A DNA stretch of 44,635 bases from Deltaproteobacteria bacterium (GTDB taxonomy: Bacteria; Desulfobacterota; GWC2-55-46; DRME01). The translations under genes were made by a program, and so were the position numbers. Shown here piece after piece: positions 1 to 44,635 of the stretch. Within the stretch, counting starts at the first letter, position 1; each line of letters begins with the position of its first letter. The stretch is taken from positions 1 to 44,635 of the forward strand of contig DRME01000055.1 of assembly GCA_011375175.1 (NCBI GenBank), written 5' to 3'. Under the pieces are notes generated by a model, which was given only the letters and a program-made list of their open reading frames with translations, did not search any database and was not told where the DNA came from.

Positions 1-1234
1 ATATGACGTTGTGCTGGCCGTGGATGTGCTGGTTGTAGCCTATGCCCCACATGATGATGACGCCGCCGTGGCCGTTGGGGCCGCGGGCGAGACGCTTCCT
101 CGTGGCGTCGGCGAACTGGGCGGCTATCTTGCGGATCATCTCCGGCGGCACGTTGGCCTTCTCGCCCACGCCGTAGGGGTACTGGGTGCCGCCCATGCGG
201 TCCTGCACCTGCTCGGGGCTGAAGTTGGCGAGCACGCCGTCGGTGTACTGCTTCCAGCCCGTGGTGTGCTTCTTCATGAAGTCCCAGTCGATTACGTCGG
301 GATGCTCCTTGAGGAGCACGTGGGCCAGCGAGTTGAGGAAGCTTATGTCGCCGTTGAGTATGGGCACGTGCGTGTGGTTCTTGGAGTTGATGGCGTCGTA
401 GCCCTGGCTCGTGCCCGTGTAACGGGGATCGACGACGACGGTGGGGATGTCGGTCTTCTTCTTGTGGTCGGCTATGCGCCAGAAGATGATGGGGTGCGAC
501 TCCCTGGGGTTGTGGCCGAAGTGCATGACCATGTCGCTGAGCTCGATGTCCTCGTAGGCGAGCGGAGGCGTGTCGGAGCCGAGGGTGGCGAAGTAGGCGG
601 TGACGGCCGAGGTCATGCACATGCGGGCGTTGGCCTCGATGGTGTTGGAGCCGAGAACACCCTTCATGAAGAGGTTTTCGAGGTACTGGCCCTCCACGGT
701 GAGCTGGCCCGAGCCGTACAGGCCCACCGAGTTGCCGCCGTACTTCTTGACGAAGTGCGCTATCTTGTGGGCCACCATCTCCGATGCCTTCTCGTAGGGG
801 ACCCTGACGAAGAGTTCCTCGTCGAAGCGGCCCTTGCTCTTGGTGATGTACTCGAGGTCGCCGTGGCCCGGCTTGTTCCACTCCTCCCAGACGTCCTTGC
901 GCACGTAGGGGTCGCCTTCCATGCGGTCCACGTAGAGGGGCTCGGCGGCCGTGAGGCCCTTGATGCACTGGAGACCCTTGTTGGTGGGATGATCGGGGTC
1001 GGGCCTCATGGAGACGATCTTGCCGTTCTCGGCCTGTATTATGGTCCCGCATCCGACGCCGCAGTAGGGACACTGGGCCAGTGCGGTGGTGCGGGTCGCC
1101 GACCTGCCCTCCTTGGCCGTGGCCGCCTCGAGCTCGGGGTTTGCCGGCGAGAAGAGGCTCGCCCCGGCCGCGGCCGCGCCGATGTAGGCCGTCCCCTTTA
1201 TGAACTGGCGCCTGTCTATCTTGATTCGCTTCAT
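1..1234 (-). CDS. NapA-like bis-MGD molybdopterin oxidoreductase, N-terminal part (cut by window edge)
   Basis: The first ~411 residues of a periplasmic molybdenum enzyme; the gene runs off the left edge. The N-terminus carries a twin-arginine signal (RRQFIKG near residue 8) and an Ala-rich hydrophobic stretch, so the folded cofactor-loaded enzyme is expected to be exported by Tat. A [4Fe-4S] motif CPYCGVGCG with a fourth Cys (QCIKG) lies at about residues 55-90. GLYGSGQ is followed by NARMCMTSAV near residue 206, whose Cys matches the molybdenum-ligand Cys of periplasmic nitrate reductases (NARHCMASAV in NapA). The ATG follows a GGAGG-type ribosome-binding site. It lies 16 bp after a diheme cytochrome c, a likely electron donor in place of NapB. 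The family level is secure; nitrate as substrate is inferred, and other NapA/assimilatory-type or uncharacterised reductases remain possible because the substrate-channel half is missing. Confidence 0.85.
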   Translation of the reverse strand, partial: MKRIKIDRRQFIKGTAYIGAAAAGASLFSPANPELEAATAKEGRSATRTTALAQCPYCGVGCGTIIQAENGKIVSMRPDPDHPTNKGLQCIKGLTAAEPLYVDRMEGDPYVRKDVWEEWNKPGHGDLEYITKSKGRFDEELFVRVPYEKASEMVAHKIAHFVKKYGGNSVGLYGSGQLTVEGQYLENLFMKGVLGSNTIEANARMCMTSAVTAYFATLGSDTPPLAYEDIELSDMVMHFGHNPRESHPIIFWRIADHKKKTDIPTVVVDPRYTGTSQGYDAINSKNHTHVPILNGDISFLNSLAHVLLKEHPDVIDWDFMKKHTTGWKQYTDGVLANFSPEQVQDRMGGTQYPYGVGEKANVPPEMIRKIAAQFADATRKRLARGPNGHGGVIIMWGIGYNQHIHGQHNVI

Positions 1235-1250
1235 GCTGCTCCTCCCTTGG

Positions 1251-1910
1251 TTACAGTGTACGCATATAGGTTATGACGTCGTTTATCTCCTGGTCGGTGA
1301 GGTTGGCCAGGCCCTCGGGTCCGCTGAAGCCCCTCATCTTCGTGTTGGAGCGTCCCTCCTTGACGGTCGCGCGTATGAAGGAGTCGGTCGCCACGTCGAG
1401 GAAGCCCTTCTTGCCTATGGCCGGTCCCGACCCGCCGGTCTCGTAGCCGGCGCCGTTGACGCCGTGGCAGTTCTCGCAGACCCTGCGGAAGATGACCTCG
1501 CCGATCTCGGCGTCGCCCTGCGCCTTGGAGGGATCGTCTATGATGTCGCCCCTGTAGGGGAGCTGCGCGTAACTGCGGAGATAGGCGATGATGGCCTTGA
1601 TGTCCACCGTGTCGCCGAAGCCCACCATGGCCGTGCCGGGACGTCCGTTGCGTATCGTCTCGGTCAGGAAGCGGTCGGAGGCTATGCTGAGAAACTCCTT
1701 GTTGGTCAGCGACGGCGCCACCCCCGGCTGACCCTCGGCGTCCTTCTGATGACAGGCCTGGCAGTTCTCAAGAAAGACCTTGCGCCCTCTGCTCACCAGG
1801 TCGTTGCCCGCCCTGGCGTTGACCGACAGCATGGAACACGACAGGAGCATGAACGCCCCGAGGAAGCCGGAGGCCAACAAAACAAATTTTTGGTGAGAAA
1901 AACTCTTCAT
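1251..1910 (-). CDS. Diheme cytochrome c, exported
   Basis: 219-residue protein with two class I cytochrome c domains. The heme-binding motifs are CQACH (about 50-54) and CENCH (about 145-149). Each is followed by a Met-containing segment (TAMVGF, TKMRGF) suitable as sixth heme ligand. The N-terminus is a Sec signal; LLSC at about 22-25 looks like a lipobox, so it may be a lipoprotein, although a cleavage after NARA is also possible. The start follows GAGGAACG. It precedes the NapA-like gene by 16 bp in the same direction, so the two are probably co-transcribed and the cytochrome is likely to feed electrons to the oxidoreductase. It is not NapB-like in sequence. Confidence 0.9.
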   Translation of the reverse strand: MKSFSHQKFVLLASGFLGAFMLLSCSMLSVNARAGNDLVSRGRKVFLENCQACHQKDAEGQPGVAPSLTNKEFLSIASDRFLTETIRNGRPGTAMVGFGDTVDIKAIIAYLRSYAQLPYRGDIIDDPSKAQGDAEIGEVIFRRVCENCHGVNGAGYETGGSGPAIGKKGFLDVATDSFIRATVKEGRSNTKMRGFSGPEGLANLTDQEINDVITYMRTL

Positions 1911-2783
1911 CGTTCCTCCTCGAATTCAGGTGATTTGTCGAACAAAGCTGCCCGTTGACTCACCTCCTTTCATCGTCGTTGTCACTATGCCGGCGGGCGG
2001 CCGCGGCGGCGCCCGGAGCCGCATCGGCCGCGAATAAAGAGCGTCGGTGCCGTAGCGGGCGCCGTATGTGCACCGGAAGCGGCGCCGGCCTGATCGAACA
2101 AAGATGGCTGCAGAAGACGGCGGCAAAGGACCTGACTGCCCGCACCGACTGCCAGCACTCGCCTCCGGGACGGTGGACGAGGGGCCGTTAGGCGGTATCG
2201 GCGGGTCTGCAGCGCTATTTCCGGGCCGCCTTCACCCGCCGCCTCCGCCTGCAGGCATGGAGGTCTTCTCTACAGGCCGCCGCACTCCGGCGACTGTTTG
2301 ATCGAGGTGGCTGATTTTTTTCTGGTGGAAGGGATCGATCTGGGGAGACCCTGACAGGAGGGGACGCAGTCCTTGAAGCGACTGTCACCGGGAGAGGACC
2401 CGGCGGAGGTCGGCCACAGGGCCGCGTCGCCTCATCCAGGGCCAAGGGCCGCCGCTCGTAAAGGACGGATGGTCTTCACTCGCGGCACGATGAAGCGTGC
2501 TGGCTATAGATGTATATCCGAGTCGATTGTGCCCTTGCGACAGTGCCTCTCAGCGCGGACCCGCACACCAAACGGATCCGACAGCGGTCGATGAATCGGC
2601 CTGCGGCTGGTTCGGGACCGGCCGCCTGATGCTGATGTTGCCCCCTTCACTTCCTTCACGCTTGTATACATTAATAGAAGCGGACATGGCTGTCAAGATA
2701 AAAATGAACGTTCTTTAACCGGCGCGGCAGCCCTGAAAAACCCTCTGCAGGGAGGGCCCCGTTCGCACCTGCGGGCGCCGCCC
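1911..2783. other. 873-bp stretch without a convincing gene
   Basis: Lies between the diheme cytochrome gene and the HlyD-type gene, both on the minus strand. Open frames here are short and rich in Arg/Pro/Ala, with no ribosome-binding site or recognisable motif; I regard them as chance frames in GC-rich DNA. The only structured signal I see is a minus-strand promoter-like sequence with a TGTATACA palindrome at 2663-2696. If that promoter serves the cytochrome/oxidoreductase pair, its transcript would have a leader of about 750 nt, so an unrecognised small RNA or peptide gene is possible. Confidence 0.5.
2663..2696 (-). promoter_or_regulatory. Sigma70-like promoter overlapped by a TGTATACA palindrome
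   Basis: On the minus strand a perfect -35 TTGACA (2691-2696), a 17-bp spacer and a weak -10 TAATGT (2668-2673). The palindrome TGTATACA (2663-2670) overlaps the -10 and the expected transcription start. The same 8-mer occurs at the -10 of the GntR/FCD regulator gene (around 16185-16192), and the FCD subfamily commonly binds GTnTAC-type palindromes. The next gene downstream is the diheme cytochrome, ~750 bp away, so the target is uncertain. Confidence 0.45.
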
Positions 2784-3986
2784 TCAAGGGATCGAGGGCT
2801 CGACGGCCACGCCGTCGTCGATCTCGTTGGCCGGGTGAGTGATGACGATCTCCCCGGGACGCAGGCCCGATAGTATCTCGGCGGCCAGGCCGTTACGGTG
2901 CCCCACCTTCACCATGCGAAGTCGTGCGCGCCCCTCTTCCACCACGAAGCAGGCCCACCCTTCGCCGCGGCGAAAGAGCGCGCTTGCGGGGACCTGGAGC
3001 ACGTCGCTTCCTTCCCAGAGTACGAAGGACGCCTCCACGCGGTAGCCGTGTCCCAGTCGTTCCCACCTGTTGCGAGGCGACGTGATCTCCACAATCACCA
3101 GCACGCGCTGCTCCTCCACGCCGAGGGCCGAGACCTTGGTGAAGCCCACGGGCTCCACGGTGCGCACCTTTCCTTCCAGAGCCACGGCGCCGCCCCATCG
3201 CTCTATGACGACGGCCATACCCTCCCGGATGCGCACGGCGTCTTCGGAGAGGACGTCCACCTCCACCTCGATGGCCGCCGTGTCTCCCACCTCCAGGAGG
3301 GGCTGGCCGGCGGCCACGACCCCTTCGCTCTTTCTGAAGACCTTGAGGACGCTTCCGGCAACGGGCGAGCGAAGGGTCACCACCTCGCCGGCATCTGCGG
3401 CGTCGCCTTCCGCCGCCGAGTAGCGCAGCGCCGTCTGCGCCGCCTCGAGCTCGAAGCGGGCCACGTCGGCGGAGAAGCGGGCCGAGCGCAGCGCCGCCTC
3501 GGCGCGGTCGAGATCGGCCCCGGCGCGGTCGAGCATATCACGGGGCGCGTAGCCCCCGGCATGGAGGCGCTCAATGCGCTCGTACTCGGTGCGGGCGAGG
3601 TCCCTGTCGGTGGCCGCGGCCGCCGCCTTCTCCACGGCGGCCTTGAGCGCCGCCCGGGCCGCCTCGACTCTGGCCCGCGACTCGGCGCGGCTGCGCCGGT
3701 CGAGCACCTGCGGGCGCAGAGGCTCCATCTCGGCGACCACCAGCCCCCTGGACACCCTGTCGCCCACATCGAGCCTCAGCCTCCTCACAAAGCCCGCCAC
3801 GGGAGCCGAGATGACGAAGCGGTCCACGACCCGCGTCTTTCCGTCCTCGGTGACGGTCACGCGCAGCGGAGCGCGCACCGCCGAGGCGGTCTCGACGGGA
3901 AGCGGAGCCGGCATGAAGCCGTAGGCGAGCGCCGCGGCCGCGGCGGCGGCGAAGAAGACGAGCACTATCCAGCGGCGAAGCTTCAC
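2784..3986 (-). CDS. HlyD/MacA-type periplasmic adaptor of an ABC exporter
   Basis: 400 residues. An N-terminal membrane anchor (about 5-25) is followed by a lipoyl/barrel-sandwich half (SAPVAGFVRRL, DVGDRV), a long Ala/Arg/Glu-rich coiled-coil hairpin (about 95-200), the second barrel half (SPVAGSVLKV), then a beta-barrel and a membrane-proximal domain ending in a GLRPGEIVI motif typical of RND/ABC membrane fusion proteins. It starts with GTG behind AAGGAG, 3 bp after the permease stop, so it is translationally linked. It would connect the inner-membrane FtsX-type permease to an outer-membrane channel; no TolC-like gene is in the window. Substrate unknown. Confidence 0.88.
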   Translation of the reverse strand: MKLRRWIVLVFFAAAAAAALAYGFMPAPLPVETASAVRAPLRVTVTEDGKTRVVDRFVISAPVAGFVRRLRLDVGDRVSRGLVVAEMEPLRPQVLDRRSRAESRARVEAARAALKAAVEKAAAAATDRDLARTEYERIERLHAGGYAPRDMLDRAGADLDRAEAALRSARFSADVARFELEAAQTALRYSAAEGDAADAGEVVTLRSPVAGSVLKVFRKSEGVVAAGQPLLEVGDTAAIEVEVDVLSEDAVRIREGMAVVIERWGGAVALEGKVRTVEPVGFTKVSALGVEEQRVLVIVEITSPRNRWERLGHGYRVEASFVLWEGSDVLQVPASALFRRGEGWACFVVEEGRARLRMVKVGHRNGLAAEILSGLRPGEIVITHPANEIDDGVAVEPSIP

Positions 3987-3989
3987 ACC

Positions 3990-6365
3990 CTACTCCTTGG
4001 TCTTGAGAACGGCCACGAGGTCGAGCCCGTCGAGCCGGCGGCGCACGATGAGCCCCGAGAATACGGCCGAGACCATGACGACAACGGCGGCCGTGGCGAA
4101 GGTGTCGCGCTCGAGCACGAGCGGGACGCGGTAGAGCTCGGTCTGGAGGCTCGCCGCCATGTGGGCGCACAGCCCCTTGCCTATGACAAAGCCCAGGGGA
4201 AGGGCGGCGATGGTGAGCGCCGCGAGCTCACCCAAGAGGATATACGAAATCTCGCCCCTTGTAAATCCCAGCACCCGGAGGGTCGCAAGCTCGCGGCTGC
4301 GCTCGGAGAGAGTGATGCGGGCGCTGTTGTAGACCACGCCGAAGGCTATGGCCCCGCCAAGGAGCGAGGCGATGAAGGTGAAAAAGAGTATCATCCTGTT
4401 CATCGTCTCGTTGAAGCTCTCGAGGGCCGTCTTGTGGACGACCGTGCCGGCCACGCGCGGTATGTCCTTGAGCCTTGCGTAGACGGAACCCTCGCGGGCG
4501 GAGTCCACGGCGAGATAGACGCCGCTGACCACGTCGCCGTCGCCGCTCACGCGGTTGAGGGCCCTGAGGTCCATGTAACCGCCGAGCCCCATGTACTGGG
4601 TCACGAGCGCCGCCACGGGGACGCGGCGCACGGCGCGGCTCCCCTCGAGCACCTCCACCGTCACCACATCGCCGGGACGGAGCCCGAGGATGTCGCCGAG
4701 GTAGTCGGTCAGGACGAGGCCAGAGGGGGGGAGCTCTATGGGATCGAGACGCCTGTCGAGCACGCGGTGGAGGTCACCGCCCGGCTCGAACCCCTGTATG
4801 GAGGTGCGGTAGTCGCGGTGGCCGAAACGAAGCTTCACGGGCACGCGGCGGAAGGGCTCGGCGGCCGTCACGCCCTCCATGGCCGAGAGCTCGTGGAGGG
4901 CCGTCCTGGAGATGGGCTCCACGAAGTTCACGGCCAGGTCCTCGCGCTGGGAGAGCCCGAATTCCACGCGGACCATGAAGTCCACGGCGTCCTCCTGAAA
5001 GCCGCTGAAGACCATGATGGCGCAGGCAAAGGATATGCCCACGACGGAGAGCATCGATTTTACGGGACGGCGCTCAAGGTGGCGGGCTATCATGCGTGTG
5101 GGCTGGGCGAGCAGGCGCTTAAACCCCATGCGCTCGAGGATCGTCTCCCTGTAGACGGCCGGCGGCTCGGGCCGCATGGCCTCGGCCGGCGGAAGCTTCA
5201 CCGCCCGGCGCACGGCCGTGAAGGTGCCGAGAAGCGACGCCGCAAGGCTCACGAGAAGCGACGCCGCCGGGATCCACGGCGCAAGCACGTAGTGGAGGTA
5301 AGGAAAGTGGTAGAAGCCGCCGTATATCCCGCTAAGCCCCTTGCCGAACCAGACGCCCAAAAGCATGCCCCCGGCCATGCCGGCGAGCGTGAGCAGCACC
5401 ACGAGCTTGAGGTAGTGGAGGCCCACGGCCCCGTTGCCGTAGCCGAAGCTCTTGAGCACCGCTATCTCCTCGCGCTGGGTGCCGACGAGCCTTGTGACGA
5501 CCACGTTGAGGAGGAAGGCGGCCACACCGAGGAATATGACGGGAAACATGGTGGCGACGGTGGCGAGCTGCTTGAACTCCTCGTCGAGGAAACGGTGCGA
5601 GAGCTGCTCGCTCCTGCCGTAGGCGCCGCGCCCTCCGTAGCGGTCGAGTATCTCGTCGAGGCGATCCAGGACGTACTCCTCGTCGGCGCCCCGTGAAAGC
5701 CTTATGACCACGTCGTTGAAGGCCCCCTCCATGTCGAAGGCGGCGGCCACGCTGCGCCTGGCCATCCACATGATGGCGTAGCGCTTGAAGTCCGGCAGCA
5801 TCGCCCCCGGGGCTATCTGGTATATGTACTCCGGCGAAAGGGCCACGCCGACGACCTTGAGCCTCTTCTTCCTGCCGTTCATGACGGCCGTCACCGTGTC
5901 GCCGGGGCCGAGTCCGTGGGCCTGGGCGAAGGTCTCGCTTATGACCACCTCGTCGCCGCGCAGGGGGTCTACGTAGCGGCCGGCCTTGAAGAAGAGGGCG
6001 TTGAGCTCGGGCCCGCCTCCGCCGGGGCCGTCTGTGGGCAGGGAGACGACCCTCCCTATTACGGGCTCGTCAAAGCCCTCGACATCGACGTTGACGGCGG
6101 AGACGATCCTCGTCTCCACCCGCTCAACACCCTCTATCTCCTCGATGCGCCCTTTGAGAGTATCGGGCGCGCGCCCCAGCGAGGCGAAGACGTCGGCGAA
6201 GCGGTAGTCGCGGTAGTAGGTCTCGCGGGTGAGGTAGAGGGAGTCGAGGGTGGAGAGCGACATGACGAACATGGCCACGCCGCCGGCCATGACGACGGCG
6301 ATGGCCAGGGCCTGGCCCTTCATCTTCCAGAGGTCGCGCAGCAGCTTTCTGTCTACGGCCTTCAC
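3990..6365 (-). CDS. ABC transporter permease with two FtsX/MacB-type domains
   Basis: 791 residues. One TM segment near the N-terminus (about 17-38) is followed by a large periplasmic MacB-PCD-like region, a three-TM FtsX domain (about 265-390, containing the REEIAVLKSFGY coupling-type motif), a further TM segment and periplasmic region, and a second FtsX domain at the C-terminus (SRELATLRVLGF). The duplicated FtsX layout fits lipoprotein/MacB-like exporters rather than a nutrient importer. I chose the GTG start at 6365 because GGGAGGT lies just before it; the open frame continues upstream only as antisense of the ATPase gene. It sits between its ATPase (11-bp gap) and its HlyD adaptor. Confidence 0.88.
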   Translation of the reverse strand: MKAVDRKLLRDLWKMKGQALAIAVVMAGGVAMFVMSLSTLDSLYLTRETYYRDYRFADVFASLGRAPDTLKGRIEEIEGVERVETRIVSAVNVDVEGFDEPVIGRVVSLPTDGPGGGGPELNALFFKAGRYVDPLRGDEVVISETFAQAHGLGPGDTVTAVMNGRKKRLKVVGVALSPEYIYQIAPGAMLPDFKRYAIMWMARRSVAAAFDMEGAFNDVVIRLSRGADEEYVLDRLDEILDRYGGRGAYGRSEQLSHRFLDEEFKQLATVATMFPVIFLGVAAFLLNVVVTRLVGTQREEIAVLKSFGYGNGAVGLHYLKLVVLLTLAGMAGGMLLGVWFGKGLSGIYGGFYHFPYLHYVLAPWIPAASLLVSLAASLLGTFTAVRRAVKLPPAEAMRPEPPAVYRETILERMGFKRLLAQPTRMIARHLERRPVKSMLSVVGISFACAIMVFSGFQEDAVDFMVRVEFGLSQREDLAVNFVEPISRTALHELSAMEGVTAAEPFRRVPVKLRFGHRDYRTSIQGFEPGGDLHRVLDRRLDPIELPPSGLVLTDYLGDILGLRPGDVVTVEVLEGSRAVRRVPVAALVTQYMGLGGYMDLRALNRVSGDGDVVSGVYLAVDSAREGSVYARLKDIPRVAGTVVHKTALESFNETMNRMILFFTFIASLLGGAIAFGVVYNSARITLSERSRELATLRVLGFTRGEISYILLGELAALTIAALPLGFVIGKGLCAHMAASLQTELYRVPLVLERDTFATAAVVVMVSAVFSGLIVRRRLDGLDLVAVLKTKE

Positions 6366-6376
6366 CGGGGACCTCC

Positions 6377-7099
6377 CTACCAGGCGAGCTCGCGGGGGCT
6401 CTTCCTGCTGCTGTTGCGCTCTATGCCCGCCACGAGGCCGTCGGCGAGGCGTATGACCCGATCGGCCATGGCGGCGATACCGATGTTGTGGGTTATGAGG
6501 ACCGTCGTGGTGCCGAGCTCGCGGTTCACCCGCTCCAGGGCCTCGAGGACCACGACGCCAGTGGCCGAGTCGAGCGCGCCGGTGGGCTCGTCGCAGAGCA
6601 GCACGGCCGGACGCTTGGCGATGGCCCGCGCTATGGCCACGCGCTGCTGTTCGCCGCCCGAGAGCTGGGCCGGGAAGTGGTTGAGCCTTGCTCCGAGCCC
6701 TACGATCTCCAACGCCTCCTCCGGGCGCATGGGGTCCTTCGCTATCTCGGTCACGACGGCCACGTTCTCCAGGGCCGTGAGGCTCGCGATGAGGTTGTAG
6801 AACTGGAAGACGAAGCCCACGTGGTAGCGGCGGTAGGCCGTGAGCTCCCGCTCGGTGGCCCTCGTGAGGTCCCTGCCGTGGTAGCTCACCCGGCCCGCCG
6901 TCGCCCTGTCCAGGCCGCCGAGGATGTTCAGGAGCGTGGACTTGCCGCTGCCCGATGGGCCGAGAAGGACGACCAATTCGCCGGCGTAGAGGTCGAGGTC
7001 CACGCCCCGCAGGGCATGGACCTCGACCTCGCCCATCCTGTATACCTTGGTGAGCCCCCTGGCCTCGAAGACCGTCCCGTAGTCGCCGCCGCTGTTCAT
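6377..7099 (-). CDS. ABC transporter ATPase, LolD/MacB type
   Basis: 240 residues from the ATG at 7099. Walker A GPSGSGKS (about 47-54), signature LSGGEQQR, Walker [12 protein letters not shown] and the switch His (LITHN) are all intact, so it should be an active ATPase. The sequence is typical of the LolD/MacB/FtsE-like family that partners FtsX-type permeases. A longer frame up to 7141 is open, but the ATG at 7099 has a promoter-like element only 7 nt upstream and no Shine-Dalgarno, suggesting a leaderless message. First gene of the ATPase-permease-HlyD operon. Confidence 0.92.
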
Positions 7100-7106
7100 G
7101 TATGTA

Positions 7107-7134
7107 AATATACAGCAACCGGGGGGCTTGTGAA
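7107..7134 (-). promoter_or_regulatory. Predicted promoter giving a leaderless ABC ATPase mRNA
   Basis: Minus strand: -35 TTCACA (7129-7134), 16-bp spacer, -10 TATATT (7107-7112). Only 7 nt separate the -10 from the ATG at 7099, so transcription would begin at or next to the start codon. There is no Shine-Dalgarno before this ATG, in agreement. Confidence 0.5.
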
Positions 7135-7188
7135 AGCCCATTTACACGGCCCCGGGGCGCGGACCCCGGCGCTGCGGCTTTTACGATA

Positions 7189-7217
7189 TTGTGTTCCCGG
7201 AGTTTTTTCGATATAGT
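7189..7217 (+). promoter_or_regulatory. Candidate promoter of the rmlA-rmlB-wecE operon
   Basis: Plus strand: -35 TTGTGT (7189-7194), 17-bp spacer, -10 TATAGT (7212-7217). The expected transcript begins near 7224, right where the repeat fragment 7223-7304 starts, so the leader would consist almost entirely of repeat-derived hairpins. Confidence 0.45.
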
Positions 7218-7222
7218 ATGTT

Positions 7223-7304
7223 CCTGGGGGGGGGACTTTCTGTAGAAGGGCCATGGGCCCACGTTTCCCCCGGCCCCCCTTCAAAGACTTTTAATTCCCT
7301 GCGG
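7223..7304. repeat. Fragment of the nested-palindrome repeat family, overlapping the rmlA ribosome-binding site
   Basis: Contains the G/C-run hairpin module (ACTTTCTGTAGAAGGGCC with matching GGCCC and a C-run) also found at 22840-22883, followed by the flank CCCCCTTCAAAGACTTTTAA and CCCTGCGG found in the other copies. The central palindrome is cut in half. The last bases of the element, GCGGAGGG, extend into the ribosome-binding site of rmlA (ATG at 7312). Confidence 0.75.
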
Positions 7305-7311
7305 AGGGCGA

Positions 7312-8379
7312 ATGAAAGCGCTTGTACTGAGCGGCGGCCGCGGCCGCCGGCTCCATCCCATAACCTACACGGGCCCCAAGCAACTGATCCCCGTGGCCAA
7401 CCGTCCCATACTGGCCTACGTGCTCACCAACATCGCGCGCGTCGGCATAAGGGACGTGGGCATGATCATCTCTCCCGAGACGGGCGACGAGATAAGGCGG
7501 GTCATCGGAGACGGCTCGGATTACGGCGTATCGGTCGCCTACATCGTACAGAGCGAGCCCTTGGGGCTCGCCCACGCCGTCAAGACGGCCCGCGGCTTCC
7601 TCGGTGACGAGCCATTCGTCATGTACCTGGGCGACAACCTCATCGGCTGCGGCATCGAGAGCTTCATCGAGAGCTTCGAGAAGGAGCACGCCGACGCCCT
7701 CATCCTCCTCAAGTCCGTGGAGAACCCCTGCGCGTTCGGCGTGGCGGAGGTCGACGATGAGGGTCACGTCACAGGCCTCGAGGAGAAGCCGAAAGAGCCG
7801 AAGAGCGATCTTGCGCTGGTGGGCATCTACCTCTTCTCGCCCAGGGTCCACGAGGCCGTCGACGCCATAAAGCCGTCGTGGCGCGGCGAGCTGGAGATAA
7901 CCGACGCCGTGAAGGAGCTCATGAAAATGGGCGCGACCGTGCGCAGCCACATCATAGACACGTGGTGGCTCGACACGGGCAAGAAGGACGATCTCCTGGC
8001 GGCCAACACCACGGTGCTCGACGAGCTCATAGGGAGGAAGGTGCCCGCCGGGCTCGCCTCGGATTCGCGCATAAGCGGACGGTGCGAGATAGACGAGACG
8101 GCCGTCATCACCAACAGCACCCTTCGCGGTCCCGTGGTCGTGGGCGCCGGCGCGGTCATAAGAGACAGTTTCGTGGGACCCTACACCTCCATCGCCGAGA
8201 AGGCGCGGGTGGAGAGGTCGGCCATCGAGCACTGCGTGGTCATGACGGGCGCCGTCATAAGCGACATCGACCGCATGGAGGACAGCCTGGTCGGAATGAA
8301 CGCCAGGGTGGTGAGGGCCGGGGAGCGGCATCGCGCCTACCGTCTCATAATAGGCGAGGACTCGATAGTCGAGGTCTGA
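7312..8379 (+). CDS. rmlA: Glucose-1-phosphate thymidylyltransferase (long form)
   Basis: 355 residues. Makes dTDP-glucose from dTTP and glucose-1-phosphate, the first step of dTDP-sugar synthesis. The nucleotide-binding start LSGGRGRRLHPIT and the KQLIPVANRPI segment are typical, as are MYLGDNLIG and EEKPKEPKS. The length and a C-terminal left-handed beta-helix-like part with repeated hexapeptides place it with the long (RmlA2-type) enzymes rather than the ~290-residue RmlA. The ribosome-binding site GGAGGG lies 3 nt before the ATG and overlaps a repeat element. Starts a three-gene operon with rmlB (29-bp gap) and a wecE-type transaminase. Confidence 0.9.
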   Translation: MKALVLSGGRGRRLHPITYTGPKQLIPVANRPILAYVLTNIARVGIRDVGMIISPETGDEIRRVIGDGSDYGVSVAYIVQSEPLGLAHAVKTARGFLGDEPFVMYLGDNLIGCGIESFIESFEKEHADALILLKSVENPCAFGVAEVDDEGHVTGLEEKPKEPKSDLALVGIYLFSPRVHEAVDAIKPSWRGELEITDAVKELMKMGATVRSHIIDTWWLDTGKKDDLLAANTTVLDELIGRKVPAGLASDSRISGRCEIDETAVITNSTLRGPVVVGAGAVIRDSFVGPYTSIAEKARVERSAIEHCVVMTGAVISDIDRMEDSLVGMNARVVRAGERHRAYRLIIGEDSIVEV

Positions 8380-8408
8380 AGCCCCCTTGAGCCGCGGGGA
8401 ATCGAGCG

Positions 8409-9506
8409 ATGAGGAAGATACTCGTTACAGGGGGGGCGGGCTTCATAGGGAGCAACTTCATCAGGATGCTGCGCGCGAAGCGGCCGGACGTGCGCGTGAC
8501 GGTGCTCGACAAGCTGACCTACGCCGGCAACCCCGAGAACCTCGCCGAGCTGGTCGAGTCGCCTGGTCCCGGCGGCTACCGCTTCGTAAAGGGCGACATC
8601 TGCGACGAGGCACTGGTGGACGGCCTCTTCGCCGAAGAGGACTTCGACCGGGTGGTCAACTTCGCCGCCGAGAGCCACGTGGACCGCTCCATCCTCGGCC
8701 CCCGCGCCTTCGTCGAGACCAACGTGACGGGCACGTTCACGCTCCTGGAGGCCGCGCGCCGGCACTGGCGCTCCGGCGGGGAGGGACGCCTGTTCGTGCA
8801 CATCTCCACCGACGAGGTCTACGGCTCGCTGGCCGCTGGAGAACGCTCGAACGAGGACTCGCCCTACAGGCCGAACTCGCCCTACGCGGCGAGCAAGGCG
8901 GCCTCGGACCACCTGACGCGCTCCTACCACCGCACATACGGCCTGCCGGTGGTGATAAGCCACTGCTCCAACAACTACGGCCCCTACCAGTTCCCTGAGA
9001 AGCTGATTCCGCTGATGATAATAAACGCCCTTCAGGGCCGCGAGCTCCCGGTCTACGGCGACGGGCGCAACGTGCGCGACTGGCTCCACGTGGCCGACCA
9101 CTGCGAGGCGGTGGAGCTTGTCTGCGAGCGCGGCGAGGCGGGACGGACCTACGACATAGGGTCGGGCCGCGAAATGGAGAACATCGAGCTCGTAAGGCTG
9201 CTGTGCGACCTCGTCGACGAAGCCGTTGCGGCCTGCGGGGAGCTGCGGCGCCTCCACCCCTTCGACGGGCCGAGGCGGCGGCTCATAAGGTTCGTAGCCG
9301 ACAGGCCCGGCCACGACCGCCGCTACGCGACCGATTCTTCGCGCATCAGAGACGAGCTTGGATGGACGCCGCGCACGGAGCTCGAGGAAGGGCTGCGCAG
9401 GACCGTGGCCTGGTACATCGACAACCGCCGCTGGTGGGAGCGGGTCGTCTCGGGAGAGTACCGCCGCTACTACGAGCTCCAGTACGCATCGAGGACGAAC
9501 GCCTGA
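8409..9506 (+). CDS. rmlB: dTDP-glucose 4,6-dehydratase
   Basis: 365 residues, extended SDR family. NAD-binding GGAGFIGSNF (about 8-17), the STDEVYG segment, catalytic YAASK, and NNYGPYQFPEKLIPL typical of RmlB are all present. It converts dTDP-glucose to dTDP-4-keto-6-deoxyglucose in the cytoplasm. Residues ~240-310 include an insertion-like stretch compared with the E. coli enzyme, giving a protein near the usual 350-360 residues. Start ATG behind GGGGAA. Product of RmlA, substrate for the downstream transaminase. Confidence 0.93.
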   Translation: MRKILVTGGAGFIGSNFIRMLRAKRPDVRVTVLDKLTYAGNPENLAELVESPGPGGYRFVKGDICDEALVDGLFAEEDFDRVVNFAAESHVDRSILGPRAFVETNVTGTFTLLEAARRHWRSGGEGRLFVHISTDEVYGSLAAGERSNEDSPYRPNSPYAASKAASDHLTRSYHRTYGLPVVISHCSNNYGPYQFPEKLIPLMIINALQGRELPVYGDGRNVRDWLHVADHCEAVELVCERGEAGRTYDIGSGREMENIELVRLLCDLVDEAVAACGELRRLHPFDGPRRRLIRFVADRPGHDRRYATDSSRIRDELGWTPRTELEEGLRRTVAWYIDNRRWWERVVSGEYRRYYELQYASRTNA

Positions 9507-9560
9507 CCCCGGTCCGTCTCTTCGTATGACGGCCCGGCCGCCGTCGCCGCGGGAAGAGAG

Positions 9561-10694
9561 ATGAGGATACCGTTCAACAAGCCTTTCATAGTGGGCAAGG
9601 AGCTCTACTACATCGCCCAGTCGGTCGCAAGCGGCCACATTGCGGGCGACGGGGTATTCACGAGGAAGTGCGGCGAGCTGCTCGAGGGGCGTCTCGGCGC
9701 GGCGCGGGTGCTGCTCACCCCCTCGTGCACGGCGGCCCTCGAGATGGCGGCCATGCTAATCGATGCCGGTCCCGGCGACGAAGTGATAATGCCCTCCTAC
9801 ACCTTCGTATCCACGGCCAACGCCTTCCACCTGCGCGGCGCAAGGCCCGTCTTCGCGGACATAAGGCCCGATACGCTCAACATCGATCCGGCTCTCGTGG
9901 AAGAGGCCGTCACCGAGAGGACGAAAGCCGTGGTGGCGGTCCACTACGCCGGCGTGGGCTGCGACATGGACGCCATCACCGAGACCGCCTCGGCCAGGGG
10001 CCTCCACGTCATAGAGGACGCGGCCCAGGCCCTGGGCGCAAGCTACAGGGGCCGTCCCCTGGGGACCATAGGCGCCCTCGGCGCCCTGAGCTTCCACGAG
10101 ACGAAGAACTTCATCTGCGGCGAGGGGGGCGCGCTGGTCATAAACGACGGGCGGTTCGTGGAGAGGGCCGAGATACTGCGCGAGAAGGGGACGGACCGCA
10201 GCCGCTTCTTCCGGGGGGAGGTGGACAGGTACACGTGGGTCGACATAGGCTCGTCATACCTGCCCTCGGACCTGCAGGCGGCCTTCCTCTACGCGCAGCT
10301 TGAGAACATGGACGCCATCACCACAAGGCGCGGCGCCATATACCGCTTCTACGAGCAGGAGCTTTCGGTGCTGGAGGCGAAGGGGCTCGCCCGCCTTCCG
10401 CGCCTCCCCGCCGAGTGCGCGCCGAACCACCACCTCTTCTACCTGATCGTCGAGGACGAGACCACAAGGGACGGCCTCATCGCCCACCTCAAGTCAAGGG
10501 GCATCCTCGCCGTCTTCCACTACGTGCCGCTCCACCTCTCGAAGGTGGGCCGCCGTCTCGGCTACCGCGAGGGCATGCTGCCCGTGACCGAGGACCTGAG
10601 CAGGCGGCTCGTGCGCCTGCCCTTCTTCTACTCCATAACCGAGGCCGAACAGGCCGAGGTGGCGCGGGAGATAAAGACCTTCCTCGGCGCCTGA
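9561..10694 (+). CDS. wecE: dTDP-4-amino-4,6-dideoxygalactose transaminase (DegT/DnrJ/EryC1 family)
   Basis: 377 residues, very close in pattern to E. coli WecE (RffA): LLTPSCTAALEMAA, GDEVIMPSYTFVSTANAF, VVAVHYAGV, the PLP-lysine segment SFHETKNF, and REKGTDRSRFFRGEVD with YTWVDIGSSYLPSDLQAA. It would transfer an amino group from glutamate to dTDP-4-keto-6-deoxyglucose, giving dTDP-Fuc4N, a precursor of surface glycans. Third gene of the rmlA-rmlB operon. The following acetyltransferase (WecD) and polymerisation genes are not in the window. Convergent with rho across 375 bp of tandem repeats. Confidence 0.88.
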   Translation: MRIPFNKPFIVGKELYYIAQSVASGHIAGDGVFTRKCGELLEGRLGAARVLLTPSCTAALEMAAMLIDAGPGDEVIMPSYTFVSTANAFHLRGARPVFADIRPDTLNIDPALVEEAVTERTKAVVAVHYAGVGCDMDAITETASARGLHVIEDAAQALGASYRGRPLGTIGALGALSFHETKNFICGEGGALVINDGRFVERAEILREKGTDRSRFFRGEVDRYTWVDIGSSYLPSDLQAAFLYAQLENMDAITTRRGAIYRFYEQELSVLEAKGLARLPRLPAECAPNHHLFYLIVEDETTRDGLIAHLKSRGILAVFHYVPLHLSKVGRRLGYREGMLPVTEDLSRRLVRLPFFYSITEAEQAEVAREIKTFLGA

Positions 10695-10796
10695 CCCTCC
10701 GGCACGGAGCCCGACGGGCTACGCCGTCCACGCTTTCGACAACAGGGGAATGAGAAGGAGCTATGGGAGAGGCGACGATGGACCGCTCACGGAGTG

Positions 10797-11069
10797 CACA
10801 ACACTCCGGAGCTCAACTTGACCATTGTTTTTTCTTTGCCTACTTTCTTTTTTACAAAAAAGAAAGCAGGACGGCGACGGGCCGCTCATAGACCGCACAA
10901 CACTCCGGAGCTCAACTTGGCCATTGTTTTTTCTTTGCCTACTTTCTTTTTTACAAAAAAAGAAAGCAGGACGGCGACGGGCCGCTCATAGACCGCACAA
11001 CGCTACGGAGCTCAACTTGGCCATTGTTTTTTCTTTGCCTACTTTCTTTTTTACAAAAAAGAAAGTAGG
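10797..11069. repeat. Three tandem ~100-bp repeats, each with an AT-rich hairpin
   Basis: Units begin with CACAAC at 10797, 10896 and 10996 (periods 99 and 100). Each carries CGGAGCTCAACTTG, CCATTGTTTTTTCTTTGCC and a long AT-rich inverted repeat; the third unit ends at its hairpin. In unit 3 the palindrome 11038-11069 is perfect (15-bp arms, 2-nt loop) and abuts the rho stop codon at 11070; in units 1 and 2 one base pair is broken (CAGG for TAGG), and unit 2 has one extra A. The stretch fills the convergent gap between wecE and rho. It may act as a bidirectional transcript end; no gene is seen. Confidence 0.85.
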
Positions 11070-12317
11070 TCAGCGGCTCATGGAGTCGAGGAAGGCCTTG
11101 TTGGAGTCGGTGTGCTGCATCTTGTCGAGGAGGAACTCCATACTCTCGATGGGGTTAAGGGGCTGGAGGACCTTGCGGAGTATCCAGATGCGGTTGAGCT
11201 CTTCCTTTGTGAGGAGCAGGTCTTCCTTCCGCGTGCCCGACTTGTTGAGGTCGATGGCCGGGAATATGCGCCTTTCGGCGAGCTTCCTGTCGAGGACTAT
11301 CTCCATGTTGCCCGTGCCCTTGAACTCCTCGAAGATGACCTCGTCCATGCGGCTGCCCGTGTCGATGAGTGCCGTTGCGATGATGGTGAGGCTGCCGCCC
11401 TCTTCGATGTTGCGGGCCGCGCCGAAGAAGCGTTTGGGCTTGTGGAGGGCGTTGGAGTCGACGCCGCCGGAGAGGACCTTTCCGCTGGGTGGGACGACGG
11501 TGTTGTAGGCCCTGGCAAGGCGCGTGATGCTGTCGAGGAGGATGACCACGTCCTTCTGGTGCTCGACGAGGCGCTTGGCCTTTTCGATGACCATCTCCGA
11601 GACCTGGACGTGGCGCTGGGCGGGCTCGTCGAAGGTGGAGCTTATGACTTCGCCGTTGACGGAGCGCTCCATGTCGGTCACTTCCTCGGGGCGCTCGTCG
11701 ATGAGGAGGACGAGGAGCACGATCTCCGGGTGGTTGGTCGTTATGGAGTTGGCTATCTGCTGGAGCAGTATGGTCTTGCCCGCCCTCGGCGGCGATACGA
11801 TGAGGCCGCGCTGCCCCTTGCCGATGGGGGTGAAGAGGTCCATGATGCGCATGGACATGTTGCCGGGCTCTCTTTCGAGCCTTATCTTCTCCTGGGGGTA
11901 TAGGGGGGTGAGGTTGTCGAAGAGTATCTTTTCGCGGGCCACTTCGGGGGCCTCGTAGTTGACCTGCTCGACCTTCAGCAGGGCGAAGTAGCGCTCGCCC
12001 TCCTTGGGCGGGCGGATCTGGCCGGAGACGATATCGCCCGTTCTCAGGTTGAAGCGCCTTATCTGCGACGGCGAGACGTAGATGTCGTCGGGGCCGGGCA
12101 GGTAGTTGTAGTCCGGCGCCCTCAGGAAGCCGAAGCCGTCGGGCAGGGTTTCGAGAACGCCCTCGCCGTAGATGAGGCCGTTCTGGTCGCTCTGGGCCTG
12201 GAGCAACGAGAAGATGAGGTCCTGCTTTCTCATGCTCGTCGCGCCCTCGATGTTGTACTTCTTGGCGAGGGCGGTCAGTTCGTTTATCTTCTTTTCCTTT
12301 AGTTCCTTGAGATTCAT
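11070..12317 (-). CDS. rho: Transcription termination factor Rho
   Basis: 415 residues (E. coli Rho has 419). N-terminal helical Rho_N domain ([20 protein letters not shown]), cold-shock/RNA-binding domain ([13 protein letters not shown]), Walker A SPPRAGKT, Walker [16 protein letters not shown], and the C-terminal [10 protein letters not shown] motif are intact. The hexameric RNA helicase ends untranslated or Rho-dependent transcripts. I chose ATG 12317 (AGGAG 8 nt upstream) over GTG 12326. Upstream is a leader of about 460 nt containing a large palindromic repeat, and the stop codon touches a perfect hairpin. Confidence 0.97.
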
Positions 12318-12383
12318 TACGGACACTCCTGGGCTGAATGGAATAATACGGCCAACAGGTCCCCCCGACCGGCGGGGACGGCA

Positions 12384-12660
12384 AGACCGCTGGGGGGAAG
12401 CTGTCTTGAGGAAAGTTTCCCCCGGCCCCCCGTACCAAGACTTTTCACTTGAGCCAAGAAACCTCGTTTCCTTGGACGATCAGAGCAAACGCGGCTCTAA
12501 GAGCAAACAAACGGTTCCCTCAGACTCCCTCCAAAAACTTTTAACGCCCTGCGGATCATCCCGATTTTGCAAGCAAAATCGGGATGATCCGCAGGGAATT
12601 ATAAGTCTTTGAAGGGGGTCTGGGGGAAACTTCCTACAGAAAGTTTCCCCCAGGGTAATC
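12384..12660. mobile_element. Composite palindromic repeat in the rho leader
   Basis: The main palindrome, 12547-12596, has 24-bp perfect arms (CCCTGCGGATCATCCCGATT and on) around AA. It is flanked by ACTCCCTCCAAAAACTTTTA on the left and AAGTCTTTGAAGGGGGT on the right, themselves imperfectly complementary. A second hairpin, GGGGGAAACTT/AAGTTTCCCCC (12622-12651), follows. To the left (12391-12473) is a more diverged copy of the same modules with another small palindrome (CCAAGAAAC/GTTTCCTTGG). The rest of the gene-free 12318-12837 holds the rho promoter and no gene. Confidence 0.75.
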
Positions 12661-12786
12661 AAGGTAATCTGGGGCTTGTGAGTTCTACCTCTGGACTTTT
12701 CGTTTGTCGGATTGTTTGTTAGGGGATGTCAAGAAAACCTTTGACAGAGGTGTTCGTCTTTTCCGTTCGGATTGAATGGTGTTTCT

Positions 12787-12815
12787 ACTCTACCACGCTT
12801 TCGCGGTCCTGTCAA
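12787..12815 (-). promoter_or_regulatory. Promoter of rho
   Basis: Minus strand: perfect -35 TTGACA (12810-12815), 17-bp spacer, -10 TAGAGT (12787-12792). It lies 22 bp beyond the coaE stop and reads toward rho, giving a leader of about 460 nt before the ATG at 12317. Confidence 0.7.
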
Positions 12816-12837
12816 CCGAATTCGGACATTTGGAACC

Positions 12838-13461
12838 TCAAGGGCGGAGTGCGTCGGGCGGGCGGGGGGCTGCCGCAAGCTCCCTGTACAGTTCCTCGAC
12901 GCGCTCTCTGGTGCGCTCCACGGTTGAGGAGTTGTCCACCACGTAATCGGCGCGCCTGAGCTTTTCTTCGAGCGGCATCTGGGCCTTCATGCGGGAGCGG
13001 GCCTGCTCCTCGGTGAGGCCGTCTCTTGAGCGGGCCCGCTCAAGCTGCAGGTGTTCGGGCGCGCAGACGACGAGGACCTTGTCCATCTCGCGGTCGAGGC
13101 CCGTTTCGAAGAGCAGGGGGGCGTCGACGACGATGAGGGCCTGCGGGTCCTTCTTTTTCAGCTCTCTTATGCGCCTTCTTATCTCGGCCCTGATCCTCGG
13201 GTGGGTTATCTCGCAGAGCGCGGCGAGTTTTCGGGCGTCGGCGAAGACGATCTCCGCGAGGGCCTTTCTGTCGAGCGCGCCGTCGGCGGCGATGACGCCG
13301 TCGCCGAAGCGGCGGACGATCTCGGAGAGCGCCTCCCGTCCCGGCTCGACGATCTCCCTTGCGATGGCGTCCGCGTCGACGACCTCGGCTCCAAGCTCTT
13401 TGAGCATGGCCGTTACGAGGCTCTTGCCCGTGGCCATGCCTCCCGTGACTCCCAGCACCAT
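12838..13461 (-). CDS. coaE: Dephospho-CoA kinase
   Basis: 207 residues, the normal length. P-loop GVTGGMATGKS at the N-terminus, DADAIAREIV, VVDAPLLFETG and the RSRDGLTEEQARSRM lid region are diagnostic. It phosphorylates the ribose 3'-OH of dephospho-CoA, the last step of coenzyme A synthesis. It follows pgeF by 45 bp in the minus-strand housekeeping run; the rho promoter lies immediately downstream of its stop. Confidence 0.95.
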   Translation of the reverse strand: MVLGVTGGMATGKSLVTAMLKELGAEVVDADAIAREIVEPGREALSEIVRRFGDGVIAADGALDRKALAEIVFADARKLAALCEITHPRIRAEIRRRIRELKKKDPQALIVVDAPLLFETGLDREMDKVLVVCAPEHLQLERARSRDGLTEEQARSRMKAQMPLEEKLRRADYVVDNSSTVERTRERVEELYRELAAAPRPPDALRP

Positions 13462-13506
13462 GGTATGGGCTCCGCTGCCCCGGCCGCCCGCAAGGGGCTG
13501 GCGGGC

Positions 13507-14247
13507 TCATGGGTCGATCATGATGAAGCTGAGCTGGCGCATGGCCGCTCCGTCGCGGCGGTGGGAGAAGAAGTCCCGCCCGCAACAGGTGCAGCGCCGC
13601 TCGACGGAGATTGCGCCGCCGCTCACGCCGGCCCCGGCGAGGCGGTCGCTCACCGCCCCGGCGAGGTCGCACATGAAGCGCCCGCTTCGCCCTGCCGGCG
13701 AGAAGAAGCGGGGACCGAGGCCGGCCTCGCCGAACGCGGCGGCCACGTCGGAGCCGACCTCGAAGCAGCAGGGGCCGATGGCCGGTCCGAGGGCGGCGAG
13801 AATGGAGGAGGGCCGCGATGAGAAGACCTCCTCCATCGTCGCGAGCGCCGCGGCGACCACCCCCTTTGCCACGCCCCGCCAGCCCGCATGGACGGCGGCC
13901 ACGACCCTCTTTGTCCGGTCGTAGAGGAGCAGCGGCAGGCAGTCGGCCGTGAGTACGCCTACGGGAACGCCCGGCAGGGCCGTGACCACGGCGTCGGCCT
14001 CGGCGCCGGAGAGGGCGGCCCTGCCGGCGTCGGAGGCGTCGTCGACAACGAGGACCGAGGCCGAGTGGACCTGCCTCGGCGTAACGAGCAGGTGAAGCCT
14101 TCCGCCCATGAGCCGGTCCAGCGAGGCGGCGTCGGTGAACACCGGCTCCCCGCCGTCGCGGCGCACGGCGTGACGGGCCGTCAGGAAGGCGTGGCGCGTG
14201 CCGCTGGCTCCGGCGAGGACGGCCGAGACTACGGCGCCGTCCTTCAC
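13507..14247 (-). CDS. pgeF: PgeF/YfiH family purine nucleoside phosphorylase-like protein (COG1496)
   Basis: 246 residues. The family's metal-site motifs are visible: TPRQVHSA (His), LTADCLPLLL (Cys) and AAVHAGWRG (His). Members have been described as peptidoglycan-editing factors (PgeF) and as laccase-domain proteins with purine nucleoside phosphorylase or adenosine deaminase activity. The start is GTG 14247 behind GGAGGA and overlaps the rluD stop as GTGA, a sign of translational coupling; the longer open frame upstream is only antisense or out-of-frame rluD sequence. C-terminal CTCCGRDFFSHRRDG is also typical. Confidence 0.9.
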   Translation of the reverse strand: MKDGAVVSAVLAGASGTRHAFLTARHAVRRDGGEPVFTDAASLDRLMGGRLHLLVTPRQVHSASVLVVDDASDAGRAALSGAEADAVVTALPGVPVGVLTADCLPLLLYDRTKRVVAAVHAGWRGVAKGVVAAALATMEEVFSSRPSSILAALGPAIGPCCFEVGSDVAAAFGEAGLGPRFFSPAGRSGRFMCDLAGAVSDRLAGAGVSGGAISVERRCTCCGRDFFSHRRDGAAMRQLSFIMIDP

Positions 14248-15215
14248 CGACGTCCTCCGCGGGCGCAGCGCTCTTCGAGCAGGTCGAGGAGGGCGGCCAT
14301 GTCGGGCGGGTCGGGGGCGTGAAACTCCATGTCGCGGCCCGTGACGGGATGGACGAAGCCGAGGCTCGCGGCATGGAGGCACTGGCGCTTCATTGCCCGC
14401 AACGCATCGAAGACCGGTTTGTCGAGCCCAGCGCAGACGGCGCGCCTGCCGTAGAGGGGGTCTCCCACCACGGGATGGCCTATGGCCGAGAGGTGGACGC
14501 GCACCTGATGGGTCCTGCCCGTCTCCAGGCGAAGCTCTACGAGTGTGACCGGACCGTAGCGGCGGAGCACGCGCAGGTGGGTCACGGCCCTCCTCGCCCT
14601 CGCCGAGCGCGGTGAAATCTTTTTTCGCTGCACCCTGTCGCGGCCGATGGCGAGGTCGATGGTGAGTTCGTCGTCTTTCACGTCGCCCCAGACGAGGGCC
14701 CGGTAGCGGCGGCGCGCGCGGCGCGCCCTGAAGAGCGCGGCAAGGGCGTGGTGGGCGGCGTCGTCGCGCGCCGCCACCATGACACCGGAGGTGTCCTTGT
14801 CGAGCCTGTGCACTATGCCCGGCCGAAGCGGCGCCCCCACCGAGGAGAGCGAGCCGAAGCGGTGCAGCAGGGCGTTTACGAGCGTGCCCGTAGTGCGGCC
14901 TGCGCCCGGATGCACCACGAGCCCGGGCGGTTTGTTTACGACGACGAGAAAGCGGTCCTCGTAGAGGACATCAAGCGGTATCTGCTCGGGCTCGCAGGAG
15001 GGCTCGACGGCCGGCGGGATGGTCACCTCGACGCGCTCGCCGGCCTTGAGCCTGCGGGCCGGCTTGGAGCGGGCGCCGTCGACGAGCACGAGCCCTTCTC
15101 TTACGAGACGCCCGGCGGCGGTGCGCGTGAGGGCCTCGAACCTCTCGCTCACGAAGAGGTCGAGCCGGACGCCGGCCTCGGCCGCCCCGACCTCGAAGCG
15201 GGAGACGGACTCCAT
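14244..15215 (-). CDS. rluD: 23S rRNA pseudouridine synthase, RluD family
   Basis: 323 residues. S4 RNA-binding domain at the N-terminus (VRLDLFVSERF), then the RluA-family catalytic domain with PGIVHRLDKDTSGVM, whose Asp is the catalytic residue, RRRYRALVWG and the GRTHQVRVHLSAIGHPVVGDPLYG segment. Expected to make pseudouridines in 23S rRNA helix 69. In many bacteria rluD and the pgeF/yfiH gene are neighbours, as here with a 4-base overlap. Paralogues RluC/RluA differ in the N-terminal region; RluD is the best fit. Confidence 0.92.
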   Translation of the reverse strand: MESVSRFEVGAAEAGVRLDLFVSERFEALTRTAAGRLVREGLVLVDGARSKPARRLKAGERVEVTIPPAVEPSCEPEQIPLDVLYEDRFLVVVNKPPGLVVHPGAGRTTGTLVNALLHRFGSLSSVGAPLRPGIVHRLDKDTSGVMVAARDDAAHHALAALFRARRARRRYRALVWGDVKDDELTIDLAIGRDRVQRKKISPRSARARRAVTHLRVLRRYGPVTLVELRLETGRTHQVRVHLSAIGHPVVGDPLYGRRAVCAGLDKPVFDALRAMKRQCLHAASLGFVHPVTGRDMEFHAPDPPDMAALLDLLEERCARGGRR

Positions 15216-15222
15216 GGCGGCC

Positions 15223-15489
15223 CTACCAGATGCCGCTCTCTATGTCACCGCTCCGCTTCACGAGGATGTCGACGATGGCGTTGTTGTAGTAGTTGCTGGA
15301 GCTGACGATGCTCTGGTCCACGCGCTCGCAGTAGAGCTCGTAGCCCTCGTCGAGCTCCTCTTTGAGCAGGTCGAAGAGGTTGTCGTTCTTTATGCCGTCG
15401 AGGATCTTCTGTCTGTTGTATATGGCGATGTCGGAGATGATGGTCCTGGCCAGCCTCTTGGCGGCCTCGGGCGAGGTGATCTTAGCCAT
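15223..15489 (-). CDS. Small protein of unknown function (88 aa)
   Basis: A soluble, charged, probably helical protein (MAKITSPEAAKRLARTI..., with LLKEELDEGYELYCERV and AIVDILVKRSGDIESGIW). No signal peptide or TM segment and no motif I can name. Its ATG overlaps the end of the GntR regulator gene by 8 bp, and its stop is 7 bp before rluD, so it belongs to the same transcript. Good coding character and tight packing make it real. Confidence 0.8.
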   Translation of the reverse strand: MAKITSPEAAKRLARTIISDIAIYNRQKILDGIKNDNLFDLLKEELDEGYELYCERVDQSIVSSSNYYNNAIVDILVKRSGDIESGIW

Positions 15490-16177
15490 TGGCGTCTTCC
15501 TGCTCCCTCAGTATCTCTTGCACCAGTATCTCGCCGCCCATCTCGGCGTTGGCCCGCACGAGCCTTTCCACGAGGTCGGCGTCGCGGGACCTGAAGGCAT
15601 CTATTATCTCGCCGTGCTGCCTGACCGAGGTGTGCATCCTCCCCCGGACCGAGAGCGAGGCGATGCGCAGGCGCTCGAACTGCTGGACGAGCTGGCCGAG
15701 AAGCGTCAGGAGTTTCTCGTTGCCGCAGGCCCGGAGGAATATCTCGTGGAAGAGGTTGTCGAGCCTGAAAAAGCCCTTCACGTCGTCGCGGTCGGCGCAG
15801 CGGCCCATCTGGACGTTGAGCGAAGCAAGACGCCGTATGTCGCGCTCCGTGAGCCTTTCGCAGGCCACGCGGGCGGCGTAACCCTCGAGGATGCTCTTGA
15901 TGGCGTAGAACTCGCGCACGTCCCGGTCGGTTATGGACGTTATGACCGCGCCCTTGCGGGGGGTGACCGTCAGGAACCCCTCGCTCTCGAGCTGGCGGAA
16001 GGCCTCGCGTATGGGCGTGCGGCTGATGCCGAAGGTCTCGGCGAGCTCGGCCTCGGGCACGCGGTCGCCGGGCTTGAGGCGGCCGGATACGACGGCGTCC
16101 TTTACGAAGTCGACGATACGCTCGCGCAGCGTCTGGGGCTTGCTCACCGGAAAGTCGAGCAGTTTAACCTTTTCCAT
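15482..16177 (-). CDS. GntR-family transcriptional regulator, FCD (FadR/VanR) subfamily
   Basis: 231 residues. N-terminal winged helix-turn-helix (LRERIVDFVKDAVVSGRLKPGD, ETFGISRTPIREAFRQLESEG) followed by an all-helical FCD domain with metal-ligand-like residues (DNLFHEIFLRACGN, and H in RQHGEII). FCD proteins usually bind a carboxylic acid or similar metabolite and dissociate from their operator. Start ATG 16177: the -10 of the promoter lies only 7 nt upstream and there is no Shine-Dalgarno, suggesting a leaderless mRNA. The same promoter carries a TGTATACA palindrome, so autoregulation is likely. A longer TTG-started frame to 16213 would begin inside the -35 box and is rejected. The downstream genes are housekeeping, so its targets probably lie elsewhere. 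Confidence 0.9.
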   Translation of the reverse strand: MEKVKLLDFPVSKPQTLRERIVDFVKDAVVSGRLKPGDRVPEAELAETFGISRTPIREAFRQLESEGFLTVTPRKGAVITSITDRDVREFYAIKSILEGYAARVACERLTERDIRRLASLNVQMGRCADRDDVKGFFRLDNLFHEIFLRACGNEKLLTLLGQLVQQFERLRIASLSVRGRMHTSVRQHGEIIDAFRSRDADLVERLVRANAEMGGEILVQEILREQEDANG

Positions 16178-16184
16178 GATATAC

Positions 16185-16213
16185 TGTATACACTCAAACG
16201 GAGGCAAAGTCAA
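16185..16213 (-). promoter_or_regulatory. Promoter and putative autoregulatory operator of the FCD regulator
   Basis: Minus strand: -35 TTGACT (16208-16213), 17-bp spacer, -10 TATACA (16185-16190). The -10 is embedded in the palindrome TGTATACA (16185-16192), of the kind bound by FCD regulators. ATG follows the -10 by 7 nt. Binding would block RNA polymerase directly. Confidence 0.65.
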
Positions 16214-16279
16214 GGTCTTTTGAAAGGGACCGAATCCATTTCCCTAATAATTTCACATAGTTTTCAAAAGAAGACGCCC

Positions 16280-17308
16280 ATGAAGAACCTCCTCGACTTC
16301 ACATACGACGAACTTGCCGCCGAGGTCTCGGCCATGGGGGAGCGAAGCTTCCGCGCCGACCAGCTCTACGCATGGATACAGCGCCGCGGCGCTCGAGGCT
16401 TCGAGGAGATGACCGACATATCAAAGGCGCTTCGCGCGAGGCTCTCGCGGGAGTATACCCTCGCAAGGCCCGAGGCGGCCCGGGTCCTCGCCTCCGGCGA
16501 CGGCACGAGGAAGATACTCTTCGTCCTCGACGACGGCCTTTGCGTGGAGAGCGTGCTCATGCCGGAGAAGGACCGCGCAACACTGTGCGTCTCCACGCAG
16601 GCGGGCTGCGCCATGGGGTGTCTCTTCTGCAGGACCGCGGCCATGGGGCCGGGGCGCAACCTCACGCTCGCCGAGATGGCGGGACAGGTCCTCGAGGCCG
16701 AGCGCCTCGCGCCCGAGGGACTTCGCATAACCAACGTGGTGCTCATGGGCATGGGCGAGCCGCTCGCAAACTTCGACAACGTGGCGAGGCTGCTCGAGGT
16801 GCTCACCGACCCGAGGGGCATGGCCTTCGGCGCCCGCAAGGTAACGCTCTCCACCGTGGGACTCGTACCCGCAATCGAGCGCCTCGGCGCCATCTCGCAG
16901 GTGAACCTCGCCGTCTCGCTCAACGCAACGACCGACGAGGTGCGAAGCCGCCTCATGCCCGTCAACAGACGCCACCCCATAGGCGAGCTCATCGCCGCGC
17001 TGGGGCGCTACCCCCTCAAACGGGGCCGGCGCATCACCATCGAGTACGTCATGATCGACGGCGTAAACGACGGCGACGACGACGCCGCGCGGCTCACAAG
17101 ACTGCTGCGTCCCATACCCTGCAAGGTGAACCTCATACCCTTCAATCCCTTCGAGGGCTCGCGCTTCAGGCCGCCCCGGCCCAGCCGGGTCGCCTCCTTC
17201 CACAAACGCCTCCTCGACGCGGGCTATGCCGTCTTCACGCGGGAGAGCAGGGGCCGGGACATCGACGCCGCCTGCGGCCAGCTTGCGGCAAGGCCGCTCC
17301 ATCCTTGA
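16280..17308 (+). CDS. rlmN: Dual-specificity 23S rRNA/tRNA m2A methyltransferase RlmN (radical SAM)
   Basis: 342 residues. Radical SAM cluster motif CAMGCLFC (Cys about 110, 114, 117), GMGEPLANFDNV, STVGLVPAIERL, SLNATTDEVRSRLMPVNR and IDAACGQL at the C-terminus, whose Cys corresponds to the methyl-carrying C-terminal Cys of RlmN. It methylates C2 of A2503 in 23S rRNA and A37 of some tRNAs. The start ATG 16280 agrees with the family N-terminus; the open frame continuing upstream is antisense to the regulator. Divergent from the FCD regulator. A terminator-like hairpin follows at 17345. Confidence 0.95.
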   Translation: MKNLLDFTYDELAAEVSAMGERSFRADQLYAWIQRRGARGFEEMTDISKALRARLSREYTLARPEAARVLASGDGTRKILFVLDDGLCVESVLMPEKDRATLCVSTQAGCAMGCLFCRTAAMGPGRNLTLAEMAGQVLEAERLAPEGLRITNVVLMGMGEPLANFDNVARLLEVLTDPRGMAFGARKVTLSTVGLVPAIERLGAISQVNLAVSLNATTDEVRSRLMPVNRRHPIGELIAALGRYPLKRGRRITIEYVMIDGVNDGDDDAARLTRLLRPIPCKVNLIPFNPFEGSRFRPPRPSRVASFHKRLLDAGYAVFTRESRGRDIDAACGQLAARPLHP

Positions 17309-17344
17309 GCACAGCCGCTCGTGCCGCTTGGCGGCAGGGCGGTC

Positions 17345-17395
17345 GCCGGGGGGCCGGGCGTAAAGGGGTAAAAGGTTCCCCCCGGCTCTTTTCTT
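17345..17395 (+). terminator. Possible rho-independent terminator of rlmN
   Basis: Arms GCCGGGGGG (17345-17353) and CCCCCCGGC (17378-17386) around a 24-nt loop, followed by TCTTTTCTT. The loop is longer than usual. The sequence GGGCGTAAAGGGGTAAAAG inside resembles the inner part of the repeat family's second module, so it may be repeat-derived. Confidence 0.5.
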
Positions 17396-17400
17396 CGGGT

Positions 17401-17430
17401 TTGACGCGCCCCGTGGGACGGTGGTAAACT
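17401..17430 (+). promoter_or_regulatory. Candidate promoter of the NodB-type deacetylase gene
   Basis: -35 TTGACG (17401-17406), 18-bp spacer, -10 TAAACT (17425-17430), followed 52 bp later by the ATG at 17483. Confidence 0.45.
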
Positions 17431-17482
17431 TGGTGGAGAGGGACGCAATAGCCGCTTTGCGTGTAAGTGCGGGGAAGTGGAG

Positions 17483-19153
17483 ATGGGTCGCAGCCCTACA
17501 GCACAGAGGCGCCGCGGCTTGGACGGCGCGCCCGCCCGCGGGCCGGGTCGGAGAGCCGCGGTGGAAGATGCCTACTCGACGGGCCGCAGCTTGCGGTGGA
17601 GTCCCCGCATATGGTTTGCCACCGTAGGGCTTGCTCTGACGGCGCTTGCAACCGTCTCGCTTCTTTGCGCCACGGGCCGCCGCCTCGCCGCCCTGTGCAG
17701 GCGCGCCGCCCTGAGTGCGCCCCCTGTCCATGGGCTGAGAGTGCGGGCCGCAGAGGCCATGGGCGGGGTGGCTGCCGTAGCGCGCCTGCTGCCGTTCATG
17801 GCTGCGGCGGGCTCTCTATCCGCAGTGCTGCGCCTTGAGCGCGCCCTCTCCTACAGGATATATCTCTTGCGATGCCGCGGCGCTTCTGCGATGCGGCTGG
17901 CGGGACGCATCCTCGACAGAGTGGAGCTCTCGCTGGAGCGCTCCTTCGCACACCTGCTCCATGCCCTGAAACATGCGCTTCGCCCCGGGCCAGCCCTTGG
18001 AGGGCTTCTCCTGCCGGGACTCGCCTCCTTCTCGACCCTCTTCATAGTGACGGCCGCAAGTCTCGACACGCCGGCTCCTCCCGGGCGCCAGCCCGCGGTT
18101 GCGGCCGGGACGGAAATAACGCCTTCGACAGCCGCCGGGGTCGCCTCCATCGGCTCCCCGGTCCTGACGACGGCGGCTGCGCCGTGGCTCTACGGCCGGC
18201 CGCTGCCGCAGCGCCCGGCGCCGCCCCAAGGCCGGGGGCCGGCCGGGACGGAGGGGGCGGAGCCGCCGCCGTCGCTCCACTTCACCAGGGGGCGCACCGA
18301 CAGGATGGAGCTCGCCCTCACCTTCGACGGCGGCTCGCAGGCCGACGAGGCCGTGACGATCCTCGATATCCTCAGAGAACGCTCGATAAAGACCACCATC
18401 TTCCTTACGGGACGGTTCATAAGACTCTATCCGGAACTCGTGCGTCGCATGGTGAGGGAGGGACACGAGGTGGGCAACCACACGATGACGCACCCCCACC
18501 TGACCGACTACGCCGCCACCTTCAGGCATACCACCCTCGCCGGCGTTGACAGGGAGTTTCTGGCACGGGAGCTCGAAGGGGCCGCCCGCCTCTTCCGCGA
18601 GACGACGGGCGAGGAGATGGTCCCGCTTTGGCGCGCCCCCTACGGCGAGATAAACGACGAGCTCATGGAGTGGGCCGCCGGCGAAGGCTACGTCCACGTC
18701 GGCTGGACGACGGACCATGCAAGCCGCGAAAGCCTCGACACCCTCGACTGGGTGGCCGACAGGGGCTCGCCCTTCTACCGCAGCGCCTTCGAGATGAAGA
18801 GCCGCCTGCTCTCCTTCGGCTGGACGGGAAAAGGGCTTCGCGGAGGCGTGGCGCTCATGCACCTGGGCACGGCCCGAAGCGACGACAGACTCACCTCGGT
18901 GCTGGCCCCGCTCCTCGATGAGCTCGCTTCACGGGGCTACCGCTTCGTAAGAGTGACGGAACTGATGAAGAGAAAGGACGGCGGCCGCGCCCTGGCGTGG
19001 GTGAGGGAGAAGGCGGACCGCAGACAAAGAAAGGGCTCGACAATCGTCGCGCGAAGTCCGAAACCGCCCGCCGCGGCCGCCCTCCTCATGACCCCAGGCT
19101 ACCTGCCGCCGCTCAAAGAGACCCTGCTCCTGCCCTGGAGGGAGCCTTCCTGA
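17483..19153 (+). CDS. Membrane-anchored NodB-type polysaccharide deacetylase
   Basis: 556 residues. The N-terminal ~260 residues are unusual for the family: a TM segment at about 43-64, an Arg/Ala-rich stretch with further hydrophobic segments (about 95-118 and 172-193), then a Pro/Ala-rich linker. The NodB domain follows: ALTFDGGSQADEA (about 278), NHTMTHPHL (about 332) and WRAPYGEIN (about 383). The usual TFDDG is TFDGG, so the catalytic Asp is kept but the metal-ligand Asp position is Gly; some families have this form. It probably acts on a cell-surface or peptidoglycan-type glycan outside the inner membrane. ATG 17483 has GGGGA 7 nt upstream; a GTG at 17477 is possible. Neighbours give no pathway. 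Confidence 0.8.
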   Translation: MGRSPTAQRRRGLDGAPARGPGRRAAVEDAYSTGRSLRWSPRIWFATVGLALTALATVSLLCATGRRLAALCRRAALSAPPVHGLRVRAAEAMGGVAAVARLLPFMAAAGSLSAVLRLERALSYRIYLLRCRGASAMRLAGRILDRVELSLERSFAHLLHALKHALRPGPALGGLLLPGLASFSTLFIVTAASLDTPAPPGRQPAVAAGTEITPSTAAGVASIGSPVLTTAAAPWLYGRPLPQRPAPPQGRGPAGTEGAEPPPSLHFTRGRTDRMELALTFDGGSQADEAVTILDILRERSIKTTIFLTGRFIRLYPELVRRMVREGHEVGNHTMTHPHLTDYAATFRHTTLAGVDREFLARELEGAARLFRETTGEEMVPLWRAPYGEINDELMEWAAGEGYVHVGWTTDHASRESLDTLDWVADRGSPFYRSAFEMKSRLLSFGWTGKGLRGGVALMHLGTARSDDRLTSVLAPLLDELASRGYRFVRVTELMKRKDGGRALAWVREKADRRQRKGSTIVARSPKPPAAAALLMTPGYLPPLKETLLLPWREPS

Positions 19154-19203
19154 CAAAGAGTACGAAGGAAGCCGAAGGGGGCGCTCGCCCGAGGAAACCT
19201 TTT

Positions 19204-19440
19204 GGAAACTCTGATTTATTGCACTGAGGGAACCTTTTTGAAAAAAGGTTCCCTCAGACTCCCTCCAAAAACTTTTAACGCCCTGCGGGTCATCCCGATT
19301 TTGCAAGCAAAATCGGGATGACCCACAGGGAATTAAAAATCTTTGAAGGGGGTGTTTTGTCCGCATTGGCTGCCAGGGGGGCGGTCCTCTGGAGGTTCGG
19401 GGCGCAAAGGCGTAACAATCCCGCCTGGCGCGCCCCCCCG
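19204..19440. mobile_element. Truncated copy of the nested-palindrome (MITE-like) element
   Basis: Begins with the terminal sequence GGAAACTCTGATTTATTGCA (19204), then hairpin 19224-19257 (arms CTGAGGGAACCTTTTT and complement), the flank ACTCCCTCCAAAAACTTTTA, the core palindrome 19281-19330 (24-bp arms, one mismatch), AAATCTTTGAAGGGGGTG, GTCCGCATTGGCTGCC and the left arm plus centre of the second large palindrome (GGCGGTCCTCTGGAGGTTCG, GGCGCAAAGGCGTAACAATC). The right half of that palindrome and the other end are missing. The rest of the gene-free 19154-19724 holds only a promoter for the next gene. Confidence 0.75.
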
Positions 19441-19616
19441 GGCCACCGCGTATCACGAAAGCGGTCAAGAAGAAGGGTGAAAGAAGACGCAAAATCCGCT
19501 CTCCGGTGGAGCGGATAGAGGAGGATTGTCAGCGATAAAGAAGCGCCCCCTTGTCCTGCCCCAAAGCTCCAGAAGTATGGAATATCAGTGTTATGGACGG
19601 TGAAAGCCAGGTTTCA

Positions 19617-19644
19617 TTGACTTTCCTGGAGGTTGATGTATAAT
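19617..19644 (+). promoter_or_regulatory. Promoter of the AT-rich gene
   Basis: -35 TTGACT (19617-19622), 16-bp spacer, perfect -10 TATAAT (19639-19644). Expected leader about 75 nt to the ATG at 19725. Confidence 0.65.
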
Positions 19645-19724
19645 TTTGGCGTGTTTTTGTTTGGGAACGAAGACAAACGGAGACTTTGGGTGGAATAAAG
19701 AGTTATACACAAAAAGGATAAGTC

Positions 19725-20468
19725 ATGATGGATTTTGAAGTTATGCTTTCTGGAGGCAGTGGGCATTTCCATATTCATGGACGTGGCAATGTGGAGATTC
19801 CGCCAAACAAGCTGATATTTGACCCCTCGGTACTGCATTACTTAATGAGCCATGAATTAAAATATAATAATAACTATCAAGTGTATATCCCAAATAGCTT
19901 GTATAAACTAATATCCTTATCTAAAGATAGTGATGAATACAAAGCGTTTTTAAGCAAGCTTCTTTTTTATTTCTCTTATTCACCTTATCGTCATCGAAAT
20001 CGAAGAAACTCTGAGATGTCACAATGTAACTGGGAGAGATTTTATGATAATATCGAAAAAATTTCTTTCACGAAAATTTCTGATGAAGATGTTGAGGACA
20101 AACAAGAATACCATGCTATTCTCTCAATGTTTCGAAATCGTCAATTCTATATTTCTATGAGTCCAAAATTGAATCTTTTGGGTGATGTAATAGCAACAAT
20201 TATCGGGTTTAGCAAAAAAACTGGCGTCCCGATTCTCTGTAAAACTCGAAACTTTGCGAACTTGCTAAGAGAAAAAATAGTAAGTATAGAGTTACCAAAA
20301 AGGTTTGATGATGTAGTAATAAAAAAGCAAGAAATTACTGGTCAGTTATTTCGTTTTCACGGTGGGAGGGCGACCAAGTTCTTCATTGGAGTCGTCCTTT
20401 CTGTTGGGGGATCTATTTATCCAGCAATTGGTGTGCTTGGCATAGTGTTCGTCTTTATGGATCCATAG
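19725..20468 (+). CDS. AT-rich orphan protein with a PIN-like pattern and a C-terminal TM hairpin
   Basis: 247 residues; not a family I recognise. Base composition and codon use (AAT, ATA, TTA, AAA) differ sharply from every neighbour, so it was probably acquired horizontally. IFDPSVLHYL near residue 31, a helical middle, and GDVIATIIGFSKKTGVPILC followed by KTRNFANLL near residue 152 resemble the order of PIN-like nuclease folds (first Asp, later Asp with helix, then a strand). The last acidic residue usual in PIN proteins is not obvious, so activity is doubtful. The C-terminus (about 222-245) is strongly hydrophobic with a central GGSIYPAIG, one or two TM segments. AAGGA precedes the ATG ATG start and a strong promoter is upstream. 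Followed by an attC-like half-site. Confidence 0.75.
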   Translation: MMDFEVMLSGGSGHFHIHGRGNVEIPPNKLIFDPSVLHYLMSHELKYNNNYQVYIPNSLYKLISLSKDSDEYKAFLSKLLFYFSYSPYRHRNRRNSEMSQCNWERFYDNIEKISFTKISDEDVEDKQEYHAILSMFRNRQFYISMSPKLNLLGDVIATIIGFSKKTGVPILCKTRNFANLLREKIVSIELPKRFDDVVIKKQEITGQLFRFHGGRATKFFIGVVLSVGGSIYPAIGVLGIVFVFMDP

Positions 20469-20469
20469 T

Positions 20470-20502
20470 AGTGTATAACAAGGCGCTGCATCTGACCGCC
20501 TG
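20470..20502 (+). other. Possible integron attC-like half-site after the AT-rich gene
   Basis: TATAACAAGGCGCTGCATCT followed by GACCGCC, two bases after the stop codon region, looks like the left half of chromosomal-integron attC sites (an AAC core with a GC-rich stem and CTGCA). I cannot find a complementary right half within the next ~120 bp, so at best it is a remnant. The position, directly after an AT-rich gene with foreign composition, is where an attC would lie in a gene cassette. Confidence 0.25.
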
Positions 20503-20612
20503 AAAAGAACTAACATGGTTATTAGAGCAGTTTGAGCCCGCAAAAGAAAAGTTCAGGAAATATTTGGATTTGAGCAACTGAAAAAACCTAACAGCCCTGC
20601 CCCCTCGGCATC

Positions 20613-20837
20613 TCAGCCTACAACCCTGACTTCCTCATCGGAGAGGTGTTTTGAAGCATAATTCAAGGCCGCCAGGATGTCTTCCTTTGTAATGTCGTAT
20701 TCAGCCATCACTTCCTCGTAAGTCATCCCTCCGGCGAGCTTGCCAAGGACCAGATCAACCGGAACGCGGGTACCCTTTATCACAGGCTTCCCGAAACGCA
20801 CCTTTTCATCCGCCTCTATTCTCGGAGCTATTTCCAT
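20613..20837 (-). CDS. DUF433 family small protein (antitoxin-like)
   Basis: 74 residues matching the DUF433 pattern: RIEADEKVRFGKPVIKGTRV, PVDLVLGKLAGGMTYEEVMA and DITKEDILAALNYASKHL. The C-terminal part is a winged-helix-like DNA-binding fold. Family members are often the antitoxin partner of a DUF5615 PIN-like toxin gene directly downstream; here the downstream 140 bp hold no such gene, so it is an orphan. Its start follows GGGGGTGAT and a promoter-like sequence at 20870-20897. Confidence 0.85.
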   Translation of the reverse strand: MEIAPRIEADEKVRFGKPVIKGTRVPVDLVLGKLAGGMTYEEVMAEYDITKEDILAALNYASKHLSDEEVRVVG

Positions 20838-20869
20838 AACAGATCACCCCCTCTGCGCGGTCTTTCCTG

Positions 20870-20897
20870 ATTTTACCATACCCTCCCCCAAACTCAA
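20870..20897 (-). promoter_or_regulatory. Candidate promoter of the DUF433 gene
   Basis: Minus strand: -35 TTGAGT (20892-20897), 16-bp spacer, -10 TAAAAT (20870-20875); about 32 bp before the ATG at 20837. Confidence 0.45.
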
Positions 20898-20929
20898 TCA
20901 GGATGCGCAAAGGAAAGGGGCAAACCGGA

Positions 20930-21022
20930 AGTTCCGCCAGGCCCTCTTTTTTGCTTGCCCGGCGGTGGCCCGGAGGGGCGGGGCGCGCCAGGCGGGAACT
21001 TGTTGACAGAAAGTCTTCCCCC
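20930..21022. repeat. Decayed fragment of the palindromic repeat family
   Basis: Contains GGGGCGCGCCAGGCGGGAAC, related to the conserved centre of the second large palindrome, and ACAGAAAGTCTTCCCCC, related to the G/C-run hairpin module of the intact element (ACAGAAAGTCTCCCCC). AGTTCCGCC (20930-20938) pairs imperfectly with GGCGGGAACT (20991-21000). Confidence 0.55.
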
Positions 21023-21028
21023 GTCTCC

Positions 21029-21511
21029 TCAGAAGTCGACCGCTCCCTTGCCGAGCATCCTCTCTATCTCCTCGATCATCCGTTCCCTGTGGGTAGCGCC
21101 CCAGTAGATGCGGCCGCAGCCGGGACAGCGCGCAAAGCTCCGGCAGGTCTCGAAGACATAGGCCGGCACGACCGCCTCGACCTCCGACCTCCCGACCCTC
21201 TCAAGAAGGACGTTGCAGCGAAGACACCTTGTGAGAAAACCCCGTTGCGGCAGGCCGAAGCGCTCCACCACGCTCCGGAGCTGTGCGTCCACGTGGTCGC
21301 TTTCGACGAGGAACGACCTGCCGCGGGCGAGCCTGCGCCTTATGAGCAGCCTGTCGCGCGTCAGGATGGTGCGTCCCTCCTCGACGGCCCTCCTTACGAG
21401 CACGGCGTCGTCTATGGCGCGCTCGTAGGCCACGTCGAAGCCGAGGGTGCGCATCCAGCGGGCGAGCTTGCCGAGCATGGAGTCGGCTATGAACCTGCCG
21501 CCTTCGACCAT
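21029..21511 (-). CDS. Mut7-C RNase-domain (DUF82) protein with zinc ribbon
   Basis: 160 residues from ATG 21511. FIADSMLGKLARWMRTLGFD, DDAVLVRRAVEEGRTILTRD and the following RSFLVESD are the PIN-like Mut7-C domain; CLRCN and CPGCGRIYWGATH form a C-terminal four-Cys zinc ribbon, usual in the family. Stand-alone bacterial members are presumed RNases of unknown target. A GTG at 21559 would add 16 residues that match nothing. Overlaps no gene; flanked on both sides by repeat fragments. Confidence 0.85.
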   Translation of the reverse strand: MVEGGRFIADSMLGKLARWMRTLGFDVAYERAIDDAVLVRRAVEEGRTILTRDRLLIRRRLARGRSFLVESDHVDAQLRSVVERFGLPQRGFLTRCLRCNVLLERVGRSEVEAVVPAYVFETCRSFARCPGCGRIYWGATHRERMIEEIERMLGKGAVDF

Positions 21512-21568
21512 CGTGCGCCTTGCGTTGAACGTCCTTGGATGGAGTCTCCCGGCAGGCACGCCCTTGCC

Positions 21569-21640
21569 GCGCTCTCCGGGAGGTCGGGGCGCAAAGGCGT
21601 AAAAGTCCCGCCTGGCGCGCCCCCACCTCCCGGAGAGCGC
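21569..21640. repeat. Copy of the second palindrome module with its own arm sequence
   Basis: Perfect 16-bp arms GCGCTCTCCGGGAGGT (21569-21584) and complement (21625-21640) enclose a centre (GGGCGCAAAGGCGTAAAAGT, CCCGCCTGGCGCGCCC) shared with the copies at 22915-22990, 19373-19440 and 44346-44419. The arms differ completely from those of the other copies but remain self-complementary. Lies between queA and the Mut7-C gene. Confidence 0.75.
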
Positions 21641-21729
21641 CGCGCCGGCAGAAGCGACGCGCCTGAGAGTCTTGCGGCAGCCCCGGGGCCGCGCCCCTTT
21701 CCAGACGAGGCCGGACCCTTCCGGCCGTC

Positions 21730-22788
21730 TCAGAGTATGAGCATGGCGTCGCCGTAGCTGTAGAAGCGGTAGCGGCGGCGGACCGCCTCGGCGTATGCCT
21801 CCATTACGAGGTCCTTTCCGGCGAAGGCGCAGACGAGCATGATCAAGGTCGAGCGGGGAAGGTGGAAGTTGGTTATCAGGGAGTCTACGGCCTTGAACTC
21901 GAAGCCCGGATAGATGAAGAGGTCCGTAACGCCCGAGAGCCTGGGCTCGTCGAAGCCGTCGAGAACGGCCGTCTCGAGGGCCCTCGTGACGGTCGTGCCC
22001 ACGGCCACGACCCTGCGTCCCTCGGCGCGGGCCCTCCTGAGGGCGTCGAGGACCTCGGCCGTCACGTGATAGCGCTCGCCGGCCATACGGTGCTCCCTCA
22101 CGTCGTCGGCCTTGACGGGCATGAAGGTGCCCGGCCCGGTGTGGAGCGTCAGGAAACGCACCTCAACCCCCTTCGCCCTGAGAGATTCGATCTGCTCAGC
22201 CGTGAAGTGGAGGCCGGCCGTGGGAGCGGCCACGGCGCCGTCGTTCCTTGCGAAGACCGTCTGGTAACGCTCGGCGTCGGCGCCGTCGGGCTCGCGCCTT
22301 ATGTATGGAGGAAGCGGCACCCGGCCGACGCGCTCCATGGCGGCCCTCACATCGCCGTCCTCGAACTCCACCAGCCGAAGGCCGCCGGCGTCCCGGCCCC
22401 GGAGCACCCGCGCCGTGAGAACGTCGCCCCTGTCGCCGAAGAAGAGCACCGTCCCCTCCCGCACGGGCCGCGACGAACCCACAAGGCAGCGCCAGCGCCG
22501 GAGACCGGGCCCCTCGCCCCCTTTAGCGGCATCGGGCTCCACGACCAGTAGCTCCACCCGTCCGCCCGTGGCCTTGCGCCCCACAAGCCGCGCCGGCATG
22601 ACGCGGGTATCATTGAGCACCAGCACATCGCCGGGGCGCAGCCACTCGCCCACGTCACCGAAGCTGCGGTGGAAGAGCCTTGCGCCGCGCCTGTCGAGCA
22701 CCATGAGCCGCGAAGCGCCGCGCTCCGGGGCCGGACGCTGGGCTATGAGTTCGGCGGGCAGCCGGTAGTCGAAGTCCTGCGGCCCCAT
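21730..22788 (-). CDS. queA: tRNA queuosine synthesis: SAM:tRNA ribosyltransferase-isomerase
   Basis: 352 residues from ATG 22788 (GGAGG upstream; GTG 22812 rejected). FDYRLPAELIAQRPAPERGASRLMV at the start, LVLNDTRVMPARL, EVLFLTLHTGPGTFMPV-type segment, AVGTTVTRALE, TDLFIYPGFEF and NFHLPRSTLIMLVCAFAG are family hallmarks. It transfers and isomerises the ribose of S-adenosylmethionine onto preQ1 at the tRNA wobble position, making epoxyqueuosine. Only ~30 bp separate its start from the MITE-like element, so the element has displaced its natural upstream region or carries its promoter. The partner tgt gene is not in the window. Confidence 0.95.
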   Translation of the reverse strand: MGPQDFDYRLPAELIAQRPAPERGASRLMVLDRRGARLFHRSFGDVGEWLRPGDVLVLNDTRVMPARLVGRKATGGRVELLVVEPDAAKGGEGPGLRRWRCLVGSSRPVREGTVLFFGDRGDVLTARVLRGRDAGGLRLVEFEDGDVRAAMERVGRVPLPPYIRREPDGADAERYQTVFARNDGAVAAPTAGLHFTAEQIESLRAKGVEVRFLTLHTGPGTFMPVKADDVREHRMAGERYHVTAEVLDALRRARAEGRRVVAVGTTVTRALETAVLDGFDEPRLSGVTDLFIYPGFEFKAVDSLITNFHLPRSTLIMLVCAFAGKDLVMEAYAEAVRRRYRFYSYGDAMLIL

Positions 22789-22817
22789 ATTTGCGCCACC
22801 TCCATGACGCACGACAA

Positions 22818-23170
22818 GGGAAGCTCTGATTAATTACCCTGGGGGAGACTTTCTGTAGAAGGGCCACAGGCCCACGTCTCCCCAAGACCCCCCTCGTATG
22901 CTATTCGGATGTTTGGCGGTCCTCTGGAGGTTCGGCCCGCGCCAGGCGGGATTTTTACGCCTTTGCGGCCCGAACCTCCAGAGGACCGCCACCCCGGGCA
23001 GCCAATGCGGACAAAGACACCCCCTTCAAAGACTTTCAATACGACTTGGTTTCCCCCTGTTTTGCCAAGCAAAACAGGGGGAAACCAAGTCGCATTAAAA
23101 GTTTTTGGAGGGAGTCTGAGGGAACCTTTTTACAAAAAGGTTCCCTCAGTGCAATAAATCAGAGTTTCCC
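22818..23170. mobile_element. Apparently complete 353-bp MITE-like composite of nested palindromes
   Basis: The ends are imperfect inverted repeats: GGGAAGCTCTGATTAATTAC at 22818 and, read from the other side, GGGAAACTCTGATTTATTGC ending at 23170, each followed by CTG and a G-run hairpin. Inside, left to right: the G/C-run hairpin with GGGCCACAGGCCC (22840-22883), a 76-bp palindrome with 21-bp arms (22915-22935 and 22970-22990), GGGCAGCCAATGCGGACAAA, the flank CCCCCTTCAAAGACTTTCAA, a core palindrome with 23-bp arms (23042-23064 and 23070-23092), the flank TTTTTGGAGGGAGT and a hairpin (23116-23149). AA directly borders both ends and could be a 2-bp target duplication. No open frame for a transposase, so it would be mobilised in trans. 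It fills the gene-free gap between DUF2065 and queA. Confidence 0.75.
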
Positions 23171-23273
23171 AAGAAGACTCTCGGCCCCACAGGGGGGACC
23201 ACCCTGGGAGGACTCGCCGGAGAGAGGCTCCCCCCTCTATCCCGTCGGCCGTGGAGGGGATCGTTACCCCCGG

Positions 23274-23468
23274 TCAATGCCTGTAGAAGCTGAGGGCGTA
23301 GAGGAGGACGAGCCCGAAGACCATGGCCGCCAGGCCCATCGCCCTCAGGTTCTTTTCCGGTATCTCTTCGAGGAGCCGCGCCCACTCTTTCACCCTGTGA
23401 GGGAAGGCGAAGTACGGTATGCCCTCGACGATGAGGACCACGGCCAGCACTGTGAAGGCGAAGACCAC
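23274..23468 (-). CDS. DUF2065 small membrane protein (YjeT-like)
   Basis: 64 residues, two TM helices (about 1-20 and 42-61) separated by a polar loop FPHRVKEWARLLEEIPEKNLR, which is the DUF2065 pattern. Start GTG 23468 behind GGAGGTG. Function unknown; members often sit near membrane protease or tRNA-modification genes. Last gene of the ABC-2/binding-protein run. Confidence 0.85.
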   Translation of the reverse strand: MVFAFTVLAVVLIVEGIPYFAFPHRVKEWARLLEEIPEKNLRAMGLAAMVFGLVLLYALSFYRH

Positions 23469-23535
23469 GACACCTCCATTGCAGCACAGCTCCGGCGGCT
23501 GCGCAAGACCCGGTGCGACGGAAAGGGAACGCCTC

Positions 23536-24774
23536 TCAGAACGGTGAGCGGACGATGGAGAAGGCCGGAGAGCCGCCGTCGTCGACCACCTCGAGGAGAT
23601 AGGGGCTCTTGACCACCTCTCCCTCTTCGTCCATGGAGATGAGACCCGTGAGACCGTGGAAGCCCTCGATATCGAGAAGGGCCTTGCGCACCGCCGAGGG
23701 CCTGGTGGTGCCAGCGGCCTTCAGGGCCTCGGCTATGAGCATGAACGCGTCGTATGCCTCGGCCACGAACGTGGCGGGCGGGCGTCCCTCCCTCTTCCGG
23801 TAGCCTTCGACAAAGTCCCGCACCATCGGCTCATCAGCGAGGGGGGAGAAACCCGCGTAGAGGAGGGTGCCCACCACGATATCGCCGCCGGCGAGGAAAG
23901 TCTCGGTGCCGAGCTCCTCGCCTCCCACAAGCGGCAGCCTGAGCCCGGCGGCCCTTGCGGCCTCGAGGAAGTCGATGGCCGAGCGGTCCGAGCCTGCGAA
24001 GATGACGGCGTCCACGGGCATCGCGCTCTTTATCTCCTCGACGGCCGCGGCGACGTCGTCGGCCGTGAAGATGTGTCCCTCGGCCTTGATCTCGGCGCCC
24101 GTCTTGGCGGCGGCCATCCTGAAGAAGCTGGCCACGCTGAGCGCCTCGTCCTCCATGACCGTCACCAGCGCAAAGCGCTTGAGGCCCGCCTCGGCCGTGG
24201 CGTACTCCATGAGCTCGTCGGCCGCCTTCTGGCCCGGCAGGCTGGTCCTGAAGACGAACGGCCCGCTTCTCCCTATGTGACGGCGCGTGCCGGCCGATAT
24301 GAAGACCGTCGAGGACTCGTTGGCCATGTACACGGGCGCGAAGGTCGACCAGCCGGTCGGCGAGCCTATGATGGCCACGACCCCCTGCTTTATGAGCTCG
24401 TCCATGCCGGTCCTCGTTGCGCCCTGCTCGCTCCTGTTGTCGTACTCCACTATTTCGATGGGGGCCCCGTCGACACCGCCCGCGCCGTTGAAGGACTCGG
24501 CGGCGAGCCTTGCGCCCTCGAAGGTCATGAGTCCGTAGGCCGAGTCCTCGCCCGTCTTGGGACCGAGCACGCCCACCTTGAGCAGCCGTTCGCGCTCCTG
24601 CTCCGGCTCGCCCACCCCCGTCTCTTCGGGCTTTACCACCACCTGCGCCACGAGCTCCTCGAAGCTCTGGGGGCCCTTCTCCTCTTCCTCTTCACTGGAG
24701 CAGCCGGACAAGACGAGAAGGACCGCGAGCGAGAGGACCGCCGCGGCCGAAAAGACGCTGCTACGACTCTTCAT
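23536..24774 (-). CDS. Branched-chain amino acid-type (LivK-like) substrate-binding lipoprotein
   Basis: 412 residues. A lipoprotein signal with lipobox LSGC (Cys about 24), then an acidic Glu-rich linker (SSEEEEEKG) and a type 1 periplasmic-binding-protein fold: KVGVLGPKTGEDSAYGL, GVVAIIGSPTGWSTFAP, STVFISAGTRR, GFVF-like receptor segment and DAVIFAGSDRSAIDFLEAA. Such proteins bind amino acids, amides or other small polar ligands. No LivHMGF genes are present; instead its ATG overlaps the DUF4340 gene by 14 bp in an ABC-2 operon, so it may be a sensor or accessory lipoprotein there rather than part of a classical importer. Confidence 0.88.
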   Translation of the reverse strand: MKSRSSVFSAAAVLSLAVLLVLSGCSSEEEEEKGPQSFEELVAQVVVKPEETGVGEPEQERERLLKVGVLGPKTGEDSAYGLMTFEGARLAAESFNGAGGVDGAPIEIVEYDNRSEQGATRTGMDELIKQGVVAIIGSPTGWSTFAPVYMANESSTVFISAGTRRHIGRSGPFVFRTSLPGQKAADELMEYATAEAGLKRFALVTVMEDEALSVASFFRMAAAKTGAEIKAEGHIFTADDVAAAVEEIKSAMPVDAVIFAGSDRSAIDFLEAARAAGLRLPLVGGEELGTETFLAGGDIVVGTLLYAGFSPLADEPMVRDFVEGYRKREGRPPATFVAEAYDAFMLIAEALKAAGTTRPSAVRKALLDIEGFHGLTGLISMDEEGEVVKSPYLLEVVDDGGSPAFSIVRSPF

Positions 24775-25726
24775 CGTCCTTCACCTCGAGGTCCGTCACC
24801 TTCCGCGGTATGGCGTTGTAGAGCACTTCCTCCACGGAGAAGACGGCCTGCTCTCCGCCGCGCCTTGCGTAGTAGCCCCTGTTGACCTTGTCGCGGGCGC
24901 CGATCTCGAGGGTGTGGCGCACGCCGTGCTCGTCGTGAAAGACGATGCGCACCCTCGGGTCGTCCATGCCGTAGGCCGCCGGGTCCTCAGGCGCTTCGTC
25001 GACGAAGGCCTTCACCTTGCCCTTCTTGAGCTGCACGAGAAGCTCCATGACCTTTACGAAGTCCGTCCTCCCCTCGGGCAACTCGAGGGCGTTCCACACG
25101 CCCTCCTTCGGATGCTCGACAAAGACCCTCGTGCCGTCGCGCCACCGCACGTCGAAGCTCTTCACCCTCGTGGGCTCGAAACGGACTATGGACTTGTCCC
25201 TCAGGTCGTAGAGGTCGAGGTCCGAGTCGGTCATGATGTCCGAGTGGATCCTCAGCACCCTGGGGTCCCCCTCTATCATGGCGAAGGCCACGTTGTGGGT
25301 CGGCCCCTTGTCGCCGAAGCGCACCGTCCTGGTGAAGGAGTCGGTGCGCAGCTCGACCACGAGGTAGGGGTCGGCAAGGCCCATCTCTTCGAGCTTCTCC
25401 GCAGGGGCCTCGTCGAAGAGCACGGCGTCCATCCTGGCGTCGACGAGGTTGCGGAGGAAGGCCTCGATCTCTTCGCCGTCGCCGGCGGCCTCGACCGGGG
25501 CGGTGACGACCCAGCCGTCCTCCGTGCGCCGGGCCTGCTTCACCACGTCCTCGCCGCGGCGCTTTATCGTGAAGGATACGACATCGGAGGGCCTGAAGAG
25601 GAAGAGCCTTCTCTGCAGCTCCTCCTGCGCCTTCTTGTCCTCCATCTTGCGGTCGAAGATGTAGAAGGAGCCTCCAATGGCCGCGAGGATGATGACCCAG
25701 AAGATCGTCTTCTTGAAGAATCTCAT
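24761..25726 (-). CDS. DUF4340 domain protein
   Basis: 321 residues. A single N-terminal TM anchor (IFWVIILAAIGGSFYIF, about 9-25), then two beta-rich DUF4340 repeats in the periplasm (FRPSDVVSFTIKRRGEDVV, VELRTDSFTRTVRFGD, RFEPTRVKSFDVRWRDGTRV, GARDKVNRGYYARR). In many bacteria a DUF4340 gene directly follows GldG-like genes, as here (46-bp gap). Probably an accessory subunit of the ABC-2 complex; no biochemical role is known to me. Confidence 0.85.
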   Translation of the reverse strand: MRFFKKTIFWVIILAAIGGSFYIFDRKMEDKKAQEELQRRLFLFRPSDVVSFTIKRRGEDVVKQARRTEDGWVVTAPVEAAGDGEEIEAFLRNLVDARMDAVLFDEAPAEKLEEMGLADPYLVVELRTDSFTRTVRFGDKGPTHNVAFAMIEGDPRVLRIHSDIMTDSDLDLYDLRDKSIVRFEPTRVKSFDVRWRDGTRVFVEHPKEGVWNALELPEGRTDFVKVMELLVQLKKGKVKAFVDEAPEDPAAYGMDDPRVRIVFHDEHGVRHTLEIGARDKVNRGYYARRGGEQAVFSVEEVLYNAIPRKVTDLEVKDDEES

Positions 25727-25772
25727 CGCATATCCGGGCGGAGCCGCGTCCCGCTCCGAGCCTCCATGGAGG

Positions 25773-27329
25773 TCACTTCTCGAGCCTCTTCCTGAAGAAG
25801 ACGCCCAGACCGGCGATGCCCACCAGGGTGGGCGGCATGACGACGGCCACCCAGAAGATGAGCCGCCCCTGGGTGGCCGTGAGGATGACCGGGGTTATGC
25901 CCTCCTGCTTCTTCCTGATCGATATGAGGTCGGCCTCCTCGGCGAGCCAGGAGACGATGTTGAGGAAGAAGTCGCGGTTGCCCGCCAGGTTTATGTGCGT
26001 GTTGCTCACGAAGTCGGAGTCTCCCACCGTTATCAGCTTCGCGTAGGTCTTGCGCTCGCCTTCGGGCGTCTCCTTCGCGCCCTCGACCTTCGTCTCCACG
26101 AGGACCACCGATACGAGCGGCACCGGACCTTTTCTGTCCTCGTCCTCGTCGAACTCCGCCTTGCCGTCCTCGAGGCTCTTTCTGTCGGTCTCGGCCCAGC
26201 TCGACTTTCCCGTGCTCGCGAGCATATAGATGCCTGCTTCCGGGTTCGGCTGCACGGCCACGCTGCGGGCGAGGGGGAAGAAGGTCATGAGGTTGAACTC
26301 GGCCGTTATGGGATGGTCCTTCTCGTAGGCGGTCACGACGGGCACGAGGTAGTTGGCGCCGAAGACCTGCGAGAGCGTGTCTATCACGATGTCGTCGCCC
26401 ACGTGGAAGCCGTAGCCGCCGAGGTAGTCGACGAGGGCCGGCACCGTGCCAGGGTCGAGCATGAAGAGCACGCTCCCGCCGCCGTCGATGTAGGCCGTAA
26501 TCTTGTCGAGCTCCGAGGGCAGGAGGTTGCGCTTGGGACCGCTTACGACGAGCACGGCGCAGTCTTCGGGCACGGCCTCCTCCTCGACCAGCAGGAGCTC
26601 CTTTACGCTGAAGTTCTCCTTTTCAAGCGACTCCTTGACGGCCTTGTAGCCGTCCTGCCGGTCGCTTGAGATGCTGTTCTCGCCGTGCCCCTTGAGGAAG
26701 TAGACGCTCTTCATGTAGTCGCGCGTGACCTTGAGAAGGGCGTTCGTGATCTTCTCCTCGCTCTCGTAGCCTATGCGCTCCTCGCGCCCGCCGCTGCGCA
26801 GAAGCGTGGTCCTGTAGGAGGTGACGCCGTACTTCTCGGCCAGCGCCGGCTTCTTGTCGGGATCGACGAACCAGTAGGTGAAGCGCGGCGACTCGGAGGC
26901 GTAGCTTTCGAGAAGGTCCTCCATGGCCTGGCGCGTGCGCTCGTCGGTGCGGTAGAAGGCTATGGCCTCCACGTCGCGGTCGAGGGAGTCCAGTATCTTG
27001 AGCGTCTGGTCCGAGAGCGTATAGCGCTTGGTGGCCGTCAGGTCCAGGCGCATCTTGTACTTCATGCTCATCATGGCCACTATGACGAGTATGACCGTGA
27101 AGACCAGCACCATGAGCACCGCGTTGGCCCCGTACTTGGCGGACCGGCCCGTGAGCGCGGCCCTTATCTCCGGGAAGTTGACGTAGACGAAGAGCAGCGA
27201 CAGGAGCACGCCGGCCCAGATGAGCCCGGCCACCGGGGCCGACATGTCGCCCGTCACCATGTAGGCCACCGCCCCGACCACCATCAAGACCAGTCCCGCA
27301 AGTCCTGCAATGAGTATGTATCGCTTCAA
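25773..27329 (-). CDS. GldG-like ABC-2 auxiliary protein
   Basis: 518 residues. Two TM segments at the N-terminus (about 5-26 and 33-50) plus a third near 70-90, a large periplasmic domain of the ABC_transp_aux/GldG type (KRYTLSDQTLKILDSLDRDV, AFYRTDERTRQAMEDLL, YFLKGHGENSISSDRQDGY, GGSVLFMLDPGTVPALVDYL), and a C-terminal TM helix (IFWVAVVMPPTLVGIAGLGVFF). The start is TTG 27329 with GGAGGGG 9 nt upstream. It works with the permease and ATPase just upstream; homologues belong to gliding-motility GldAFG transporters but are also common in non-gliding bacteria. Confidence 0.88.
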   Translation of the reverse strand: MKRYILIAGLAGLVLMVVGAVAYMVTGDMSAPVAGLIWAGVLLSLLFVYVNFPEIRAALTGRSAKYGANAVLMVLVFTVILVIVAMMSMKYKMRLDLTATKRYTLSDQTLKILDSLDRDVEAIAFYRTDERTRQAMEDLLESYASESPRFTYWFVDPDKKPALAEKYGVTSYRTTLLRSGGREERIGYESEEKITNALLKVTRDYMKSVYFLKGHGENSISSDRQDGYKAVKESLEKENFSVKELLLVEEEAVPEDCAVLVVSGPKRNLLPSELDKITAYIDGGGSVLFMLDPGTVPALVDYLGGYGFHVGDDIVIDTLSQVFGANYLVPVVTAYEKDHPITAEFNLMTFFPLARSVAVQPNPEAGIYMLASTGKSSWAETDRKSLEDGKAEFDEDEDRKGPVPLVSVVLVETKVEGAKETPEGERKTYAKLITVGDSDFVSNTHINLAGNRDFFLNIVSWLAEEADLISIRKKQEGITPVILTATQGRLIFWVAVVMPPTLVGIAGLGVFFRKRLEK

Positions 27330-27364
27330 CGCCTCAAACCCCTCCGTCAGTCAGGTCGACCCTC

Positions 27365-28144
27365 TCAGCCCCTCCACCTCTTAGACTCGAGCATGCGCAG
27401 CGTGAGGAAGAGGAAGAGGAAGATGAAGATGGCGTAGTATATTACGTCCTCCGTATCGATGACCCCCTTGGCGAAACTCTCCACGTGCTGGGTGATGGAG
27501 ACGTAGGCGAGGAACCTGCCGATCCCGGGCGTGACGAAGGGGACCGACATGCTGAGCATCCAGAAGAGGAAGAGCACGCCGAAGGAGATCGTGGCGGCGA
27601 TGATCTGGTTCTCGGTGAGCGACGAGGCGAAGAGCCCCAAGGCGATGAACGAGGCGCCCAGCAAAAAGAGCCCCAGGTAGCCCGTGATGATGGGCCCCGT
27701 CTCCGGCTCGCCGAAGTACATGACAAGGGCCGGGAAGATGAGCGAGGCAAGGAGCATGGCCCCGAGCACCCCGAGGCAGGAGAGGAACTTGCCCGCGAGC
27801 ACCTGCGTGTCCGTAACGGGGTAGGAGAGCAGCAGCTCAATGGTGCCGCTCTTTTTCTCCTCCGAGAACTGGCGCATGGTGATAAGCGGCGTCATGATGA
27901 GCATTATCATGCTTATGATGCCGAAGAGCGGACGGATGACGCTCTCGGTCACGTTCAGGAGGTTCGCCTGCCTGGCAAGGGTCGGATCGATCTGGGCCTG
28001 GAAGCTCAGCTTCGAGAAGTAGGCGAAGAGCCCGTAGAAGAGATAGCCCGTGATGGCCAGAAACATGGCTATGACCACGTAGGCTATGGGGGAGCTGAAG
28101 TAACTCCTGAGCTCCTTGACGAACAGCAGATATATGTTCCTCAT
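27365..28144 (-). CDS. ABC-2 permease, GldF/NosY type
   Basis: 259 residues with six TM helices. YLLFVKELRSYFSSPIAYVV at the N-terminus, TMRQFSEEKKSGTIELLLSYPV (the ABC-2 family motif) and TENQIIAATISFGVLFLFW are typical. Related to both GldF and NosY. The neighbouring GldG and DUF4340 genes favour the GldF-type assignment. 204 bp of GC-rich sequence without recognisable features separate it from the ATPase gene. Confidence 0.88.
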   Translation of the reverse strand: MRNIYLLFVKELRSYFSSPIAYVVIAMFLAITGYLFYGLFAYFSKLSFQAQIDPTLARQANLLNVTESVIRPLFGIISMIMLIMTPLITMRQFSEEKKSGTIELLLSYPVTDTQVLAGKFLSCLGVLGAMLLASLIFPALVMYFGEPETGPIITGYLGLFLLGASFIALGLFASSLTENQIIAATISFGVLFLFWMLSMSVPFVTPGIGRFLAYVSITQHVESFAKGVIDTEDVIYYAIFIFLFLFLTLRMLESKRWRG

Positions 28145-28348
28145 CTCCGATTCCCTGTCTCTCGTCTGCCGCCCGGCCGGTGCGGGGAAGGCCGTCGGGC
28201 GCGGTCCTTCCGGGCAGGCGGTTTCTGCTTCTTCGCAGGTGCGCAGCCCTTGCCGGGCCGCATTGCAAGCAACGTCGTGGCCGGGCCTGCGACTCTTCGC
28301 GGGCCTCTTCGGGCGACCCCCCCGACCTTGCGGGCCTCCGCCCCCGGC

Positions 28349-29308
28349 CTACTCCCTCGTAACGAGCTTCACGAATATCTCCTCGAGGCTCAGCTCTATG
28401 GGCCTCATCTCGAGGAGTCCCCAGCCCTGCTTCACGATGAGCGCCGGGATATCTCTTCTCACGTCCCGTCCCTTTTCGAGGTCCACGTAGAACTCGCAGG
28501 CGCCGTCCGCTCCGCGCCCGCCATGGCGGCCGCCCTCTCCGGCGGCGGGCTCGACGGCCTTGACGCCCGCCATGGCCGCTATGGCGCTCTTTACGTCGCG
28601 GGCCGGACCGTCCACCCGGAGCTTGAGCCTGTTCGAGCCCTGGAGCCTGTCGGTGAGCCCCTTAGGCGTGTCTACGGCCACCACGCGGCCCTCGTTTATG
28701 ATGAGCACCCTGTTGCAGGTCATGCTCACCTCCGGCAGTATGTGGGTGCAGAGGATGACGGTCCTCGTGCCGGCAAGCCCCTTTATGAGGTCGCGTATCT
28801 CCACTATCTGCTTCGGGTCGAGGCCGATGGTGGGCTCGTCGAGTATGAGGACCTCGGGGTCGTTTATGAGGGCCTGGGCAAGGCCCACCCTCTGGCGGTA
28901 GCCCTTGCTCATGTGTCCGATGAGCTTTCTGCGCATGTGGGTTATGCCCACCTCGCCCATGACACGTTCGACCCGACCCTTGACCTCCGAGGCGGCCACC
29001 CCCTTGATGCCGGCCACGAAGCGCAGGTAGTCCTCGGCGGCCATGTCCCTGTAGAGGGGGACGCTCTCGGGGAGATAGCCGAGCCGTTTCCTCACCTCCA
29101 GCGACTCCTCGAAGACATCGAAGCCCGCGACCCGCGCCTTTCCGCTCGTGGCGGGAAAGAAGCAGGTGAGGATCCTCATGGTCGTGGTCTTGCCGGCGCC
29201 GTTGGGGCCGAGAAAGCCGAGGATCTCCCCCTTTCCGACGGTGAAGGAGATCCCCCTGAGGGCCTGGAAATTGCCGTATGATTTGGTAAGGTTTTCTACC
29301 TCGATCAT
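28349..29308 (-). CDS. ABC-2 transporter ATPase, GldA/NosF type
   Basis: 319 residues from ATG 29308. Walker A GPNGAGKTT, signature HMSKGYRQRVGLAQAL, Walker B VLILDEPTIGLDP and the switch His (LCTHIL) are all intact. A C-terminal extension of ~90 residues after the nucleotide-binding domain (KLRVDGPARDVKSAI...) is usual for the CcmA/NosF/GldA group. It energises the GldF/GldG-like partners downstream. Because a NosZ-like gene is 9 kb upstream, a NosF role was considered; GldG and DUF4340 in the same operon make GldA-like more likely. Confidence 0.88.
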   Translation of the reverse strand: MIEVENLTKSYGNFQALRGISFTVGKGEILGFLGPNGAGKTTTMRILTCFFPATSGKARVAGFDVFEESLEVRKRLGYLPESVPLYRDMAAEDYLRFVAGIKGVAASEVKGRVERVMGEVGITHMRRKLIGHMSKGYRQRVGLAQALINDPEVLILDEPTIGLDPKQIVEIRDLIKGLAGTRTVILCTHILPEVSMTCNRVLIINEGRVVAVDTPKGLTDRLQGSNRLKLRVDGPARDVKSAIAAMAGVKAVEPAAGEGGRHGGRGADGACEFYVDLEKGRDVRRDIPALIVKQGWGLLEMRPIELSLEEIFVKLVTRE

Positions 29309-29404
29309 CTCAAGAACCTGTGTCCGGTGAAAGCTTGGGCGCACGGCGGCGGCGCAGGCGCCGGGAGGGACGCCCTGCAACGGGGCCGCACCGCGGCGGA
29401 CCGG

Positions 29405-29938
29405 CTACCTGGAGGACGGCGGCGCGCCCTGGACCTCCTTGTAGGCGCCGGGAGCGGTCTTCTCCCGCAGAGCCGACTCTATGGGACGGGAGTCGGGGGG
29501 GGTGTCGAGCAGCTCCAGCAGGGCCTCGTCCCCCTCGAGGAGCTTGACGATGTCCTTTCTCCTCCAGGTGTCCTCCCAGTTGCCCACAAGGGCGTTCCAG
29601 ACCTGGGCTATGGCGACGGCCTGGGCGTCGGTCATGTTCTCCACCCGTTTGCCCCGCCCCTGGTCGAGCCTGGTGATGGTCTTCATATTGTGTACGACCA
29701 CTATTATGGGAGGACCGCACCGTGAACAATACTTGGTGATCTTCTCCGTGCTGTGGCACTGGCTGCAGAGGTCGTAGGCCAGGACCTGCGCCTCCTCCGC
29801 CGTGTAGGGGAGGTAGCCGTCGGCCTTGAGACGCCCGAGGACCGCGTCGCCGTAGAAGACGAGGACCGCGACGGCCGCGACGGCGACTGCAGCGGCGGCG
29901 CCGCCTGTCTTGAGAAGACCCTTACTCTTCGAAGCCAT
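29405..29938 (-). CDS. Membrane-anchored monoheme cytochrome c with an extra CXXC
   Basis: 177 residues from ATG 29938. A TM anchor (about 12-30), then CSQCH at about 58-62 (heme c) and, nine residues later, CSRCG at about 71-75, a second CXXC without the His. Met in VHNMKTITR could be the distal ligand. The C-terminal half is charged and helical (WNALVGNWEDTWRRKD). A terminator lies directly upstream and I see no Shine-Dalgarno, so expression may be low or from an unnoticed promoter. Last gene of the cytochrome group. Confidence 0.75.
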   Translation of the reverse strand: MASKSKGLLKTGGAAAAVAVAAVAVLVFYGDAVLGRLKADGYLPYTAEEAQVLAYDLCSQCHSTEKITKYCSRCGPPIIVVVHNMKTITRLDQGRGKRVENMTDAQAVAIAQVWNALVGNWEDTWRRKDIVKLLEGDEALLELLDTPPDSRPIESALREKTAPGAYKEVQGAPPSSR

Positions 29939-29941
29939 ATA

Positions 29942-29983
29942 CAAAAACAGGGCACGGCCTTTTTAGACAAAAGGCCGTGCCCC
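29942..29983 (-). terminator. Rho-independent terminator after the 317-aa cytochrome c gene
   Basis: 14-bp perfect arms GGGCACGGCCTTTT (29950-29963) and complement (29969-29982), loop 5 nt. On the minus strand the stem is followed by CTGTTTTTGT. It separates the 30016-30969 gene from the membrane cytochrome. Confidence 0.85.
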
Positions 29984-30015
29984 TTTCAAGTGTCAGCATC
30001 TCTGCAAGCCGATGC

Positions 30016-30969
30016 TTAATATCCCTTCTTCACCTTGCTGGCCGTCTCCTCGGGGCGCTTGCGAAGTCCGCCCTCGACGAACTGGCCGCCTACGAGGTTG
30101 CTGCCGCGACCGGCAACCATGCCGCCTTCGAGCAGCTCCTGGACATCGAGGAACTCGGCGCTCTTGGAGGCGTTAAGCGGGGTTACGGCGTTTGCCGGAG
30201 AGTTGGGGTCGAAGCTCGACTTCGGGTTGAGGTACTCCTCGAGGTTCGTGGGCTTCTTGGCGTCGGCGTTGGCCCTTATCCACGCGATGACGTTCCAGAT
30301 GTCCTGGTCCTGGAGCAGGTTGCCCCAGGCGGGCATCGCGTCGGAGAGGTCCACGGCCGAGCCGCCGCCCTTGATGACCGCGAAGAGTTCGACGTTGGTC
30401 TTGTGGTTCATGTACTTCTTGCCGGCCGTAAGGTCCCTCGGGTAGGGATCGAGGAAGGGCGCGTTGGGTCCGTCGCCCTTGAGGAGCCAGCCGTGGCAGC
30501 CCACGCAGTAGACGTAGTACCACTGCTTGCCCTCGTTGGGGTCGGCGCCGGGCACGAGGCTCTTCTTGAAGGTCGGCGACCAGTTGTTGGTCCACTGGTT
30601 GTAGATGGCCTCGCCGGCCGCCGGCTTCTTGATCCTGTCCCAGACCTCGGTCTTGCCGGTGCCGGAGCCGTAACCGCTGTCTCCCTCGGCGAGGGTGGCC
30701 TTGCCCGCCTGGCCGCGCTTGGTCCTCTTGCCGACACCGGTCAGGTAGTCGAAGCCGGTGATGCCGTAAGTGGAGCCCGCCTTGCCCTGCATCATGGACA
30801 GGGCCTCGTTCTCGAAGTTGTTGAGCGACTGTTCGAGCTCGGCCTTGGTCCGGGTGGGACATTCGACCTTCTTGTTGCCGATCTTACATCTCTTCTCGGC
30901 TGCAAGGCCGGCCGCAGGCATGGCGAACACGCCGCAGGCGAGCAGCAAAACCAATAGCCTGATTATCAT
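30016..30969 (-). CDS. Exported monoheme cytochrome c with long N-terminal extension
   Basis: 317 residues from ATG 30969 (AAGGAGG 8 nt upstream; GTG 30978 rejected). Sec signal (about 1-24), ~125 residues of cytochrome-unlike sequence including two Cys (KRCKIGNKKVECP), then a class I cytochrome c domain: CVGCHGW (155-159), PYPRDLTAGKKYM and a possible distal Met in SDAMPAWG. The C-terminal tail of ~80 residues is rich in Asn/Pro/Gly. The VIKGGGSA segment is shared with the next cytochrome upstream (31081-31458). Likely a periplasmic electron carrier of the NosZ-like cluster. Confidence 0.85.
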   Translation of the reverse strand: MIIRLLVLLLACGVFAMPAAGLAAEKRCKIGNKKVECPTRTKAELEQSLNNFENEALSMMQGKAGSTYGITGFDYLTGVGKRTKRGQAGKATLAEGDSGYGSGTGKTEVWDRIKKPAAGEAIYNQWTNNWSPTFKKSLVPGADPNEGKQWYYVYCVGCHGWLLKGDGPNAPFLDPYPRDLTAGKKYMNHKTNVELFAVIKGGGSAVDLSDAMPAWGNLLQDQDIWNVIAWIRANADAKKPTNLEEYLNPKSSFDPNSPANAVTPLNASKSAEFLDVQELLEGGMVAGRGSNLVGGQFVEGGLRKRPEETASKVKKGY

Positions 30970-31080
30970 TCCTTTCACCTCCTTTTTGATGGCCAGAAAA
31001 GGTCCGCTATTGCCTGTTCTGCGCCACTAACAGTGTTCGGGTACGACTGCATGGTCTCCACAGCCACGCTGCCCTTGCGG

Positions 31081-31458
31081 TCAGCACTTGCAGAGCTTTC
31101 TGAGGTAATCCTTCAGGTCGTTGATCTCCTTTTCCGTAAGGGTCTTGCCGAAGGGGGGCATGAGGGTGGACTTGCTCGTGGCCGCGCCCCCTCCCTTGAT
31201 GACGTTGATTATATCCTGGTCGGAGAGTTTTTTCATCTCCTTGGTGTTTGTGTGGTTGCGGGGGCTTACGGGCTGATCCTTGGTGGCGTTGGGGCCGTTG
31301 CCCTCACCGGTGAGCCCGTGACACTGGGCGCAGTAGAACTTGTAGTTGTCCTCGGCCGTGGCAGAGAAGGCGTCGGTAGCAGCAGCGACGCTGAAGACGA
31401 AGAGCCCGGCCGCCAGCATGGCCGCGGCCCCTGCCGTATATGAAACCCTGCGGATCAT
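31081..31458 (-). CDS. Small periplasmic monoheme cytochrome c ending in LCKC
   Basis: 125 residues. Sec signal, CAQCHG (43-47), GNGPNATKD, VIKGGGAAT and distal Met in LMPPFG, a normal class I domain. It ends exactly in KLCKC; the cytochrome domain fused to the NosD-like protein (35362-36690) ends in ELCKC plus six residues, so the two are close relatives with a conserved C-terminal CXC. Start ATG behind AAGGAG. Co-directional with its neighbours (35-bp gap to the diheme gene). Confidence 0.9.
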   Translation of the reverse strand: MIRRVSYTAGAAAMLAAGLFVFSVAAATDAFSATAEDNYKFYCAQCHGLTGEGNGPNATKDQPVSPRNHTNTKEMKKLSDQDIINVIKGGGAATSKSTLMPPFGKTLTEKEINDLKDYLRKLCKC

Positions 31459-31493
31459 CTCTTGCTCCTTTCAGAAGAATTTTGGTGTGCGCC

Positions 31494-32168
31494 TCACTTC
31501 ATGGTGGCGATATACGCGGCCAGGGCCTTGAAGTCCGCGTTGTTCAGTATCCCGACATATACGGGCATGTCCTTTACGGGCTTGAAGACCTTGGGATTGG
31601 AGAGATAGGCGTATATCCAGTCGGGGTTGAGACGCTTGGCGGCGCCGATGAAGGTGGGGCCCGTGAGCCCTCCGCTGACCTTGCCGCGCTTTTTCACCTG
31701 GTGGCAGCCGTAACAGGCCTGCTTCTTCTCGAAGACGATCCTCGCCTTGGCGCTTCTCTTGGGCTTTTTGATGACCCCCGTCTTGACGTCGCTGCTCTTG
31801 AGCGTCATGAGGTACTCGGCCACCTCTTCAGCGTCCTTTTTCGAGAGCTTGGGGTGGTCGCCCTTGTTCTTCTCGGTGAGCGAATAGAACTGCATGGGAC
31901 GGATGGGCTTGGGGTCGGCGAGCCACTTCTTGAGGAAGCCCTCCTTGAACTTGCTGCCCGCGTACCAGAGCTCGGGGCCCTTCTTGGCCCACACGTCATA
32001 TATGGTCTTCTCGGCGGCAGGCCCCTTTGTCTGGTGGCAGTCGCCGCACTTCTTGGCGTTGAATATCTTCTGACCCTCGCCGGAGCCGGCATGGCCCGTG
32101 CCGACGCCCAGAGCCAGTACGGCCAGAAGCATGGCCGCAAAAAACGAGATAGTTGCGCTACGAGTCAT
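31494..32168 (-). CDS. Periplasmic diheme cytochrome c
   Basis: 224 residues. Sec signal (about 1-27), CGDCHQTKGP (41-45) and CYGCHQVKKRG (152-156). Possible distal Met residues lie in RPMQFYS and DMPVYVG. Both domains are long and Lys-rich. AAGGAGG precedes the ATG by 7 nt, and a clear promoter lies 55 bp upstream, so this gene begins its own transcript of three cytochromes. A role as electron shuttle toward the NosZ-like enzyme is inferred from position. Confidence 0.9.
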   Translation of the reverse strand: MTRSATISFFAAMLLAVLALGVGTGHAGSGEGQKIFNAKKCGDCHQTKGPAAEKTIYDVWAKKGPELWYAGSKFKEGFLKKWLADPKPIRPMQFYSLTEKNKGDHPKLSKKDAEEVAEYLMTLKSSDVKTGVIKKPKRSAKARIVFEKKQACYGCHQVKKRGKVSGGLTGPTFIGAAKRLNPDWIYAYLSNPKVFKPVKDMPVYVGILNNADFKALAAYIATMK

Positions 32169-32222
32169 CCATCGACCTCCTTGAGTTTAGTAGCCGTATG
32201 TCCGCTTTCTCACGCATGGATG

Positions 32223-32251
32223 AATTTACCTCAGCACCACACCTTTGTCAA
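32223..32251 (-). promoter_or_regulatory. Promoter of the cytochrome c sub-operon
   Basis: Minus strand: perfect -35 TTGACA (32246-32251), 17-bp spacer, -10 TAAATT (32223-32228). Expected start near 32216, ~48 nt before the ATG at 32168. Confidence 0.7.
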
Positions 32252-32342
32252 GGACTTTGTTTCCCCGATATTCCTTGAATTACAAACGTCTATGCCTGCG
32301 CGGCCCGAAAAAGGATTGGGGTGTCTTGAATCCCCCGGCTCC

Positions 32343-33449
32343 CTATCTGCCCAGCAGCTTCTTTTCGCCGACACCGAGCCTGATCTCGAGCTTGTCGCCC
32401 TTCTTCCCGCCGAAGTGCGCCGTGTCGACGACGCCGATCCTGTTCAGCAGCACCTCGGTGAACCACAGCCTACCCTCTCCGTCCATGGCGGCGGCAAAGG
32501 GCTTGCCCGAGCCCGGCAGGTCAAGCTCCGTGAAGGTCGCCGTCGGCACGTGGAGCCTGCCGATCTTGCCGCCGTAGAAGTCGCAGTACCACACCGAGCC
32601 GGAGGCGTCTACGGCAAGCCCCTCGGGCAGGCGCTTGCCCGGCAGGTCATAGGTCTTGAAGCTTCCGTCCGAGGGGTCGAAGCTCACAAGCTTCCTGTCC
32701 TTGCGCGCGCCGAACCAGAGTCTTCCCTCGCCGTCCTTCACCAGGGTGCTCGGCACGGCCAGAGGAATGATGATTTCGTGCTCCTCGAAGCGTCCCGTCT
32801 CGGGGTCGAGCGAGGCGATCTTGTTGGTGTAGGCCTGGACGAACCACACGAGCCCCGAGTCGAGCACCGTTATGCCCATGGGCTGGCTGCCCCTGCTGGG
32901 GATGTCGTACTCCCTGAAACGCTTCGTGGCCGGGTCGAAGAGGCCGATCTTGCCGGCCTGGAACTGGGTGAACCATATCCTCCCCCGCCGGTCTATGGCG
33001 AGCCGGTAGGGCTGGCTGTAGGGCGTCGGTATCTCGTACTCGTCGAACTTCCCCGTGCGCGGGTCGTAAGAGCCTATCTGGTTGGCGTCCTGCTCGACGA
33101 ACCAGACGACGTCGTCGGCGTCGACGGCTATGTCCACGGGGAGACTGCGCGAGGTGGGGATGTCGAACTCCTCGAAGCTCTCGGTCGCCCTCCTGAAGAC
33201 ACCGAGCTTGTTGGCCGACGACTCGACGAACCAGACATCGCCCCTGGAGTCGGTGGCCACGGCCACGGCGAAGGCCTTGGCCGTGGGGATCTCGTGGAGG
33301 GTGACGGCCGTGTCGGCATGGAGCGGGCCGCCCCACAGGGCAAGTGCCGCCGCAACGAGCGCGGCCTTCAGCCACCGCAGCCTCGTCGGGACCGGCGCGG
33401 TCCGCGGGCCTGCGTTCCTGGCCGGCAGTGTTTTAATGGCCATCGTCAT
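32343..33449 (-). CDS. Exported Vgb-like (streptogramin-lyase family) beta-propeller, copy 2
   Basis: 368 residues. Signal peptide (about 22-45, ending PLHA), then about seven repeats of the form D..G.VWFVE....K(I/L)G..D..T..F.EY(E/D)IP, giving a seven-bladed propeller like virginiamycin B lyase. The ATG overlaps the stop of the upstream paralogue as TGATG, a coupled pair. A second ATG two codons later has better spacing from GAGGGG. The drug-lyase activity of Vgb is unlikely in this setting; the conserved blades more plausibly make a binding or assembly scaffold beside the NosZ-like propeller. Confidence 0.85.
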   Translation of the reverse strand: MTMAIKTLPARNAGPRTAPVPTRLRWLKAALVAAALALWGGPLHADTAVTLHEIPTAKAFAVAVATDSRGDVWFVESSANKLGVFRRATESFEEFDIPTSRSLPVDIAVDADDVVWFVEQDANQIGSYDPRTGKFDEYEIPTPYSQPYRLAIDRRGRIWFTQFQAGKIGLFDPATKRFREYDIPSRGSQPMGITVLDSGLVWFVQAYTNKIASLDPETGRFEEHEIIIPLAVPSTLVKDGEGRLWFGARKDRKLVSFDPSDGSFKTYDLPGKRLPEGLAVDASGSVWYCDFYGGKIGRLHVPTATFTELDLPGSGKPFAAAMDGEGRLWFTEVLLNRIGVVDTAHFGGKKGDKLEIRLGVGEKKLLGR

Positions 33450-34645
33450 CAGCCCCTCTGTCTCGTGATGATGTACCAGGCCGCCGCCGCAAGGAGCGCG
33501 ACGGCGGCGATGAGCGCCCAGGGGCTCGGCGAGGAGCGCCGCGCCTGAGGCTCCTCCACCGCCGCGGCGGCCTCGCCGCGGCCCTCCTCGGCCGCGACCC
33601 GCGCCGACGCTCCGAGCGTTGCAAGGCTGTTTGCGTCGCGGTCGGAGAGCAGGAACCAGGGGTTGCCGTCGGCGTCCACGGTCACCGCCGTGGGCAGGGC
33701 CCGGGGCGTGGGTATCTCATGGCCCTCGAAGCGGGCGCTCCCGGGGTCGAAGCTTACGACCTTGTTGCCCCGGTTCTCGACGAACCATACGATACCGTCG
33801 GCCGATATGTCGAGCGAGACGGGGACGGCTCCCGGCGTGGGCACGACGGCCTCGAAGAAGATGCCGGTGCGGGGGTCGAACATCTCGAGCCTGTTGCCCA
33901 GCGACTCGACGATCCACACCCCACCGTCCGGGGCCACGGCCACGTCTATGGGGTTGGCCAGGCGATCGCCGAGGGGGTGCTCGGTGATCTTTCCGTCCGC
34001 GGGGTCCACGGAGGCGAGCCTTGCGGCCGTCGTCTCGACGAACCAGACCGTGCCGTCGGGGGCCACGGCGATGCCCGTGGGCTGGCTGTTGGGAGTGGGC
34101 ACGTCGTAGACGGTGAATGCGCCGTCCCGGTAGCGGCCCACGATGTTGGCGTTTCGTCCCGTGAACCAGACCGCGCCGTCGGGGGCCACGGCCACGTCGT
34201 AGGGCTCTGCGGCGCGGCGCGGCACGGTGTGGAGCTTCACGGCGCCGGTGGCCGGGTCGAGCTCTCCTAAGGCGTTGACGCGCTCGTCGCCGAGGGCGAA
34301 CCAGACGGTGCCGTCAGCTCCGACGGCGATACCCGCCGGGCTGCCCCCATCGGGGACGGCGTACTCGGTGAACTCTCCCGTCGCCCGGTCGAAGGCGACC
34401 ACCTTGTGGACGTTCTGGCAGGTGAACCACAGGCGGCCGTCCCCGCCCGCGACGATGGAGACGGGGTTGGAGAAGTCTGTGGGCAGCGGATGGGAGATGA
34501 CGGCCGCGGCGCTGCGCGAGGGCGCGAGCAGCGAGGCGGCGATGAGGGCCGCCGCGGCCGGCAGGGCCGCAAAGGCCCCCTTCCGGCGGGCGGCGCCGCG
34601 GCGCCGCGGCCTCGTCAGTGCTTCCTCTCTCGGCCCCTCGCCCAT
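33449..34645 (-). CDS. Vgb-like beta-propeller with N- and C-terminal membrane segments, copy 1
   Basis: 398 residues. A basic N-terminus and hydrophobic signal/anchor (about 24-48), seven Vgb-type blades (repeated D.DG.VWFVE/TG with LPTDFSNPVSIV, PTPNSQPTGIAVAPDGTVWF and so on), an Ala/Glu-rich linker, and a C-terminal TM helix (ALIAAVALLAAAAWYII) with a short basic tail. The propeller should face the periplasm and be tethered to the inner membrane. It starts 9 bp after the subunit IV-cytochrome c gene and overlaps its soluble paralogue by one base, so the two probably act with the cytochrome b complex. Confidence 0.85.
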   Translation of the reverse strand: MGEGPREEALTRPRRRGAARRKGAFAALPAAAALIAASLLAPSRSAAAVISHPLPTDFSNPVSIVAGGDGRLWFTCQNVHKVVAFDRATGEFTEYAVPDGGSPAGIAVGADGTVWFALGDERVNALGELDPATGAVKLHTVPRRAAEPYDVAVAPDGAVWFTGRNANIVGRYRDGAFTVYDVPTPNSQPTGIAVAPDGTVWFVETTAARLASVDPADGKITEHPLGDRLANPIDVAVAPDGGVWIVESLGNRLEMFDPRTGIFFEAVVPTPGAVPVSLDISADGIVWFVENRGNKVVSFDPGSARFEGHEIPTPRALPTAVTVDADGNPWFLLSDRDANSLATLGASARVAAEEGRGEAAAAVEEPQARRSSPSPWALIAAVALLAAAAWYIITRQRG

Positions 34646-34654
34646 ACGCCGTCC

Positions 34655-35365
34655 CTACCAGGTGAACGTCGGTTCGTAGAAGTGACGAAGCTGCCAGTTG
34701 GCGTCCTTGTAGGTCTGCGCGGCCCTGCTGAAGTCGACGGCCCCTTCGCTGTCGAGCTTGCCGGCCCTGAACTTTCCGACCTTTATCTGGCGCTGGCGCT
34801 CGGTGGCGTAGTACGCGGCCACGTCCATGGGCGGCAGGTACTGGCGCATGCCGTACTGGGGCGTATGGCAGGCGATGCAGCCCGTGACCTTGGCCGGCGA
34901 GCCGACCAGGTATATGCTTACGAAGATGGCCGCGAAGAGCGCCACCGGAGGCACGAGCCGCAGGGCCGCGGCCAGGAAACCCTTTTTGCGGCGCCTGCGC
35001 TTGCTGAAGATGAAGGGCGTGAGCACGAGCAGGAGCACTATCAGCAGGGGGGCGTAGAAGGTGCCGAGCACGGCGTAGCCCTGCGACTCGCCGGCGAAGT
35101 ACCAGAAGGGCTGCATGAGGAAGAGGAAGTACCACTCCGGCCCGGGTATGTACATGCCGTCGTCGGGAAAGGCCATGTTGAAGTCCGTGGGCACGTAGAA
35201 CTTGGCCGACAGCCCGGCGAGCACGGCGATGAGCACGACTACGATAAGGCCCGTCGTCAGGACGTGTCTCGGCCAGAACCTGTAGAATTCCTGCGGATAG
35301 GGCGGCGCGTAGCGCGGATCCGAAAGCTGCTGCTCTTCCTGTCTCTCTTCCCTGGCCAACCTCAC
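34655..35365 (-). CDS. Cytochrome b subunit IV-like protein fused to a cytochrome c domain
   Basis: 236 residues. A cytosolic N-terminus, three TM helices (about 34-53, 97-120, 137-154) and the quinol-site motif PGPEWYFLF (about 75-82), which is the PEWY loop of cytochrome b C-terminal/subunit IV proteins. After the last helix comes a periplasmic C-terminus with one heme c motif, CIACH (163-167), and possible Met ligands (QYGM, PPM). Together with the cytochrome b6 gene upstream it makes a split cytochrome b with a built-in c heme in place of a separate cytochrome f/c1. Starts with GTG overlapping the NosD-fusion stop (GTGA). Confidence 0.9.
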   Translation of the reverse strand: MRLAREERQEEQQLSDPRYAPPYPQEFYRFWPRHVLTTGLIVVVLIAVLAGLSAKFYVPTDFNMAFPDDGMYIPGPEWYFLFLMQPFWYFAGESQGYAVLGTFYAPLLIVLLLVLTPFIFSKRRRRKKGFLAAALRLVPPVALFAAIFVSIYLVGSPAKVTGCIACHTPQYGMRQYLPPMDVAAYYATERQRQIKVGKFRAGKLDSEGAVDFSRAAQTYKDANWQLRHFYEPTFTW

Positions 35366-36690
35366 TCACCCCCTTCGTACTTGCACTTGCAGAGCTCGCT
35401 CCTGATATAGGAGATGACGGCCCTTATCTCGTCGTCGCTGAGCGTGTTGCTGAAGGGCATCATGTTCTCCGAGAAGCCGACGCTGGCTCCGCCGTTTCGT
35501 ATGACCTTGAAGAGGAACTCGTCGGTGCGCTGGCTCAGAAGCTCCTTGTTCGTCAGGTCGCGGGGCCGGACGTCGAGGGTTTCGGCCAGTATGCCGTCTC
35601 CCGCTCCGCCGGGGCCGTGACAGGTCACGCAGTAGCTGTCGAAGTTTCCCCGGCCCGAGCCGGTGCCCTCGCTCCACGCGGCGGCGCTCATGTAGTCCGG
35701 CTCCTTGGTGGCGCCGAAGTCGGGCTTGAGGGAGGCGTAGCTCTTCTGCGACGGCGGGAGGGGCAGATGCGCCTGGGCCTCCTCGCCGCCGTAGGCGCCC
35801 AGGTCCGCGCCGTTCTCACCGGCGCCGGCGGCAGGTGAGCCGGAGGCGAGGCGGAAGTCGCCGCCCGAGGGGTCCTTCAGGCGTGGGTCGGCGCTGAGTC
35901 CGCCGGGACCGGCGCTTACGTTGACATAGTCGGTGCCGTTGCCCCAGACGAGGTTGTGGGAGAGGCGGGGCTCCACGCCCTCCTGGGCCTCGGGCAGCTC
36001 GGCCCAGGATATGCCGGCCTTCTCGTTGCGGGCGACGATGTTGTTCTTCACCGCGACGGAGGAGACCTCGCTGTAGATGCCGAAGGAGTTGCCCCAGATG
36101 GTGTTGTTCGTGAGCTCGGGCGTGGAGTAGGAGACGTAGACGCCGTAGCCGCCGTTTCCGGTTATTATGTTGTTGCGCACCCTCGCGTCGCTGTAGGAGA
36201 GGTACACGCCGTGGACCCTCGAAGAGGCGATGACGTTGTTTATCACGTAGGAGGGCGAGTAATAGAGCTTTATGCCCGTGTTGTTGCCCTTTATGATGTT
36301 GTTGGCTATGGTCATGGGCGCGTTGTTGCCCGATATGCCGGCGTCCATCATGGTGCCTGTAGTGCCCTTGGTGCCGCTGCCCGTTATGGTGAAGCCCTCT
36401 ATGACGGCCCCCTTGGCGCCGACTATGACCGAGCCCGTGCCGTCGCCGACTATGGTGGTCTCGGCGGCGCCTGCGCCCTGGAGCACGACGCCTTCCCCGA
36501 GGACCACGTTCCCCCTGTAGGTGCCGGGCGCAACACGCACCGTGTCGCCCGGGGCGGCCCTGTCGACCGCCTCCTGGATGGTCCTGTGGTCGCCGGGCAC
36601 GTTGAGCACCGCCGCGTGGACCGCCGCGGCGCTCAAGACGACCGCCGACACCGCCAGACCCCATAAAAAACGCTTTGCCACAAGAATCAT
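35362..36690 (-). CDS. NosD-like beta-helix protein fused to cytochrome c
   Basis: 442 residues from ATG 36690 (GGGAGGG upstream; the open frame before it lies over the spacer and is not used). Sec signal (about 1-26), then a right-handed beta-helix of NosD/CASH type: VPGDHRTIQEAVDRAAPGDT, then PbH1-type turns NNIIKGNNTGIKLYYS, NNVIASSRVHGVYLSYS, NNIITGNGGYGVYVSYS and NNTIWGNSFGIYSEVS. NosD proteins help insert copper into N2O reductase. From ~345 on, a class I cytochrome c: CVTCHGPGGAGDG (354-358), distal Met in ENMMPF, ending ELCKCKYEGGE. I know of no standard NosD with a fused cytochrome; the fusion would tie the assembly-type domain to electron transfer. Confidence 0.88.
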   Translation of the reverse strand: MILVAKRFLWGLAVSAVVLSAAAVHAAVLNVPGDHRTIQEAVDRAAPGDTVRVAPGTYRGNVVLGEGVVLQGAGAAETTIVGDGTGSVIVGAKGAVIEGFTITGSGTKGTTGTMMDAGISGNNAPMTIANNIIKGNNTGIKLYYSPSYVINNVIASSRVHGVYLSYSDARVRNNIITGNGGYGVYVSYSTPELTNNTIWGNSFGIYSEVSSVAVKNNIVARNEKAGISWAELPEAQEGVEPRLSHNLVWGNGTDYVNVSAGPGGLSADPRLKDPSGGDFRLASGSPAAGAGENGADLGAYGGEEAQAHLPLPPSQKSYASLKPDFGATKEPDYMSAAAWSEGTGSGRGNFDSYCVTCHGPGGAGDGILAETLDVRPRDLTNKELLSQRTDEFLFKVIRNGGASVGFSENMMPFSNTLSDDEIRAVISYIRSELCKCKYEGGE

Positions 36691-36743
36691 TGACAGCCCT
36701 CCCGATTGCGTGTTTGGTTCGGCCGAACGCGCAGGTCCCCCGG

Positions 36744-37373
36744 TCACAGGGGCCCCGATATGCCGTGGCGCCTCACCATCTTGAAGTGGAAGAAGAGGAC
36801 AACGAGGCTCAGAAGCGGCAGCAGCCACACGTGGGTGACGTAGCTGCGGCCGACGGTGAAGGTGTTGAGGATCGGACCCTCGAGGAGCGGGCCTATGAGC
36901 GGCCAGGTGGTGATGTAGTCGGTCCAGATGACGAGCACCCAGTAGCCGCGCCAGTTCCATGGCAGTATGGCGCCGGTGATGAGGAAGAGCCAGACGATGA
37001 GGAACATGGCCACACCGGTGAGCCAGTTGAGCTCCCTCGGCTTCTGGAAGGCCCTGTGGTAGAAGACCGAGAAGAGGTGGGTGAGCAGGGTGGCGACGAT
37101 GAGCGTCGCGCCCCAGCGGTGCATGCTGCGCACGAACCAGCCGTAGGGGACCTCGTTGCTGAGACGCAGGACGCTCTCAAAGGCGTCCTGCGGCTTGGGC
37201 ACGTAGTAGAAGAGCATGAAAAAGCCCGAAAGGACCTGGAGGAGGAGGATTACGAGCGTTATGCCGCCGAAGCAGTAGAAGAGATTGACGTGCTTCGGGA
37301 TGGGCAGGTTCTTCTTCGCCCTGAGCCAGCTCTTGAAGCCGGCCCTCTCTTCGAGCCAGTCGCCTAATGACAT
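36744..37373 (-). CDS. Cytochrome b6-type subunit (N-terminal half of cytochrome b)
   Basis: 209 residues, four TM helices. Two bis-His heme pairs are visible: H85/H99 and H181/H196. VNLFYCFGGITLVILLLQ has the Cys (about 34) that in cytochrome b6 binds the additional heme ci, so this is of the b6 rather than the bc1 type. QVLSGFFMLFYY and RSMHRWGATLIV are also b6-like. Partner of the subunit IV-cytochrome c fusion two genes downstream. No Rieske iron-sulfur gene lies next to it, which is unusual. AGGGG precedes the ATG by 7 nt. Confidence 0.92.
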   Translation of the reverse strand: MSLGDWLEERAGFKSWLRAKKNLPIPKHVNLFYCFGGITLVILLLQVLSGFFMLFYYVPKPQDAFESVLRLSNEVPYGWFVRSMHRWGATLIVATLLTHLFSVFYHRAFQKPRELNWLTGVAMFLIVWLFLITGAILPWNWRGYWVLVIWTDYITTWPLIGPLLEGPILNTFTVGRSYVTHVWLLPLLSLVVLFFHFKMVRRHGISGPL

Positions 37374-37523
37374 CTTTGCACCCCTGAGAGTTTATGTTTT
37401 CGAGACGGAGACGGTCGAAGGCAGCAAGCCCGCGCATCCGGGTGATGTGGCGGCGTCGCCGCCGGCCCGGGGGCTACGCGCGGCAGGGGGAGACCCTGCG
37501 GCCGGGCCGCCGCCGGCGCGGCG

Positions 37524-37994
37524 CTACCTGGGGATCGCCGGAGCGCCGCCGACCTTCTGGCCCACGTACTTCTCGGGCCCCTCGTCGGTGCTCTCGCCGG
37601 TAAAGTCTATCTTCCAGGCGTTCTCTTCCTCGTCGAGCTCGAGGTATACGTCCGTCTGGGTGGTGAAGGTGCCGCCGAAGGAGCTTTCGAGGTCATACTC
37701 TATGGTCACCACGGCGGTGACATCCTTGACGTCGCTGGATACGACCCTGACGCCCATGTTCTTCGGGTACCGGGAGACGAGGTTCTTGAATATCTCTTCG
37801 TCGAGCTTGTAGTGCTTGGAGCTGACGAGCCGGTAGGCCTCGCCCAGCGTGGTGCCGCCTCCTTCGGCCACATAGGCGTAGAAGCGCTCGACCACCTGCT
37901 CCGGCGTCTCCACCGGCGGGGTCCTCGTCTCCGTGCAGGCCGTGACGGCGAGCAGAAGAAAAGGCGCCAGGCAAAAGAGGCAAAGTCGACTCAA
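37524..37994 (-). CDS. Putative lipoprotein of unknown function in the NosZ-like cluster
   Basis: 156 residues from a TTG start at 37994, chosen because the longer frame (to 38078) would begin inside the terminator and add unlike residues, while AGGAG lies just before this TTG. Signal with lipobox LAVTAC, then a DUF4878/NTF2-like pattern: TPEQVVERFYAYVAEGGGTT, SSKHYKLDEEIFKNLVSRYP, VTIEYDLESSFGGTF and YLELDEEENAWKIDFTGES. Such folds often occur as accessory lipoproteins. Lies between nosZ-like and cytochrome b6 genes, so it may be a copper- or complex-assembly factor; this is inference only. Confidence 0.75.
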   Translation of the reverse strand: MSRLCLFCLAPFLLLAVTACTETRTPPVETPEQVVERFYAYVAEGGGTTLGEAYRLVSSKHYKLDEEIFKNLVSRYPKNMGVRVVSSDVKDVTAVVTIEYDLESSFGGTFTTQTDVYLELDEEENAWKIDFTGESTDEGPEKYVGQKVGGAPAIPR

Positions 37995-38012
37995 GGCTCC
38001 TTTTTCCTCTCT

Positions 38013-38054
38013 TAAAAAGGCGTGTCCCGGCCCTTTGGGGACCGGGACACGCCT
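38013..38054 (-). terminator. Rho-independent terminator/attenuator after the NosZ-like gene
   Basis: 13-bp perfect arms AGGCGTGTCCCGG (38018-38030) and complement (38042-38054), loop 11 nt, followed on the minus strand by TTTTTAAG. Placed between the NosZ-like stop (38101) and the lipoprotein start, so it would make the NosZ-like message the most abundant and reduce read-through into the b6-NosD-Vgb genes. Confidence 0.85.
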
Positions 38055-38100
38055 GACTGTCGAAGAGTGGCTTACCAAGGGGATAAGCCTCTTTCCGCTC

Positions 38101-39786
38101 TTAGATTTCCGGCGTCTCGACGAGACCGGGCTCCGTGAGCTCCTTCTGCTTGTGGGCCTCGAGGTAGTCGCCGGTATCGAGGTTGGCGGGACCCTCGGGG
38201 CCGTCCACGAAGAAGGTCGCCCTCATCTCCAGATGGAGCGGACCGCAGAAGTGCTGACAGTAGATCTCGTACTCACCGGCGTAGTCGGCCACGAACTCGC
38301 TCATCACCGAGATGCCCCTGGGCGCTGTCAGGTTGGTCCTCAGGCCGTAGGGGCCGTAGATGGTGAGACCCATGATGACGTCGGGGTTCTTGGTGATGCC
38401 GGCCGCCTTGTCGATGTTGGTGACGATGAGCCTGACCTTGTCACCCTTGTTGACCCTGATGTTCCTCGGGACATAGCCGTAGCTGAAGGCCTTTATGTGG
38501 ACCTCCTTCACGCCGTTCTTCTCGACGATGCCGGGCCTGGCCGTATCCCTCGGTATGAAGGCGACCTTGGCGCCGGCATGGTGGCGGGGATGGATGTCCT
38601 TCCGCTCACCCTTGACGATCTGACCGGCCTGCCCCATGTCCCACTGCTTGATCTTGTTGGCGAAGATGACCTTCGCGTTGTGGGGCTCTCCGTCGACGGG
38701 GATGATCTTGAGCGACTTTCCGTAGGTCGGGCTCTTGGGATCCACGTCGAGCATCTCGTGGTTGACGGGCCAGCGGATGCCGGTGGGGCTGAACAGTCCC
38801 GTCGAGAACTTGTTGAGCGCGAAGACGTACTTGTCGTCGGCGCTTATGGCTATGTGGCCTATCCTGTAGTGGATGGGGAACTCGTCGACGACCTGCAGCT
38901 TGTTGAGGTCCACCTTGACGACCGAGTCGGCGACGAAGCAGCTCTCGTAGGCGAAGTCACCGGCGTTGTCCATGACCGTGTGGAGAGGACCGGCGCCGGT
39001 CGGTATGACCTTCTTGACCTCGAGCTTCTTGGCGTCGATGATGGTCATCGTCGCCGAGAGCTTGTCGCTGACGAGCACCCAGCGTCCCGTGGGCTCGGTG
39101 TCCACGCCGTGGGGGTTCTTGCCGACCGGTATCTCCTTTACGAGCTTGAAGGGATTGGTCGTGAAGACACCCACCGTGGAGTGGTAGTAGTTGCCCGCGA
39201 AGACGTACTCCTTGTCGCTCTTGCCGGCCTTGCTCACGTCCAGGTAGTCGGGCGCGCTCGGCGCCGGACCCCAGTCGATGACCTGGGCCTTGCCGGTGGC
39301 TATGTCGATCTTGGCCATCTTGCCGGTGAGCTCACCGGTGGCGAAGAGGGTCTTGCCGTCCTGGCTCAGCGATATGTGATGCACGCCGAAGGGGAACGGC
39401 AGGGATATGAGCCTCTCGAGGGTACCGAGCTGCAGGTTGATGACGCCGATGGTGTTGGCGGCCTTGTCGTTGACGTAGAGGTACTTTCCGTCGGGCTTGA
39501 GGTTCTTGTTGCCCGCGTTGCTCGGTGCGCTGAAGACGGGCTCGTGGAGGTCCACGCCCACGCGGATGTGACGGTAGGTCCTCATGCTCGGGATGCCGAA
39601 GACCGCCACCTGCCCGTCAAGGCCGCCGGCATTGTACATGAGCTGCGAGTCCTTGAGAGGAGCGTCGTTGGGACTCGACTCGGTGACGTGCCAGTCCCTG
39701 CTGTCGGCCATGACCGCCTGCGGAGCGACAGCGAGCCCCGTTAGCGCGGCGGCGGCAAATATATAACTTAATACTCTCGTTCGCAC
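38101..39786 (-). CDS. Divergent nitrous-oxide-reductase-like protein (NosZ-like propeller plus CuA-type cupredoxin)
   Basis: 561 residues; NosZ is usually ~600-650. GTG start with GAGGAGG upstream; Sec signal cleaved near VMA (26), no Tat motif. Residues ~60-380 form a seven-bladed propeller and ~430-527 a cupredoxin domain. CuZ-position matches: VDLHEP (H81, but E82 where NosZ has HH), FGVHH (136), KNPHGV (H226), GPLHT (H269), IGHI (H311), GEPHNA (H369). CuA loop: CQHFCGPLHLEM with C510, C514, H518, M521; the first CuA His (DLTHGF in NosZ) aligns with Met472 (DVIMGL). The DGKYLYVNDKA segment is clearly NosZ-like. It would reduce N2O, or another substrate, in the periplasm. First gene of the cluster with its own promoter. 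Overall homology to NosZ is strong by motif; catalytic identity is open. Confidence 0.8.
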   Translation of the reverse strand: MRTRVLSYIFAAAALTGLAVAPQAVMADSRDWHVTESSPNDAPLKDSQLMYNAGGLDGQVAVFGIPSMRTYRHIRVGVDLHEPVFSAPSNAGNKNLKPDGKYLYVNDKAANTIGVINLQLGTLERLISLPFPFGVHHISLSQDGKTLFATGELTGKMAKIDIATGKAQVIDWGPAPSAPDYLDVSKAGKSDKEYVFAGNYYHSTVGVFTTNPFKLVKEIPVGKNPHGVDTEPTGRWVLVSDKLSATMTIIDAKKLEVKKVIPTGAGPLHTVMDNAGDFAYESCFVADSVVKVDLNKLQVVDEFPIHYRIGHIAISADDKYVFALNKFSTGLFSPTGIRWPVNHEMLDVDPKSPTYGKSLKIIPVDGEPHNAKVIFANKIKQWDMGQAGQIVKGERKDIHPRHHAGAKVAFIPRDTARPGIVEKNGVKEVHIKAFSYGYVPRNIRVNKGDKVRLIVTNIDKAAGITKNPDVIMGLTIYGPYGLRTNLTAPRGISVMSEFVADYAGEYEIYCQHFCGPLHLEMRATFFVDGPEGPANLDTGDYLEAHKQKELTEPGLVETPEI

Positions 39787-39819
39787 GTTCTTTTCACCTC
39801 CTCGTACGTAATGTAGTGG

Positions 39820-39855
39820 TTAATATCTGGAGCGCCTCTTTTTCGGCAGTCTCAC
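39820..39855 (-). other. Possible 11-codon leader peptide before the NosZ-like gene
   Basis: In the ~110-nt leader, AAGGAGG (ending 39854) leads into GTG AGA CTG CCG... and a TAA at 39820-39822, encoding a very basic peptide (RLPKKRRSRY). The GTG overlaps the ribosome-binding site, so the nearer CTG two codons on might be used instead. May be only a duplicated Shine-Dalgarno; reported because the gene already has its own GAGGAGG further down. Confidence 0.25.
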
Positions 39856-39901
39856 CTCCTTTTCCTTCCTATAACAAAACAGACAATAGCGGATAGCGCA
39901 A

Positions 39902-39930
39902 AGAATAGACCATAGACATACGCTTGTCAA
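39902..39930 (-). promoter_or_regulatory. Strong sigma70-type promoter of the NosZ-like cluster
   Basis: Minus strand: perfect -35 TTGACA (39925-39930), 17-bp spacer, -10 TATTCT (39902-39907). Start expected near 39895, giving a leader of about 110 nt. I see no FNR-type TTGAT-N4-ATCAA box over it. Confidence 0.75.
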
Positions 39931-40002
39931 GGAAAAAAGAGACGCCTTTTCCGCCACGGAGATGGGCACTTCGAGGGAGGGCGGATATTAAGGACAAAAG
40001 TG

Positions 40003-41499
40003 TCATATTATCTCGTACTGCTCGCGGTGGAAGAGGTCCACGCTCTTGACGACGACGCGCTTTCCGAAGCGCTCCTCGAGCTCGCCTATGACGGCCTCGT
40101 CGCCGAGGAGCCGCTCGGCCACGGCGGGATTGGCGTAGACCACCGCCTTGCGGCGCTTGGCGGGGAGTTCCTTGAGCAGGTCCCGGTATATCTCCATGAC
40201 CACCGTCTCCTTGCCCTTTATGATGCCGTTGCCGTCGCAGTAGGGGCAGGGCTCGCAGAGCGACTGTCCCAGGCTCTCGCGCACCCGTTTGCGCGTCATC
40301 TCCACTATGCCCAGCTCCGATATCTTGAGTATGTTGCTGCGCGCCTTGTCGGCCTTCAGAAGCTCCTTGAGCAGGTTGTAGACCCGCTCGCGGTCGGACT
40401 GCTTGGCCATGTCGATGAAGTCGATGACGATGATGCCGCCGATGTTGCGCAGCCTCAGCTGGGTGACGATCTCGCGCACCGCCTCGAGGTTGGTCTTGAC
40501 TATCGTCTCCTCCGAGTTGCGCCGGCCCACGTACTTGCCGGTGTTGACGTCGATGGCCGTCAGGGCCTCCATCTGATCGATGACGATGTGGCCGCCCGAG
40601 CGCAGCCACACGCGCTTGTTGAGGGCGTTCTCGAGCTCGATCTCGATGCCGAAGGCGTCGAATATGGAGTCCTTGCCCTCGTAGAGCTCGATGCGTCCCT
40701 TGAGGTTGGGCATGAACTCGGCTATGAAGCGGGCCGCCCGCTCGTACTCGGCCCGGTCGTCTATGAGGAAGCGGGAGACGTTGGCCGAGAAGCTGTCGCG
40801 CACGGTGCGCAGCGTCAGATCGAGCTCCTCGTAGAGGATCGACGGGTTCGGCCCGCGCTGCATCTTCCTCGTTATGCCCTTCCAGAGCTTGAGCAGGTAG
40901 TCCATGTCGGCCTTGACGTCGGCCTTGCGCATCCCCTCGCAGACGGTCCTTATGATGAAGCCCATCCCCTTGGGCCGCATGGAGGCCACGATCTCGCGCA
41001 GCCGCCTCCTCTCCTTGTCGTCCGCTATCCTGCGGGAGACGCCGAGCCTGTCGTAGGTGGGCATGAGCACCAGGTAGCGGCCCGGAAGCGAGACGTAGGA
41101 CGTGACGCGCGCGCCCTTGGTCCCCATGGGCTCCTTGGCCACCTGCACCATCACCTCCTGGCCCTCCTTGAGCACGTCCTGTATCCTCGTCGGCGCGCCC
41201 TGGGAGCCGCCCCTTGCGCGCTCGCCCTCGCCCTCGACCTCCTCTATGTCGTCGAAGAAACTCTTGATGTCCGAGACATGGAGAAAGGCCGTCCTCTCAA
41301 GCCCTATCTCCACGAACGCCGCCTGCATGCCGGGCAGCACGCGCACCACCTTCCCCTTGTAGATGTTGCCCGTGATGCCGCGGTCCTTCTTCCTCTCCAC
41401 GTAGAACTCGACGAGCCTCTTGTCCTCGAGCACGGCAAGCCGTGTCTCGAAGGGACAGGAGTTGACGAGCATCTCTATCTTCGGTTTCTTCATAGTCAT
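40003..41499 (-). CDS. rng: Ribonuclease G (RNase E/G family)
   Basis: 498 residues, the usual RNase G length. S1 domain (GNIYKGKVVRVLPGMQAAFVEIGLERTAFLHV), 5'-sensor/RNase H-like region, catalytic Asp residues in TAIDVNTGKYVG and IIVIDFIDM, and the zinc-link-type CEPCPYCDGNG (about 411) are visible. Cleaves single-stranded RNA, notably the 16S rRNA 5' end. Start ATG 41499 or 41493. It follows the radical SAM-DUF2344 gene by 179 bp, a pairing common in several bacterial phyla. Confidence 0.95.
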   Translation of the reverse strand: MTMKKPKIEMLVNSCPFETRLAVLEDKRLVEFYVERKKDRGITGNIYKGKVVRVLPGMQAAFVEIGLERTAFLHVSDIKSFFDDIEEVEGEGERARGGSQGAPTRIQDVLKEGQEVMVQVAKEPMGTKGARVTSYVSLPGRYLVLMPTYDRLGVSRRIADDKERRRLREIVASMRPKGMGFIIRTVCEGMRKADVKADMDYLLKLWKGITRKMQRGPNPSILYEELDLTLRTVRDSFSANVSRFLIDDRAEYERAARFIAEFMPNLKGRIELYEGKDSIFDAFGIEIELENALNKRVWLRSGGHIVIDQMEALTAIDVNTGKYVGRRNSEETIVKTNLEAVREIVTQLRLRNIGGIIVIDFIDMAKQSDRERVYNLLKELLKADKARSNILKISELGIVEMTRKRVRESLGQSLCEPCPYCDGNGIIKGKETVVMEIYRDLLKELPAKRRKAVVYANPAVAERLLGDEAVIGELEERFGKRVVVKSVDLFHREQYEII

Positions 41500-41678
41500 G
41501 TCTCGGCTTCGCCGCTGGCGGCAAAAAGGAAATCAAAAAACATAACGAGGGCGCACCGCTGCCTTGTCGACAGGGAGGCGGAGACATGGATACGGGATGC
41601 GAACAGGGACCGGCGGCGGCGCGCGGTCTCCCGCGCGCCGCCGGACGGAGGTCGCCGGTCGGAAGGATTCGGTCGGGT

Positions 41679-44225
41679 CTAAAGCAGGGTCCCGGTCTTG
41701 ACGACCGGCATCGCCGAGGCCCTTTCCACGGAGAGATGGAGGACGGCGGCGAGCACCTCGTGGGGCCGGACGCTCGCCCCGTCGCCGCACCTTATGGTCA
41801 TCACGAGTTGCTCGTCCTCCACCGCTTCGAGCCGCATGACAAGGGGCCTGACATCGACCTCGCGGGTCTTGCTCCCCCTCTCAAGCAGCATCGACTTGCT
41901 CTTCATCTCCATGAAGTCCTTGACAAATCCGGCAAGTTCTTCCGACTCTATATCCAAGCCCTGCAGGCCTTCCTTCAAATGAACGCGGTACTCAAAGGCT
42001 TTGATCATAGCAGAGAGAGCCGGAGTTTGCAAGGGGATAACCCTGGCCATGGTGAACTCTATGCCCTCGGGCATCTCGGCGTTGAGCCTTGCGCAGAGCG
42101 AAGAGACGGCGACCGAGGCGTCGAGCTCCATGTCCACGTACTCGCAGAGGCTCTCCATGCCCACGGGCAGGGGGTTGGAGAAGGAGACCTTGGGGAGCGG
42201 ATGGAAGCCCTTTGAGTAGCGAACCGGCAGGGCGGCCCTCCTGACGGCGCGGAGCACGGCGGCGACGAGCTCGAGATGGCTCAGAAAGCGCATGGGCCCC
42301 GTCTTCTTGAACCGCAGCCTTGCGCGCAGGGGCTCGCCCCCCTCCCTCGCGGGCCGCTGCCGCCGCCGCGGAGCGCCGCCGCGTTCTCCTGGCGCGGCGA
42401 GCACGTTTTTTACGGTCCTGAAGTCGCAGACGCCGCACATGGTGCAGCGCTCGGAGCGGCAGTCGGGCGTCTGCTCGACGGCGAGGGCCCTGTCGTACTC
42501 GTCGAGGAGGAAGTCCTTGTCTATGCCCGTGTCTATGTGGTCCCAGGGCAGTATCTCGTCCCTTGCGCGGCGGCGGGTGGTATAGAAGCTCCTGTCAACC
42601 CCCTCCTCGGCGAAGGCCTCTTCCCAGAGCTCCCAGCGCAGCTCGTCGCTCCAGCCGTCGAAGCGGCAGCCTTTCCTGAAGGCGCGCAGCACCACGGGAG
42701 CGAGCCTGCGGTCGCCCCGCGAAAAGACCCCCTCGAGCTCGCTCATGCGCGCATCGTGCCACCTGAAGTTGAGCCTGCGGCGGCGCACAAGGGCCCGAAG
42801 CCTCGCCTGCCTGTCGAGGCTCTCCGCCCTCGATACCTGGGGCTCCCACTGGAATGGGGTGAAGGGCTTGGGTATGAAGGTTGAGACGCTCACGTTTACC
42901 TGCGGGGCGCGCCCGCCCGTAACACGGCGGCCCGCCTCGCGCACCGCGCCGGCGAGAGCGGCTATGGCCTCGACGTCCTCGTCGCTCTCCGTGGGCAGCC
43001 CTATCATGAAGTAGAGTTTCACGGCCCGCCAGCCGAGCCTGAATATCTCCTGCGCCGACCGTATGAGATCGGCCTCGTCTATCCCCTTGTTTATGACCCT
43101 CCTGAGCCTGTCGGTGCCGGCCTCTGGGGCGAGCGTAAAGCCCGTCTTCCTCACCTTCTTGATCTCCGAGGCGAGCGCCGTCCCCAGCGTGCCCACCCGC
43201 AGCGAGGGCAGCGACAGCGCCACGCGCTCGCGCTCGAAGCCGCGCATGAGCGAGCACATCACCTCCTCCACGGCCGAGTAGTCGCCCGTGCTCAGCGACA
43301 GGAGCGAGACCTCGTCGTAGCCCGTGTTGTGGAGCGCCTCCCTTGCGATGCGCTCCACGAGCGCCGGGTCTCGCTCGCGCAGCGGCCTGTAGGTGTAGCC
43401 GGCCTGGCAGAAGCGGCACCCCCTTGTACATCCCCTGGCCACCTCGACGGCGAGCCTGTCGTGGACCGCCTGGGCGTAGGGGACGACGGGACGCACCGGG
43501 AGGGGCAGCGAGTTGAGGTCGGCCACCATGCGCCTTCTGACGCCGCAGCCCTCGCGCAGCGGCCTTATTTCGGCCACCGTGCCGTCGTCGTTGTATGAGA
43601 CGTCGAAGAAGGAAGGGACGTAGACGCCCTCGATCTCCGCGAGCCTCTCGATGAGCCCGGCCCTGTCGGCCCCGCCCCTCTTTGCCTCCATGAGCGCGCG
43701 GGCCATCTCGACCACCGCCTCCTCGCCGTCGCCCACGAGGAAGGCGTCGAAAAAGGGGGCCATGGGCTCGGGATTGGCCGTGCAGGGGCCTCCGCCTATG
43801 ACGAGCGGGTCACCTTCGCCCCTCTCGGCCGCAAGGAGCGCCACGCCGCCGAGCTCGAGCATGGCGAGCACGTTGGTGTATGAGAGCTCGTACTGGAGCG
43901 AGAAGCCGAGCACGTCGAGCTCCGAGAGCGGCACCGACGTCTCGAGCGTCGCAAGCGGCAGCCCCCTGCTCCTCAACTGCGCCTCCATGTCGGCCCAGGG
44001 AGTGAAGACCCGCTCGCAGGCCACCCCCTCCATGCCGTTCAGTATCTGGTAGAGGACCTGTATGCCCAGGTGGCTCATGGCCACCTCGTAGGCGTCGGGG
44101 AAGGCGAGCCCCACGCGCAGCTCCACCTCCGAGGGGTCCTTGCGCACGGCGTTGAGCTCCCGGTCTATGTACCTGCTCGGCCGCCTGACCCGGCGCAGTA
44201 TGTCGTTCCACTCCCTCTCGTCCAT
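41679..44225 (-). CDS. Radical SAM protein with fused DUF2344 domain (TIGR03960 plus TIGR03936 type)
   Basis: 848 residues. An N-terminal B12-binding-like domain (about 25-190; RVGLAFPDAYEVAMSHLGIQ, LVIGGGPCTANPEPMAPFFD), a radical SAM domain with VARGCTRGCRFCQAG (about 262-273), LAPEAGTDRLRRVINKG and a C-terminal cluster motif RCTMCGVCDF, then a Pro/Arg linker and a DUF2344 domain (RFKKTGPMRFLSHLEL, YSKGFHPLPKVSFSNPLPVGM). In many genomes the two parts are separate genes or fused as here and lie next to RNase G, suggesting an RNA- or ribosome-modification role; the reaction is unknown to me. The -10 of its promoter lies 9 nt before the ATG. Confidence 0.92.
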   Translation of the reverse strand: MDEREWNDILRRVRRPSRYIDRELNAVRKDPSEVELRVGLAFPDAYEVAMSHLGIQVLYQILNGMEGVACERVFTPWADMEAQLRSRGLPLATLETSVPLSELDVLGFSLQYELSYTNVLAMLELGGVALLAAERGEGDPLVIGGGPCTANPEPMAPFFDAFLVGDGEEAVVEMARALMEAKRGGADRAGLIERLAEIEGVYVPSFFDVSYNDDGTVAEIRPLREGCGVRRRMVADLNSLPLPVRPVVPYAQAVHDRLAVEVARGCTRGCRFCQAGYTYRPLRERDPALVERIAREALHNTGYDEVSLLSLSTGDYSAVEEVMCSLMRGFERERVALSLPSLRVGTLGTALASEIKKVRKTGFTLAPEAGTDRLRRVINKGIDEADLIRSAQEIFRLGWRAVKLYFMIGLPTESDEDVEAIAALAGAVREAGRRVTGGRAPQVNVSVSTFIPKPFTPFQWEPQVSRAESLDRQARLRALVRRRRLNFRWHDARMSELEGVFSRGDRRLAPVVLRAFRKGCRFDGWSDELRWELWEEAFAEEGVDRSFYTTRRRARDEILPWDHIDTGIDKDFLLDEYDRALAVEQTPDCRSERCTMCGVCDFRTVKNVLAAPGERGGAPRRRQRPAREGGEPLRARLRFKKTGPMRFLSHLELVAAVLRAVRRAALPVRYSKGFHPLPKVSFSNPLPVGMESLCEYVDMELDASVAVSSLCARLNAEMPEGIEFTMARVIPLQTPALSAMIKAFEYRVHLKEGLQGLDIESEELAGFVKDFMEMKSKSMLLERGSKTREVDVRPLVMRLEAVEDEQLVMTIRCGDGASVRPHEVLAAVLHLSVERASAMPVVKTGTLL

Positions 44226-44234
44226 AAGCAGGAT

Positions 44235-44264
44235 AGTATAACACCCGAAGCCTCACCCTTACAA
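44235..44264 (-). promoter_or_regulatory. Promoter of the radical SAM-DUF2344 gene
   Basis: Minus strand: -35 TTGTAA (44259-44264), 18-bp spacer, -10 TATACT (44235-44240). Only 9 nt lie between the -10 and ATG 44225, so the message would be leaderless or nearly so. Confidence 0.55.
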
Positions 44265-44345
44265 GCCGGTTTTTGCCGCCTGCGGAGCAAATTAGCGGGG
44301 TATCGAGCCGATCCCCCTGTCCCATCGTATGTTATTCGGATCTTC

Positions 44346-44419
44346 GGCTGTACCGGGGGGTTCGGCCCGCGCCAGGCGGGATTTTTACGCCTTTGCGGCC
44401 CGAACCCCCCGGCACAGCC
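44346..44419. repeat. Second palindrome module with copy-specific arms
   Basis: 20-bp arms GGCTGTACCGGGGGGTTCGG (44346-44365) and near-complement (44400-44419; one mismatch) around the shared centre CCCGCGCCAGGCGGGATTTT and TACGCCTTTGCGG. Preceded by CGTATGTTATTCGGAT, as the intact element has CGTATGCTATTCGGAT at 22895. The arms differ from those at 22915 and 21569. The gene-free stretch 44265-44635 consists of this, direct repeats and another element copy. Confidence 0.75.
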
Positions 44420-44430
44420 CCCCCGAGTGA

Positions 44431-44468
44431 AAATTCTGGGGAAATTCTGGGGACAGGAAATTCTGGGG
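44431..44468. repeat. Three AAATTCTGGGG direct repeats
   Basis: Units at 44431-44441, 44442-44452 and 44458-44468, the third continuing ACACAATACTTAAGG. Similar TTCTGGGGACA phrases occur next to REP-type/IS200-like Y1 transposase genes in many genomes (from general knowledge, not searched here). Sits between the second palindrome module and an element end. Confidence 0.55.
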
Positions 44469-44481
44469 ACACAATACTTAA

Positions 44482-44635
44482 GGAAACTCTGATTAATTAC
44501 CCTGAGGGAACCTTTTTGTAAAAAGGTTCCCTCAGACTCCCTCCAAAAACTTTTAACGCCCTGCGGATCACCCCGATTTTGCAAGCAAAATCGGGGTGAT
44601 CCGCAGGGAATTAAAAGTCTTTGAAGGGGGTCCGG
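44482..44635. mobile_element. Copy of the nested-palindrome element, cut by the window edge
   Basis: Starts with the terminal sequence GGAAACTCTGATTAATTACC, then the hairpin 44502-44535 (arms CTGAGGGAACCTTTTT), the flank ACTCCCTCCAAAAACTTTTA and a perfect 24-bp-arm core palindrome (44559-44582 and 44585-44608), then AATTAAAAGTCTTTGAAGGG. Same orientation as the copy at 19204. Continues beyond the window. Confidence 0.8.

Follow-up and report, generated by a model that had tools for sequence, protein, structure and literature searches.

The window, by which we mean the whole analysed stretch of 44,635 nucleotides, encodes on its minus strand (38101..39786) a NosZ protein of 561 residues that by profile and tree is a clade III (lactonase-type, L-NosZ) nitrous oxide (N2O) reductase, and in which a methionine, M472, stands at the position of the first histidine of the CuA site. 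This methionine is a real, conserved modification of a multi-phylum sub-branch and has a single origin. Most likely, judging from its residues and relatives, the protein is a functional respiratory N2O reductase whose CuA has been rebuilt; the best explanation as a whole, to which we give a probability of roughly 0.68, is a Sec-exported clade III N2O reductase with a modified CuA and a seven-histidine CuZ that would include H137. Biological removal of N2O (laughing gas), a strong greenhouse gas, is mainly the work of N2O reductase.

Gene identification and clade placement

The nosZ gene starts with GTG at 39786 and stops at 38101-38103 (the coordinates include the stop), with a ribosome-binding site, AGGAGGTG, graded strong, 8 nt 5' of the GTG. 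The coordinates in the initial annotation were right, the gene lying on the minus strand, and its description of 561 residues with a Sec rather than a Tat leader was borne out: the leader, MRTRVLSYIFAAAALTGLAVAPQAVMA, lacks a twin arginine, and a Sec-type signal peptide was assigned by eye to residues 1-27 (39706..39786, minus strand), with cleavage after AVMA. A leader without twin arginine is ordinary in clade II NosZ, which is Sec-dependent. A wrong strand or a frameshift is ruled out as an artefact: the frame is intact, a ribosome site is present, and genome contigs contain 24 homologous loci. The source genome is 98.6% complete, and its sole nos_propeller match is the window nosZ.

The NCBIfam model NF052460 ("clade III lactonase-type nitrous-oxide reductase", L-NosZ) matched the protein across positions 1-479 of its 480 profile positions and scored 721.8 bits, above the cut-off of 700 bits, while TIGR04246 (clade II, 197.7 bits) and TIGR04244 (clade I, 149 bits) both scored below their cut-offs of 625 bits. 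Pfam returned propeller repeats, nos_propeller at 41.9 bits (cut-off 30) and, below threshold, a cupredoxin. When the ligand columns were left out of the tree, the protein grouped with L-NosZ and separately from clades I and II (support 100/100); profile score and tree together rule out a misread clade II NosZ. The hhalign comparison of a clade III profile (24 proteins) with a profile of eight clade I and II NosZ gave a probability of 100% (E 2e-69) over 450 columns. The L-NosZ family originates from He et al. (2025, Nature 646:152, doi 10.1038/s41586-025-09401-4), as cited in PMC13274427 and PMC12569097, and clade III is also described in PMC13122619. Given the membership by profile and tree, the lineage is one already known. 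Where the initial annotation had raised the possibility of a distinct N2O reductase lineage with a modified copper site, the distinct lineage stands (it has an NCBIfam model of its own) and so does M472, but the lineage is not new, clade III having been published in 2025, and its CuZ is probably intact. At 700 bits, the L-NosZ cut-off excludes the Nitrospinota group C described below, which scores 565-603 bits, as well as those members of the window's own group that score 690-696 bits, and would lead surveys to undercount both.

An AlphaFold2 model made with the clade III alignment as input reached a pLDDT of 78.9. Its 50 best PDB matches were all N2O reductases (E about 1e-32 to 1e-29), the top one being an H130A mutant (E 2.8e-32). 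Against the best matches, TM-scores were near 0.54 and the rmsd was large, which suggests that the relative placement of the two domains is poorly modelled.

The CuZ site

Ligands were compared in the numbering of P. stutzeri NosZ. The alignment of the clade III with the clade I and II profile pairs VDLHEP with GDCHHP, PFGVHHIS with VQAIHGLR and DVIMGL with DVSHGF. Six of the seven classical CuZ histidines are present in the window protein, namely H81 (H129), H136 (H178), H226 (H326; 39109..39111), H269 (H382; 38980..38982), H311 (H433; 38854..38856) and H369 (H494; 38680..38682), and the missing H130 is E82; H81 and E82 are encoded at 39541..39546, and H136 with the adjacent H137 at 39376..39381, all on the minus strand. 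The initial annotation had named the same six counterparts and a Glu82 at the second histidine of the HH pair, and the profile alignment agrees, placing E82 on H130 and, in CuA, M472 on H583. In known structures CuZ is held by seven histidines, two of them consecutive, with two histidines on every copper except one; when the seven were replaced singly, six replacements lost all metal and the seventh left an inactive three-copper cluster (PMC11573801). A plain loss of H130 would therefore be expected to be fatal. Here E82 is accompanied by a conserved extra histidine, H137, which the initial annotation did not recognise as such, so that the CuZ site is probably intact and not one ligand short.

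Among clade III proteins whose CuZ set is complete (groups A, B and C), all 38 of 38 have histidine at position 137, which is never histidine in the eight clade I and II proteins. Clades I and II have HH at 129/130 and H[GSVA] at 178/179, whereas these clade III proteins have H[E/N] and HH; this H[E/N] ... HH pattern, a signature drawn from the present alignment, is common to clade III, window protein included. The missing histidine at 130 is a clade III trait and not peculiar to the window protein. From the alignment we infer that H137 is the obvious replacement seventh CuZ ligand, the seventh histidine having apparently shifted to the neighbouring propeller blade. Possibly E82, in the same enzyme, is itself a carboxylate copper ligand replacing H130, with H137 in the second sphere only. 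Carboxylates are able to bind copper and all group A and B proteins have E82, yet group C, complete in other respects, has Asn at this position, and H137 is invariant in all three groups; we hold this reading to be unlikely. Since the swap between 82 and 137 took place only once on the tree, counting cannot show that it is compensatory; the replacement of H130 by H137 gives a concrete, checkable model for the clade III active site. The conduit residues K454, E492 and F621 between CuA and CuZ (PMC11573801) are retained in the window protein as K326, E367 and F513.

The CuA site

The CuA residues M472, C510, H512, C514, H518 and M521 of the window protein correspond to H583, C618, W620, C622, H626 and M629. 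Of the canonical set H-x34-C-x3-C-x3-H-x2-M (two His, two Cys, one Met), the first histidine is M472 (codon ATG, 38371..38373, minus strand) and the others are kept in the loop C510-QHF-C514-GPL-H518-LE-M521 (38224..38259, minus strand), which is how the initial annotation had read the site. There is no other histidine at or beside the M472 position in the alignment or the loop, nor does another histidine align at E82. The loop residue H512, which the initial annotation passed over, takes the place of the CuA-loop Trp in some members only, the position being Thr in 8 of 19 group B proteins and Gln in 6 of 7 group C proteins; it is ruled out as a hidden or general substitute for the CuA histidine, as it is not general in groups B and C.

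The histidine at H583 (H579 in Marinobacter) flips between bound and unbound states and has been proposed as a gate for electron and proton transfer; with the flipping histidine unbound, CuA1 has two Cys and one Met only (PMC11573801). Methionine at 472 would, judging from the ligand set, give CuA1 four sulfur ligands. We know of no CuA in which CuA1 rests on four sulfur ligands. Since the replaced residue is the proposed gating histidine, the CuA of the sub-branch would be expected to lack the gate and to have an altered potential. Whether such gating occurs has been argued on clade I enzymes, with the help of crystal structures and point mutants; a lineage that does without the CuA histidine while under strong purifying selection offers a natural test of the idea. 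Within the surveyed literature, which does not include He et al. (2025), a fixed methionine at a CuA ligand position appears as a new element.

Groups within clade III and fixation of the methionine

Four kinds of proteins separate within clade III on the tree made without ligand columns. Group A (Sporomusa, Desulfovibrio and relatives) has His at 472 and scores 870-915 bits against NF052460 in the four members tested; group B comprises the window's class and phylum and Nitrosomonadales; group C is from Nitrospinota; and group D, also from Nitrospinota, has lost nearly all CuZ histidines and keeps a canonical CuA. M472 is shared by all 26 of 26 intact proteins of groups B and C, and not by group A. 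The tree requires a single switch between His and Met; His is found in group A, group D and clades I and II alike, which makes Met derived. When the long branch leading to group D is taken out, the single Met origin holds: B and C form one group (SH-aLRT 99), and a topology uniting C with A is rejected (AU p 0.002).

Pairwise dN/dS was 0.02-0.09 for the CuA domain (four pairs with usable dS) and 0.06-0.22 for the whole protein, hence the CuA domain is under the stronger purifying selection. This bears on the doubtful possibility that the CuA is not dinuclear, M472 making a mononuclear (type 1-like) or redox-silent site while electrons reach CuZ by another route: one of the two CuA histidines is indeed gone in all 26 members, but both Cys, His518 and Met521 are invariant in the Met-type sub-branch, and selection on this domain exceeds that on the protein as a whole. 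It bears also on whether the gene is a degenerate or inactive copy, as could be argued from its two altered classical ligands and from truly degenerate relatives in Nitrospinota (L007/L071, and group D without CuZ histidines). The dN/dS values and the conservation of residues reject such a copy, which we regard as highly improbable given also the open frame, the strong ribosome site and the conserved neighbourhood. The initial annotation had allowed that homologues with canonical residues might expose this copy as degenerate; the homologues of groups B and C share the change, so it is not.

Several relatives deserve mention in their own right. The Nitrospinota L-NosZ homologue at L007:1198-4617, in which several ligands of CuZ and CuA are lost, extends at its C-terminus by about 580 extra residues (no Pfam match; caspase/CHAT-like by eye) and adjoins a phosphoesterase-like ORF, and its genome also holds an intact group C copy. 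Three Nitrospinota NosZ-like proteins (L080, L081, L082; NF052460 384-414 bits) lack most CuZ histidines and have a canonical CuA; two of the genomes also hold group C nosZ, and one locus (L090) lies beside cytochrome c genes. A genome of the window's class (L050, G432) encodes a TAT-type clade I NosZ (956 bits), so that canonical and Met-type enzymes occur within one class. In the unannotated record OQ572413.1, named Pseudomonas phage Y12, positions 20459-21424 hold a NosZ-like stretch (27.5% identity) that may be host DNA.

Gene neighbourhood and maturation genes

nosZ is the head gene of a same-strand cluster whose members listed here all lie downstream on the minus strand. It is followed by a small lipoprotein-like protein conserved beside nosZ in groups B and C (37524..38078), a cytochrome b of the b6/petB type (36744..37373; PF00033, 140.7 bits), a NosD-like beta-helix fused to cytochrome c (35362..36690; PF05048, PF13442; TIGR04247 74 of 300 bits) and a membrane cytochrome c (34655..35365). 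The last is related by tblastn to the petD-cytochrome c protein of group A nosZ (L015:6947-7657), which carries Cytochrom_B_C and Cytochrom_C; the window counterpart has no Pfam match of its own. Beyond lie two Vgb-like beta-propeller genes (32343..34645; PF24684), four c-type cytochromes or CxxCH proteins (29405..32168, individually 31494-32168, 31081-31458, 30016-30978 and 29405-29944, the fourth with a CSQCH motif) and GldA/GldF/GldG-like ABC genes with DUF4340 (24761..29308). Much of this order is repeated beside many group B and C nosZ. Cytochrome b and petD-c also flank group A nosZ, to which Sporomusa adds a Rieske protein and a MacB-type ABC permease; a search around the Sporomusa locus gained no further member in that taxonomic order. 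The neighbourhood fits quinol-driven N2O respiration.

As further observations, the two virginiamycin-B-lyase-like propellers (32343-34645) recur within the respiratory cluster beside relatives, and a resistance role for them there seems unlikely. At three loci (L011:2125-7145, L095:4765-9751, L090:1651-6432), genes for a cytochrome bd-I-like protein, two cytochromes c and an ethylbenzene-dehydrogenase-like haem subunit (two CxxCH) lie 5' of clade III genes, the families being assigned in L011 only and the other two sets recognised by gene order and size. The source genome also encodes oxidases matching aa3 and cbb3 models. Three consecutive haem-copper oxidase subunit I-like genes at G000:C67:132-6054 (L099-L101) have no NCBIfam equivalog above cut-off. 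The window contains four related palindromic repeats (12515-12628, 19258-19353, 23019-23115 and 44535-44632; arms of about 47-56 nt, spacer of 2-3 nt) that resemble small non-coding mobile elements.

Proposed function

N2O reduction is the likely function of the window protein as far as its sequence and setting tell. We propose that it is a respiratory N2O reductase of clade III, exported by the Sec route to the periplasm, which quinol electrons would reach by way of the cytochrome b / petD-cytochrome c module and neighbouring c-type cytochromes. They would enter at a copper-bearing modified CuA (C510, C514, H518, M521, with M472 as a putative ligand), and N2O would be reduced at a CuZ held by H81, H136, H137, H226, H269, H311 and H369, with H137 standing in for the lost H130. 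Against this explanation stand the maturation genes: the source genome, 98.6% complete, contains no match to NosL, a copper chaperone for CuZ (PMC6530538), a good NosD match is absent, and the ABC genes are Gld-like and not clearly NosFY. For the sub-branch as a whole we tentatively suggest, at somewhat less than even odds, a dinuclear CuA with one His and two Met, a sulfur-only CuA1 and no flipping-His gate, together with a CuZ that has a relocated seventh histidine and is built without NosL.

The protein might instead be a NosZ-fold copper enzyme for a substrate other than N2O, as both copper sites differ from those of clades I and II, the NF052460 score is barely above cut-off (722 of 700) with related groups below it, and NosL is missing from its own genome. 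However, the protein keeps its electron conduit residues and every CuZ position but 82, its gene lies among respiratory genes, and the nearest characterised clade reduces N2O according to PMC13274427, which cites He et al. (2025) for this. Hence we think another substrate quite unlikely and prefer the N2O reductase.

Comparison with known systems

The nearest odd natural case of a CuA is that of PmoD (PMC6189053), a natural CuA with an unusual ligand set including Met; its site, though, lies between two subunits with one Cys each, and motif and protein are unrelated. With clade I NosZ (TIGR04244, TAT-dependent; PDB 3SBQ, 1FWX, 9F8X) the window protein shares the fold, six CuZ histidines and the two Cys, His and Met of CuA, but it has no twin arginine, is about 80 residues shorter, has H130 and H583 replaced, scores 149 bits against 625, and leaves the Ca2+-loop ligands E260/D274 unaligned. 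With clade II NosZ (TIGR04246, Sec-dependent) it shares the fold, six CuZ histidines, Sec export and nearby cytochrome b and c genes, whereas clade II has HH and the CuA histidine, and the score is 197.7 bits against 625. L-NosZ (NF052460) is matched in the whole-protein profile, the CuZ signature H-E ... H-H, the Sec-type leader and the cytochrome b/c neighbours; the best-scoring members, those of Sporomusa and Desulfovibrio, differ in having His at 472 and CSYFC, where the window's group has Met with CxHFC or CETFC.
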